Part shown: positions 1 to 64,000 of the stretch, piece after piece
Layout of the letters: each line of letters starts with the position of its first letter
How positions within the stretch are numbered: the first letter of the stretch is position 1
Assembly (NCBI GenBank): GCA_907163375.1
Contig: CAJQUW010005291.1
Span: 1 to 64,000 of the forward strand
From: Prostheceraeus crozeri
Lineage: Eukaryota; Platyhelminthes; Polycladida; Euryleptidae
DNA length: 64,000 nucleotides
Direction of reading: 5' to 3'
Notes under the pieces: generated by a model
Seen by the model: the letters and a program-made list of their open reading frames with translations, nothing else
What the model was told of the DNA's origin: nothing
Databases searched by the model: none
Position numbers and translations under genes: made by a program

Positions 1-922
1 AGCCATGAGTCGCTCCATGTTCAAATTGTGGAATATATGCTGCGATTTGATGACCGTGAGGACAGAATGAATAGAATCACTACAGACACTTATGCAGCTT
101 TCAGAGATACGTGGAACAGTGTCAACGAGAATCTATCCAAGTATTTCATCGCAAGTCCATGTATTACTGTCGACGAGCAGCTTGTGTCGTCAAAAACAAG
201 GTCTCCACACAGAATCTACTGTCCAATGAAACCAGGAAAATATGGTGAGTTGATCCGATGGATCTGTGATTCAAACTTCAATTATTTCCTCAACGGCTGT
301 CCTTTGACAAAGCGGCCACAAGATCCGGCAGCAGCAACGCAGCATCAGACACAGAATAAAGCCGAGAATTTGGTGATGGATTTGGCGGAGCCCTCTCTAG
401 GTCATGGTAGAAATATAACCGGTGATAGATTCTTCACTAGCAAGACTCTGACTGAAAAATTACTTCAACGGACAACAACATATGTTGGTACAGTGACGAA
501 GAACCAAGATTCATACCGAAAGATCTCCATCATGAAAAGGAAGTGCATGAGTCTGAATTTGTGTTTGGTGGTCAAAACAAACAGCTGACAATTCAAAGCT
601 ATCAAGTGAAAAGAAAGCGCAAAGTCTTCATGTTATGAAGCATGCATCACAACAGTCATACGGAAGAAGATCGAAAAAGAGAAATTGACATTCAGCTCTT
701 CTACAACAGTACAAAGTCAGTAGTCGATACTGTTGACAAGATAGCGAAACAGTACACAGTGCGCACTTTGACCAGAAGATGGCCTCATACTCATATTCTA
801 ACAGTTTGCAAGATGCCTAAATTTGATTTTTCAATCTGAAATACATTGATATATGGCTTATGAGTGAAGTTCTTGGATTTTAGAGGTATGGTCAAATTGA
901 CCATACCTTTGTCGTCCTAGGG
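1..922 (+). mobile_element. piggyBac-type DNA transposon, 3' portion (runs off the left edge)
   Basis: The stretch carries broken piggyBac transposase coding sequence (28-839) and ends in a terminal hairpin-like inverted repeat around 885-922 (GGTATGGTCAAATTGACC, then CCTAGGG) followed directly by TTAA at 923-926. TTAA is the obligatory target of piggyBac elements and GGG/CCC is their usual terminal triplet. The duplicated locus near 38378 has TTAA with the same sequence to its right but no element, which supports TTAA as the insertion site. The 5' end is outside the window, so the length is unknown. Confidence 0.8.
28..839 (+). pseudogene. piggyBac transposase, C-terminal two thirds, frameshifted
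   Basis: Two pieces in different frames (28-588 and about 560-839) read as one DDE_Tnp_1_7 (piggyBac) transposase. The first holds the first catalytic aspartate block (TVDEQL), the KPGKYG motif and the second aspartate block (TGDRFFTS). The second holds VDTVDK, equivalent to the third aspartate region (GVDTLDQ in other copies), followed by a TRRWP motif typical of the family. The frame is broken at about 560-590 and the usual C-terminal cysteine cluster is not visible, so it is presumably inactive. The N-terminus lies outside the window. The piece is about 260 residues against roughly 550-600 for a whole transposase. Confidence 0.85.
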
Positions 923-927
923 TTAAT

Positions 928-2061
928 ATTGTCCGGGGCCTGTAGGCCCATCGAAGTCAACAATAGAATAAAGCTACCTCTGTCGATCTCTCTCTTATCT
1001 GTGCGTGCAGTTAACACAACGGCCGAGTACTGTGATTTCAATTTTTGTACAAATAGATTTATCACAGGTCTATCGAAATTGGAATTGAGGTGGAATTGAG
1101 GTTTATCAAGGTTAATTCCAATTCCAATTCCAGTAGATTTAAATATCGTCGATTCCAATTCCAATCCCGACTTTTCCAACTCTGGTTATGAGGCTACAAA
1201 AATGCCGGGCATGTCCGCACAGTCACACAAGTGAGATAAATCACTTGGTATTTTGCTTACATGCGTGTTACGGAAGTATTTGCACATTTAGGATTTTCTG
1301 ACTTGTGATCAAAACACTTTCACACAAGCAGTTGATTTGACATTACACTTCGAAGATCTACCGCACATCTGCCTTCTCACTTTGATCACCTCATATTCAA
1401 CAAACAACGCAATTCTTGATATCATCATTCACTTCTTTATAAACACCTTCAAACCGAGTTGGCTGACCACCATTTGACTATCGAACGTAAGAAGGTGCTG
1501 GACGCCGCGGCCCGTCACGCTGTGCCAAGGTCAACTTTACTTTTACTTTTGACCAATGAAATTGAAAACTTCCAGTCAGAACTTCTTTTTAACTTGCTCC
1601 TAGTATGAATCGCCTGACTCGCAAACTGGTGAACTATATATTTGACCTTACACTTCTCAGATCTACCGCAGATTGAAACACCAATGAGAACCGCCTCCTG
1701 GCTTGTCGGAGGATCAACATACATCTACAAGTTCGATGAATTCAGCTCAGCTGACATAACCGAAATAGAGGTTTCAACATTTGCTCTCAATTCTTAAACA
1801 AATAATTCATCAAGCAAAAAACTACTGTTTAGGTTGATCAGTAATCCCTCAACTTTGCATTCACTGCACATAGCAATAATAACGAGCAAATACTTTGTTA
1901 CTCATATTTTTTGATCGATTGAATTCATTTCATAATGCGTATTTATTTTCTAATGGAATTATACCCCGACAGATGACAATCATTCAGGCTTTATGCATTC
2001 ACCTATTTTTCCCGTTCAGAATATTTTTATGCAATTTTGATGTCAGTAAGTTGTGTTACTG
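928..2061. other. duplicated intergenic DNA, no gene seen
   Basis: Shared with 38383-39494. It contains short AT-rich repeats of the GGAATTGAGG / CCAATTCCAATT type at about 1075-1170, and otherwise no coding or RNA signal I can support. The reading frame of about 69 codons on the minus strand near 1515-1724 also exists in copy B, but it has no recognisable domain and its conservation is expected from the duplication alone. A TTTATT at about 1943-1948 (AATAAA on the minus strand) corresponds to the possible poly(A) signal of the cysteine-rich gene in copy B. Confidence 0.6.
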
Positions 2062-2229
2062 CACTGTAAACTGTAAGGCACGAAAATTCCCTTGAATTAG
2101 GCACGAAACTTAGGCATCAATTCTAACCAACACAAGGCACGAGTGGGCACGAAGCCTTGGCGCCTAAGTTCGTGCCCATTGGTGCCTAATTTTTCTCTTC
2201 GCGAAATACAGCTTCTACATGCTACTGGT

Positions 2230-5180
2230 ATCAGTAGTAAAATCCCTACCCTTATTTATTACTATATCGTAAAATGCTCTTCCGTTAATTATTCTGAATT
2301 AAAAGAAAAACAGTTTCTATAATTCGATCATGGATATATATAATTTCAAATGAATAAGAAGCAAAATATCGGATTTCTAGTATGCACGAAGGGAATTACT
2401 TTTTGAGAATCCGAACAATTCAACATCGATGCATATATAAAGTACCATCAGATTTTATGAGCATTTAAAACTATAAAACATGCTTCTCGAAAAGTCTGAA
2501 TAATTCATATAACACGATTCGAGTATACTTAACAAAACTCCAGGACATATGCCGGCTGTATAAAAATCAAAACGTTCAGAAATTTTGTTCCATATTTACA
2601 AAGCGTGTCGTCTGAAACAGAGAGTCAAAAAAGCATACAGTGAAAGGCATTCAGTAAGTTAAAAAGTTTTTTTGTAGCAAAATTCATAAGAAATTATAAT
2701 GTCATGGAAAACTTAGTTACGGAAATTCTTGAAAACTGTCTTATTCCAACGAAGTTTCAAAGTGACAATTGTCAAAATATGTTTTATAGAAATGTACAAT
2801 AAAGCTTTGAAGCTCACTGTTTTTAGTTGCATTTCAAATCATTCAAATCAACACGAAAAAGAGTTCGGACAGTTTTCGAGGAAATGCTTGGAGCACAAGG
2901 CCGTCAATTGTCTGCAGAGTCCCTCATAATGATTGAGTATTTATATTGCTACCATAGGTGCATAAAAAACAAAGCTAAGGCGATTGACAATGAATGGATG
3001 AACAAACTAACTGTAACGTGCATCTTATACAGATAATAGAAATGTCACAAAGTTAGTTTCGCAGCATGAAAACATTGAACATGTTTGTCTTGAAGTCCAG
3101 AAGGGATGACGATCAAACATCATAATGGGGTAGTAAATTCCAATCGACAATGGCTCTCTGGGAGAAAAAATGTTCACGAGACGGAACCCTTAAAAATTTT
3201 GAAAACGCTTCAAGTCGCAAACGCAAGTCCGCAAGTTGAAGAAAGTACCGGAATCACAGGGAGTCAGTCGAAGATATCAAGTCGAAGACGTTGAGGGGTT
3301 GGAATTCTAAGGATTCGTAGACGGTCTTCGTAGGAATGCCCGTACATTGGCGCCATCAGTATCAAGAATGACCCCATTTGACGAAGTTCCGGAGGGGCTG
3401 AAGATATTCCACCAATATGTATTAATTCCTGAAAATAGAGAAGAGAATGTAAAAATAGACTATGATAGTCTTTTATTCGCAATTGTTGTTCATAAATGAA
3501 GACGGTAGGTCATGTACACACATAAGCATCAAGGATTGTCAAAATTAATCACCCCAATCACTTTTTAATTAATTTGAGTCAATTGATTGATTGGTTGATA
3601 CAGCAATTTCAATTAATTAATTGGCTGGAATAAAGAATTTCAATTAATTGATTGATATTTTTCCAATTCGTATTGATTGCTGCATTTTCCAATTGCAACC
3701 AATTAATTGCTATCTGTTAGTAGCCGAGATTGAATATCTAATTTCGCCTCTGCAGTATTTTACTTTTCACAATTTACAATTATAGTAAGCATTTCAGGTT
3801 GGCAAGTAGTAACAACGTTAAGATTCATGGGTATCCACAATTAAATTCATATTTGTTTCAACCAGAGTAGACCAAGCAGCTCTAAAATGTAGGCGAAATT
3901 TTTCTACTCATTCGTCACTGATAAAAACAATGCAGAGAATCACGAACGCTTGTATAAACTATATGCCAAAGGCATGAGAGCAAATCTAAGGAAATTATCA
4001 CTTGTCTGATTGGTCTGACTAATCAGTATTAAAAAATATATGAGACTGTTTATTGCTGTGTAACGTGTATATAGTTAAACAAATCTTGGATCAAGTAAAT
4101 TAATAATTAATGCTTTCAAGTTGTAGAAACTGTGCTCGAATTTTGGATTCCATTTTCAATACTGATTCGCTCACAATTCCAAATACAATCATTTGATTGA
4201 TACATTTTCCAACTTCAATTGGTTAATTGGTTCACAATTTCCATTCCAATTAATTGATTTTTTTTTCAATTTTAATCAATTGATTTTCTTGTCCAATTAA
4301 ATTGCAACCAATTATTGAAATCTCTGATAAGTATTGATGAATGACTATGATATTATTGAAAGTCCTTCACTAGACTAGGAAGCATCGGAATCAGGCTTTC
4401 TAACAGCTTAGCTATCATCTACTATTCAATTCAAACATTTCTTAAAGCAAGGTGAATAAATGAAAATAGGAAATTACAAGATACAGTTAGAATCATGTGA
4501 CACAGTGAGACATTTACAACAGTTGAATACATCTACAACTAAAGAATGCACCATCATGGTTCAGCTGTCTGTTCAGATTGTGTTTTTATGAACACTGCCT
4601 CAATAATATTTGAAACAAAGCTGTTTGTTAGAGACTTGAGCTAGGATTTTCTTATTTTCAGGAATACAGCTCAATTTATGATCAGATTAAACTGTCTGCA
4701 GATAATTTCAGCTATCTCTAACCATTGATTAAACTGCCAGTTTAGCTGGAATTCTGAAGTTTTCAGCATCATAGCCAAAGCCTTTAATAGCTTCGATTTA
4801 AATATGATGGAGGCTTTGTACATAAAAAAGTCTAACCCTGATCTGAAAAGACAGTTGAACAATGATGAGGCGTATATAGCCTACGATATATGGACTTCAC
4901 TCTTAGACTGCATATACTTGCATTTAACATATATCTTGTGCTTCATGATATACATGAAGGCCTACAGCATTCTTCCAAATGCCAGCTGCTTTAAATAATT
5001 CTCAAAAATTTACCAAAATATCACATGAGGCAACATTGATGAAAGGCTTCATGCCTAATGGGCCTCCGAGTATAAATACGGTTCATTTATTTAATGACGA
5101 CATCATATTTCGAAAGTTTGGACAAAAGGCGTCGCTCGTTCAGACATGGAACGTCAACGTCTGTCAGTGAGGGAGATTCT
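2230..5180. other. interior of the CACTA-like unit: no recognised gene
   Basis: AT-rich sequence. The stretch 2820-3300 is the least random-looking part, with short open frames in neighbouring phases, but I recognise no domain. Two blocks dominated by CAATTAATTG / TTGATTGATT words lie at about 3560-3715 and 4180-4320. They look like related, partly palindromic AT-rich repeats flanking about 460 bp of other sequence. No splice-bounded exon series was found. Confidence 0.4.
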
Positions 5181-5185
5181 TCATT

Positions 5186-5750
5186 CATTTGGAATTTCAA
5201 AAAATAAATGACTGAAAAATGTCGCTCCTTTGATTACGACAGGTAATTTAAATAGATGCACTTGAGATAAAATCCCGACATGTTTCGTCCTGCGTACAGT
5301 ACCAATGGTGCTAGCGGTTGATAGAAAATTCAAATTCATCATTGTCAGCATCAGTAAATGACGACGCTATGTTGTTTTGGGTATTAAGTTAATCAAGCTA
5401 TAACTAAACCGTCGTCATGAGCTGATCTGATGAGTTGCCACTACACAGCAATAGGCTACATGGTAAATTTGTATAATTTTCTAACAACCGCCAGCACAGG
5501 GATCGCAATTCACCTAAAAAAATGCAGAATCGGGAAAAATCGGGGCTTGAATGCATAAATTTGAAATATCCACATTAGACAAATTTCGTGAAAAACGGAA
5601 AAGCCGGAAAATTGCGATCCATGCGCCAGCACCATTGACACTACACAGGATGAAGCATGTTGAGATTTTATCTTCAGCACAACAATTTGAATTACTAGTT
5701 GTAACCAAAGGAGCGACATTTTTCAGTCATTTATTCTTTGAAATTCAAAA
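5186..5750. repeat. inverted repeat, arms about 50 bp
   Basis: The left arm at about 5186-5236 (containing AATGACTGAAAAATGTCGCT) is the reverse complement, with a few mismatches, of about 5697-5748. A second short inverted match (GGATCGCAATT near 5500 and AATTGCGATCC near 5612) lies inside. This suggests a degraded foldback or MITE. No coding evidence; the overlapping short frames in several phases are a by-product of the symmetry. Confidence 0.6.
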
Positions 5751-7539
5751 AAACATGGAATGGATTCCAAATCAAGGGGATATAGGATAGGAGCTGTCAG
5801 TCAATTAGAAATGAAAAATATAGATTTGATCATCCATAATAGCAATAAATGCTGATGAAAAGAATTTCAGTGCATGAATTGTATCACTGAACTTTTGCTT
5901 GAATCTTTGCATTAATTTAACTTCAATCGCTTTACTAGTGCATAGCTAACTTATCAAAATTTATTTGACTAAAATCACCTTGTTAGTGTTTGTCTACAGT
6001 ATCTGTAATATTTGTTAACTAACGGAAATGTATTTTATGTTTCTTCATCCATAATAATTTGGCGCTGTAGTACCAACGCAACCGAATCTAGTACCAACTT
6101 TCTAAAAAGGGCTTGCACAGAATTGAAAACCAAGAATTCTAATAATACATGTAAGCAACCCATCTTTGTCATCTTTATTCAGATAGGCCTATAGATGAAA
6201 TAAACGGCGCAATCGTTTCCTAACCGAGACTTCGATGTGTTGGGATTGGTCTGAATATTGTCTACTAAATTTGATGCTGTTATTAACATGAGCGAGCAGA
6301 TAGCTAAATGTTATTTGACATTAACAGACTCGAGAAGTTTACTCAACAGCTTTAAATTGAGAAACCTCTAATGAATCCATCCAACAGGGGTGAGCAAGAT
6401 CAATATGATCCAATCCGTAGATATGTTGACAGGCATTTTGATCTTAATCAGTATGTAGAATTCATCAATTGTTTAGCAAGCTATTCTCAAGTAGGCCTAC
6501 AGGCCTATGAGATGAATTAAATTGCTGGATTCTTGACAAGGGCTAGCTGGAATAGCAGATAGAAAGTGTGAATCCACCACTCTACCACTGATGTCGAAAC
6601 AGCCTGAAATTCGATAATTGAATTATCGAAGAAATCAAGCTAGCCTACTATTGAAATACTTTATCCTCGTCTACATGGATAACTTGAGAAGATAATGCCG
6701 TTATCGGATAAGCCTAGTGCCTAATCGAGTACAAACATAAGCTCAAATGATAGATGTGGACCATTGTCTTCACTAAGCTTGAAAAAATCTTCAGAAATCG
6801 AAGTTTGATTGGGAAATTGTAAAAGAAAAACTGGAAAACTTATTCACCAGGTCAATTAATGAAATTCATGAAAACAAACTTTATAATGCATAATGTGCAT
6901 GTTATACATATATCATACCATTTAGAAAAAATAATGTTACATATGGAGTTTACTGAAACTAGAATTGCTCTTCCTTCGTTGTTTAATTGAAACTTTGGAA
7001 CGGTGGAAGGAAAAGATAGGCCTGTATAACTGCGGTCAGTTCCCTAAGGAGGCTCTCACAAGACTAAAGATAATATTTTTCATTGAATAATTATGGGCAT
7101 GAGAGTTATTATCGTACACGTGTGTACAAAACACAACACTTTCTTTTGTCGACATTTCTCAACACTTTAATCCAAACACTATTCCCGATTTCACAGGAGC
7201 GACTAAATGGTCCGAAAAATTTTTGACATTTTGACATTTTTAGCCGCACAAAATATGGTGCATAATAATAATTTCAAATTCACAACTTTTGTGTTCAGTA
7301 TGAAAATGGGTTGGAAGAAGTCGGCATTCACAGTTCACAAGGAAGCGCAGTATTTTATTCACGGTCCAAGCAAATATTCTGTAAGCCATCTGACTACCTA
7401 TTAATTACCGTAAAATATGACGAGTAGTCCGTACTCTTGGGCCCATGATTCCCTATCTTTCACAAAGCGCGCCATCGGCTCTTTTTATAAATCAAATTCT
7501 CTCAGATAATGCCGAAATATCTGTCTGGTTATTCGCATT

Positions 7540-8190
7540 TTGGCACACTGTTGCCGGTATTTGTGGGTAATCTCCCCACGTTTTCAAATTTGTCTAAAAT
7601 CCTTAGAATTGAATCAGTCGTCACACAACTTCAGCTCCAAATTTTTGAGAATATTTTCTACCCATGTGCAAAATTTTATCAAATCGGACAGGTGATTTTG
7701 ATTTTTAGATGACAAATTGAAGTGTAACGATGTCAGCAACTTGATCTGACTTTGTCTGTTCGACGCATTATTGTTGTGTGCATTGTTCTCTCTCCCTCTC
7801 CGTCTCATCATTACTGTCTAAAATCTTCCCATGACCACTACCCTACCACACATTTCTGAATTAAAATATGTCAAATGGAAAGGATGTGGTATGGGTCATT
7901 ATAACTTCAAGAGTTGTCGCGACATAACTTAGTTGACTTACATGTAGTGCTATCTGCTCAGTGCTGAGACGATGTCAGGCACTGATGAAGCCGCTGACAT
8001 CGTTACACTTCACGTTATCGTCTCTAATTCAAAAAGAACTTGTCCGATTTGCATAAACGTTTGCATGTGGTTAGAAAATATACTCAAATGCCTGTATCTG
8101 AAGTTTTGTGATTTATTCATTTATACTGATGATTTTAGACAAATTTGAAAAGGTGTTGAGATAACCCATAAATACCCGATTAATATACGA
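7540..8190. repeat. foldback-type inverted repeat, arms about 190 bp, diverged
   Basis: 7540-7740 aligns with the reverse complement of about 7990-8190. Examples are AAATTTGTCTAAAATC at about 7584 against GATTTTAGACAAATTT at about 8132, CAAATCGGACA near 7680 against TGTCCGATTTG near 8044, and AAGTGTAACGATGTCAGC at 7719 against its reverse complement at 7991. The arms are diverged, so it is an old palindrome, probably a nonautonomous DNA element nested in the CACTA-like unit. The roughly 250 bp loop has no recognised content. Confidence 0.65.
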
Positions 8191-8644
8191 ATAATATACG
8201 AATGTTATTTATTAATCAATATGGTACAAGTTCTCTGGAATAGCGGACATGAAATCAGCAAAAGAAACATTTAGTAAAATAATTATCATCTGAAAATGAT
8301 GATCTATGGTTGTTAAATAATATGAAAGAGTAATGAATAAGTTTTCCCATGGAAAAAGTAATTATCTAAATACAGCGTTGAGTTAACATATTTATTGACT
8401 TGGGAGGAATTGTTTGAAACATCCATGTTCAGCACACCCTAACATGCACGGATGACTGATAGCCATAGTTGTCATCATGTAAAAGTCAGTTCAAATGTTC
8501 AGTCATTAAATATTGTGCATCCCTAAGACCAGATCATTCACTAGGCCTACCTTTCAGATGGCATTTTACATGTCATATTGGCCATTTGATTAGCATAATT
8601 TCCAATTTGAGCTAGAAAATAGTATCAAACTCTGGTATCGAAGT

Positions 8645-8860
8645 CTTGGAACCATGGCCCGGCAGTTCCCCTGACATGAAAATCATCGAGAACTGCTGGG
8701 CTGTGGTGAAGAAGCGAGTTGCTCAACGGAACCCACTTCTCTCAATGATCTCAAGAAGACGGTGTAGCCGAAATTAACGAAGAGTATTGGGAGATGCTGA
8801 TTAAATCCAGTGCCGAAACGCATAAGCTGTCCTCAAGGCCATGGGAGGACCAACAAAGTA
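8645..8860 (+). pseudogene. Tc1/mariner transposase, C-terminal fragment
   Basis: The frame through 8655-8770 reads WPGSSPDMKIIENCWAVVKK, matching the Tc1-family block around the third catalytic residue (WPSxSPDLNPIENLW); the glutamate is retained. Downstream frames continue only as scraps, and no upstream catalytic aspartates were found nearby. It is a dead relic inside the CACTA-like unit. Confidence 0.7.
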
Positions 8861-8869
8861 TTGACATTT

Positions 8870-10540
8870 TGACTATTGTTGAAGTAATAGCCTTAGATTT
8901 CGTAATTTTCGAATGAGCGCAATTAGTGAAAATCACGCTATTAACCTGAGCACATATTTCAGGAGTTGGAATAGATGTTGTTGCATCAATATACTATTTT
9001 CTAACTCAAATAGAAAATTATGTGGGCAAAAAATGTGGGCATGCGAATGCTAGTGCATTTGGCATCAACATTTTGAGCTAATGTCCCAGCAAGCAACTCA
9101 ATGTAACATTAATTAGCTCTTTTCTAGTCTCCCCTTGCCAGTAGCTAATAGGCAGTTCTCTTTGCGGGACCATCAGGTGGCCACCTCTACAACTCTGATT
9201 TTAATGTCTTTCTTAATCCCCTTATTCTGCGGGCATCGAGCATCAAATGGCCTGTCGAAACCCTGATTTTTAAGGTGATTCATTGCGACGAGTTGCAATA
9301 AAAACTCGCACATTACGTTTCCGGTGGAACCTACTCAACGAGCGCGCAGCTTATGACGTCACATACGAGTTCTATTCGTCGTCAGCATAAGCTATACCCG
9401 ATATCTAAGTTACTCGTGTTCCTGGTGCTATGATCCTTTTTGATTTCATGCGTTTTACATAACAAAACGTACTATGGTACTGGCTGGGGGAAACCATTAA
9501 TATTCATTTGTTAACTGTATGTACACGCCTAATATAATAATCATGGTCTCGGCACTGGCATCCTGGGATCTCGAACGCCTAAAAAATGGTCGAGATCTCG
9601 TGATCGAATTCATTACTCTGAAGTAAGATTCGATAGATCGCTAGCCACACATTTTGCCCATTTGAAGCTGTGTAACATATAGCATTGCATTTTTTATTTT
9701 ACAATGCTATTTAACCACAATATTAAGAAAATGAGATTTAATATAAAACTCCATTTTACTTCGGATTGAATAGTTTTCAACCATTGTGTATGGTTTCAAG
9801 TTTCCATTGCATTGAACAAAGACCCTAGTTTCATGTATGTTTTATAATACCTAAAGAACCGTTTGTGAATATCGCCTTGAAGCAAATATGAATAGAATGG
9901 TTCTCACCTCGAAAATGGGACACTGAATGATCTTAATTTGATTTGCAGTTTCGAAATGAATGTTGCATGAACAGTGCAATTCACAAAGAAAAAATCACAT
10001 GAATATGAAAATCGTCTAGTTAACACAGAGCGTAAACATGACTTAAGTTGAGAAAGCATTTCTTTCCAAGAAATATTTGTTCTGTCTGAGCTTGCAGTAT
10101 GCAGCAAAACATCAAAATGCATCATACTGAAACTTGAATGGACGTTGGTCTTGTCGGAAAGCTAAACTACACAAATCATTTGATATTTGGCTTAGTACAT
10201 TATATTTCCAAGGATGCATGAATATTTTCAAACGAACTCATGTCGTACTTACCTTCTTCCATGCAGCACCTTTTTCTGTTCTTCAAATATAATTTTGCTT
10301 GATTCAAGCCCACATGCCATCCTGAACAGCTGTTATCGCAAGCGCTACTCAACAACACTTCACGGATGGAAGAATGAAAGAATGTCTTTAAAATGTAGGA
10401 GACTCAAACAAAGGAGATTTAAATTTGACGAGTTGAGTAATTTGAAGCTTAGATGGCTTAATTTCGAATAAATTAACTTCCTAATTAGCAATCGTAAATG
10501 AAGAAGTTTTTCTGTATGTGGTTTTTACCAGATAAACAAA
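8870..10540. other. interior of the CACTA-like unit: nothing identified
   Basis: No domain, RNA gene or clear inverted repeat was recognised. A TGACGTCA palindrome (CRE-like, 9355-9362) is present, but there is no gene next to it to make it meaningful. Short open frames at 9904-10125 and 10214-10471 have no recognisable motif. Confidence 0.4.
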
Positions 10541-10747
10541 TATTTGGCTTGGTGCCCATTAGTGCCTTCAGGCATCAATAGGCGCTAATAGGCACCAGAT
10601 TTTGACTTCGTGCCCTACAGTTTACAGTGTGATGTAAGTAAAGTCAGAGCGAGAATTATGCAGGAAAAATTCTTAGCAGAAAGATGACACATAGAAGGGA
10701 ATGTATTTCTTGTTCATATCGCACACAATGTCTATTGAACTTCCTTT

Positions 10748-11377
10748 TCACTTGGTGAACTTCGTGCATTGCCGAATACATGGTTGAGAGATCATTGAGC
10801 ATCGCGCATTGCAGTCATCTTGATGTCTTTTTTCCGCCGCAACACATGGCCTATAGCAGGCGTCCCATCCTTGTGAGCAATTAAACTCGCAGTCTAATTT
10901 CTCCTCTCCAGTTTTCCTGCTGCATCTCGTGCGTCGGCAGACATCAGTCTTCCTGGTGCACCTCTGCGGACATCGCTGATCGTAAATACTGCAATCAAAC
11001 ATGCAAGCTTCTATTTTCTCTTGCATCAGACTGTTGCAGCCATTCAGGCAGCAAATATTCCTTGGTCCGTCCTTGAAGCATCCGAACTGACATCTGTCGA
11101 ATTGCCGTGAGCACTCTTCGGTGCATGCCTCGTCTTTCACCAATTGCCCTGATTTGCTCCAGCTGTAACACTTTTGGCTGCAGGACCTGATAGTTCGTAG
11201 ACAACGACCATTACAAAGGATCTCTGCTGATTCCTTCCGTCTACAAGCGGCATCACAGGGAGATGAGAAATTCGAACTCCGATTATCGAAGAAATTTCGG
11301 CAGATGGAGGCGTTGTTGTCGGCAGAAATGCAAGTTATTGCACCGAACACGATGAGCAGCAGTTTGAGAGACGTCAT
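10748..11377 (-). CDS. secreted CxxxC-repeat cysteine-rich protein, paralogue A (209 aa)
   Basis: An intact reading frame with a signal peptide (residues 1 to about 19; hydrophobic LKLLLIVFGAITC core) and no transmembrane segment afterwards. The mature part has about 28 cysteines, nearly all in CxxxC pairs (such as CDAAC, CNGRC, CSQKC, CTEEC, CQFGC, CMFDC, CPQRC, CEFNC, CYRPC, CNARC, CIRQC) spaced about every 10-15 residues, which suggests a string of disulfide-tied helices. It is basic and hydrophilic, with N-glycosylation sequons near the N-terminus. I do not recognise the family. The 210 aa paralogue in duplication copy B is about 89% identical with every mature-chain cysteine kept. A splice acceptor sits just before the ATG. 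The 8.57 kb CACTA-like unit begins 118 bp after the stop codon, separating this copy from the poly(A) signal candidate seen in B. Function unknown; role inferred only as extracellular. Confidence 0.85.
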   Translation of the reverse strand: MTSLKLLLIVFGAITCISADNNASICRNFFDNRSSNFSSPCDAACRRKESAEILCNGRCLRTIRSCSQKCYSWSKSGQLVKDEACTEECSRQFDRCQFGCFKDGPRNICCLNGCNSLMQEKIEACMFDCSIYDQRCPQRCTRKTDVCRRTRCSRKTGEEKLDCEFNCSQGWDACYRPCVAAEKRHQDDCNARCSMISQPCIRQCTKFTK

Positions 11378-11389
11378 TTCTTGTCTGAA
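11378..11389 (-). promoter_or_regulatory. 3' splice acceptor immediately upstream of the start codon
   Basis: On the minus strand the sequence TTTCTATTTCAG precedes ACAAGAA and the ATG. A polypyrimidine-AG acceptor eight bases before the start codon indicates that the first exon is non-coding and that a short intron lies in the 5' UTR. The same arrangement is conserved at 40230-40241 in copy B. Confidence 0.6.
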
Positions 11390-11546
11390 ATAGAAATCGA
11401 TGTCAGTTAGCGGTTTCAGGCAGGCTTGTTGATGTGACGGATTTCCTAATGAGAAGCAACTATCCTTGCACCTCAGTTTCTTTTCATTGTTGATTCATTT
11501 CAATATTCTTCCATTTTTCTACATATTCATTCTACAAAGATCACTA

Positions 11547-11822
11547 CACTAGGTGACATGTCACGTTCAATTACGCGTAATTCAGGTTTGAACCGCGCGT
11601 AATTACACATGACCCCAAACATCCGTGGCTATGCGGGATATTGCTGCAATATAAGTTATATAAGTCAGTATAGTTGGCAGTCCTGTTATATAGACTTTGC
11701 GTCTCATGTGTCTGTATGTATCAGAGGCTAAACAATGTGATAGGACCTCAATTTCATGCTCAGGGAAGACAGAACATCATCTTAAGTTAATTCATCTTAG
11801 TGGTTCAAGCGGCAGCGCAGAA
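11547..11822. mobile_element. CACTAGG-type MITE, truncated copy A
   Basis: Starts CACTAGGTGACATGTCACG and is collinear with the complete copy at 40399-40881. It stops at about 11822, where copy A jumps to sequence found at 42141 in copy B. A deletion in A of about 1.47 kb therefore removed the other end of this MITE and the neighbouring piggyBac-type element. Confidence 0.65.
11652..11695 (-). promoter_or_regulatory. candidate TATA boxes for paralogue A
   Basis: Minus-strand motifs CTATATAAC (about 11687-11695) and CTTATATAAC (about 11655-11664) lie about 280-310 bp upstream of the start codon, as expected if a short non-coding exon and intron intervene. They fall within the CACTA-like MITE that starts at 11547. 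No transcription data, so this is a positional inference. Confidence 0.35.
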
Positions 11823-12197
11823 ACCTCAAAACAAGGCCGTGAAGTAGTCAGTTCATTTTCTAGTCATTTGAAATCTTTGTGTTCCTCATAACCGGAATTT
11901 GAAGCTACTCGGAATTGCAGAATACCACTTCACAGATGAAGGAGGTGATTTGCAGGCAAAATTTAAGGTTAATTTGCAGGTTAAATTTCTGCAAAATCAA
12001 AATTCCGTCAAAATCAACAATTTTGTATTTTAAATTGCTGTTTATAATGCGAAGATTTGAGAGTCATCTGCACTGTAAATATATTTCATTCTCAATGTCG
12101 TGTAATGTGGAGCAGCATTTCAGAAGTTAGAGAGGGAAGAGGCCTCCCCATCACCGTGATATCATCGCAGTTCAGAGCGCGGTCTGGGTAGGTTTGG

Positions 12198-12700
12198 TTT
12201 ATTAATAATAATAATAATATGCGTTTTATTTTTTCAGAATGAAAATCGTACATTACAGAGAAATGCATAATCATCTTTGTTGTAACGAATTGTAGAAAGA
12301 ACACATATATAAAATAAAGAAACGGCTTCGTCTATCTGTTCGTCTGGATAGCAAAATGTATCTTCCAGATTCAGACATTGGCGGGAGTAAGTAGCTTAGT
12401 ATGTGATCTTCATTTGCGATGCAGTTGAATAGCTTTAATGCCTGGTCATGCCTTCGAAGATCAAAAGCTGGCAAAGTCTCGCAATCGCATTGGCACAACA
12501 TAAAAGCTTGTGGAATCTCCTCTGTATGCGTTCTAGACGGTTCACATCTGTCATATGCAATCCTACGAAGAGTGGACCGCAGTACTCAACCAGAGATCTT
12601 ACAAGACCAAAGTAAATTAGCATACATAAAATAATGAAATTAGCATACATATTCATGCATTGACTATCCATCTGCAAAAAGCAACTTCTCAATTTCAATT
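12198..12700 (-). pseudogene. LINE (CR1/jockey-like) 3' fragment: reverse transcriptase C-terminus, copy A
   Basis: The minus-strand frame at 12435-12698 contains LVRSLVEYCGPLFVGL and RLERIQRRFHKLLC, matching the VRPxLEYxxxVW / LExVQRRF block at the end of many LINE reverse transcriptase ORFs. An overlapping frame (12271-12501) continues with LPAFDLRRHDQALKLF, LLPPM and CSFYNSLQQ, the usual closing motifs (SFxPRxxxxWNxLP). A frameshift joins them. The fragment ends in (ATT)n at about 12200-12220, a typical 3' tail. The same fragment is at 42510-43010 with only a few base differences, so the insertion preceded the duplication. Confidence 0.8.
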
Positions 12701-12704
12701 CTAT

Positions 12705-13554
12705 AAGCGCTTGCCATCAGCCCTTTACAAGCTCCATGAAACTATTATTCACTCTAACCGCCCCGCTCGGCACTAACCCTGACTTGCCCCACTGAGGTAC
12801 TTTTCGTAATTCTCCACCCCCGCCCCCCCCCTGCTGATCTCCCACAACATTGCACCAATTTTACCAAGCAACACACCAATCGAATGGGCTTTGAAAGTGG
12901 ATTCTCGAAAACAGCATCACTTAAATTTTCAAGGTCATTCCTGGGCTGATGTGAAGGTCAAAGGTCAAACCCTCAATTTTGACAAATTTTCATTACATCA
13001 TTAAAATGACAACAAAAACTAATAAACCATGCAATAATCGAAAGATCTGGTCAAGGTGGTTAATAAAATGATGACTACTAATCGTCAGATGATGCATTAG
13101 ATGAGATCAAAAGTCAAATGATTCAAACTTTTTGTTCAACTCAAATAGCACTAAAACAGCACCTTTAATGTTTAGTTTCTGCATGTGAAGAAACAGTCCG
13201 ATTCGGTGAACTTTTATCGACACACGGAGGCTAAAAGTAATATGATTCTGCTAATTTTCAATAATTGCTGTTTGGATGCAAAGTTGAAAAGTACAACAAT
13301 AATGACAAATCGTATTTTTAATTTGAATTTTAAATTTCAAACATGCATACAAATAAGCAGATAGTTTCAAATTCTAAAACTTTGCATTTGTGAATATCTC
13401 TATATTGACAGGAAGAATCCTTAATGCATTCTCAACTTATTTCATCAAGAATTCATGCCGCCAAACATCCAAATTTAAATAGCTCTCACGCCAGAAGTAT
13501 TGTGCCGAATTTATCTTCCTTCGTTAAAAAAAATTGCATAGCACGTAGATAGTA
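12705..13554. other. duplicated intergenic DNA, no gene seen
   Basis: Shared with about 43015-43862. It includes a C-rich run near 12818-12832 and otherwise AT-rich sequence without recognisable coding or structural signals. Confidence 0.5.
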
Positions 13555-13840
13555 CACTGTAAACTCTAGCGGCACGAAATTTTGCTTGAATTAGGCACGA
13601 AATTTGGGCATCAATTCCAACCAACACAACGCACGAGTAGGCACGAAGTTCATAGTGCCGAGTTCGTGACCATTGATTTTTCCTTCGATTTCATTGGATA
13701 AACAAATACATGATTTGGTGCCTATTAGTGCCTACGTGGCGCCTACTGGTGCCTCGAGGCACTAGAAAGGCACTAACTAGGCGCTAATTGGCACGAAATT
13801 TTGGCTTCGTGCCTAAATTGGTGCCCTACAGTTTACAGTG
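13555..13840. mobile_element. CACTG-type MITE, 286 bp, TA target duplication, copy A
   Basis: Ends are CACTGTAAACTC and TACAGTTTACAGTG with TA on both sides (13553-13554 and 13841-13842). The interior is packed with GGCACGAA, TTCGTGCC, GGCGC and AGTGCC words. Ends and subterminal repeats match the 8.57 kb unit at 2062-10629, so both probably use the same transposase. Present at the same place in copy B (43863-44147), hence older than the duplication. Confidence 0.8.
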
Positions 13841-13842
13841 TA

Positions 13843-15900
13843 GGCTATTAGAAATCTGTTGGCTACAGCTTGAAATAATTCGCCAGAGGGGAGGCGAGAA
13901 ACGCTCCTTCCCCCGTTCGGGGGAGGGTTCAAGCATCAAATCATTATTTGACAGGTGAGGATAAAACCGGATGTCTATTTACTTGGTTTATACTTTTAAA
14001 ATCCTTTTTTAATTCGTATATGCAAATAGATTATCCCCTACAAGCACGAATATCTACAAAAATTCAAATTTTGCCACAGGCCTATGAAACTATGTTATTT
14101 ATTGGAATAGGTATTTCTTAGATTGCCGTTCTATCAGATACCGGTTTTTAATTACACATATGCATTAATGCTAATGCATCAATAATAAATACTAATAATA
14201 CAATTGATATAACACATAAGTAGGTCACAATATGATCATCTGTTGACGATATGTCTCACTAGGTCTTTACATATAGGCTGAGCACATGCATTTGCATGAA
14301 GGCCGGTTAACCGGTTAAGAAAACTTCAACCGCCAACAGCCCTGCACTGCAAGGCATCATGAAAATTTGCTGTAGCATTTTAAGCAAAGTAGACGACACT
14401 ACCTCAATCATGCAATCGTTGAAGAAAATATACATATATTTTGACTCAATAATGAGAGTAATTTTCATATTGCTAATTCAGGGGAAATTACAGTGTCAGA
14501 AATTAATGTAAAACAAGGAGCATTTTATATACGAAAACTCAAGAGATGATGCTACAAGAAGTTAAATAGAAGGAAGTTCTCGATTAACGGAACGGTACTT
14601 ACTGATGAACTTCTGATGCTGTCGAATGTCACGGCTTTCGACAACGTTTCATGAATATGTACACTGACGGTCGGCAGACGGAAACATTTATTGTGGAATT
14701 GTGTCAAATTCTCAAATTATCTTGGAATGATGAAGCTAATTGCCTGCTGTCAATCAAATTGTTTGTAATTTCAGGGCAAGTGGAGGATAAATTGGATAAA
14801 TTCGTGTGATTCATCATAGTAGAGAAGATCTACTATCTACTGCGAATCACATGAAGCGCACGGTGTAGCATATTGAATGTGAAAACTATCTACACTAGTG
14901 TGGCGTTCATTTGCTCTTGCTTCGTTGTACATGCCTACAGAACTGAGTATTCAATTACTGCAGAAACTTTCATAAAATATACCGGTACCATAGTTTGATA
15001 AAGCTTCATCAAAGGTCAAATATCGATTTCTTACAATCAATTTCACATGTAGAGACTTCAATTCAATGTATGATCTCTTTTTTTGAACGTAGTGTGCTCT
15101 GACGTTATCAAAAAATTTGAATTTGAATCGACTGATTGATGTGCGAAATCATAGCCATCGAATTCAAAATCTGTCAAATATTTTTAATTCATTGCCATTA
15201 TAAAAGACGATGGACAAGAAGAAGTACATATCCGCCAGTCAAGTTACATGCATCCTGGAATCATAACGTGCTTCAGTGACCTAGAAGGATGCAGACAAAC
15301 AACAAAGTATCTCAGTAGCAGCCCTTTCCAAGGAACTGCGGAACAATCCTTACTGCTATGAAATTGTGCAGTTGTTTCATACTAAAACATGCTCATTTCA
15401 ATATCAAGCACTGCTAAGATGCAAATAAAGTGTAATCACTCGATCAAGATACTAGAAACGTATTCGGGTGATTCCTCAGTTTTTAAGTCGCTTGTTTGCA
15501 TTTAATTATTCGTCGTTAACACAATGACTGTCTGAAGCACGGCTTTGTAGAGAGATGATTAACTTATTCAGCGGGAAACTAGGAAGAGTTCAAATATAGC
15601 AATAATCGTGTATTTATTTCATCAGACTATAATAGTGATAATCGTGAGGCTGTATATACAACCTTTGTACATACTTTGTACAAAGATGACCTGATGAATA
15701 TCTCAGATGACTAATCTGTAATTCTATGATTTTGTGATCTCTGATGAAATGCATGGATGTATTGCAACAGACGCGTTTCAGCGCGCGTAACGTACCATCA
15801 TCGGTAAACAGTAGAACGTGGAAAACTTGTTAAACTTATGATCATGAATAGACTCAATCTGAGCAATTATTTATATTTATATTTTGTTTATCCCTTTCAC
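13843..15900. other. mostly duplicated intergenic DNA, no gene seen
   Basis: 13843-15010 matches 44150-45260 in copy B. 15025-15828 is absent from the corresponding point in B, but part of it (about 15755-15815) matches B 46855-46915 in inverted orientation, indicating a local rearrangement. The frame of about 68 codons at 44632-44838 in B is not open here, because A has extra bases (GGTTAACCGGTTAAG) at about 14306, which argues against a gene. Confidence 0.5.
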
Positions 15901-16677
15901 TTGTTAACCCTCAGAAACCTGAGCTTTTTCACACCCTCTGAGGCGTGAGGGGGGTCCAGTGGACCCCTTTAACATATTCTTAGTTTACCTGCTTAATTAA
16001 ATCGATATCAAAACATTAGGAAAGTTGATTTTAAGTAAAACAATGATGTTTGCGTGTAGCAGGTCGGTATAACGAATCCCTTGAGTAACTTTCAGCCTTC
16101 TCAGTAAACACATGCGAAAATATGGTGTTTTTGTAAGTCAACCACATTTAGTACAGCATCATTTGTACTAGGAGGCGGCTTTACGATATTTTGTGTCACC
16201 ATAAAGCCTCAGATAGTTGATTTTGATGACATTGATTTAATTCATGCAGCTAATCCTTTCCATTTGTACATTCCTTCAAATTTATCCAAAGCTATCAGAA
16301 ATAGACCTAAAATGAGTCAAAATTGCTGTACTTCTAGAACCAAAAACAGCTGTGGAGATCTCAAACTTATCATTACTGCTGTGAAAAGTTTGTCATCAAT
16401 CAGTTTTTGGTGCTCAACTATGAATATAATGATAGCTTTCATTTCGGACATCGATTTATGTCGAGTTGTTCATATAGGCCAACCAGTCACGCGAGATCAT
16501 GTGCGAAAGCAAAATATTCACATTTTGCGATCTTCCAACACATTGCACATCTACGAGCATGATGCAAACAATGAATAAATGACTTTCACTCTTTATACAC
16601 CATCGTGGACATGTTCGAAATCATTTTTCATCTACATGTATTTACAAAATTTTTGTGATGGAATTTCTACACCCACT

Positions 16678-16944
16678 TGTTGTGTGATCCTCTATTCATA
16701 GTCGTTTGCGTACAATTGCATTTGAATATGTTTCTTTACATTGCTTCCTACTCTATGTGATTTGTTTATATTCATGAACTGAATAGTCTATCATGAGTGA
16801 AAATGATTTGAATCCTAGGACACTTTCGTAAGCTACGCCTCGCTAACGTGTCTTGCACACTGTTATACGTCGTGACTCGTGATGAATAAAGACTTGTGAA
16901 CTCTACGCCTCGTTCTCCCTACATACATTCTACATCCTACTACA
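16678..16944 (+). repeat. 5' LTR
   Basis: 267 bp, TG...CA ends. Contains a TTTATATTC TATA-like element at about 16766 and AATAAA at about 16885. Nearly identical to 17574-17840. Confidence 0.8.
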
Positions 16945-17158
16945 TGGCGACCCAAGGCCAGGCAATGAGACTGCCGCCTGAATTTCTTGCTTCACCGGAT
17001 CAACCAATCATGGACGTTAACTTGTACGTGGAAGAGTTGGAAACTTACCTTATCGCTGCCGGAACTGAGAAGTTTTCTGAAACCAGGAAGGTTGCAATGA
17101 TATTGAATATCATCGGCTTCAATACTAGAAAGATTCTACGTCCAGCTTCCGATACCTG
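16944..17158 (+). pseudogene. retrotransposon gag N-terminal fragment
   Basis: The frame starting at the ATG inside the primer-binding region reads MATQGQAMRLPPEFLASP, followed by a stretch with LYVEELETYLIAAG and VAMILNIIGFNTRKIL. This resembles the start of the Ty3-type gag capsid region, where W/Y-x(5-6)-FE-x-YL is followed by a leucine-rich LLxxxG motif. It stops at 17157 after about 72 residues, and the remaining gag, protease, reverse transcriptase, RNase H and integrase are absent. Confidence 0.6.
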
Positions 17159-17178
17159 ATAAGAATTCTTCTCGGATT

Positions 17179-17379
17179 GTGGATCGTAGGGTGGGAGAGC
17201 ACACATACGAGATGACGGATGGATATAAATGGCATGTATCTAGAATGTCGAAAAAGCGTCCTGTTGAGAATCGCCAACCTTTGAGGAATCTTGAAACTCA
17301 TATTCCACCTCCGCGTTACCCCTCTCGCATCAGAGAGCCTCCCGGAAGATACATACTACAGCAGCAAGATGAGAGTTGA
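17179..17379 (+). pseudogene. retrotransposon pol C-terminal fragment
   Basis: A short frame ending with RYPSRIREPPGRYILQQQ. The R-S-R-x-R-x-P-P-x-R-Y pattern is the common tail of LTR-retrotransposon integrase/pol proteins. It lies directly before the purine tract and the 3' LTR, where pol should end. It has no catalytic domain. Confidence 0.6.
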
Positions 17380-17573
17380 ATGTGCGAATGTTGCTTCTAA
17401 AGTATAATGGGGACTGATGTTCTTCATGTTTGTAGCATGTGTTGAAAGATTGTCATACCTGTGTTTTTGCGATTGCTCGTCATAGTGTAACACGCACTGG
17501 TTTTATAGTTGATGCGTTTTATAAAGTTTTACATTTTTGATAGTTTTTCACATTTTTGGCTTTGCCGAGGGGA

Positions 17574-17840
17574 TGTTGTGTGATCCTCTATTCATAGTCG
17601 TTTGCGTACAATTGCATTTGAATATGTTTCTTTACATTGCTTCCTACTCTATGTAATTTGTTTATATTCATGAACTGAATATTCTATCATGAGTGAAAAT
17701 GATTTGAATCCTAGGACACTTTCGTAAGCTACGCCTCACTAACGTGTCTTGCACACTGTTGTACGTCGTGACTCGTGATGAATAAAGACTTGTGAACTCT
17801 ACGCCTCGTTCTCCCTACATACATTCTACATCCTACTACA
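17574..17840 (+). repeat. 3' LTR
   Basis: 267 bp copy of 16678-16944 with about four substitutions, implying a fairly recent insertion. Confidence 0.8.
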
Positions 17841-18215
17841 TGATGAATGATGCAAACAATGAATAAATGACTTTCACTCTTTATACACCATCGTGGACAT
17901 GTTCGAAGTCATTTTTCATCTAATTACACAAATTTTGTGATGGAATTTCTACACCCTCTGAGACCTGAGGGGGGGGTCCATTGGACTCCCTTGGCCTATC
18001 TGGCATACTTCTACTGATTCAATTGAAATGAAATAACACATGCAGATTCAGTGTCAGAAATGATGATTTTGTATGGGCTTGAGTGGTTGATATATCGTGA
18101 GCGTAAAAAATGAAATAGAAAAATGTGTCTCCGGTGTCCCTTGAAACCCCCCCTCAGGTCTCGGAGGGTTAATGTCAATCTCGCTGTTTGTGAATGAACT
18201 CTGCCTTGTATATGT

Positions 18216-18979
18216 TAAAATAGTAATTGAAGAGGGTTAACTTATTCCACGTTTTGTATCTTATAAGGTATCCCTTCATATGACAGTTCTTGTCTTTTTG
18301 GTCTTCCACTTTTGATGGCTATTGAATAACATTAAATAAACAAATGACAAAATGCATTAAAAATATGGCATTATGACAGATTTTATGAATATCTGTATCT
18401 AAAAATCTGGAAGTCGTGGAGAAAAACGGATGTCAGTTTTGAAATCAGCGTGGTGGAATTACCCAGAAAAAGTTATTCAACTATCAGTTGCATTCGAAAA
18501 AAAATTTCGTGTTCCCTTGTGTAATTTTCTATAGTTGTCATGCACTCAAATTTGAGAGAACGTTCTTGCGGCTGAAGATGATTAATTAATAATTAATAAT
18601 TAATTAATCTGATGATATACTTATTAACTTACTATTACTACATCTACAATACACTCCAGAGAGTTGACACAAATATTCGCAGGCACTGTACCGACGGAAA
18701 AGTAGTTCACAGGTTCACTCGAAAGATGCGAATAAGTTTTTTAATTCTTACTAGCTTGAGCGTTATTACAATTTTCAGGACGGTACATTCCTTAGGTGTT
18801 ATAGAGTGTCGGCTTTCTATGGTTGCAATTGTTAGTAGGCCTACGTGTAATGTAATAATATCTTTTACTGAGTTTGTGCCCACAATTGTACCTTAACAGT
18901 AGATTTACTTGCAGAATGTCTACGTTTTATAGGAGATCGCTTTGTCGATTGTCGGCCTCGATTGTCGTGTGACACTATA
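18216..18979. other. no gene seen
   Basis: Beyond the end of the segmental duplication. AT-rich, with an ATTAATTAATAATTAATAAT run at about 18580-18608. The open frame at 18612-18896 has no recognisable motif. Confidence 0.4.
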
Positions 18980-19969
18980 CACTGTAAATCGCTGGATACG
19001 AAAATTACATACAATCATATGCCAAAATCACATACAATTTGAAACTAACATCTGATACGAGATTCTCGTATTTTACAGAGATCTGGTCTGTTTTTTATAC
19101 GAAATCTCACTTACTTTCGTATGTAATTGGTATGTAGCGATACGAACTATTCTATCTGTGATTGACTGTTTTACAATGAAATACGAGTTGTTGGTATGTT
19201 TTATATACGAGACCCGATGCAAATTGGTCCTCATTCGTATGTGTTTCGTACGAATAGTTTTAAGTCACATGGCAAAAAATGCGCTATATTGCATACTACT
19301 TACAAATAACTTTTTTCCAGTAATATCAGTCGTGAATATTTCTTTGTGAAAGTGTGGTGTGTAACTAGATAAGATTTATTGTAAATTTAGTGCTGCATGT
19401 CATCTTTGCTACTTGTCTAGTGGCATTCACAATACTTATAATTAGCTCAATTCCTTGAACTAAGTTGTTAACATCATTTCAATAAAACGGTTACTTCCGA
19501 GCAACCATGTTGACTTATATATCTCGAACATAACTATCTTTGCGTTCATGAATTATAATGTGTTTTTATTTCGGATTGATAATATGCTTAGTTCCAAAAT
19601 TACATAATGCATAATTGTTGATGGTCAAATACTGATTGATTATTCATGAAATGCCTTAGACTTGCATGCATTAAAATCGAATTCAGTATTGTGAGTTTGA
19701 CTATAAAATGTCATTATTTTACTACTTACAAAACAGTAGTAACATTAGTATAATCTCTATTGACAAAGGGCCTTAAATCAACATATATTAGAAATCATTG
19801 ATGCTTTCCTTTAACATTGTGATGGTATGGTTTTAGCATGTAAAGCATACCACATTTGAAATAAGATACGAAAAGCATACAAATATATACCAAGAGAATA
19901 CAGAAATATACCATAAAAAATGTTGGTATGCATCCTTCGTATATGATTGGTATTGACCGATTTACAGTG
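18980..19969. mobile_element. CACTG-ended nonautonomous element, 990 bp, TA target duplication
   Basis: Ends CACTGTAAATCG and CGATTTACAGTG with TA at 18978-18979 and 19970-19971. Subterminal regions carry repeated CATACAATCATATG, ATACGAAA and TTCGTATG words in both orientations, a third subterminal-repeat family distinct from GGCACGAA. No transposase. By ends and 2 bp duplication it belongs with the other CACTA-like elements of this window. Confidence 0.75.
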
Positions 19970-19971
19970 TA

Positions 19972-20869
19972 CAGTAGTTTCTCAAACAAAGTGGATATGG
20001 CGTCGCATAATTCAGGAGATCGCTTGTATCGCGAATTTTGAGAGACAGTACTTTCTTTTTCATTACAGCTACCTTTTTTGATAGACATTTTTTATTCATT
20101 CAAGTACAGCCATCAGAACATGAGTCGTCTTTTACAGGACTGCGATCAGTGATGCGAAGAATTTGAGATGAGTATTTGATGATGAATCGGAACCTGTTAC
20201 ATTCTCTTTTCCCAGGAAGCCTTATCAAACATTATCGGACCGATAATTCTACACTTGTGACTAAGCAGACGTTCACCTCTTTGTATATTGATCTGTAAGT
20301 TCATATTCTTTCCGAAAAACAGAAGTGATTTCTTGAAATGATGTTTTTCTGTCTCACAAGAATACATATCGGTTAGCATAAAAACCCGGTAGTTCTTTTA
20401 ATGTGCTTGATGAAGGCGTTGTTAATCTCCAAACTGGGTTTTGTAAAGTGCAAAATGGTTTTCTAGCAAGTAAAATGCAGCTAGATCCGTATGTGGTGCT
20501 AGCTAGATCCACAAGTGGGTCACTTGCGTACCATCAATGACCCATAACCAGTTTCCTACTGCAGGGGAAGAGGTACCGAAACGGTCAAGTTCCACCTCTA
20601 GCACCATTGCTATTCGAAGTGAGAGCTCACTTATTTCTATTTTCCCATAAAGATATCAATTAAATTAGCTCAGTAAAGTAACAAACCTTCGTAAAACATG
20701 AAAATGTTGATTGTATTCTAATTCCTGAACTGTTCCACGCATTAATACATAGCGCTATATGGCCACATCTTTGGAACGTTCTAGTTAGCGACGTCGTACT
20801 TCATCCACGTCGAAGTTGTCTGCACGCTTTTGAAAGCGGCAGGACTTGGCTGGTTGATGGTGACTGATG
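19972..20869. other. no gene seen
   Basis: Nothing identified. Short frames on the minus strand near 19795-20088 and 20197-20379 have no recognisable motif and the first overlaps the end of the MITE. Confidence 0.4.
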
Positions 20870-21025
20870 GTTAACCCTTAAACTACCATGGGGTATATGA
20901 CACCCCAAATCGCCATCTTCACGTAATTTCGATATTCCTTGACCTTTCTGAGATTTTTGGTAATTTTCAACTCGATATATTAACTTGGCAATGGAGGTTT
21001 CGTGAAATACCAATGGGGTCCCATT
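20870..21025. repeat. piggyBac-terminus-like repeat
   Basis: TTAACCCTTAAACTACCATG followed by GGGTATATGACACCCC resembles piggyBac-type ends (TTAA, CCC, inner GGGG...CCCC palindrome). A related AATGGGGTCCCATTATG lies about 130 bp on, and a similar TTTACCATGGGG motif is at about 26230. No matching TTAA on the right was found, so this may be a fragment or a very short element. Confidence 0.35.
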
Positions 21026-21112
21026 ATGAAAATTCCTGTTGCTTTGAAGAATTCTACATGCATAAATCTGTAATGGAAAATGTTGCTATCATTTGAATAT
21101 GACCTCTATTTG

Positions 21113-21246
21113 TTCGCAATTGGTTAAAACCTCAGTATGGCTGATGTAAGCCTTAAGACAAAACCATCTCTGATGATGCCCGACGGTGATGTTTTTGTCT
21201 TGAGGCTTACATCAAACACACTGGGGTTTTCACAATTGCGAACAAT
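21113..21246. repeat. snap-back hairpin, arms about 60 bp
   Basis: 21113-21175 (with GGCTGATGTAAGCCTTAAGA) is the reverse complement of about 21183-21246, with few mismatches and a loop of under 10 bp. It is a compact palindromic repeat, most likely a foldback MITE. Confidence 0.75.
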
Positions 21247-21652
21247 AATGTCATACCCAGGTCCATTATTTGCTGCCTCTATTTGTATATTAAACGATAA
21301 AGTTTCACAATAGAAGGATTTTTGAAGCTGTCAACAACCGTAGTGATTGTTGTCTGATGAACACATCGTGAGATATAGGTTTTGTATTTCCCACTTATCA
21401 TGTACACTACAAATAGTAGCCGAATGCCAGCCAAAATGAGCAGACAATGGACAGCCACACGTGGCTGCTCATGGCAGACAATTACTAGCCAAATTTCTAA
21501 TGTTGTTGCAGATTTTATTTTTTGTCAGGACTATAAAGCTGCAGTGAAAAAATTGCCTCTGGATTACTTTATATAAGAATCATGCAATGACCCACAGAGC
21601 ATGCAAAATACAAGTGTGATGACACAACATTGATTCACAACAGGTGAACAGT

Positions 21653-23981
21653 TAGTCTGGCAGCCAGAACGAGTTTCTGCAGGGAACGAGGCCGAAAGTG
21701 AGACTTTCACAGAATGATGTACACCCTATGCCTACTACAAATTCCTGCCGAGTTCTAGTGAGTTCCTCTTCTTGTCAGACAGGATCAAAGAAAAACACAT
21801 GTAAATCCAATTGGACGCAGATTGCAGCTTTTGGCTAAAATGAAATTTTGTATGTTTTCTCTGATTAAACGAAAAGTACTAAGCCCAGAGTAGTCATAAT
21901 TTTTGACATGGAATGTCTTCAGGTCATTTCTTTTCATCTTCATTCACCCCTGTCTATATTCATATTTGGCGAGCCTCTTAATGTTGGCAGCCACAAACAT
22001 TTTCAGCAACTTTATCCACATTCAACCACATTCTCACATCCATTGCTGATTAGATGCATGATAAAAGCACGTGCACATCATAGGAAATGACCTGAAGACA
22101 TTCCATGTCAAAAATTGTGACTTCAGGGTTAGCACTTTTCGTTTAATCAGAGAAAACATAGAAAATTTCATTTTAGCCTCAAACTGCAATCTGCGTCCCA
22201 TTGGATTTACATGTGTTTTTCTTTGATCCTGTCTGACAAGAAGAGGAACTCACTAGAACTCGGCAGACGTGCCGTTTCGCAGTAGGCATACGGTGCACAT
22301 CATTCTGTGAAAGTCTCATTGTCGGCCTCGTTCCCTGCAGAAACTCGTGCTGGCTGCCGGACTATGAGGTGTACATCATTCTGTGAAAGTCTCATTGTCG
22401 GCCTCGTTCCCTGCACAAACTCGTGCTGGCTGCTGCCGGACTATGAGGTGTACATCATTCTGTGAAAGTCTCATTGTCGGCCTCGTTCCCTGCAGAAACT
22501 CGTGCTGGCTGCTGCCGGACTATGAGGTGTACATCATTCTGTGAAAGTCTCACTGTCGGCCTCGTTCCCTGCAGAAACTCGTGCTGGCTGCTGCCGGACT
22601 ATGAGGTGTACATCATTCTGTGAAAGTCTCATTGTCGGCCTCGTTCACTGCACAAACTCGTGCTGGCTGCCGGACTATGAGGTGTACATCATTCTGTGAA
22701 AGTCTCATTTTCGGCCTCGTTCCCTGCACAAACTCGTGCTGGCTGCTGCCGGACTATGAGGTGTACATCATTCTGTGAAAGTCTCATTGTCGGCCTCGTT
22801 CCCTGCACAAACTCGTGCTGGCTGCTGCCGGACTATGAGGTGTACATCATTCTGTGAAAGTCTCACTGTCGGCCTCGTTCCCTGCAGAAACTCGTGCTGG
22901 CTGCCGGACTATGAGGTGTACATCATTCTGTGAAAGTCTCATTGTCGGCCTCGTTCCCTGCAGAAACTCGTGCTGGCTGCTGCCGGACTATGAGGTGTAC
23001 ATCATTCTGTGAAAGTCTCACTGTCGGCCTCGTTCCCTGCAGAAACTCGTGCTGGCTGCCGGACTATGAGGTGTACATCATTCTGTGAAAGTCTCATTTT
23101 CGGCCTCGTTCCCTGCACAAACTCGTGCTGGCTGCTGCCGGACTATGAGGTGTACATCATTCTGTGAAAGTCTCATTGTCGGCCTCGTTCCCTGCAGAAA
23201 CTCGTGCTGCTGCCGGACTATGAGGTGTACATCATTCTGTGAAAGTCACATTTTCGGCCTCGTTCCCTGCACAAACTCATGCTGGCTGCCGGACTATGAG
23301 GAGTACATCATTCTGTGAAAGTCTCATTGTCGGCCTCGTTCCCTGCAGAAACTCGTGCTGGCTGCCGGACTATGACGTGCACATCATTCTGTGAAAGTCT
23401 CATTGTCGGCCTCGTTCCCTGCAGAAACTCGTACTGGCTGCCGGACTATGAGGTGTACATCATTCTGTGAAAGTCTCATTGTCGGCCTCGTTCCCTGCAC
23501 AAACTCGTGCTGGCTGCCGGACTATGAGGTGTACATCATTCTGTGAAAGTCTCATTGTCGGCCTCGTTCCCTGCAGAAACTCGTGCTGGCTGCCGGACTA
23601 TGAGGTGTACATCATTCTGTGAAAGTCTCATTGTAGGCCTTGTTCCCTGCAGAAACTCACTCTGGCTGCCGGAATATGAGGTGTACATCATTCTGTGAAA
23701 GTCTCATTGTAGGCCTCGTTCCCTGCAGAAACTCACTCTGGCTGCCGGAATATGAGGTGGACATCATTCTGTGAAAGTCTCATTGTAGGCCTTGTTCCCT
23801 GCAGAAACTCACTCTGGCTGCCGGAATATGAGGTGGACATCATTCTGTGAAAGTCTCATTGTCGGCATCGTTCCCTGCAGAAACTCGTGCTGGCTGCGCG
23901 GACTATGAGGAGTACATCATTCTGTGAAAGTCTCATTGTCGGCCTCGTTCCCTGCAGAAACTCGTGCTGGCTGCCGGACTA
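21653..23981. mobile_element. inverted-repeat element with a one-sided tandem array
   Basis: A left arm (21653 to about 21940) is the reverse complement of 22083 to about 22370, around a 140 bp spacer. The outermost part of the right arm, a unit of about 76-79 bp, is then repeated in tandem to 23981, where the end GCCGGACTA mirrors TAGTCTGGC at 21653. AGT on each side (21650-21652, 23982-23984) could be a 3 bp target duplication, but this is weak. No coding sequence; open frames inside the array are repeats read through. Confidence 0.65.
22300..23981. repeat. tandem array, about 22 units of 75-79 bp
   Basis: Each unit contains CATCATTCTGTGAAAGTCTC, GTCGGCCTCGTTCCCTGC and AACTCGTGCTGGCTGC. 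Length variation comes mainly from one or two copies of a CTG triplet (GGCTGCTGCC or GGCTGCC) plus point changes (TGCAGAAAC or TGCACAAAC). I count 22 occurrences of CATTCTGTGAAAGT in forward orientation between about 22301 and 23914, a mean period of about 77 bp. Confidence 0.95.
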
Positions 23982-23984
23982 AGT

Positions 23985-24530
23985 TTCCAGCAGCCGTGGG
24001 AACACCAAGAGTGATTTGCACGATCTAATATCCAACGGAAGACTGTTCCATGCACGCGATGCCCACAGAGATGAAGTGCCTCAATACTGTTGGTCACGGC
24101 CAGAACTAGTTTTGAGAGGCAAGAAGATAATTTTTGAACGCTATGCAAGCGATGCCGAAACAGGTAACGCACGGTCAACAAGGACATGAGTGAGGTCGTA
24201 CGCACCAACGCAAAGCACGACACCACCTTCATAGCAGCACCAGCATCAATCCGAACCCCAAGGTTACGGACTGAACTCGAAGCATGACTGATGAACCGGC
24301 GACGAGGACCCGTCCAGTTGGGATAGGATGTTGCCTTCTCATCGGAGCACGTCAGAGAACCTCAGGATTTAAAGGAGCCTGTTGCCACGTGTAGGTACAT
24401 CTGCACGCCATCAGGCACTGTCTGAACAAGCTCACTACTGGTGGATAGTCGACTCAGCCCGTAGATTTGAGCATCATCAGCGTAGTCATGCTGAATGACC
24501 AGCTACCGGGCTTTGTCCAGGGATGACTTT
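23985..24530 (-). pseudogene. LINE reverse transcriptase fragment
   Basis: On the minus strand, starting near 24520, the translation contains DYADDAQIYGLSRLS, the YADD catalytic box of reverse transcriptase with the following TQ(L/V)Y-type segment. After frameshifts it continues with VRNLGVRIDAG and VVSCFALVRT, matching the NLGVxxD and H-I-x-x-x-V/C...LR blocks of CR1/L2-like LINEs. Several stops and shifts make it a pseudogene. It abuts the tandem array. Confidence 0.7.
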
Positions 24531-24534
24531 TGAC

Positions 24535-26930
24535 GACTAAGACGACTTTTGCCAGAATGTGGTAAAAACAGCCTATAACTAGATGTCTATGATTTTTTGT
24601 CAAACGATCGACTAGGAGTTAAGGTATTAACTCAGGCAAGACCTGAGAGGGTCACTATATGTAGCAAAGCCATTTACATTTCTTCATTGACTGTACTATT
24701 TAATATCATTCTACATAATGATCAACAGATGATTTTATCTTAATTTATAATTTCTCGGCCCTTTCAACTGTTTGAGACAAGATTCGACTTCATCGCCGCC
24801 TGTTAACCAAGTTATGGAAGTCAATTAATGCCCTCGAAAGCATCTTCTAATGAATTAACGATAGAATGAAATGAAATAAACGATGTGCAAATCGCCATGC
24901 AAAAGATGTACGGCTGGCAGGATTTGAGCCGATGACCCAAGCATCTTGTAAATGCAATTAACAAATAAAATAAGCGATAGATCCAGCTGCCATGCAGAAT
25001 GTAATTCTAGGCAAAAATGATGATGTCGATACACCTCTTCAAGTCTAAGAAAGAACAATATTTATTAGAAATCGCCGGAAGCTCGGTTGCATCAAGGAAT
25101 GAAATTTTGGTAGAACAAAGAATAAAAAGTATAAAATGTGTAGTTTGCAATGGCAAATTCTTGTAGCTATCTTCGTGATAAAGTCTTTGTTATAATGCGA
25201 GGCTAATCGCCACAAAAGAAAATCCTCTGGAAGCTGCACAACTGATTGACCTTGAGAGGGGAAACAATATTTATGATTGCTGACATCTCATCGATGAGCA
25301 GTGGCCACATAAATGGTAGTTGACAAAACTCACATACATTGCAGCATTCATATTTCTTCGCAGTTTTTAAATTTTAAAATTCCAACACCCAAAATGTCCG
25401 AAGACAATGGCCGCTCAGCACATTTTGCCTATTCAGGCGTGCAACGAGTGACTAAAGAAATGCCCATTAGACCTGAAGATGTCTGAATGATCGGACGAAA
25501 GGCATCTAGCGAGCATTGACTTCTGATCTTTTGTGTGTCGTTGTTGGGATTTCAGAAATTACAAAATTATTATGTTCCCCTGAACGGAAGTTCGTATTTG
25601 TCTGAAAATGATGTACATTATACAATTTACGCATGTGGTAGATGAAATGTAATAGTAAAACATGTTCTGATGGTTTGAGTCCAATATAGCAATGGCATCA
25701 TCAATAACATCACCTTCCGGTAAATTCTTCGTTTTAACTCAGTAAATTTGTAGAAACCTTGGACATATTGCTACACGCACGCACGTTTTTGCAGTCACTG
25801 AATGATCATTTTTGGCATTACCGAATGAAATTATGAAGCTGCATGCTAAAAGAAAACACAAAGCCAAATTCATCGAAATTTTGAGGCAAAGCTCTTCCAC
25901 TTCATATGGAGGCGAGTGTATTTAATAGTCAGTAATTTGCTCACTTGTTATTATCAAAACAAGGAAAGAGCTGGAAGTCTTCGTAAAACGCAGATAAACA
26001 GTGAAGTTGACGTGGTCGTAAAGTATTTTTGCTTTTCAGTTTGGCTTGAATTCAGCAAAGCACTTGTTATCCCTGTGATGTGACATGTTTTACTGCGATG
26101 TATCTTGCGCTGCGCTTTCGGTCAAATATGCTTCATCGTACCAACTGTCAAAAAGCTTCTCATTATGCTGCTGATCCCATTCCTGTTTTGTTAAAACCCT
26201 TACTTTACCAAGAAAAAAAGTAATATGGTTTACCATGGGGTGCGATCCACCCCAATTCACAATCAGTTGTTGTAAATGCTTTTAATCAATCTTAGCAATA
26301 TTTTCATACTAAAAGATTTTCGAACACTGTTGAATAGTGCTAGAAGCCCGAATAAAGCAGTCAGTTTTCGCAAGTTTTTGTTTTAATTGAATTAAAGTTA
26401 ATCACCGTTTCGGAAAATCCTTCACCTGCTGACTGGCATTATATCACCTGCATACGTTCTCCTTCTAAAACGATTTGTGAAAAGTTTGTCTGTATATAGC
26501 GGTGGGTATGTCAAGAAAAAGTGAGTATGAATTTATTGGATTCTGACTATAATGGTATTTACTGTACGAAGTATCAGGAAACTCTAATTTATCTTGAAAA
26601 ACTAAGTGACTATTTGTAAGATAATCGACTGATGTAACGGCAGATCTTTCTAATCCTGAAATTTTAATCTTTCGAAGGGTAAACAGGCGCATCCTAACTA
26701 TACACATACCTGACTCTTACATTTGTAATTGAGAAAATATGATTTTAGATTAGAAATAATATAATGGAAAAAGGTAGGTCGACTCAGAACTCGACCCTGT
26801 GTCATGCTACTTCATGGTCTGTATGCCATGGAATCTTATCATAGAGTCCTAGCAATTTATTACCTATATCTAACTTGTCTGCATTTTTCATTTCTCATGT
26901 ACATTTGATTAAAATTACTACACGTCAAAT
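24535..26930. other. no gene seen; one weak tRNA-like fragment
   Basis: Mostly AT-rich with no recognised domain. On the minus strand at about 24905-24930 GGCTCAAATCCTGCC resembles a box B / T-arm, and a possible box A-like TGGCAGCTGGA lies about 80 bp upstream, which could mark an old tRNA-derived SINE. It does not fold as a full tRNA, so it is not called as one. Near 26215-26260 GTTTACCATGGGGTGCGATC followed by CACCCC resembles a piggyBac end and could be the 5' terminus of the piggyBac element whose gene begins near 26930. Confidence 0.35.
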
Positions 26931-27212
26931 ACTGGAGAGAAAAGTTACGGAGTAGAAGAAGCATTAGAAAGACTGTTTCAGCAGATCTCATCAGATGACG
27001 ACTACGAAGGCGACGAAACTCTGGATAGTGATGTTGATGACATAGTCATCGATAACCCAACAACAACAGTATCTGATCATTCTGACGAAGACAGTGTAGA
27101 CGACACTGATAGGATAATTGAATCCATGGTGGCTGAAATCCATGAAGATTACAATACGATGAAATCTCGCAGTGGCTCTGAGAAGTGGTACCGCAAACCA
27201 CTACAACAAGGC
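26930..27212 (+). pseudogene. piggyBac transposase N-terminal part, interrupted
   Basis: The frame reads an acidic N-terminal region (SSDDDYEGDETLDSDVDD and more) and then SRSGSEKWYRKPLQQG, the start of the piggyBac DDE_Tnp_1_7 domain (GxxWxxxP motif). It is cut at 27212 by the 4.64 kb element and resumes at 31856. The last four bases, AGGC (27209-27212), are duplicated at 31856-31859. No convincing start codon was defined; the upstream boundary is approximate. Confidence 0.75.
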
Positions 27213-27780
27213 ATCAAGTTTTGGATTAAAAAAATATACCATGAGCGAAACCAATTTTTTCACGATCTATGACCTCTTCGGACAAAATAATCGCAAAAAT
27301 AAAAATATTTCAATGTACAGATTTTTTACAAATGAGCTTTTTCAAAATGGCCGCCCTTTTTGCGATAAAATCGTCAAGTTGTACATTAGAATGACTTTTC
27401 TGCCTTGTTAACTCACTCCAGCTGCTCAAATATCTCAAAAAATATTATCCAGCAAATGGCATAGCGTTTAGCTCATAACGGAATATCTATTTTTCATTCA
27501 TAAGTAGTATATTATCGACATGATGCTATTTTCATAAAAAGGAAAATATATTTTTATTTTTTAATGAAACAAAAAGTCATTCAGTTATTAGCGTTCCATA
27601 AAGGCATTAGATCACATGTTGTCATTGAATTGATGGATTTAAAAGGAAAACCATGTCTTCAGCTAGCAGTTATCAACTTAAATTTGACTGCAGGAACATT
27701 TATGAAAATAATTATAATAGTATTTATCTCAACTGTAACTTAACTTCATACATGACTGTGACGGCGGTTTTTTGATATTC
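27213..27780. repeat. left terminal inverted repeat
   Basis: Begins ATCAAGTTTTGGATT and ends GGTTTTTTGATATTC. It matches the reverse complement of 31286-31855 apparently without mismatches in the stretches compared. Confidence 0.9.
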
Positions 27781-28065
27781 ACCCTTGAAACAGTCGTTAA
27801 TCAACTAATAAGGATATCTTGTTTGAATCATCAAATATTTCTGTGCATTATCAGTGTGTTACACGTCATTCACAATCAAAAATATCTGGCATGGAAGACA
27901 CAGGTTTGCAATGTTTTTCCTATATCATGGTCAGTATTTGACTAGCGCCATCATGTGATAGTTCGCTTACTATGACTCATACTTGCATTCAGGCATGATT
28001 TGAATTTGAACTATGTGGCAGTGATATCTGACGAATTTGAAATTAGTCTCACATTAATGCTTGGA

Positions 28066-31000
28066 ATGGCTTCCGCTGGTGATGATCTTGTCTGTGCCGA
28101 GAAAAATCGTAATGAAAATCGCAAGAAAGTGTGCACGGTGTGCTACCGTAAAGGAAAGCGGGGTATTTCTGAAAGTGACATGAAAAGCATCCAGGAGTTT
28201 GTTATTGACGGTTATACGATGGAAGATGCTAATTTTCCAGAGGCATTGTGCAATGGCTGCCATATGTTGCTTTCTAAGAAACGACGTGGATATGATGTGA
28301 CTTTTCCGTTGATTTCTGACTACAACCCTAATCGACCGATAATACTTCGATCAACCACAATTTGCACCTGTCGTATTTGTTTGGTTGCTCGCGCCGATTT
28401 GCAGGAAGCCAATAAGATGAAGAAAAAAGCTGGTCGTCCTCAACAACATTTCAGTGCCACATCCGAGACTCCACCTAGTTTTAAGGTATGTAGCCTTTGT
28501 TTTTCAAAATTATATCCAGGATGTTCCCACTCGAGAGATTCTTGTCGATCAAAGCGCCAAAGAATTCACAATATTGATAAATTATATTAGTTTCCCCCGC
28601 AAAAATCACTAAACAGCGGGTTGCATCGCGCATTATTGATGATGTTGGAACTTCACTGTCTACATTGAGTGGTAAGAATAAAAATATTTCATTGAAAACC
28701 CTAATGATAGTCTCCAGCTTTCGGTTGATGATATATCTCATATTCAAGATGACTTGAATCTTAGTAGTCGACAACTGTTTAAAATGAGCAGAGATATTCG
28801 TTGTGCTTCCCAATCTCGATTTGTTATTGAGCCAGGTCTTAAAGAGCGAATTGTTATTACTTCACACGAAATTGATGACTTATTCACCGTCGAAAAATTG
28901 GATTTCATTTCAATGGTCAAAGATGAGGTTGTCGACCGGCATTCAAAGTATGTAGTCTTCTGCAACGATGTAGATCAACTGATAAGTAGAATAAAATCAA
29001 AAAGGGGACTAAACAGTGACAATATGCTTATTCGAATCGGAATTGACGGAGGAGGCGGATTTTTAAAAATTGGACTGTCTGTCTTTTCAGTTAATGAACA
29101 AGACACTACTCCACATTCTTCACGCCGTAATTTCGTGTCAGGTTTGACATACCAGTTCAAAGACTCCGGGGTTAAGCGCAGTTTTATTCTTGCTTTAGTA
29201 CCCGACGTGCAGGAAAATTATAATAATGTGAAGCTTCTTTGGAAAACTGGTCTGCACACTATGGCAGAATCCTTCGTTGTTGCATGTGACTTGAAACTTT
29301 GCAATATACTCCTTGACCTTATGCCACATGGCAGCAAGCATCCGTGCAGCTGGTGAAACTGGTGAAACTTCTGAGAAGGGAAAACTAGAGACTGAGGGTC
29401 CGCCGAGGACACTTTCATCATTAAATAACCAATTTTGGAAGTATTTTGAGACCGGTAAAGATAAACGTAGAGCCATGCAATTTTACAATGTTATTCACCC
29501 CACAATCATCAAATTTACATCAGATCCTTCAACTCCCATCATTGAGCTGATTCCCCCTCCTGAACTTCATTTGCTCTTCGGACCAACTGCCACTCTTTAT
29601 TCGGCTTTGGAAAAAGAGTGGGACCAGGCGCATCTTTGACTTCGTGCTTGCAATGTCCAGAGAAGCCCAGTACATGGAGGAAGTTTTTCTGGGAACAGTT
29701 CAAGACAACTCTTGCAGAATGTTGACCGACTTGAGAGCATCTGCCCAAGAGAATCAGTGATTCTGGAATACGTCAATGCGTTCCGTTGTTTCAACGAAGT
29801 CGTCAGTTCGTGTTATGGTCTAGTGTAAGACCCTGATTTCAAAATAAAAGTCTTGGCTTTCAAGGATGCATGTAGCAAGCTATCGTTAAATATTACCCCT
29901 AAACTACATGCAATTTTTTTCCACATTCCAACTTTCTGTGAAATGATTGGACGAGGGCTGGGACATTATAGCGAACAAGTGATAGAATCAGTGGCGGCCC
30001 ATCCATATGGGCGCCTGGGGCGCAGCCCTCCATTAGATAATACACCAAAATTAACATAAATCATCATCAAGTTAAATGAACGCTAACTGAACTGTCAATG
30101 GCTCAACCTGTCCAATATCCAAGAATGCCCAAACACATCAATCAAAGCGCGTTTCAAGTGACTCAGACGTCATCGTCCCTATGTCTCGTGGATGGGGCCC
30201 ACAGCAAATGCGCCTCGCTTCACACAGGTTTTGCTGATCATACATTTGCATACATCAAATATTTCCGGCTGCATCACACGCGTAAATTGTGCTGAGATGG
30301 GGCGCTCTCACGATGTCCCTCTGGTACAGTTTCGCGCATTCTTATTAGTTGTAACGCTGTAGTGTGTGTTGGGAAGTCAGACTAACGTCAATTTTATTAA
30401 ACATGTGCAAGCATTGCAGACTGTCGTCGAAACGCATTCGGTCACTTTTCATTGATGTCTCTCGTGTAGATTCGATTGAAATTCAATCAGATTGTTTTTC
30501 TCAAGAAAGACTTTATTTCAGCATTTCATACAAAGAAAAATTCGTATTAAGAAGTATTGACTCACCAAGGTTACGAATAATCAGGAATCACGTTAACGTT
30601 TAACAAAACCTTGTTTGTAACCTTCCGAATTTCAAATGAAAAAGTTGCTCAATAGTTTTGACACATTTTTGCCTTGAAAGCCGATTTAGCTTTAAAAAAT
30701 TGTGAATAATTTGAAATTAAATTGAATGAAGGAACTTTATAGTGATTTTTTATTTCAATTACTTGTTGCGAATTCAAACATATTTTCCATTTTTGCTTAA
30801 TTGAGAGTCCTTATTATAAAAATAATTCTTTATTATTAAGGCATCGCAGTTAGCAAATGGAACAATTCCATTTTTCCATATCATAATTAAACACTTTGAT
30901 GTAAGTCTAGGCTTACATGTATAACTAATAATAATTGTAGTATGTATAGTTAGCTGCAACTGAGACCATATTAGCCTGAGGTTAAATAATGAAGTTTGGA

Positions 31001-31163
31001 CTGCGCCCCGCTTGAGCTGAACTGTACGAGCCGCCACTGGATAGAATCATTGCATCACAGTTTCAATGATGTATGGAAAACCTTCAAAATTCAAGACCAG
31101 CATCCTCAATTTCTTAATCGATTACAGCGATCAGTCTGTGTATTTAATGTTAGACATTTTTGA
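28066..31163 (+). pseudogene. RAG1-like transposase, decayed and split by a hAT element
   Basis: Pieces at 28066-28590, 28618-29356, 29340-29637, 29760-29988 and 31048-31163 read in order but in shifting frames. The N-terminal part has CxxC pairs (VCTVC, LCNGC, CRIC) and then KKAGRPQQHF, close to the GGRPRQHL nonamer-binding motif of RAG1, then CSLC-x-CSHSRDSC. The core has IDGGGGFLK (first Asp, compare CDGMGD in RAG1), ACDLKLCNILL (second Asp), HPCSW with TGA where a Cys codon is expected, PPPELHLLFG, and KLHAIFFHIPTF-x-GLGHYSEQ. The last has the H-x4-H and downstream SE spacing of the RAG1 HKTLAHVPEI...ASEGNE segment. Several frameshifts and stops plus the insertion make it inactive. Neighbour copy at 34827-37036 is better preserved. 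Confidence 0.75.
29989..31039. mobile_element. hAT-type nonautonomous element, 1,051 bp, 8 bp GATAGAAT duplication
   Basis: Ends CAGTGGCGGC and GCCGCCACTG flanked by GATAGAAT at 29981-29988 and 31040-31047. The 8 bp duplication and CAGxG...CxCTG ends are hallmarks of hAT elements. Removing it restores the transposase frame: the codons for EQVIES continue directly into LHHSFNDVWKTF at 31048. The interior is AT-rich with no transposase. Confidence 0.9.
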
Positions 31164-31285
31164 TTACGAATTAGTACACTACGATTTCATGATTTGAGCA
31201 AGTTGTTACTTGATTAACGATCGTGTTTTTACTTTTCCTCATGTACATAGGCCAACATACTATTGATACATAGTACTTGAGGGGA

Positions 31286-31855
31286 GAATATCAAAAAACC
31301 GCCGTCACAGTCATGTATGAAGTTAAGTTACAGTTGAGATAAATACTATTATAATTATTTTCATAAATGTTCCTGCAGTCAAATTTAAGTTGATAACTGC
31401 TAGCTGAAGACATGGTTTTCCTTTTAAATCCATCAATTCAATGACAACATGTGATCTAATGCCTTTATGGAACGCTAATAACTGAATGACTTTTTGTTTC
31501 ATTAAAAAATAAAAATATATTTTCCTTTTTATGAAAATAGCATCATGTCGATAATATACTACTTATGAATGAAAAATAGATATTCCGTTATGAGCTAAAC
31601 GCTATGCCATTTGCTGGATAATATTTTTTGAGATATTTGAGCAGCTGGAGTGAGTTAACAAGGCAGAAAAGTCATTCTAATGTACAACTTGACGATTTTA
31701 TCGCAAAAAGGGCGGCCATTTTGAAAAAGCTCATTTGTAAAAAATCTGTACATTGAAATATTTTTATTTTTGCGATTATTTTGTCCGAAGAGGTCATAGA
31801 TCGTGAAAAAATTGGTTTCGCTCATGGTATATTTTTTTAATCCAAAACTTGATTC
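31286..31855. repeat. right terminal inverted repeat
   Basis: Reverse complement of 27213-27780, ending AATCCAAAACTTGATTC before the AGGC duplication at 31856-31859. Confidence 0.9.
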
Positions 31856-33020
31856 AGGCGCACCGTGAAGGAGGAAGGGCAGGAATTCATAATATCATTC
31901 GAAATCAAAGTGGTCCTACTAAGCATGCTCAAAGACACTGTGGTTCATCACGAGGAAGCCTTCAAATTATTCATTTCTCCCAATCCTGTTCAAAATATAG
32001 CTGAATGCACCAATAAGGAAGCTAGCGAGCATACACATACTTGGAAAGAAACAAATCTAGAAGAACTATATACTTTTTTCGGTCTGTTGCTTCTTGATGG
32101 CGCTTTGCATGAGAACAAAACACCAGAAATGGCCAGAAATCCATTCACTCAACTTCTACGTTATCTTCGATTTGATTGCCGGAGTGAAAGAAATTCTCAA
32201 GACAAATTTGCACCTTTGCGCCGTATTTTCGAAGAAATTGTGACTAAATTTCGAGCTAACTATTCCCCTGGATCTGAATTGACTGAAGACGAACAGCTTT
32301 TCAGTTTCCGAGGGCGCTGTCCTTTTAAAATGTTCATCCCTTCAAAGCCAGGCCGCTATGGAATAAAGTTATGGGCTTTATGTGATTCAAAAACCCATTA
32401 TCGTCTCAATTTACAGCCTTACGTAGGAAGAGTTGTCAGGTTCCGGAAAGAGGTCAAGGTCAGCGTGTTGCACTTCAATTGACCGATTTCTACACAGGAT
32501 CTGGCCGTCACATCTATATGGACAATTTTTTACAAGTTTGCAGCTTGCAAGAAATCTTCTTGGACGTCAAATGACTATGACGGGCACCATTCGTCGTAAT
32601 AAAACCGAATTCCCTTCGGAAATTATGCCTGATTCAACTCGGCAACAATTTACCAGTGTATTCGGATTTCAAGACAAAGCAACAATTGTTTCCTACGTCC
32701 CGAAGAAAAATAAAGCAGTCATTCTTCTGTCAACCAACCATCACAACATCGACATTTCAAGTGATGAGTCAAGAAAACCTCAAATCATTCTTGATTACAA
32801 TAAAGGAAAGTGCGGTGTGGACACACTAGACCAACTGGTGCGAAAAAACTCATTCATGGATTACCACAGTCGTAGTCCCCATTTTCAACTGAGGATTGAA
32901 CTCAATATTTGATTATTCTATTTACATAGAATACGTTCTTGGCAATTTGAAGTGCAATTCATGTTGACCGGTGTGAACGCTCAACAGTCCTTTTATGAAC
33001 TACTAAATAATTGTAATTTC
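31856..33020 (+). pseudogene. piggyBac transposase, main part after the insertion
   Basis: Continues the gene cut at 27212. An early frame holds GIHNIIRNQSGPTKHA, the piggyBac HNIxR...GP motif. The next frame (to 32482) holds ECTNKEA, LEELYTFFGLLLLDGA, TEDEQLFSFRGRCPFK (first Asp), PSKPGRYGIKLWALCDS. A further frame (32433-32912) holds IYMDNFFTSLQLARNLL (second Asp), GTIRRNKTEFP and GVDTLDQLV (third Asp). Fragments near 32960-33020 (LTGVNAQQSFYELL) match the C-terminal region. All three catalytic aspartates are present, but at least two frameshifts plus the transposon insertion kill the gene. It is diverged from the copy at 28-839. Confidence 0.85.
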
Positions 33021-33047
33021 ATTACTGGCATTTTATAAATTGTAGAG

Positions 33048-33096
33048 ATGAAGTCACTCCTTCTCCTTCTGATTGTGATTACAGTTGCTGCTGGAC
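33048..33096 (+). CDS. candidate signal-peptide first exon (partial gene)
   Basis: ATG followed by codons for MKSLLLLLIVITVAAG, a textbook secretory signal sequence, and then immediately a strong splice donor (C|GTAAGTTA). I infer a first coding exon of an unidentified secreted protein. The intron phase is 1. A candidate downstream piece with acceptor TTTTTCCATAG at 33493 (33494-33634) encodes a short chain with five or six cysteines (NCFYDCVIEK, HCICITHEH), but its open frame does not fit phase 1. Either another exon lies between, or it is coincidence. No other exons could be assigned. Confidence 0.35.
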
Positions 33097-33099
33097 GTA

Positions 33100-34826
33100 A
33101 GTTATAGAAAATCATTTGATAATGGTCTTCAGGACCCCAGGCTGTTGCTTTTTCAAATCCAAAATCAATGTGTTGTAGCCGTCAACTAGTCATCTAAATA
33201 TTCTGAATTTCGTGAAGCTTGGTCAAGTCCGCATGATTGCTTCAGGTGGTGGAAGTATTAATTTGGTACTTTTATTCTGTAACTTTATTAATAAATGCTA
33301 CTTCATTGTTATATATTATTTTGTATCCGTTTCATAAAGACCTGTTCTGGATCAACTATTCATTTCGATTTGAATCTATTAGTTGTTCAATACATGAAAT
33401 TGTAAAATTTTAATATCCTTTCGGGCAGTTCTAATTTTTGGCGGCCGTTGTATGATTCCATAAAATATACTCTGACCATTTATTTTTCCATAGACATCGA
33501 ATTGCTTTTACGATTGTGTGATTGAAAAAATCATCCATCTCCGGCATTGCATCTGTATAACTCATGAACACAAGTTTCGAGATAGCAACCACATCATAGA
33601 AATTGCATCGTCATGCATGACCACAATATTTTAGCAAATCCACCAATAGGACTTTAGATGAACTGAATGCAGATTTCTATTCAAATTGCTGTTGCTATAA
33701 ATGCATGCCTTCACTCATTTGAAATAGCTATTTACGCGAGAAGTGCAAAGTATCCATCTTTATAGCATTTTTCGTGATCAACATGTCTATACACGAGCCC
33801 GAACATGTCTATGCAAGTAGATTGCAATTTTTGGTAAAAATGAAATATTCTGTGTTCTCGCTTAGGGGGGCGGTGAAGAGTGAATACAGAGCGCTTAGCG
33901 TGGCTTACGGGAGATGAGACAGCTCCCATTGTTAAGTCTTGATGTATGAGGCGAAGTTTGTGTAAAGGCGGATTACATATTTATCACACAGCGATTACAT
34001 CTTTATGGGATTCGAGGATGAACAGGATCTGTTTACTTGTGGGAATCGAAAAGGCACAGATTGATGTACAGGATTTGTTTACATGTGCGGATCGCAGAAA
34101 GCATACTGTATTTATTGATGGGATGAATTTAATGACAGGATCAGTTTACATGTGGGAAACGCAACAATTGAATGATGTCTGATTTATCTTTGTCACATAT
34201 CTTTCAAGACATATCATTACCTATTCAGTATTTTGTCAGCCACTATGTGTGGGACCCCGCTCGTCCGGGTTTGAGTGTTCAGGTTAGGGGTCGAAACACA
34301 ACTAGACGAGTACCTGCTGATGACTGACGGACTGCAGTATTATGTTTTATATCCCTTAATCGGTAGCTGAAGTAGTGGTCGATGTATTGTAATTCAAATG
34401 AAGAAATGTGGAATTACATGAAGTACTATAGACGGATGAAGAAACTGGCCATAACAAATTCAAGTGAAGAAATAGTATTTTCCATGTGTAGTCTTAGGTA
34501 TATAGCGTGTATAGTTTCATTGCTTTCGGTGTAGTAGAGTGTCATTGTAGTTCTATTGTTTACCTCCATCATCCACTTTGTGTAGTGTCAGATGTAGTAC
34601 ACTTATAATCGGTGTAGTAGCATCGTTGTATTTCCATGTTTTACCTCCACTTTTCCAATTTTTATTCATCGGTCTCCTGTTGTTGTTTTATAATATCCAT
34701 TTCTAATTTCCTTAACCTATGGTGACCATTGTCTTATTCTATTTCCACTATCAGAATCTGTAGTCGGTACAGTATATTAGACGTCTGTTTTGAACGTGTA
34801 TACGGCAGTGTTTGGAATCTATGGTA
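33100..34826. other. no assigned gene; degenerate tandem repeat at 33945-34165
   Basis: About 33945-34165 contains three or more degenerate copies of a unit with ACAGGATxxGTTTACATGTG and GGAxxCGCA, spaced about 48-68 bp; the open frame through it is a repeat artefact. The rest (33100-33930 and 34190-34826) has no recognisable coding or RNA signal beyond the candidate exon at 33494-33634. Confidence 0.45.
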
Positions 34827-37036
34827 TTAGTATATTAACAGCAAGAATGAGTAGTAAAACTCTCCTGCTTGTTCTGAACATCGTCCCAATCCTTCGTTGA
34901 ATCTCGCACAAAATTGAGGAACATGCCAGATAACGGCATATAGTTTGGGCGTCACGTTGACATCCAAATCAATGTATGCCATTTTGAAGTTGTTGATGTC
35001 TTCGAGGTAGGATGACTTCAGCTCCCATCCGAAGCATGATTCAACAACCTGTAAAGTGAATAAAAGGCTACATATACACCAGTACAGTTTTTAGTGAGGC
35101 TTCGCTGAAAAGGTTCACGAAATTGTTTATGAAATAATGAGCTCTGAAAATATTGGTGATGCAGTAGAAATGAATTTCGAAATAAAGTTTAAAGTTTGGA
35201 CTAGGTATTGCATCTTAGTAATCGCATAAACATAATGAATAAAACAAATTACATACCTGTGAAAACATCGGAAGTCAAAAACATCGAAAAAACATCTAAC
35301 GGCATCAACATAATAACATAAATTGCTTGCTTACCTTTGAAAAACATCGAAAGGCTTTGACGTCTGGCAGACAATGCAAAGACAATGCAATGGGCACATT
35401 GATTGGAGCAAGTCAATATTAGAAAGGAGTTTCATGCAGGAATTTCCAGAGAAAGAGCCACTATGGTAGGATTTCCTTTCAATGTGCAATCTTTCGCTCC
35501 ACGCCATTGAATGCGGCCAAATTTTGGACATATATTTGAAGAGTGTATTCACAACTCCGAGCAGTAAATGTAATTCCGGAGGTGGTATGACTTGTATCAC
35601 ATCTATTCCGAGATCACTGCATTTGATTATACTCGGATGTATCACATTTTCATAATGCTTAGTCATCTTTTTGTCTTGGCATTTTCCGTGATAAGACCAA
35701 AACGAGTCATGAATTGACTGAAATGAGCGTGCCTGACCAGACACATGCAAACTATCTTTCCTTGCCGTGCACCAGCAGCAGGGAAAAGTCGCACCATGGG
35801 ACATCAGTCCAAGCAAACAATTCGCAAGTTTGAGATCACATGAAATTGTCAATTTCTCATTGCTAAAATCCAGATCGTTCAAATTTGCTGATACCCATAG
35901 TTTTAAAATATTTGGATAATTCACTTGTACATTTTCAGATAAAACGACTAGAAAAATATGCTTCACTCCTGTGTCTTTATATCGCCCATTGTAGTTTTTA
36001 TCAGAAACTGACAAACAAATTTTGAGGAAAGAGCCTCCACCGTCAATGTAAATTTTGATGTAGTAGTCACCACGATCTATGCCTCTCCTTTCAAATATGA
36101 AATCAATTAACTGTCGTACATCTTTGCAGACAACAGCAGGAGTAAGCTCTACGCCTTTTACAACATCTTGCTCCATGACACAGAAATCAATCATTTTTAA
36201 CGTGAAGTAGTCATCAAAACAATGATCGGTAGCATACAAGTGATGGTCTTCCAAATTCGGTTCAATCTTGGTTGATGCTCTTCTCAGCTCATGGCGCAAT
36301 TTCAAAGATTGACGGCTGCTAAAATTCATTTCAGATTGAATATTGGTAATATTCTGACACGAAACCCGAGCATTGAAATCGTTCGTAGTTCCACGGGAAA
36401 GCTTCAAGGGACGGCCGCCTTTAGGCGATGTCAGCAAGAAGTCATCATCATCGGACTCTTGAATGTAAGAGTGCACAACTTGTTCAGGCAATTTCTTATT
36501 CTTTTCCGCCGAATTCAGTAATTGTTTAACATTCGTCAGAGCTCCGGAACGAGAGCAGTTGTGTGGTTTTCCCTTACCTATGTCTGATAAGCACAAGCTG
36601 CAAAGTTTCAAGCTGGTTGGTCTGGAGCTACTACTTTTCTCTTGTGTTGATGGTCTTCCTGGATTGGGTTTGATATTAGTTAACCTGGAATTCTTAGAAC
36701 TGACGGATGCATTAGTTTTGGAAATAGTACAAACAAGATAGTCACAATTTGTATATCTTGACCTGGTATGATATTGATGCCGACCAACCTCACTATGATC
36801 AATTTTCGAGTAAATTTGCCATTGGCGTAATCACCCAAAACCAGTCGACATGTTCCACATATAACCGTTGGTAGTCTCCAGTCATCGCGATCAAATCTAT
36901 GGAAAACAAACTCGGAAATCAAATTGTATTGCCTGTCTGTGATACATCGATTGTCCTTGCCACATTTATTGAAACATATCAAGCAGACCTTTTGCAAACA
37001 TTCCTTGTGAGTTGATGCATGATGAGCATGAGCCAT
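34827..37036 (-). pseudogene. RAG1-like (Chapaev-like) transposase, near-intact, two coding blocks and one intron
   Basis: Reads from ATG at 37036. The N-terminus has CxxC pairs (VCLIC, ICGTC, CDYLVC) as in RAG1-N-like proteins. A one-base shift at about 36803 leads into a long frame with NPGRPST, LKLCSLC-x-HNCS, KGGRPLKL, IDGGGSFLK (first Asp), SCDLKLANCLLGLM (second Asp), CCWC, PPPELHLLLG and HSGSFSGN. An 11 bp tandem duplication (AGACAATGCAA twice, about 35366-35388) shifts the frame again before FSK and a donor AAG|GTAAGC at 35335. A 286 bp intron (35049-35334) ends TTTACAG, and the second block (35048-34827) continues VVESCFG...NVTPKLYAVIWHVPQF...GLGRCSEQ. The first histidine of the H-x4-H pair is Tyr here. 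The C-terminal tail after SEQAGEF diverges from the family. No flanking inverted repeats like those of the 27-32 kb copy were found. Confidence 0.7.
35049..35334 (-). other. intron in the RAG1-like gene
   Basis: Donor AAG|GTAAGC and acceptor CTTTACAG|GTTG; joining gives AFRCFSK-VVESCFG, which aligns with the uninterrupted AFRCFNEVVSSCYG of the copy near 29775. Gain in this copy or loss in the other cannot be decided from the window. Confidence 0.7.
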
Positions 37037-37039
37037 AAT

Positions 37040-38381
37040 GTCAAACGAATGAAGAATGAGAAAGACTAATGCTTCGATCAGACTGGCTTCGATACGACAG
37101 CGGCTATCGAATAGAATAATCGAATGATCATCGATTAGTCACACGGCATAACAAACATCATTGTGTGCGTGCGTCATACTGTCCTCATCAGAAAGAGTTC
37201 TATTGTTCTGTTTTGTCGATTCGTGGTAGCGCTGTTTCCACATGTTATTACTATACTTACATAAGTGTGAAACCGATAAGATGACACTTGAAGTAATCTG
37301 AAGCTAGTCTGTATCTTATACTCTGCTGCGGTTATCATACATTTTAACACCATGTTCGTTTTCGACATAATCATATTCACCCTTCTAAAACATACCAACC
37401 CTTGTGCAGAGGATATATTCGTATTCTAAGGCAAATCAATCACCATCAATCAGATCGATATTGATCAATAATTAATATGTAACTTGTAGTCTGCTGCAGT
37501 GATGATATTTTGGATATCGTATTCGTTTTCTGCGTCATAATCTTACATCTAATCAACATTTTAAACATTCTAATATTCCATATCGTGTAATCGATCATTA
37601 ATCAATCAATCAGATCGATATTGATCAATAGCTCATCCGAAACGTATAATCGGCTGCAGTTATGATGCTTTGGATATCATATTCGTTTTCTGCCAGGTTA
37701 ATTTGCATATATTACACTATTATGACATCACAGAAGTACAAATCTACTAAATCAATCACTGCGAATTAATCAGATCAATACTGATCAATAAAAGTCAATT
37801 ATTTTTTTAAGAGCTCATTGTACGATTTTTTGCAAGCACCGTGGATACGGCAACACATCAGCGAGCGCGATTGAAGATTGACGGTATAAGTGACACTGAT
37901 ATTCATGATATTTATGATATCGTTTTGGTATAAGTGATTCCGATCGAATTGAAGTGAATTCAACATCAAGAGGTGAACTGCAAGTTTAGAGTTTTTCTTT
38001 TATCGCTGAGCATCGTATCTGTATAACTATAGTCTTGAATATTAACATTGTCAATTGTTGTGATTGGAAGTTGAATAATATTTCATGTCATAGTCATTTT
38101 AATTGAATAATTAATTATTAGAATAATTTGTTGACACTGTCTATATTGTGATTTGAACTGACAGGCTGCCCTTTAATGCAGGGTTAATTTTCCTCTTCCC
38201 AAACCGATTGTTTTTCGTATGTACAACAATTAAGTTAATCTCCAATTTTTGTGCTTATCCAGTCAATAACGAAATTCAATAATTGTTTTATTCTGATTAA
38301 TTATCTTACATGATAAATAACTAAATAACAGATTGAACAAAGATAATTTTCTTCTCATTGTTTGCTTAATCGCTGAATTAA
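37040..38381. repeat. repeats of about 175 bp and no gene seen
   Basis: Three imperfect copies of a unit with ATCAGATCGATATTGATCAA, CTGCTGCAGT and GGATATCGTATTCGTTTTCTG occur at about 37310-37800. The first is degenerate. The rest of the stretch is AT-rich with no recognised coding, RNA or structural feature. It ends where the segmental duplication begins. Confidence 0.5.
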
Positions 38382-38382
38382 G

Positions 38383-39596
38383 ATTGTCCGGGGGCTGTTG
38401 GCTCATCGAAGTCACAATTAGCACCATTTATTCAACAACAGAATAAAGCTACCTCTGTCGATCTATCTCTCTCTTATCTCTGCGTGCAGATAACACAACA
38501 GAACTCTGATTTCAATTTTTGTACAAATAGATTTATCACAGGTCTATCGAAAAAGTGGAATTGAGGTTCATCAAGGTCAATTCCAATTCCAATTCCGACT
38601 TTTCCAACTCTGGTTATGAGGCTACAAAAATGACGGGCATGTCCGCACAGTCACACAAGTGAGATAAATCACTTGGTATTTTGCTTACATGCGTGTTACG
38701 GAAGTATTTGCACATTTAGGATTTCTGACTTGTGATCAAAACACTTTCACACAAGCAGTTGATTTGACATTACACTTCGAAGATCTACCGTACATCTGCC
38801 TTCTCACTTTGATCACCTCATATTCAGCAAACAACGCAATTCTTGATATCATCATTCACTTCTTTATAAACACCTTCAAACCGAGTTGGCTGACCGCCAT
38901 TTGACTATCGAACGTAAGAAGGTGTTGGACGCCGACGGCCCGTCACGCTGTGCCAAGGTCAACTTTACTTTTACTTTTGAACAATAAAATTGAAAACTTC
39001 CAGTCAGAACCTCTTTTTAACTTGCTCCTAGTATGAATCACCTGACTCGCAAACTGGTGAACTATATATTTGACCTTACACTTCTCAGATCTACCGCAGA
39101 TTGAAACAGCAATGAGAACCGCCTCCTGGCTTGTCGGAGGATCCACATACATCTACAAGTTCGATGAATTCAGCTCAACTGACATAACCGAAATAGAGGT
39201 TTCAACATTTGCTCTCAATTCTTAAAAAATACAAATAATTCATGAAGCGAAAGACTACTGTTTCGGGAGATCAGTAATCCCTCAACTTTGCATTCACTAC
39301 ACATAGCAATAATAACGAGCAAATACTTTGTTACTCATATTTTTTGATCGATTGAATTCATTTCATAATGCGTATTTATTTTCTAATGGAATTATACCCC
39401 GACAGATGACAATCATTCAGGCTTTATGCATTCACCTATTTTTCACGTTCAGAATATTTTTATGCAATTTTGATGTCAGGAAGTTGTGTTATTGATGTAA
39501 GTAAAATCAGAGCGAAAATTCTTAGCAGAAAGATGACATATAGAAGTGAATGTATTTCTTGTTCATATCGCACACAATGTCTATTGAACTTCCTTT
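38383..39596. other. duplicated intergenic DNA with a candidate poly(A) signal
   Basis: No gene was recognised. TTTATT at 39375-39380 gives AATAAA on the minus strand about 217 bp after the stop codon of the cysteine-rich gene at 39597-40229, a plausible poly(A) signal. In copy A the equivalent site is cut off by 8.57 kb of inserted DNA. Confidence 0.5.
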
Positions 39597-40229
39597 TCAC
39601 TTGGTCAACTTCGTGCATTGACGAACACATGGTTGAGAGATCTTCATTGAGCATCGCGCATTGCAGTCATCTTGATGTTTATTTTCCGCCGTAACACATG
39701 GCTTATAGCAGGCGTCCCATTTTTGTGAGCAATTAAACTCGCAGTCTAATTTCTCCTCTCCTGTTTTCCTGCTGCATCTCGTGCGTCGGCAGACATCAGT
39801 CTTCCTGGTGCACCTCTGCGGACATTGCCGATCGTAAGTACTGCAATCAAACATGCAAGCTTCTATACTCTCCTGCATCAGACTGTTACAACCATTCAGG
39901 CAGCAAATCTTCCTTGGTCCGTCTTTGAAGCATCCGAACTGACATCTGTCGAATTGCCGTGAGCACTCTTCGGTGCATGCCCCGTTTTCCACCAATTCTC
40001 CTGATTTGCTCCAGCTGTAGCACTTTTGGCTGCAGGATCTGAAAGTTTGCAAACAACGACCATTACAAAGGATCTCTGCTGATTCCTTCCGTCTACAAGC
40101 GGCATCACAGGGAGATGAGAAATTCGAACTCCGATTATCGAAGAAACTTTGGCAGATGGAGGCGTTCTTGTGGGCAGAAATACAAGTTATTGCACCGAAC
40201 ACGATGAGCAGCAGTTTGAGAGACGTCAT
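39597..40229 (-). CDS. secreted CxxxC-repeat cysteine-rich protein, paralogue B (210 aa)
   Basis: Same architecture as the copy at 10748-11377: a signal peptide of about 19 residues and a mature chain of about 28 cysteines in CxxxC pairs, one CxxxxC (CRRTRC) and one CC. It differs at about 23 residues and by one inserted Lys near the C-terminus (CSMKISQPC). None of the differences touches a mature-chain cysteine. Changes cluster on the residues between pairs and include charge changes (VKDEA to VENGA, SQGWDACYR to SQKWDACYK). The flanking non-coding DNA appears less diverged than the protein. The acceptor TTTCTATTTCAG before ATG is conserved. No recognised family. An extracellular role is inferred from the signal peptide and disulfide density. 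This copy keeps its downstream AATAAA and is the more likely of the two to be expressed normally. Confidence 0.85.
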   Translation of the reverse strand: MTSLKLLLIVFGAITCISAHKNASICQSFFDNRSSNFSSPCDAACRRKESAEILCNGRCLQTFRSCSQKCYSWSKSGELVENGACTEECSRQFDRCQFGCFKDGPRKICCLNGCNSLMQESIEACMFDCSTYDRQCPQRCTRKTDVCRRTRCSRKTGEEKLDCEFNCSQKWDACYKPCVTAENKHQDDCNARCSMKISQPCVRQCTKLTK

Positions 40230-40398
40230 TTCTTATCTGAAATAGAAATCGATGTCAGTTAGCGGTTTCAGGCAGGCTTGTTGATGTGACGGATTTCCTA
40301 ATGAGAAGCAACTATTCTTGCACCTCAGTTTCTTTTCATTATTGATTCATTTCAATATTCTTCCATTTTTCTACATGTTCATTCTGCAAAGATCGCTG

Positions 40399-40881
40399 CA
40401 CTAGGTGGTATGCCACGTTCAATTACGCGGAATTCAGGCGTGAACCACGCGTAATTACACATGACCCCAAACATCCGTGGCTATGCGGGATATTGCTGCA
40501 ATATAAGTCATATAAGTCAGTATAGTTGGCAGTCCTGTTATATAGACTTTGCGTCTCATGTGTCTGCATGTATCAGAGGCTAAACAATGTGATAGGACCT
40601 CAATTTCATGCTCAGGGAAAACAGAACATCATCTTAAGTTAATTCATCTTAGTGGTTCAAGCGGCAGCGCAGACAACCGTAGACGACGCGCAAACTATAA
40701 ACGCTAGCCCGCGCGTATTCATAAACATTTCCCATGTTTTAACAGCATCAGATCAAGTGATTTCTGACTCTGAGTGCATCGAGTATGTACGCGGGTAGAA
40801 GAATAGAATGTCCTTAACCACGGATGTTTGGGGTGTTCCGTAATTACACGTGAATTGCGCGTTGCGGCATGTCACCTAGTG
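40399..40881. mobile_element. CACTAGG-type MITE, 483 bp, TG target duplication (complete copy)
   Basis: Ends CACTAGGTGGTATGCCACG and CGGCATGTCACCTAGTG with TG at 40397-40398 and 40882-40883. Inner arms match in inverted orientation (ACATGACCCCAAACATCCG at about 40458 against CGGATGTTTGGGGT near 40821). It contains the TATA-like elements upstream of the cysteine-rich gene. Confidence 0.75.
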
Positions 40882-41018
40882 TGTTTCCGCTATCATCATT
40901 CTGCTGCTATTTCCGCTGTCGGCTGGCGCAGCTCCGCACATAGCTAGCACAAATATGATTCCGTGCAAGCACATTGTAGTTTATTAGCATTTTGATGATC
41001 GAGAAGGCAATAGATTAA

Positions 41019-41953
41019 CCCTGAGAGACCTGAAGGGGGTCCAGTGGACCCCGGAGCCATATTTTCTATTTTCCAACCGCTCATGCCTTTGTAAAATCAT
41101 CATTTTTGATAATGAATCTGCATGTGTTATTTCATTTCAATTGAATCAGTAGAAGCATGGTAGATAGGCCAAGGGGTCCATTGGACCCCCCTCAGGTCTC
41201 AAGAGGGTGTAGAAATTCACATCACAAAGTTTTTGCTATCAGATGAAAAATGATTTTGTGCATGTCCATGATGGTGCATAATGAATGAATTTCACATCAT
41301 GCTCGTGCATGTGTGTTGTGTTAGAAGATCGCAAAATGTGAATATTTTGCTTACGCACATGATCGTGCATGACTGGTTGGCGTACATGAACAAATCCGCG
41401 TAAATCAATGTGCAAAATGAAAGCTATCAGTATATTCATAGTTCAACACTAAAAACAGACTGTTGGCAAAGTTTTCACAGCAGTAGCCTAATTGATGAGT
41501 TTGAGATCTCCACAGCCGTTCTGAGGATCTTGAAATGCAGCAATTAAGGCTCAGCTTAGGCTTATTTCCAATTGGTATGGATAAGTTTAAAGCAATGGCC
41601 AATGTAAGGGTCATGCTGCATGGAATAAATCAATTTCATGAAAATCAACTATCTGGGGTTACATGGCAATAGCAAACATCGTAAACCCGACTCTCAGTAC
41701 TGCTGATACTGTGCTAAGTGTCGTTGAATTACAGAAACATCACATTTTCGCACATGTTTCCTGAGAAGACTGAAAGACACTCAAAGGATTTGTTATGTCG
41801 ATCTGCTACACGCAAGCATCATTGTTTTACTTAAAATCAACTTTCCTAATGATTTGATATCGATTTAAGCAGGTAAACTAAGAATATCTAAAAGGAGTCC
41901 ACTGGACCCCCTTCAGGTCTCAGAGGATGTGAAATAGCTCAAATCTCTGAGGA
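41019..41953. mobile_element. nonautonomous piggyBac-type element, 935 bp, TTAA flanks
   Basis: TTAA at 41015-41018 and 41954-41957. The left end is CCCTGAGAGACCTGA followed by GGGGGTCCAGTGGACCCC; the right end is GACCCCCTTCAGGTCTCAGAG and a further decayed terminus. Internal blocks (about 41200-41640) are the reverse complement of 16264-16660 in the element at 15908-18168. No coding sequence is supported. Confidence 0.7.
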
Positions 41954-41957
41954 TTAA

Positions 41958-42509
41958 ATATCGCCAACCTCTGCTATTAATGTTGCTGCTATAATGCACC
42001 ATATTTATGGGATGTGATTCAATGAAACTGCTATTATCATGCGAGTGTGCACGCTTCCTGTATTTCCATTGCACCTCTTGCTTGTCATCCCGGCTGACAT
42101 TTAAGACGTTTTTGACGTAATGTAGATTGGTCTACCACGTCTCAAAACAAGGCCGTGAAGTAGTCAGTTCATTTTCTAGTCATTTGAAATCTTTGTGTTC
42201 CTTATAACCGGAATTTGAAGCTACTCGGAATTGCAGAATACCACTTCACAGATGGTCACCTTTGAAGGAGGTGATTTGCAGGCAAAATTTAGTTAAATTT
42301 CTGCAAAATCAAAATTCCGTCAAAATCAACGATTTTGTATTTTAAATTGCTGTTTATAATGCGAAGATTTGAGAGTCATCTGCACTGTAAATATATTTCA
42401 TTCTCAATGTCGTGTAATGTGGAGCAGCATTTCAGAAGTTAGAGAGGGAAGAGACCTCCCCATCACCGTGATATCATCGCGGTTCAGAGCGCGGTCTAGG
42501 TAGGTTTGG
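41958..42509. other. no gene seen
   Basis: 41958-42140 is absent from copy A; 42141-42509 is shared with 11823-12197. No recognisable content. Confidence 0.5.
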
Positions 42510-43010
42510 TTTATTAATAATAATAATAATATGCGCACTATTTTTTCAGAATGAAAATCGTTCATTACAGAGAAATGCTTAATCATCTTTGTTGTAACGA
42601 ATTGTAGAAAGAACACATATATAAAATAAAGAAACGGCTTCGTCTATCTGTTCGTCTGGATGGCAAAATGTGTCTTCCAGATTCAGACATTGGCGGGAGT
42701 AAGTAGCTTAGTATGTGATCTTCATTTGCGATGCAGTTGAATAGCTTTAATGCCTGGTCATGCCTTCGAAGATCAAAAGCTGGCAAAGTCTCGCAATCGC
42801 ATTGGCACAACATAAAAGCTTGTGGAATCTCCTCTGTATGCGTTCTAGACGGTTCACATCTGTCATATGCAATCCTCCGAAGAGTGGACCGCAGTACTCA
42901 ACCAGAGATCTTACAAGACCAAAGTAAATTAGCATACATAAAATAATGAAATTAGCATACATATTCATGCATTGACTATCCATCTGCAAAAAGCAACTTC
43001 TCAATTTCAA
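42510..43010 (-). pseudogene. LINE (CR1/jockey-like) 3' fragment, copy B
   Basis: Counterpart of 12198-12700, with the same reverse transcriptase C-terminal motifs (VRSLVEYCGPLF, RIQRRFHKLL, CSFYNSLQQ), the same frameshift and the same (ATT)n tail. One frame differs from copy A by a single residue over 87 codons. Confidence 0.8.
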
Positions 43011-43014
43011 TTCT

Positions 43015-43862
43015 ATAAGCGCTTGCCATCAGCCCTTTACAAGCTCCATGAAACTATTATTCACTCTAACCGCCCCGCTCGGCACTAACCCTGACTTGTG
43101 AGGTACTTTTCGTAATTCTCCACACCCGCCCATCCCCCCTGCTGATCTCCCAAAACATTGCACCAATTTTACCAAGCAACACACCAATCGAACGGGCATT
43201 GAAAGTGGATTCTCAAAAACAGCATCACTTAAATTTCAAGGTCATTCCTGGGCTGATGTGAAGGTCAAAGGTCAAAACCCTCAATTTTGACAAATTTTCA
43301 TTATATCATTAAAATGACAACAAAAACTAATAAACCATGCAATAATCGAAAGATCTTGTCAAGGTGGTTAATAAAATGATGACTACTAATCGTCAGATGA
43401 TGCATTATATGAGGTGAAAGGTCAAATGATTCAAACTTTTTGTTCAACTCAAATAGCACTAAAACAGCACCTTTAATGTTTAGTTTCTGCATGTGAAGAA
43501 ACAGTCCGATTCGGTGAACTTTTATCGACACACGGAGGCTAAAAGTAACATGATTCTGCAAATTTTCAATAATTGCTGTTTGGATGCAAAGTTGAAAAGT
43601 ACAACAATAATGACAAATCGTATTTTTAATTTGAATTTCAAATTTCAAACATGCATACAATTAAGCAGATAGTTTCAAATTCTAAAACTTTGCATTTGTG
43701 AATATCTCTATATTGATAGGAAGAATCCTTAATGCATTCTCAACTTATTTCATCAAGAATTCATGCCGCCAAACATCCAAATTTAAATAGCTCTCACGCC
43801 AGAAGTATTATGCCAAATTTATCTTCCTTCGGTAAAAAAAATTGCATAGCACGTAGGTATTA
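43015..43862. other. duplicated intergenic DNA, no gene seen
   Basis: Counterpart of 12705-13554. The 119-codon minus-strand frame at 43301-43660 is not open across the same length in copy A and has no recognisable motif. Confidence 0.5.
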
Positions 43863-44147
43863 CAGTGTAAACTCTAGGGCACGAAATTTTGCTTGAATTA
43901 GGCACGAGATTTGGGCATCAATTCTAACCAACACAAGGCACGAGTAGGCACAAAGTTCATAGTGCCGAGTTCGTGACCATTGATTTTTCCTTCGATTTCA
44001 TTGGATAAACAAATATATGATTTGGTGCCTATTAGTGCTTACGTGGCGCCTACTGGTGCCTCGAGGCACTAGAAAGGCACTAACTAGGCGCTAATTGGCA
44101 CGAAATTTTGGCTTCGTGCCTAAATTGGTGCCCTACAGTTTACAGTG
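43863..44147. mobile_element. CACTG-type MITE, copy B
   Basis: Counterpart of 13555-13840 with TA on both sides. The left terminus here reads CAGTGTAAACTC (one change from CACTG), so the terminus has begun to decay. Confidence 0.75.
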
Positions 44148-44149
44148 TA

Positions 44150-45262
44150 GGCTATTAGAAATCTGTTGGCTACAGCTTGAAATAATTCGCCAGAGGGGAG
44201 GCGAGAAACGCTCCTTCCCCGTTCGGGGAGGGTTCAAGCATCAAATCATTATTTGACAGGTGAGGATAAAACCGCATGTCTATTTACTTGGCTTATACTT
44301 TTAAAATCATTTTTAATTCGTATATGCAAATAGATTATCCCCTACATGCACGAATATCTACAAAAATTCAAATTTTGCCACAGGCCTATGAAACTATGTT
44401 ATTTATTGGAATAGGTATTTCTTGAATTGCCGTTCTATCAGATACCGGTTTTTAATTACACATATGCATTAATGCTAATGCATCAATAATAAATACTAAT
44501 AATACAATGGATATAACACATAACTAGGTAACACATAACACACTAGGTATAACACATAACACACAATATGATCATCTGTTGACGATATGTATCACTAGGT
44601 CTTTACATATAGGCTGAGCACATGCATTTGCATGAAGGCCGGTAAGAAAACTTCAACCGCCAACAGCCCTGCACTGCAAGGCATCATGAAAATTTGCTGT
44701 AGCATTTTAAGCAAAGTAGACGACACTACCTCAATCATGCAATCGTTGAAGAAAATATACATATATTTTGACTCAATAATGAGAGTAATTTTCATATTGC
44801 TAATTCAGGGGAAATTACAGTGTCAGAAATTACTGTAAAATATGGAGCATTTTATATACGAAAACTCAAGAGATGATGCTACAAGAAGTTAAATAGAAGG
44901 AAGTTTTCGATTAATGGAACGGTACTTACTGATGAACTTCTGATGCTGTCGAATGTCACGGCTTTCGACAACGTTTCATGAATATGTACACTGACGGTCG
45001 GCAGACGTAAACATTTATTGTGGAATTGTGTCAAATTCTCAAATTAGCTTGGAATGATGAAGCTAATTGCCTGCTGTCAATCAAATTGTTTGTAATTTCA
45101 GGGCAAGTGGAGGATAAATTGGATAAATTCGTGTGATTCATCATAGTAGAGAAGATCTACTATCTACTGCGAATCACATGAAGCGCACGGTGTAGCATAT
45201 TGAATGTGAAAACAATCTACAGCAGTGTGGCGTTCATTTGCTCTTGCTTCGTTGTACATGTA
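44150..45262. other. duplicated intergenic DNA, no gene seen
   Basis: Counterpart of 13843-14940. A local repeat of AACACATAACxxACxAGGTAT occurs at about 44514-44565 (three short units) that is absent in copy A. Confidence 0.5.
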
Positions 45263-46681
45263 CAGCCCTGTGAATTGAATTAGCAATTTTCTCATTTTGC
45301 AATCTTTTATGATAAAAAGCAACATAAGTAGTTATTGAAATTTCTATATCTTTATCTTTTACAGTGAATATATTGAAATTGTCTTGTCATTCATAATGAC
45401 TGATAAAAAGTCAATTAATTTGATGCTCACTCAATATTTTGTTGCTGCTCCTTTTGACTTCAACACCGCAATGATTCGCTTTGGCATGCTATCCACCAAC
45501 TTGTCAAAACACTTGTCTCAATGGAATGATGCCGGACATGAATTATGGATGCCAGTAATTCTGATTTGGTCCTCGGTTTTATCTCATTCACCCGTTTCTT
45601 TACAATGCCCATAAATTTTTGATGGGGTTGAGATCCAGACTGTTCCCAGGCCAAGGAAGAGACCTCAACCCCACCTGATTCTTGAAGTTGGTTGCTGTCA
45701 TCGCTCAGTGAGCTGGAGCGGAATCATCTTGGAAAACCATCTCGTCATTACAAAAAATCTTCGTTTGTATGGAAGCACTCTCGTCCTAATAATTTTGATG
45801 TATTCCTTTTGAACAACCGTCTTTTCACATAAATGAAGATACCCGATTCCACGATGACTGGAGCATCCCCAAATCATCGCAGATTGTGGGAATTTGACCG
45901 TTGGAATGTAGCTAAAGTCTTTCAATCTTTCATTCACAAATCGTCGCACTCTTTGCCTTCCACCATGAAACTGCAGTTGAATCTTGCTTTCGTCGGAGAA
46001 CAAAACATTTCGCCAATATTCTTTAGGATGATCTTTGTACTTTTTGCACCAATCTATGCGTGCAGCCCTTTGTCTCTCATTCAATAACGGCTTCTTCGTC
46101 TTTCTTCTCGAAATTAATCCGAGCTTGATGAGCTTCTTTCGTATAGAGGAAGCCGTGATTTCTATACCAGTAGAATCGAAAAATTCTCTCTTTAATTCAT
46201 TCGATGTAAGCTCTCTGTTCTTCAAGCACAATCGTTTTAGGACATTATCAGATCGAGTTGTAGTAATTTCTTCACTCCTTTGCAATTACTTCTCCTCGAT
46301 GGTCTGTTCATACTGTATTTTATGAAACGACAAACCGCAGATGTTGAGATCTTCAGCCTTTCAGCAACGGTCTTCTGTGTATAGTTTTCGGCATGCAAAA
46401 GTTTGATACAGGCTTTGGTGGATGAACAAAGATCCTTTCTTCTGCCCATTGTGTTCAGATTTTCTGAGTTCCGCTTCCTCTCGAAAAAACTCAATGACTA
46501 ACTTCAATTGTATTGGTAACAGATGTTCACAAGCAAATTTGTTACAGGGAAGTCCCACGAGTCTATTTTTAGTAACATATATCCGTAATTAGCAGTAGCT
46601 CTCCGCAATCGACTCGAAATCAGGTCATTCATATTTCGAGTTACCAAAATTAAGAAATTGCTATTTCAATTCACAGGGCTG
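45263..46681 (-). mobile_element. Tc1/mariner element, 1,419 bp, TA target duplication
   Basis: Ends CAGCCCTGTGAATTGAA and TTCAATTCACAGGGCTG with TA at 45261-45262 and 46682-46683. Copy A has the uninterrupted flank (about 14940-14990), so this insertion is younger than the duplication. It encodes a damaged transposase on the minus strand. Confidence 0.9.
45580..46494 (-). pseudogene. Tc1 transposase with frameshifts, a stop and a lost catalytic residue
   Basis: The N-terminus (MGRRKDLCSSTKACIKLLHA..., about 46449) has a helix-turn-helix paired-like domain (KTVAERLKISTSAVCRFIK). After a frameshift the frame 46285-45698 continues with the second DNA-binding helix region and the catalytic domain: VLFSDESKIQL (first Asp) and MIWGCSSHRGIG. 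A second shift leads to VFQDDSAPAH (second Asp) followed by an in-frame stop, then LPWPGNSLDLNPIKNLW. In active Tc1 transposases the third acidic residue sits in NPIEN; here it is Lys (NPIKN). Two frameshifts, a stop and the lost Glu mean it cannot be active. Confidence 0.85.
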
Positions 46682-46850
46682 TACATGTATACAGAGCTGT
46701 ATACCATAGTTTGATAAATCTTCATCAAAGGTCGAATTTTGTTAAACTTATGAATGGACTCAATCTGAGCAATTATTTTAATTTTGTTTATCCCTTTCAC
46801 TTGTTAATGTTAATCTCACTGCTTGTGAATGAACTCTGCCCTGTTCATAA

Positions 46851-47253
46851 CCCAACGTTTACTTCGAGGTTCTGTTCAACGATGATGTTACGTTACGCGT
46901 ACTGAAACGCCTCTGTTACAATACAGTGCAGTCAGCTCCTAATTCATTGTCTTTAGTCAGTCAGAGAGATGTAGTGGTCATATTTCTTAGAACAACACAT
47001 TGAACTTTAAGTTGATGCTAGATCTACCTAATCCATGTGCATTTTAGATGCAGTTGTCATTAGCTTTTGATATCGACATGCTCAAGGTCGAAAATGGTGC
47101 AAACTCGTATGTCCACAGCTTCGAGCACTAATTATCGGTGTGCATGTAGTCATTGTTACTATCTGATGCTGCAAAACACACGCAGAAATTCGGAGCATGG
47201 ATATCTAATTTTTGCGAAAATTGATAACATGTGCCTGTCCACAGTTTCAAATG
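46851..47253. other. no gene seen; small inverted match to copy A
   Basis: 46855-46915 is the reverse complement of about 15755-15815 (shared core CGTTACGCG... near 46893), marking an inversion at the end of the duplication. Otherwise no feature. Confidence 0.45.
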
Positions 47254-47604
47254 TCACATAACCGACGTCTACATATCAATGATATCAATAGCTAGAAAGC
47301 TTCATTTTGAGACTCAGATGCGTGGATGCATCCACAGAATAATATATTGTCACATCATTGTCGTTAATCAATTTTTTGCTGAAAAAATCCAATCTTGCTG
47401 ACCACAAAATGTCATATAAACGACGCCGATGTTGTAGAGATTCTGGAATATTGAACAAGATTGTCCACTTTTGAATCATACTTACTAGTAGCTCTACTTT
47501 ATGCGTAACTAATGACAGTAGAACTTTCACTCTCGCTATTTTCATTTCGTACTAAATTGTTTGATAATAGCATGATAATGACCGACGCCATCGGTTATGT
47601 GACA
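47254..47604. mobile_element. MITE-like inverted-repeat element with TGTCACATAACCGA ends
   Basis: The left end TGTCACATAACCGACG matches the right end (CATCGGTTATGTGACA) in inverted orientation. A related end, TTGTCACATAATCGACGCCA, occurs at 48638-48657 in front of a mariner relic, so this may be its short derivative. The minus-strand frame inside (47285-47545) has no recognised domain. No clear target duplication was defined. Confidence 0.5.
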
Positions 47605-48636
47605 GCAATTCAGTGGAAAAATATTATAGCAGGCTGACCACCTCACTGAAATATTTCAGTTATTCTAATGAATACATTCATCTTCATCTTTATTTTTAAG
47701 ATGTTTCAATTAAATTTGAGGACAGAACTCGCACACACGTAGTTTTGATGTAACACAACGTTTGCCACTAAAGCACATTGTGTAGCGAAATTAGGATGTT
47801 CATTTAATCTGCAATGATTGTGGTACTCCGGATAACGTTTTCATGCTTTCGCAATTCTCATGACTCAGAAGGCCTGTGTTCGTATGAGCTGTAAACATGT
47901 AAATTACTTGCATACGAAACATGCACCCCCACAATAAGTCTACAACACCTGTACTACTATTACTACTATATGTAGGCTTATACAATGTAAGCATGCAATA
48001 TAAAATATAATATGTAGGCACATGTAAGCTTATAATACTATAATAGTATTAACCTCAGCATGTATGTACAATAGTTTTGCTGGCATACAATATCTACAGT
48101 ACATGTAGGCCTACAATTTTGCATTATGTAATTGACATAAGAAATATTGCGAACTGTTGAGTGACTGCACACTCAAGTTTGCTTTTCCTGACCGTTGAAA
48201 TCATTTTCTCATAAAGTTTAAATACAGAATCATCAATCAGATGGCATTTTCTCTTCCATTTTCATACAGGTCTAATTTTTGTACTACGCTTTCTTATTTC
48301 ATTCTATCACCAGTTTCAGCATTAATATAGTCTTACTGAAAAGCAAATTAGCTCTAAGACTTTCAATCAATTCACTATAATACGATGCATTTAGAGCACT
48401 GTTCACAACAGGAACGACATACCCAAAAAAAGAATGATATTGAATCATTGGTATTGGACAATCGGCATGCTGGTGTATTAGGCCTATATGAATTTTTGAT
48501 GACCATCTTAAATGATGTGATAATATTTGAGCAAGGTCAGCTGTAATACTGGACTAATATCATCTCATGTAATTCATTACATAATATTGCATTGCAATTC
48601 CACGTCATTCGTTGAATGCCTACATCGTTGTCACAT
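47605..48636. other. no gene seen
   Basis: AT-rich DNA with several TAGGCCTAC and ACATGTA words. No recognised domain, RNA or long repeat. Confidence 0.45.
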
Positions 48637-48637
48637 A

Positions 48638-49330
48638 ATCGACGCCATGATTCTAACATGGTGATTCTTTATCGAGTCACACATAAATGCTGTGGTTCTC
48701 ACATACTTAAGATTGATCTATGATGGAAGATACATCATTTAATGTAACATTTAATGAAATCCGGGACAAAAAGTTTCTAGGACAACAATTGCATCAAAAT
48801 TAGGAGCTGTTTTGGATTTGCACACAACTGCGGATTTCAGGAAGCTGATTATTCGTTCAGTCAACTGCCCACTGCAAAGCATGCGTCCAGCATAATGATA
48901 TGATCAGGTCTCAGTGTCCAAGGAATCAGATACTTGCACCTCTGTGAGAGAGCGATGAATTTAAATGAATATGTGAAGATCCTCAGGACTCGAGTCCTAT
49001 CACATCAAAATCGAAATTTCAGCGATGGTAGCAAGACGATTCAGCTCCACCACATCGTCTGAGAGACAATCCCTTAAAGGTCGCTTCCCTAACTTGGCCC
49101 TCAAAAAGTCCGGACCTTATTCCTTTGGGGATTTTGTGGCAGATTCTCAGGCGATACGTCAGCCGGCATCAAACAAGGACGAAAAGTGAGCTGCTGGTCA
49201 AGGTTATTCGTGTCTGGATGCGCGGAATTACTTCAGAGCTTAGATATTGGTTCAAAGCATGCACTGGAGGATCGCGGCAGTTTTGAAGAACAAAGGAAAA
49301 CCAACAAAATATTGACAACAAGTAAGACTA
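48638..49330 (+). pseudogene. Tc1/mariner relic with transposase C-terminal half
   Basis: Translation in shifting frames gives QDDSAPPH (second Asp block, about 49030-49055), then LTWPSKSPDLIPLGILWQIL (third-residue block, about 49095-49150; the Glu of NPIEN is replaced) and RRYVSRHQTRTKSELL. After that a Tc1-like C-terminal tail runs to about 49320 (VKVIRVWMRGI). Frames are broken and the N-terminal half is missing. A possible terminal repeat lies at 48638. Confidence 0.7.
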
Positions 49331-49835
49331 TCAAGTTTCGCTTGTTCTTTATTGTCATTTTGTTCCACTGCTTTACGATCCTCATTTTTGATATTCATTC
49401 AATAAGTGTGAATATAATGTCTCATGTTCAAGTACTTTGTAAGCTGTACATGTACACCGCTAAAACGAATAAAATAACAAGTAATCTTCACTGGGAGCAC
49501 CTCAATGAAAGTGTCCGTTTATATCTGATAGTTTTGATGACGAGAAGTCTGAAATGTCTTCCGGATTCAGATATAGCAAATACCAGTTTTAGCTGCTATT
49601 TTTCAGTTATTCAACTTTTTCAACGTTTCCAATTTACTCATTAATATTATTATTTATGAAATAAATTTTCTTTTTCTGATGATGGCCTGTCTTAGATATT
49701 TTCATAGATGTCTTCTTTATGTTTGCAGTGTCTATTATTATCTCTTTATTTCTAATGTACAGGAAGAATAAGCTCCCAATGCAGTCTCAGTTCACAATAC
49801 ACTCACTCCTGTAAGACAGGTCAGCATCTGCAGCT
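49331..49835. other. no gene seen
   Basis: An open frame runs on to 49644 from within the transposase relic, but it has no recognisable domain. It ends in AT-rich DNA before the minisatellite. Confidence 0.45.
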
Positions 49836-50158
49836 TCATTTCGTACAGTTTACGATGTACAGCCTCATTATATACAGTTCACGATGTACAGCCTCATTAT
49901 ATACAGTTCACGATGTACAGCCTCATTTCGTACAGTTTACGATGTACAGTTTCATTTCGTACAGTTTACGATGTACAGTTTCATTTCGTACAGTTTACGA
50001 TGTACAGTTTCATTTCGTACAGTTTACGATGTACAGTTTCATTTCGTACAGTTTACGATGTAGTTTCATTTCGTACAGTTTACGATGTACAGTTTCATTT
50101 CGTACAGTTTACGATGTACAGTTTCATTTCGTACAGTTTACGATGTACAGTTTCATTT
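49836..50158. repeat. 29 bp minisatellite, about 11 units
   Basis: Units of the form TCATTTCGTACAGTTTACGA plus TGTACAGTT, with the first units variant (TCATTATATACAGTTCACGA). One unit near 50060 is short by four bases, which shifts the reading frame and rules out a conserved coding function. The two overlapping open frames through the array are artefacts. Confidence 0.95.
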
Positions 50159-50399
50159 AAACACAGTAGGTACTTGATACCGATAGAGGTCTTCCATTTA
50201 TTCAATCCCAATGAGCCTTTGTATTTCTAATTCTTGCCCGCTTGATAGACTCCACAAATTCATGAGAATAGAAAAGAAGGACATCACAGTTTTGAATGCA
50301 GTATATTCTCTCTCGTAAGAAAATAGAATCAGCAGTACAAAGCAGGAAAAAGAAAAATATCATTGATCCTAAAAAAGAACGTCAAAGGGAAGAGTTGCC

Positions 50400-50640
50400 A
50401 AAGTCTTCACAGGATGCTGCAGATTGAATTCATGACCATGTTAGTGAAGGAGGAAGTTGAGAACAACTCCAAGAAGGAGCAGAGAAGAAGAAACGAAATA
50501 TCGGAGACCGCCGTTGAAGGTGGAATCAGTTGTTGAAGCCGTTGAGATGTCAGATTCAGCATTAGATGCCATGCTGCTCGCCTGGAATGTAAACAGCAGA
50601 TGTAGAGTGATGAAGCATTTGCTCGCTTTTGATATTGACT
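50400..50640 (+). pseudogene. possible SMN C-terminal (YG-box) relic, weak
   Basis: One frame reads REEETKYRRPPLKVE and, shortly after, SDSALDAMLLAW. The latter resembles the start of the survival motor neuron YG box (x-ALxxMLxxWYMSGYHTGYY), but the following residues (NVNSRCRVM) do not keep the Y/G pattern. It could be a decayed processed copy or a chance match. No upstream Tudor-domain sequence was found. Confidence 0.25.
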
Positions 50641-50769
50641 TAACCCTTAGACTTTTTTTTGTCGGAGAAGAATTAGGGGGGGGGCATTATGCAACCCTAA
50701 GATCTTCTAAACCATTATATGATGTGGCATATCATGATAAGGCATCCAAGTTAATCTTGTTACTATAAA

Positions 50770-52615
50770 TAGCATTTTGAAATTCAAACAATCTTTTTTT
50801 ACTAAAATTCGTGATTGCATCTAAAATAGTCGCCTGAAGATCATGAAAGTAACAGTCGAACCTATCTCAGACATACTCTGTATGGTGATGATGTCGATTT
50901 TGCATTTCAAGCGGTTCTTGTTACTATAAATGGCATTTTGAAATTAAACCAGTTATTTTTATTGAAATTCGTAATTGTAAAAGCTGATTATAATATTTGC
51001 GTGAAATTTAAGGATTTATAGCTCTATGTATCAATAATTATATCACTAAATCTTTCAAAACAACATCAGTGAATACTAGAGAAGTTTGAGAATTCGTTCA
51101 GTTATTGAATTATGAATATGTATTTATAAGTAGTGTGTATAGAACATGCGCAATTTTACATATCATGACGATGTTAAAAGTATCTGAGAATCAATTACAA
51201 TAATTGCTCGGTCATATTTCCTGAAGGGACAAACTACAGAAGTTTCAAATCAAAAGTTGAAATTCAGAGGTGAAAATCCGAAATGTCAAAAAATTGTGAT
51301 CTTCTGACTCGATGAGCTTTTCCTATTTTTCAATTCAGAAATAAATCTTTGCAATTTCAAAATTCATTGAAACTTCTATTGATCAGCATTATATCAGAGA
51401 ACTTCAAAAATATTCATGATTTTCAATTGCTAGGAATGATTTTTGATTAGCAATGTCCGGTTTATGTTGTACGGCAGGAAAGCTGCTTGCGAATGCGACG
51501 CATTCAACGAGAATATCAAAATGTAGAATCGCACATCTGTTCGGATTCATTCTTTAGGAATTCGATTTGCCTTCCTATCGGACAGACTTTTTGTAGTGAC
51601 TTTGCGACAGCAAATCGATCTCGCTTTGCGTCAACTTCGTAGGTAGCCTTTACACCGTGCAGCTATATAAGTTGGATTTTCTTGTTGTATTAGTCTGGTA
51701 ACCAGATCCTGGTTTACAAACAGCAAATGAATTACGCCTTGTAATGATGTTAACGTAGGGAACGTGACAAAACTCTCAAAAATGTGAAAGTTTCAAAAAC
51801 TCTTTTTTTTATAATGAATGAACGAGACTGCTCTACGTAATTCAGTTGAAACAGATGAAGTGTAGAACAATCAGAGACACATCAATTACATCATCAGTGT
51901 CATCAAGGGAGTTCAATAGCTGGATAACTCATGAACTGAAACTGTTTTTCAGAGCATTCTAGTTGTAAAGGTACAAAATTGTTTTGTCCGGCGGACAGTG
52001 ATACGGAGAGGAATTGCATACATAAAACGTGAACAATCCGATCGTCATCTATAGCTTGATGATAAAATACGATGCCATGTGCGTCTCCTTTCCAAATTGG
52101 TCATGTAGCTATAGAAGCCACTCAATTTTACACATATTTTGGGATTTGTGATATGTATTGATAAAGAAGGATAAAATGGATGCGGTATGTTTCTTTGCAT
52201 GTGTTGAAAAGTTGATATTACCATAGCCCTCAGAGCGCATGAGCATTACTTTGCAGTCCCTGTTCAACTTAACAGAGTGTAACAAGTACTGAACACACAG
52301 GTAAACTTCTGATCATTTTTTTTTAATTCAAAAAGTATTTTTTTGCAATGTTTAGTAGCCTATGCCTATTCCTAGGCATGGATAGAAATATTATGTAGAT
52401 GGCCATAGACTTCTTAATGTCATGGTATGGCCGACAAATAAGACGCTAAGATATCTAATATCTTCAGGATGGAGATGCATGCATAGAAATAAATAACATT
52501 CACTCGATTAAAAGTTCCTTTTCAGTTCTCTGAGCGATATCGCTTCTCTCACTGAAAAGTTGACTTTCTTCGCGACATTAATTAGTTTTAAATCATTGCT
52601 CGGAAACTATCCGGC
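50770..52615. other. no gene seen; short duplication near its start
   Basis: About 75 bp at 50756-50830 (TTGTTACTATAAATAGCATT and on) recur at about 50918-50990. The remainder has no recognised coding, RNA or repeat structure and lies downstream of the gene on the minus strand. Confidence 0.45.
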
Positions 52616-55600
52616 TCATTTGCCGTCACCAGAACTGCGTGGCGTCCCTCTTGGAATCAATAGCTCGGATGTAGATAAATTGTCATCGCAGCTGTAGACT
52701 TCCATAACAAATGAAATGATTTCAATGTTGTTGTGAAAGTTCGGATTCAAACGTCTGAGCTGCATTATGAAAATACAAATACATATTTGATTCGTGTTCA
52801 ACACAAAACTAATTGACTGAGAAGTAGAAAGCTGATTCACTTCAATTCTTCAGGCAATGCCAAAAACGCTCTTACTGACATTTTGCGATAAGATAGCTAG
52901 GTCGTAGTACTCACACTAGAGTCTCCTGTGACAGTGCTGTCGTACGTTCCTTGATCACTGGTTGTGGATCGTTTTCGTCGTCTTCCTGAAGCAGAGCTGA
53001 CGACTGAAGAGATGTCCTTGTTGCTGGTACAGCCTTCAACAAGCATTCCACCGCCATTTTCCAGCATAGATTTCGGTAAGCGGGCAATCATTGAGTAAAC
53101 TGGAGTGCTGCCATGAACGTTGTATTTACGAACAACCAACATCATTCCACTGTTCTCATCCATCACCTGAAACAAATCATGTGAAGTGATTTTCAGAACA
53201 AACGTTAGTGAATGTTTTCATATGAGTTTCGAAAAGAAAAATAAACAAGGTTAATTCATTTCATCGATGCAGTCAAAAGGATTCAAAAGAAGCTCTGTAA
53301 GTCAAAGAAGCTTGGATGATCTTCCGGAAATCTTTGTGGGTCCCGGGGACTTGCGAGGTAGTGCTTATGATTGTGGGAGACACGCCTCAACTGTCCATGT
53401 CTCTCTGGTGTCCCTGAGACGCCAAAGTCGGCGCTAGTGAGCATGTCCCTGCTACAGAAACCAGCATGACACAGGTGCAAACAATTTGGGGTGAAGGAGA
53501 TTAAGGGGACCTTCCCACAAGAACAGCTATGTCCCTTGTTGGCTTATTAGAGTGTCCCTTATGCCTCCTTCACCCAATGCAACATTTCCTGGCTTCCAAG
53601 GGCTGCTGTTAGTTTGGTGGTGGGTGGGTTGGGTTACATTGTTGCTACTCTGAGTACCACTCTGCACCTTTGGGTTTCAACTTTATCATGACCTTGAGTA
53701 AGGTACACAACAGGAATCACTGGCGATGTAGTCATCGAATAAAACATTGCATGTATATGTGCACTGTGAACATATCTTCCACATGGAAATCGAATCATTC
53801 ATCTTCTACAAACCTGCATTTTATCACTGCTGTCTCGTGTCATGGTGATTTTGCCTTGCATACGTCCGCCTGAGTTGGTAGTTCCCGCTCCAATTTCTTT
53901 GTTGTTGTTTTGTGTGGAGGTAGGCAGAGCTCCCGTATTTCCAGATGCCATGTTGACAGCATCAACTTCGTTGAGGTTTGAGTCGCGGAATTTGACAAAT
54001 ACCTGAAAGAATGAAATCATAATGTACAATTCACGTTCATTTCTGCTTATCAGACTTTTACTTCATCAAGCATACACGAGTGGTTTGAAAAACATTTCGT
54101 TGTTTAGAACATTGAAAGAAAAAATGCTGTTTTTTCACAGTATTGGCTTTTCATACCAGAAAATATAATTCAGATGGAAGAAAATAAATATAATAAATAA
54201 CTGCAAGAATTATAAAAGCACGAAAAATGCTGACTGAAAGAAAAGCTTTTTTTGAAAACCCTATCACAATATGTAAGGCACATTTTGATTCAAGTTCCAG
54301 ATACTAAATGTGTTAATGACATGTCACAATGATCTTCTCTGGTCTATAGAAGTTGATAAAGATATTTCCTGGCGTGATCTTCTAAAGGAAAGAGCGGCAG
54401 CGCCAACATAAATGGAAGGAGATGAAAATAAAACAAATGATCTATAGGCCTAAAGGAAAATGATTTATTGACTCTACTAACATGTTGAATCATTGTAACT
54501 GCTAGTATACTGACGCGCCCAAGCAATCCAATTGCGCGGTTCCATGATCATCCCACTCTGCTGCATTTGGATGTATTAATGGTAATTTCCCGAAAGCGCT
54601 TTGCGAAGTTGACATCAGAACTCTTTTCTTTGGCAAATGAAAGATAATTTTTTCATGAAATCAAATCCAATCAATCTCTTGAAGCGCAAATTTCAGCAAG
54701 ATGTGCATTTTCTTAAAATGCCCCATTCATAAAAATTATATTAGTGATCAAAATCACAATAAAATAACAATTCTGCATTTTGATGAAGATTTTTCGTCGT
54801 AATTTCAAAACTTACATGATCAGTGTTTAAATCAAATCTGACACAGTCTTCCTGACAATTTTATCACATTTGATGTTGTTGTCTCATTTCTGGAAGGGGA
54901 ACTACAGGGAAATCATATAAGAAGTAAATTATTCTTATCCAACAAATTTATCTATGTTGAATCATTAATGTTGCTCTGTTGGTAAAAGGAGAGACTGCAA
55001 ACCAAATACTTTTGATAATGTTTATTCATAATTCAAATACATTCATAATGTTTTGATTATTTGTTGTAAGAAGTTACAAACAGGGAACCGCTAAAAAGAT
55101 GTCCGTTGATGTCAAATAAACATCATAACTTCAATGTCAAAATCATTCAATAACTGAAAAATGTTGGCTCTTTTCAGCTGAAAAGTTACAGTAAATTTTG
55201 ACTTATATTTCATTTCTTTTCGCTGTCTACAAATTTCAATGTACTTTCAACGATACTGCATTTGTATTCATCAAAATAAAAAAGAAGGAACATGCTTCGA
55301 GTATGCCAGCCAAAGTCATCGATACATAAAAGCGCAAGCAATGATACTATGTCTGCTGCTTGCATGAGCTTCTCATTAATAGTGAAGATATCTTCAATGA
55401 ATTATCCTTTGTCTTTACAGCATAAAATGAAACTTTCTGCCACCCTCTTAGCGTCGAAATTCGATCTGGTTTATCAACACGAAGTTACATCTGTGGATTA
55501 TTAGCAATCAATAATTCTATATGCTGTCATGATCCAGCGAACGGTTTGCTATTCTTGAACAAATTTTCGAATTTTCGAATTTTGCAACTTGGAAATTCTT

Positions 55601-58600
55601 TTCTGTTGGAATATGGTTCCAGCGTTTTAGAATGAACTGTGTAAAGAGTACTATATACCTCAACATGATATCAAATGGAAATGAGAGTAGATACACATGG
55701 TGTTGGAGAATAAACAGATTGCTTACAAAACTAAACCTGTCAAAGCTATGGGATGAACAGCTAACGGCTGATAAAAAAGCATACTTGAGAATTACAAAAG
55801 ACCGAATATGTCAGTATAACAGGGAAAAATGGATATCTACAGCAAAAGAGAGCCATTCTGGTCTGACGTATTTAGAACTATGCCAGTTTGAGGAAACCTT
55901 GAAATCATATCTGAATTTTGATATCGATTGCAATGATATAAATATGCTACTAAAATTTAGGACAAAAAATCATAAATTAGATTTTGTAACAGACAGTTAC
56001 AGAAACAGATTGCGATATGAAGAACGTCTTTGTGAACTTTGCAATGAATCAAAAGTGGAGACTCTATATCACTTTATGATAGAATGTCCATTGTATCAAA
56101 ATATGCGGCAACAAATTGCACCATTGTTATGTTACTGCAACACGATAGTTGAATTTCATAAATTAATGAATACCTTGACTCCAAAGCATTTAAAATCCAT
56201 CGCAAGATTTCTAAAAAAAGCCAACGAGTTACGCATGGTCATAAAAGAAAGAATTCACCACAAAGAATCTGAAATCTAAATAAGTGCTCAATTATTGATT
56301 CCTCTCCTTCCTGATCTGCTTAATTTTTTCTACTGCACTGACCGCAAGCTGTATTGGAATGTATTCAACCAATATACGAGTTTATACCTCAAAATTGTAA
56401 TATTGCTTTCCAATGTTTTTTGAAATAAACAACTTTTGTCTTTTGTCTTTTGTCTCTTGTACTCACAGATTTCAAAATGGTAGCATTTGACGAAGCAGAG
56501 TTGTAATATCCAACCTCTCCGGTGATTTCAACGTGGTCATGTTGCAGGAGTGTAATGTTGCTGTTGGCTTCAACTTCTTCACATGTAATGACACTGTCGG
56601 TTTGGTTGGATACTCGCATATGTGACAATCCGTAATATCCAACTGTTTCTCTGTTTTTATCAGATCGACTTGCATTATTGTTCATTGCTCCGCTTCTGGT
56701 GACATTGGGCAACTGGCATTCGCTGAGAAGACCTGAAAATAACAAGAAATTGTCATCGAATCGAACTGGAGGTCAGTAAGAAGCACACTGAAGCCTCATC
56801 CGTTCATCGAAGGGTAACTGGTTACCCAAAATCATGTTTTCATATAGTATCACGCTGATATAGTAATATTTAAAACGAATTTGATTCACTGTTAACCGTA
56901 TCAGGACCGGGGCCTTATCAACTTCTTTTTATGACTCCTAAAATAATTCAGATGAAAGTTCAATTTTTTGTAAAAATGTGGGCAAAATTGAGGTAATGTT
57001 TTAAAGGTGATTTTTGAAAGTACTTCTTAGAAAATTGATGCTTTTCATTTAGAATAGCAGTGATTATTGATATATTGTTTCTGCATCATATTTACATGAT
57101 ATTTATGTATGTGCAATTCAAGATTGTTGACATACATAATCATCTCATCTCCCAAAATGAGTACATGTAATATGTACATGTAAATGTAAAATGTGAATAT
57201 ATGAAGTTTTGATGTGAACCTTTATATATGAAGCCCACAGAATAATGCAAAATACGCATCACCATTCGGAAGATTGCATTCGGTATGTATCGCAACCTTG
57301 CCTTTACAGCGAATAAGTCAGTAAAACGAGACAATTGTAAACGTTCAAGTGATTCAAAAGAACGGGGGTGTCTTCTTAGGTTTATTGGCTAAAAGAATTA
57401 CTAAAAACAATATGTACAGGCCCAACGTTTCGCGTATTCACGCTTCCTAAGGGGCAAAACAGATAAGATTTAAGGCTAAAAACGTCAGTACAGCACAGGA
57501 GTTTTTAGCCTTAAATCTTATCTGTTTTGCCCCTGAGGAAGCGTGAATACGCGAAACGTTGGGTCTGTACATAGCCTATTGTTTTTAGTAATTCTTTTAG
57601 CCAATAAACCTAAGAAGACACCGCTGTTCTTTTGAATCACTTGCGACATGAAAAGTCTTCTGTATGCGGCTATCATGCTTGTAAACGTTCAAATTTCAAA
57701 TTGCAATTTATAGTAATAATATGAACATTATACTTATGACACCATATAGACATGCTTGAGTAAAAGTTTGCAAAAACACTTTAGGTGTAATGAAGAATTT
57801 TTGAAAAGTCAAAAAATATACACAGAATCAGAAAAAATGAAAAATTCAAATTTTAGATTTAAATTTTAAACATGAAGGTCTTCGAATCATGCAAAATTTG
57901 TGTATGTTAAAGTTTCGGTAAAAATTTGGGCAAAATTGAGGTAGGCTACTGTAAGGGCAGTTTTACAGGTGATTTTTGAAAGTACTTTTTAGAAAATTGA
58001 TGTTTTTCATTTAGAGTTGATTATTGATATATTGTTTCTGTATCATATTTACATAATATCTATGCATGCGCAATTCAAGATTGTAAACACACACATTCAT
58101 CTCATCTCCCAAAATGAGTACACATAATATGTTCTTGTAAATGTAAAATGTGAATATATGACGTTTGATGTGACTTTTTAGATATGAAAGCCACAGAATA
58201 ATGCTAAATTCGCATCACCATTCGGAAGATTGCATTCGGATTGCATCATAACCCTGCCTTTACAGCGAATAAGTCATTAGAACGAGGCAATTGTAAACGT
58301 TCAAATTTCAAATTGCTATTTATGGTAATAATATGAACGTAGAACATTATGCTTATGACACCATATAGATATGCTTGAGTAAAAATTTGCAGAAACACTT
58401 TAGGTGTAATGAAGAATTTTGAAGAGTAAAAAAATATACACAGAATCAGAAAAAATGAAAAATAATTGAAAATTCCAATTTAAAATTTGAATTTTAGGCA
58501 TGAAGGTCTTCGAATCATGCAAAATAGGCACTACCATTCGAAAGAAGAGACTCGAAGTATATTATAACTTTAATTTCTCCATAAAAAAAATAAAAGTTTT

Positions 58601-59890
58601 ATCCATCGGAACATGAAAAATTGAAGGATGCACTTTGTAACATCCCTGGTCCTACGACGCTAAAAATCGCCCGATCCTGATAGGGTTAATATGCTCGCAC
58701 GTGATGAGAAAATAACCTGTACGTATTTCCTGTCTTGTGAATTTCCGCTATTACTTCTTCTAAATTCTAATGCATGTTCCTTTCAAGATGTAAGGGACTC
58801 GAACAATGCCTTGTTGCCCTTACGCATCAATGTAAATCGCAATGTAATATGTGGCAGATTCCATCGAGTCTCATGTTGGAAGATGTGTCACAATATCTGA
58901 CAGTTATTGAATTATTTTCATGCGAAGGTAATATGCGAACATTACTACTTACTGCTGCTAATTAATTGCTACAACATTCACTATTTCTCCGGTTAGCGAA
59001 AAGTCAGCTCAAATTAGCTAGCAAACATCTGTCAATAGCAACTCATTCGCCACCTACCGCGTTTTTTATTTTAGACGCATTTCGAAAAAATAAAGGCCAT
59101 TTTCACATCTAGCGATGGTTTTGTTACAAAATTGAGCAAGAAGATATCTTTATATGCCTCACCAGATAATCTCTTGATGTTAGCGAGCGACGTTCCCACA
59201 GGGAATTGTGGCAAAATAACGTGAAAATATTGGCAACATTGCCTCACTCAGAACTGCATCACAGCTCTCTCACCTGGAGGAACCATCATGGTGGTGGATT
59301 GCAACATCAGTTTCTTTGCATTGTCATTACATCCACTGTTCTTGAAACGGCGGAAAAGATACATCGCGCGATTCATTGAAGACCTGATTGTTGCACAACC
59401 AGCAGCAGATCTTTGTTTCTTCATTCGGGCAGCAGTAGAAGAAGTTCCAGCGCCGGTCATATCACTGTCGCTTACTCTGCCCATTCGTGTCTTAGCCCGC
59501 ATACCAATGGTGGTCATTTCACGGTTGATCTGCTGACCTTCAGAGGTTTGCAAGCAAGTGTTGAGATTGCTGCCTTCAAGCACTAAAATAAAGAAGAGAA
59601 CGGGTTACAAACGGGAAGTGATTGAAAAAATGAGAGTTGGACAGCCCCGAGTGTCCACCAGGCCTGTCTAAGCCCTTGAATCGTGCAAGTTACTGCACAG
59701 ATTACATAGAAATCCGAACTCACTTGTTTTGAAGTCCGATTTGATGTCGCCACCGTCGCAGAATCGGTCAGAACCAGTGCTTGAACCCATAGGATTCATT
59801 CGAGCCTCTTCTTGTGACGAGCTTTGGACATTTGATGCACCACAAGCAGTCTCGGTGTTTGCTACGCATGTCCGATAATAGACACCAATT
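52616..59890 (-). CDS. RGM-like (repulsive guidance molecule-related) gene, six exons, 5' end not found
   Basis: Exons on the minus strand: 59724-59890, 59274-59582, 56467-56732, 53814-54002, 52915-53166 and a likely terminal exon 52616-52759. All have GT-AG borders (GTGAGT at 59723, GTGAGAG at 59273, GTGAGT at 56466, GTTTGT at 53813, GTGAGT at 52914) and intron phases agree at every junction. The order of motifs parallels the RGM C-terminal, partial von Willebrand D-like domain: YYGLSHMRVS (GLFGDPHLRTF in RGM), TCEEVE, ITLLQHDHVEITG, NATILKSVFVKFRD, a variable Asn/Gly-rich loop, MMLVVRKY, YSMIARLPKSM and GGGMLVEGC. The Asp-Pro autocleavage site of RGM proteins is missing here. A furin-type site RRRKR follows. 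Exons 1-2 are Cys- and Met-containing and unassigned. No signal peptide exon was found upstream, so the 5' end is missing; the last exon is less certain and no GPI signal is visible. RGMs are extracellular BMP co-receptors and neogenin ligands; applying this here is inference from distant similarity. Confidence 0.6.
53167..53813. other. intron with a GC-rich repeat-like block
   Basis: Within the 647 bp intron, about 53330-53690 is clearly more GC-rich than its surroundings and has a different word composition (GTCCCTG, CTTCACCCAATG, GGTGGGTGGGTTGGGTT). It is probably a transposed repeat or SINE; I could not assign a family. Confidence 0.4.
54003..55530. other. intron DNA, nothing identified
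   Basis: First part of the 2,464 bp intron. AT-rich with no recognised element; short frames at 54344-54526 and 55292-55504 lack motifs. Confidence 0.5.
55530..56460 (+). mobile_element. LINE 3' end inserted antisense in the intron
   Basis: The frame 55632-56279 (about 215 codons, intact to its stop) ends with a zinc-knuckle segment CELCNESKVETLYHFMIECP, preceded by LLKFRTKNHKLDF and YRNRLRYEER. This is the C-terminal CCHC region shared by many LINE reverse transcriptases. After the stop comes about 150 bp of 3' UTR and a tail of repeated TTTTGTC units (about 56430-56456), typical of a target-primed insertion. The 5' part of the LINE is absent (5' truncation). Confidence 0.7.
57349..57678. 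mobile_element. palindromic element with 14 bp target duplication (Penelope-like?)
   Basis: About 145 bp arms (57349-57490 and 57505 to about 57650) are near-perfect reverse complements around a short spacer. The duplicated unit gives the empty site (58291-58304) and shows a 14 bp target duplication, TTGTAAACGTTCAA, at 57335-57348 and 57679-57692. Long variable duplications point to target-primed retrotransposition rather than a cut-and-paste transposase. Inverted terminal copies and a hammerhead-like motif are known from Penelope-like elements; the assignment is inference. Confidence 0.7.
57529..57564 (+). ncRNA. minimal hammerhead ribozyme-like motif
   Basis: CTGAGGA (57533-57539) fits the CUGANGA core. 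A stem II of GCGT/ACGC with loop GAAT follows (57541-57552), then GAAA (57553-57556) and CGTT, which leaves a two-base-pair stem III (AC/GU) and a U at the cleavage position. Stem I can form from GCCC (57529-57532) and GGGT (57561-57564). This is the very short stem III layout described for Penelope-like element ribozymes. The opposite arm carries the same motif on the minus strand (about 57419-57457), but its core reads CTTAGGA, so it is presumably dead. Activity is not shown by sequence alone. Confidence 0.45.
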
Positions 59891-60707
59891 CTGAAAACAA
59901 GAGAAATGATGAAATGTGCGGATCTTTCAGATATTATTATGCTGCAAGAATTGTAGTTCTCAATAGGAAACTTACCCTACATGTCAGTAGTTTACAACGC
60001 GCAAGTCAACGGTGTAGCTAAGAATCAGTCAACTTGGGCAGCCGGGTTAACTTCGGCTGGTTGAGAAATAATGCGACTGTGTGCATCACGGCAAGATATC
60101 AGGCATGCATCAGCATATCCCGGCTTATTTCCGTATGATGTGATTCGACCTCTGTCAAAGCTTCCAGAATTTCACAAGCAAGACATGACCGACGTGGTAA
60201 TCGTGAAGACCTCGACGCTTCTTTCATTCAAATGTTGAAACAGCGTCGAGGTCATCAGAATGAAGGAAATTGACTCCTGGCGAAGAAATCATCATGGAAG
60301 AGCCATCTACCAGCAACACAGCATCTGGCATCAACATCGATGAAAGCATTTGTGCATCAGGTTCTTCTCCATTCATTCAATCTTCTGGAGCTGATTGGAT
60401 TCAATGCCAGTGGCTGGTTGCAGTGTTGGAGCATCTAATCAGTCGTTTCTGTGTGAACAATGTGCATCAGCTCGCATTTTGAATTCTTTTGATTTCTCGT
60501 ACAGCCTGTATGTATATGAGTAATAGGAATATACTCGTATGTTTGTCATCATGTCCATGCATGTTTTCTTATGAAATAATTGGTTCGTTATTGCGTTTTT
60601 GATCGACAACAAAAGCATGGTCCAACTGTCAACGTGTAAGAGTTCTGGACTTGATTAATCTAAAAATCGCAGTGCCCGCTTAAGTTAGCCGAATCTGATC
60701 ATGTACT
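59891..60707. other. upstream region of the RGM-like gene; no exon assigned
   Basis: A donor-like GG|GTAAGT on the minus strand at about 59970-59975 could close an upstream exon, but the frame needed has a stop next to it, so it could only be non-coding. The plus-strand frame at 60270-60482 and its upstream frame have a codon-like look but no motif I recognise. Confidence 0.35.
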
Positions 60708-60963
60708 TGTTATATTTAATGGTTGAGGAAGAGCCAAGGTTTTAACGATCTGATCTAATTTAGGTATAATTAATTTCGGTTGCTATTCGGCAACCATCAT
60801 GCGATAAAAAACATTTTCTGCCCTCTAAAATATCTTCCTAAAAAAGTATCTTCCTTTTTATCTCATGATGGTTGCCGAATAGCAACCGAAATTAATTATA
60901 CCTAAATTAAATTAGATCGTTAAAACCTTGGGTCTTCCTCAACCATCAAATATAACATTAAAT
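60708..60963. repeat. foldback repeat, arms about 95 bp
   Basis: 60708-60803 is the near-exact reverse complement of about 60863-60963 (shared core GGTATAATTAATTTCGGTTG), with a loop of about 60 bp. The outer ends are TGTTATATTTAATGGTTGAGG and CTCAACCATCAAATATAACA. A probable MITE, too symmetric and too recent-looking to be chance. Confidence 0.85.
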
Positions 60964-63900
60964 GACCAGCCAAGACATCTTCAATCACTTATCATGTCCG
61001 TATAAACGTATATATCAAGTTGCAAAACAGCTCGATATAAATGTAGTTACGAAATAAATTCATGCGTATTATGCGAAAAGACGCTAAGACTGCAGTTCAT
61101 GGAAATTATTTAGTCATTAACGCAGATTATTAATGTAAGACTACCTTAAATGCGTTAGAAACATGCCTAAGTTCGCTGGGGTTATGGTATCCCCTCTATT
61201 GATTGATAGCATGCTGATACGTGAAGCAAATTCTGTTGTGTAGTGTGAACTTTGATACAACCTCAATATTACATTGAATTGTATATTCATCCCATGAGGT
61301 AGTTATCGGTATCGGATTTGCTGCTACCGCTATCTCAAAATCAGTTGTGATAATTACACTCCAGAGTCATTCAGTTTTTAGTCTCATTGACTATTCACAT
61401 ATCTTCAAGCTTCAACTTGTAGATAGCAATTAACCTGGATCAATTAATAGAGCAAGTTTCGGTTTGCTTCAAGAAGTTTTCACATTTTTATCAATTGCAG
61501 AGAAATACTCGTGTTTCCCTTCACATCTTCATGCATAGTTTTCGAACTAGTGTATTATATGCAACTCTAATATTAGACAAATGATCTCGAGAACAACTGC
61601 AACGTATGTTTTCACTACTGACGCATTTGTGGCCCATTAAGGACCGCATGTGTATTCTTGTCAAATATGCCAAGACGTATTACTCCTGCCTTTAAGTTTC
61701 CCTCCAATCTTGGTGATATTTAATCAACTTTGAAAGCAATTTGAATTGTGCTTATCTAATCAAGTTACTAAATTTCTTGACATTGCATTAACCTTGACTC
61801 TTAATTAAGCTTGCAACCAAATGGAAACTTGAAATGAGCCAATGTCAAACATATTTGCAATACTCAAAATTTGTATGACAAATTCATGTTGTCAGAGAAA
61901 TTTCTGAACACAATAAAATATATTCTGTCTTCGAAATATAAATTAATGCAAAGCACGATTTTACTTTCTATTTTAATTTTCGTAATGTTAATCAATGAGA
62001 ACATGAAAGCCCTGGATAATATAATGCTTACCATGCATGTCTCATATTTTCATGTGTATTTCAACATTTCGGTCAGTTCACACTGCACCTGAACTAAGGT
62101 TTAGTTCAAAGTCCTTTTATCACTCACAATTCTTTCAAAAACTTCCTGCCGCAGCTCATCAAGTATTTTAGAGCTATTTTACACGGATTGTGGGAGCTGT
62201 TTGCAGATGGTACAATGTAAACCGCACGCTACCAACCGATGAAATGCTTTTCATTCGTAGCGTTTTTTACTGTTTGGCAGCAAGGCTACCAGACCTACAT
62301 GGTACCTGCCAGATGCTTATATCTCTTCCATAGTCGCATAGGTATGTTCATACAGCATTCATAACTGTAGATCAACTAATTTTCATAATATTGTATCATG
62401 AATGATATCAAATTTCTACCAGCAGATGAGTTGAAATCAATGCTATCGATAATTATTTATCCGATTGTCATCTGAATTCTCCATAATCGATTTCAATTTA
62501 GCCTCGTTTCAAGGTTTTTTTTAGCTGATGCCATGTGGTTCATAATACGGATGTGTCAGACTCTGTGGTAGATTCCTCTCTACCCGAGAAAAAAAGTACT
62601 GTTTGCTTATGAAATTGTCATAAAATATATTAACTATATGGCGATTGGATGGTGATTTTCAAAGTTTGCATTGTAATGATTTATGGTATAATTTCAAATT
62701 CAGACTATCTATTAACTTTTTAATTTATTTTCATAACAATTCAATAGCGGTGCAGTCAATGAGTTTTTAAATTTTAAGTTCTTCATGCTACAAATTCTTC
62801 GTAAATGATACACATGACAATATGAAACATACATTAGGGATCATTTGAGGTACTTTTTGCAGGATATAGACCCCTTCATTCTATGAATTAGATATCATTC
62901 CCTAACTGTGACAGTCTCAAAAATGATGCTTATTAGCTAGCCACATAGGCCCTATATCATAGACGGACAAGCATTTCAAAAAAAAGGTTACAAAGGGAAA
63001 CTGTGTAGTAACTTTATCAATATATGAGTGGGCAATCAATAACAGTCTTTTTTAAGCTGTACCGTGAATGAATAGAACATGATTCATTTAAAAGTATCAC
63101 TCAAATCATATTTTTTAGGCCTACAGAATTGTAAGCCTATGTTTCTGCTGTTAATCAAATTTATTACCCTATTTTGACAGATCAACTCCCATGAATGGCA
63201 AGCTTTTTAGGTCAAATTTGTCATTTATTTTGGATTTTATCGAAAAAACATTGCTTCTTGTTGAAATGTGATGTTTTTCATTCACAAGTATAATGGAACA
63301 AGGACATCAAATTGAAATTATAACTTTTATCTAACTGAAATCAACTGACGATACAATATTGACAAATAACTATATTTTCAGATGCGTTAGCAATAATTTG
63401 AAGCAGACTGTTTATTTTTGTCTCTTTAAAGAATCATACAATCTTTGCATTGTGAAAAATATGTCGGGAAGATCACACTGTCAGCCAGTATTGATCACGT
63501 TCAATTGTTTAAGTGAAGACTACTGGCCAAAGCTATCACCACTAAGGAAAGTGACATTATATGCCAATTTAGCTTATGAAATATCAGGTTTGTGATGTTA
63601 TAATGCACATAAAAATTGAATTACAACTTCAACCCGAATTTTGCAATTTAAAATGCGGTGATTTGAGGCATTTTGTTGATATAGATAGCTTGTACGTTGC
63701 ATGGTGCTCCTTACTATGTTATAAGTATGAGGCTATTGACATTTAAGAGTAGAGCTCACAATGTTGAATTCGATTACATTACTCGGAAGTGTAAAAGATT
63801 CTACAAATAAGCAATATTTTCAATAAGTTTACGACTATAAGCAATGTGCATTACGTAAATTTCAAATTAAGCTAGGAATCAATAATGACATGACAATCTT

Positions 63901-64000
63901 TTAAACAGATGTGTGTTAAAAACTTTAAGGGACCATATTTTCAATGTGTTTTTAACATTGACCTGCTTATATCACTTTTATTTGTGTAACTTTCTGTTTT
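60964..64000. other. no gene seen
   Basis: AT-rich DNA without recognised coding domains, RNA genes or long repeats. Open frames at 61871-62092 and 63359-63595 have no motif; the latter is not bordered by convincing splice signals. Confidence 0.4.

What the first reader, a model, noticed from the sequence alone, without database searches (positions are those of the whole stretch)
27213..31855. RAG1-like transposon: RAG1-type zinc fingers, GRPQQH motif and a RAG1-like catalytic core in one element
The encoded protein has the CxxC...CxxC...CxxC N-terminal pattern of RAG1, KKAGRPQQHF like the nonamer-binding GGRPRQHL, IDGGG and CDLK acidic blocks, CxWC, PPPELH, and an H-x4-H followed by SEQ at the spacing of RAG1's HKTLAH...ASE. 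Having both an RAG1-N-like region and a RAG1-like core, with a 4 bp duplication, bears on how RAG1 was assembled. Chapaev/N-RAG-TP elements from molluscs and sea urchin are the nearest described relatives I know.
Basis: partly seen in the sequence, partly recalled or inferred. Interest (0 to 1): 0.75.

Follow-up and report, generated by a model that had tools for sequence, protein, structure and literature searches.

The report
Dead Chapaev-like DNA transposon
A broken cut-and-paste jumping gene carries zinc-binding and cutting motifs laid out in the order seen in the antibody-gene recombinase RAG1; such elements are already known, and this one adds an example rather than a new kind.

Summary
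The element is real. 27213-31855 has inverted arms of 577 nt, identical over the outer 568, inside a decayed piggyBac gene. A hAT-like element (29989-31039, duplication GATAGAAT) is nested in it. The transposase gene is broken. A diverged second copy (215 of 587 residues identical) lies on the minus strand, 37036-34830. Two motif corrections: the second Cys of CxWC is a stop in copy 1 (intact in copy 2); the first His of H-x4-H is Tyr in copy 2. With key residues required identical in both copies, the motif order at RAG1-like spacing appeared in 0 of 5000 column shuffles; looser versions were common. Profile similarity to RAG1 is not significant (hhalign probability below 2%), and both fold predictions failed. 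The motifs match those published for CACTA-Mirage-Chapaev-Transib transposases, but the Chapaev CAC..GTG ends are absent. The 4-bp duplication is doubtful: a 2-bp AT duplication with CA..TG ends keeps the piggyBac frame open. That Chapaev elements join a RAG1-N-like region to the core is already published.

The parts
27213..27789 (+). left terminal inverted repeat, 577 nt (outer 568 identical to right arm)
31277..31853 (-). right terminal inverted repeat
27213..27214 (.). left copy of candidate 2-bp duplication AT (element then starts CAAG at 27215)
   Evidence: keeps the piggyBac frame open across the junction; inferred
31852..31853 (.). right copy of candidate 2-bp duplication AT (element then ends CTTG at 31851)
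   Evidence: inferred
   Evidence: closes the piggyBac frame
28066..28587 (+). N-terminal zinc region: CTVC, CNGC, CRIC, GRPQQHF hook, CSLC..C..H..C knuckle (174 aa open)
28682..29353 (+). transposase core piece with IDGGG (29042-29056), CDLK (29285-29296) and C-S-W before a stop
   Evidence: alignment with copy 2
29358..29636 (+). transposase core piece with IPPPELHLL
29640..29825 (+). transposase core piece with GSFSGN
29829..29988 (+). core piece with TPKLHAIFFHIP...SEQ (H-x4-H and putative catalytic Glu)
29989..31039 (.). nested hAT-like element, both ends CAGTGGCGGC, 8-bp duplication GATAGAAT (29981-29988 and 31040-31047)
   Evidence: hAT assignment from ends and duplication length, recalled
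31047..31160 (+). C-terminal end of the transposase after the insertion
34830..37036 (-). copy 2, a diverged relative (215 of 587 compared residues identical); no convincing terminal repeats
35334..36830 (-). 499-codon open frame of copy 2: GRPST and GGRPLK hooks around a zinc knuckle, IDGGG, CDLK, CCWC, PPPELH, GSFSGN
26913..27214 (+). 5' part of the decayed piggyBac gene that holds the insertion
   Evidence: ORF, junction; inferred, no Pfam match on this part
31853..32912 (+). 3' part of the same piggyBac gene (DDE_Tnp_1_7, two frames)
   Evidence: E 7.6e-34 and 8.3e-13; piggyBac transposase 6x67, E 1.2e-36

Best explanation
A dead copy of a cut-and-paste DNA transposon of the CACTA-Mirage-Chapaev-Transib (CMCT) clade, closest in described features to Chapaev. 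When intact, one protein of about 650 residues would bind the long terminal repeats through its N-terminal zinc region and GRP hooks, cut the ends with a DDE-type RNase H core (Asp of IDGGG, Asp of CDLK, Glu of SEQ, with the C-x2-C, LH and H-x4-H elements between second Asp and Glu), and join them to a staggered target cut that leaves a 2- to 4-bp duplication. Shown: the arms, insertion in piggyBac, nested element, broken gene, second copy, motif order. Inferred: fold, catalytic role of the acids, DNA contacts, duplication length. The arms are identical over 568 nt while the gene has four to six lesions, so either the copy was moved recently by another copy's enzyme or the arms were made alike by gene conversion.
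For: Arms identical over 568 nt. Two copies 36.6% identical (215 of 587), each with IDGGG, CDLK, PPPELH, GSFSGN and SEQ in the same order. Residue distances copy 1 / copy 2 / mouse RAG1: first to second Asp 81/69/61, first Cys to LH 74/70/68, LH to GN 44/42/57, GN to first His (Tyr in copy 2) 71/75/85, from there to Glu 22/22/22 (copy 1's reading there was joined by me). With first Cys, LH, second His and Glu required identical in both copies, 0 of 5000 column shuffles give the RAG1-spaced pattern (the 20% tolerance was chosen after seeing the distances). Published signatures: C(2)C, LH and H(4)H for Chapaev (PMC4079192 passages); C(2)C and H(3-4)H between second D and E, CA..TG ends in most cases and 2-5 bp duplications for CMCT (PMC12730594 passages). 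Neighbours are eukaryotic transposons: piggyBac and a Tc3-type transposase.
Against: No Pfam family reached its cut-off on the transposase pieces; the best was PF22113 on the zinc region (E 0.001, 19.1 of 30 bits). DUF1280, which PMC3985635 (passages) assigns to Chapaev transposases, was not listed at E up to 10, though HMMER filters drop weak hits. The 5'-CAC..GTG ends called invariable for Chapaev are absent. The distance from second Asp to first Cys is 19 residues in both copies and 66 in RAG1. Neither copy alone carries C-x2-C, LH, H-x4-H and E. When a residue in either copy was enough, 466 of 2000 column shuffles had the loose pattern and 147 of 5000 the RAG1-spaced one. Fold predictions failed.
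Confidence: 0.8

Rival explanations
1. A true Chapaev element (a subset of the clade named above) with a 4-bp AGGC duplication, whose left end lost two bases and whose CAC termini have changed.
For: AGGC flanks at 27209-27212 and 31856-31859; Chapaev makes 3-4 bp duplications and shows C(2)C, LH, H(4)H (PMC4079192 passages).
Against: Termini are not CAC..GTG; arms identical over 568 nt would have to differ only at the very tip; this version closes the piggyBac frame within a few codons; DUF1280 not listed.
Confidence: 0.3
2. A RAG1-like (RAGL / ProtoRAG or Transib) transposon, on the direct line to RAG1.
For: Motif order and the 22-residue His-to-Glu distance equal RAG1. The zinc region aligns with RAG1 88-235 with the C-x2-C pairs in the expected register, 2 of 100 shuffles as good. 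Core against RAG1: 1 of 100 shuffles as good, 2 and 1 of 100 for the two spans; the alignment ends with TPKLYAVIWHVP on ITNYFHKTLAHVP, which is the motif register.
Against: hhalign probability 0.7-1.8%, E 0.027-0.083 for single comparisons. With Cys positions fixed, 13 of 100 shuffles match the zinc region as well; against RAG1 88-400, 8 and 21 of 100. In one search the core aligned out of motif register. No RAG1 family match. Only 2-bp or 4-bp duplications are possible, against 5 bp for Transib and RAG (PMC8355894 passage). No RAG2-like gene was noticed, but none was searched for specifically.
Confidence: 0.08
3. A long-arm (foldback-like) element of another superfamily that merely carries a dead Chapaev-like gene as cargo.
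For: Arms identical over 568 nt around a badly decayed gene; arms are AT-rich, 30% G+C against 40% for the gene.
Against: The gene fills most of the space between the arms, as in an ordinary autonomous element; gene conversion between arms explains the contrast too (inference).
Confidence: 0.1

Closest known systems
Chapaev transposons (Kapitonov and Jurka 2007) and the Aplysia N-RAG-TP element
   Same: C(2)C, LH and H(4)H motifs; N-terminal complex zinc finger fused to the core; small duplication (PMC4411706 section 6; PMC4079192 passages). N-RAG-TP is known here only through a passage in PMC8355894, which calls it composed entirely of RAG1 N-terminal-like sequence; the original paper is not held.
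   Different: Ends are CAAG..CTTG or GAATCAAG-like, not CAC..GTG; duplication may be 2 bp; DUF1280 not matched; arms of 577 nt.
CMCT clade at large, including Mirage and ESTA
   Same: C(2)C and H(3-4)H between second D and last E, CA..TG ends in most cases, 2-5 bp duplications (PMC12730594 passages)
   Different: ESTA was described in fungi with TA duplications.
RAG1, RAG1L (ProtoRAG) and Transib
   Same: Order of acidic, C(2)C, LH, GN, H-x4-H and Glu motifs; three N-terminal C-x2-C pairs in copy 1
   Different: No significant sequence similarity with these tools, no 5-bp duplication, and a much shorter distance from second Asp to C(2)C (19 against 66 residues).

Membership tests
CMCT clade (CACTA-Mirage-Chapaev-Transib) | C(2)C and H(3-4)H motifs between second D and last E | tested here: inconclusive
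   First Cys, LH, second His and Glu identical in both copies; second Cys only in copy 2, first His only in copy 1
CMCT clade (CACTA-Mirage-Chapaev-Transib) | CA..TG ends (most cases) and 2-5 bp duplication | tested here: inconclusive
   CAAG..CTTG with AT, or other ends with AGGC; one copy only
CMCT clade (CACTA-Mirage-Chapaev-Transib) | RNase H fold with clustered D, D, E | tested here: inconclusive
   AlphaFold mean pLDDT 35.9 from an alignment of 5 rows, four of them partial
Chapaev | 5'-CAC..GTG-3' termini | tested here: not met
   definition from PMC4079192 passages
Chapaev | 3-4 bp duplication (TWA for Chapaev3) | tested here: inconclusive
   AGGC possible, AT modestly preferred; not TWA
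Chapaev | Chapa zinc domain shared with RAG1 N-region | tested here: inconclusive
   C-x2-C register agrees with RAG1; 2 of 100 shuffles, 13 of 100 Cys-fixed shuffles as good; no Chapa sequence was available
Chapaev | Pfam DUF1280 (PF06918) | tested here: not met
   not listed at E up to 10 for either joined reading; HMMER filters drop weak hits
RAG1 / RAGL | sequence match to the RAG1 core | tested here: not met
   no RAG1 hit; hhalign core probability 1.3-1.8%
RAG1 / RAGL | 5-bp duplication | tested here: not met
   only 2-bp or 4-bp candidates
RAG1 / RAGL | RAG2-like partner gene | not tested
   no dedicated kelch search; no such hit among the ORFs scanned

The most novel reading that the evidence does not exclude
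An undescribed CMCT lineage, separate from Chapaev, Mirage and Transib, in which two GRP hooks flank a zinc knuckle between the RAG1-like zinc region and the core (seen in copy 2), with CA..TG ends, 2-bp duplications and very long arms: an independent branch that retained the zinc-plus-core arrangement and so could help date the fusion that RAG1 inherited.
Probability: 0.2. Interest if true: 0.45.

Novelty: new member of a known kind. Interest (0 to 1): 0.25.

Why it matters
The origin of RAG1's N-terminal zinc region is debated: added to a Transib by recombination with N-RAG-TP (as told in PMC8355894, passage), or already fused in the common ancestor of Chapaev and Transib (PMC4411706 section 6). 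Elements with both parts together fit the second view, but that was already argued from Chapaev sequences. The window adds one more family, with termini that do not fit the Chapaev definition.

Tried and rejected
Searching for relatives: viral contigs by peptide patterns and DNA patterns, and genome contigs, gave no homologue. The four pattern-hit loci gave tblastn matches no better than E 0.5 (L001-L003, L001-L004). Phages by protein and plasmids with the left arm: no match. These collections are viral, prokaryotic or plasmid, so absence says little. DUF1280 in one bacterial genome and 14 control genomes: nothing rang, uninformative.

Structure: both AlphaFold jobs gave unusable models (core of copy 2, pLDDT 35.9; zinc region of copy 1 as a single sequence, 39.8), so no fold search was run. 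Profile comparison with RAG1 was weak. A text search for motif strings listed 11 papers, none relevant by title and abstract start.

Rejected: a boundary check from a paralogous empty site; the window holds a segmental duplication, but neither the element nor its piggyBac host lies in it. Other copies of the arm tip: 51 matches to the terminal 13-mer at up to 3 mismatches against 44.8 expected by chance; only the two arm tips are exact. An inverted pair around copy 2 (34723-34743 / 37110-37130, 21 nt, 81%) is too weak to call ends; no chance estimate was made for it.
Full report
What is there. The window is 37.6% G+C and carries transposons of eukaryotic type. The stretch 27213-31855 is bounded by inverted arms of 577 nt with three mismatches, all at the inner edge, so the outer 568 nt are identical. 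It interrupts a piggyBac gene: the right-hand frames match Pfam DDE_Tnp_1_7 at E 7.6e-34 and 8.3e-13, and a joined reading matches the solved piggyBac transposase 6x67 at E 1.2e-36 (that match starts to the right of the junction, so it does not test the junction itself). A 1051-bp element with CAGTGGCGGC at both ends and a perfect 8-bp duplication GATAGAAT is nested at 29989-31039, which is a hAT-type signature (recalled).

The gene. Between the arms lie pieces of one transposase: a 174-residue zinc region (28066-28587) and core pieces up to 31160. The frame breaks near 28590 and 28680 (an intron there is not excluded) and at 29354, has stops at 29637 and 29826, and is cut by the nested element: four to six lesions. 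Copy 2, on the minus strand at 37036-34830, has a 499-codon open frame (35334-36830) covering the GRP hooks, the zinc knuckle and the core up to GSFSGN; its first two C-x2-C pairs lie upstream in another frame and the end of the core downstream in a third. The copies share 215 of 587 compared residues.

Motifs. Both copies have IDGGG, CDLK, PPPELH, GSFSGN and SEQ. Copy 1 has H-x4-H but a stop at the second Cys of C-x2-C; copy 2 has C-C-W-C but Tyr for the first His. Distances resemble mouse RAG1 except from second Asp to C-x2-C (19 against 66). As a test, columns of the two-copy alignment were shuffled. The loose pattern with a residue from either copy occurs in 466 of 2000 shuffles; with RAG1-like spacing (within 20%, set after seeing the data) in 147 of 5000; and with first Cys, LH, second His and Glu identical in both copies in 0 of 5000. 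A single-sequence version on the joined copy 1 gave 17 of 2000, but it relied on a Cys letter that I had added and is not used as evidence.

RAG1. Direct similarity could not be shown. hhalign of the core profile against mouse RAG1 gives probability 1.3-1.8% and E 0.027-0.039 for a single comparison. Shuffled RAG1 sequences scoring as high: 1 of 100, 2 of 100 for residues 384-1008 and 1 of 100 for 590-1008, or 2 and 3 of 100 with Cys positions fixed. So there is a weak signal. In one search the core aligned in a register that does not match the motifs; the alignment ends in the motif register at H-x4-H. The zinc region against RAG1 88-235 (probability 1.0%) aligns CNGC with CHDC and CRIC with CDIC, with 2 of 100 shuffles but 13 of 100 Cys-fixed shuffles as good, and against RAG1 88-400 8 and 21 of 100. 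PDB sequence searches listed no RAG1 or Transib chain at E up to 10. Pfam listed no RAG1 or DUF1280; the best transposase hit was PF22113 at E 0.001, below its cut-off. Both AlphaFold models are too poor to use. Such hooks are short, and I do not count them as homology.

Ends. Taking CAAG..CTTG as the ends and AT as the duplication gives an open frame through the junction (SEKWYRKPLQQGIQAHREGGRAGIHNIIRNQSGP); removing 27213-31853 with no duplication does not. Chance of an open frame is about one in three, and the piggyBac gene has a further frame break near 31915 (from the ORF list), so this favours AT only modestly.

What it is. PMC12730594 (passages) describes the CMCT clade by C(2)C and H(3-4)H between second D and last E, mostly CA..TG ends and 2-5 bp duplications; PMC4079192 (passages) gives C(2)C, LH and H(4)H for Chapaev, with CAC..GTG ends. 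The family here fits the clade and resembles Chapaev, but the CAC ends are not met, so I do not file it as Chapaev proper. PMC3985635 (passages) places DUF1280 (Chapaev) and RAG1 in one clade of RNase H-like enzymes, and PMC4411706 (section 6 and passages) describes the Chapa zinc domain fused to the core in Chapaev elements and shared with RAG1.

How it works. By analogy with this clade (inference), the protein bound the arms, cut them and inserted the element. This copy cannot make the protein. At 0.5% divergence per arm, identity over 568 nt would have probability 0.003, so arms this alike beside a gene so damaged point to recent movement by another copy's enzyme or gene conversion between arms; I cannot tell which.

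Limits. Only two copies, no host genome, host species not determined, and no Chapaev, Mirage or Transib sequences for comparison.

Noticed in passing
923-2061 / 38378-39494; 10630-11825 / 39493-40678; 11825-14957 / 42141-45282: Segmental duplication at 90-95% identity, carrying paralogous cysteine-rich, possibly secreted proteins (10751-11494 and 39600-40232, minus strand; no Pfam match); the left copy holds about 8.6 kb (2062-10629) absent from the right.
   Followed up: partly
22292-23981: Tandem array of a 76-bp unit, 22 copies, 94% matches.
   Followed up: no
49831-50158: Tandem array of a 29-bp unit, 11.4 copies.
   Followed up: no
1-585 (+) and 45701-46285 (-): A second piggyBac fragment (DDE_Tnp_1_7, E 1.5e-24) and a Tc3-type transposase N-terminal domain (HTH_Tnp_Tc3_2, E 7.4e-13).
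   Followed up: no
27213-31853: Inverted arms identical over 568 nt beside a transposase gene with four to six lesions; the contrast is unexplained.
   Followed up: partly
27281-27299 / 27357-27375, mirrored at 31691-31709 / 31767-31785: A 19-nt inverted pair inside each arm (79% complementary), a possible transposase binding site.
   Followed up: no
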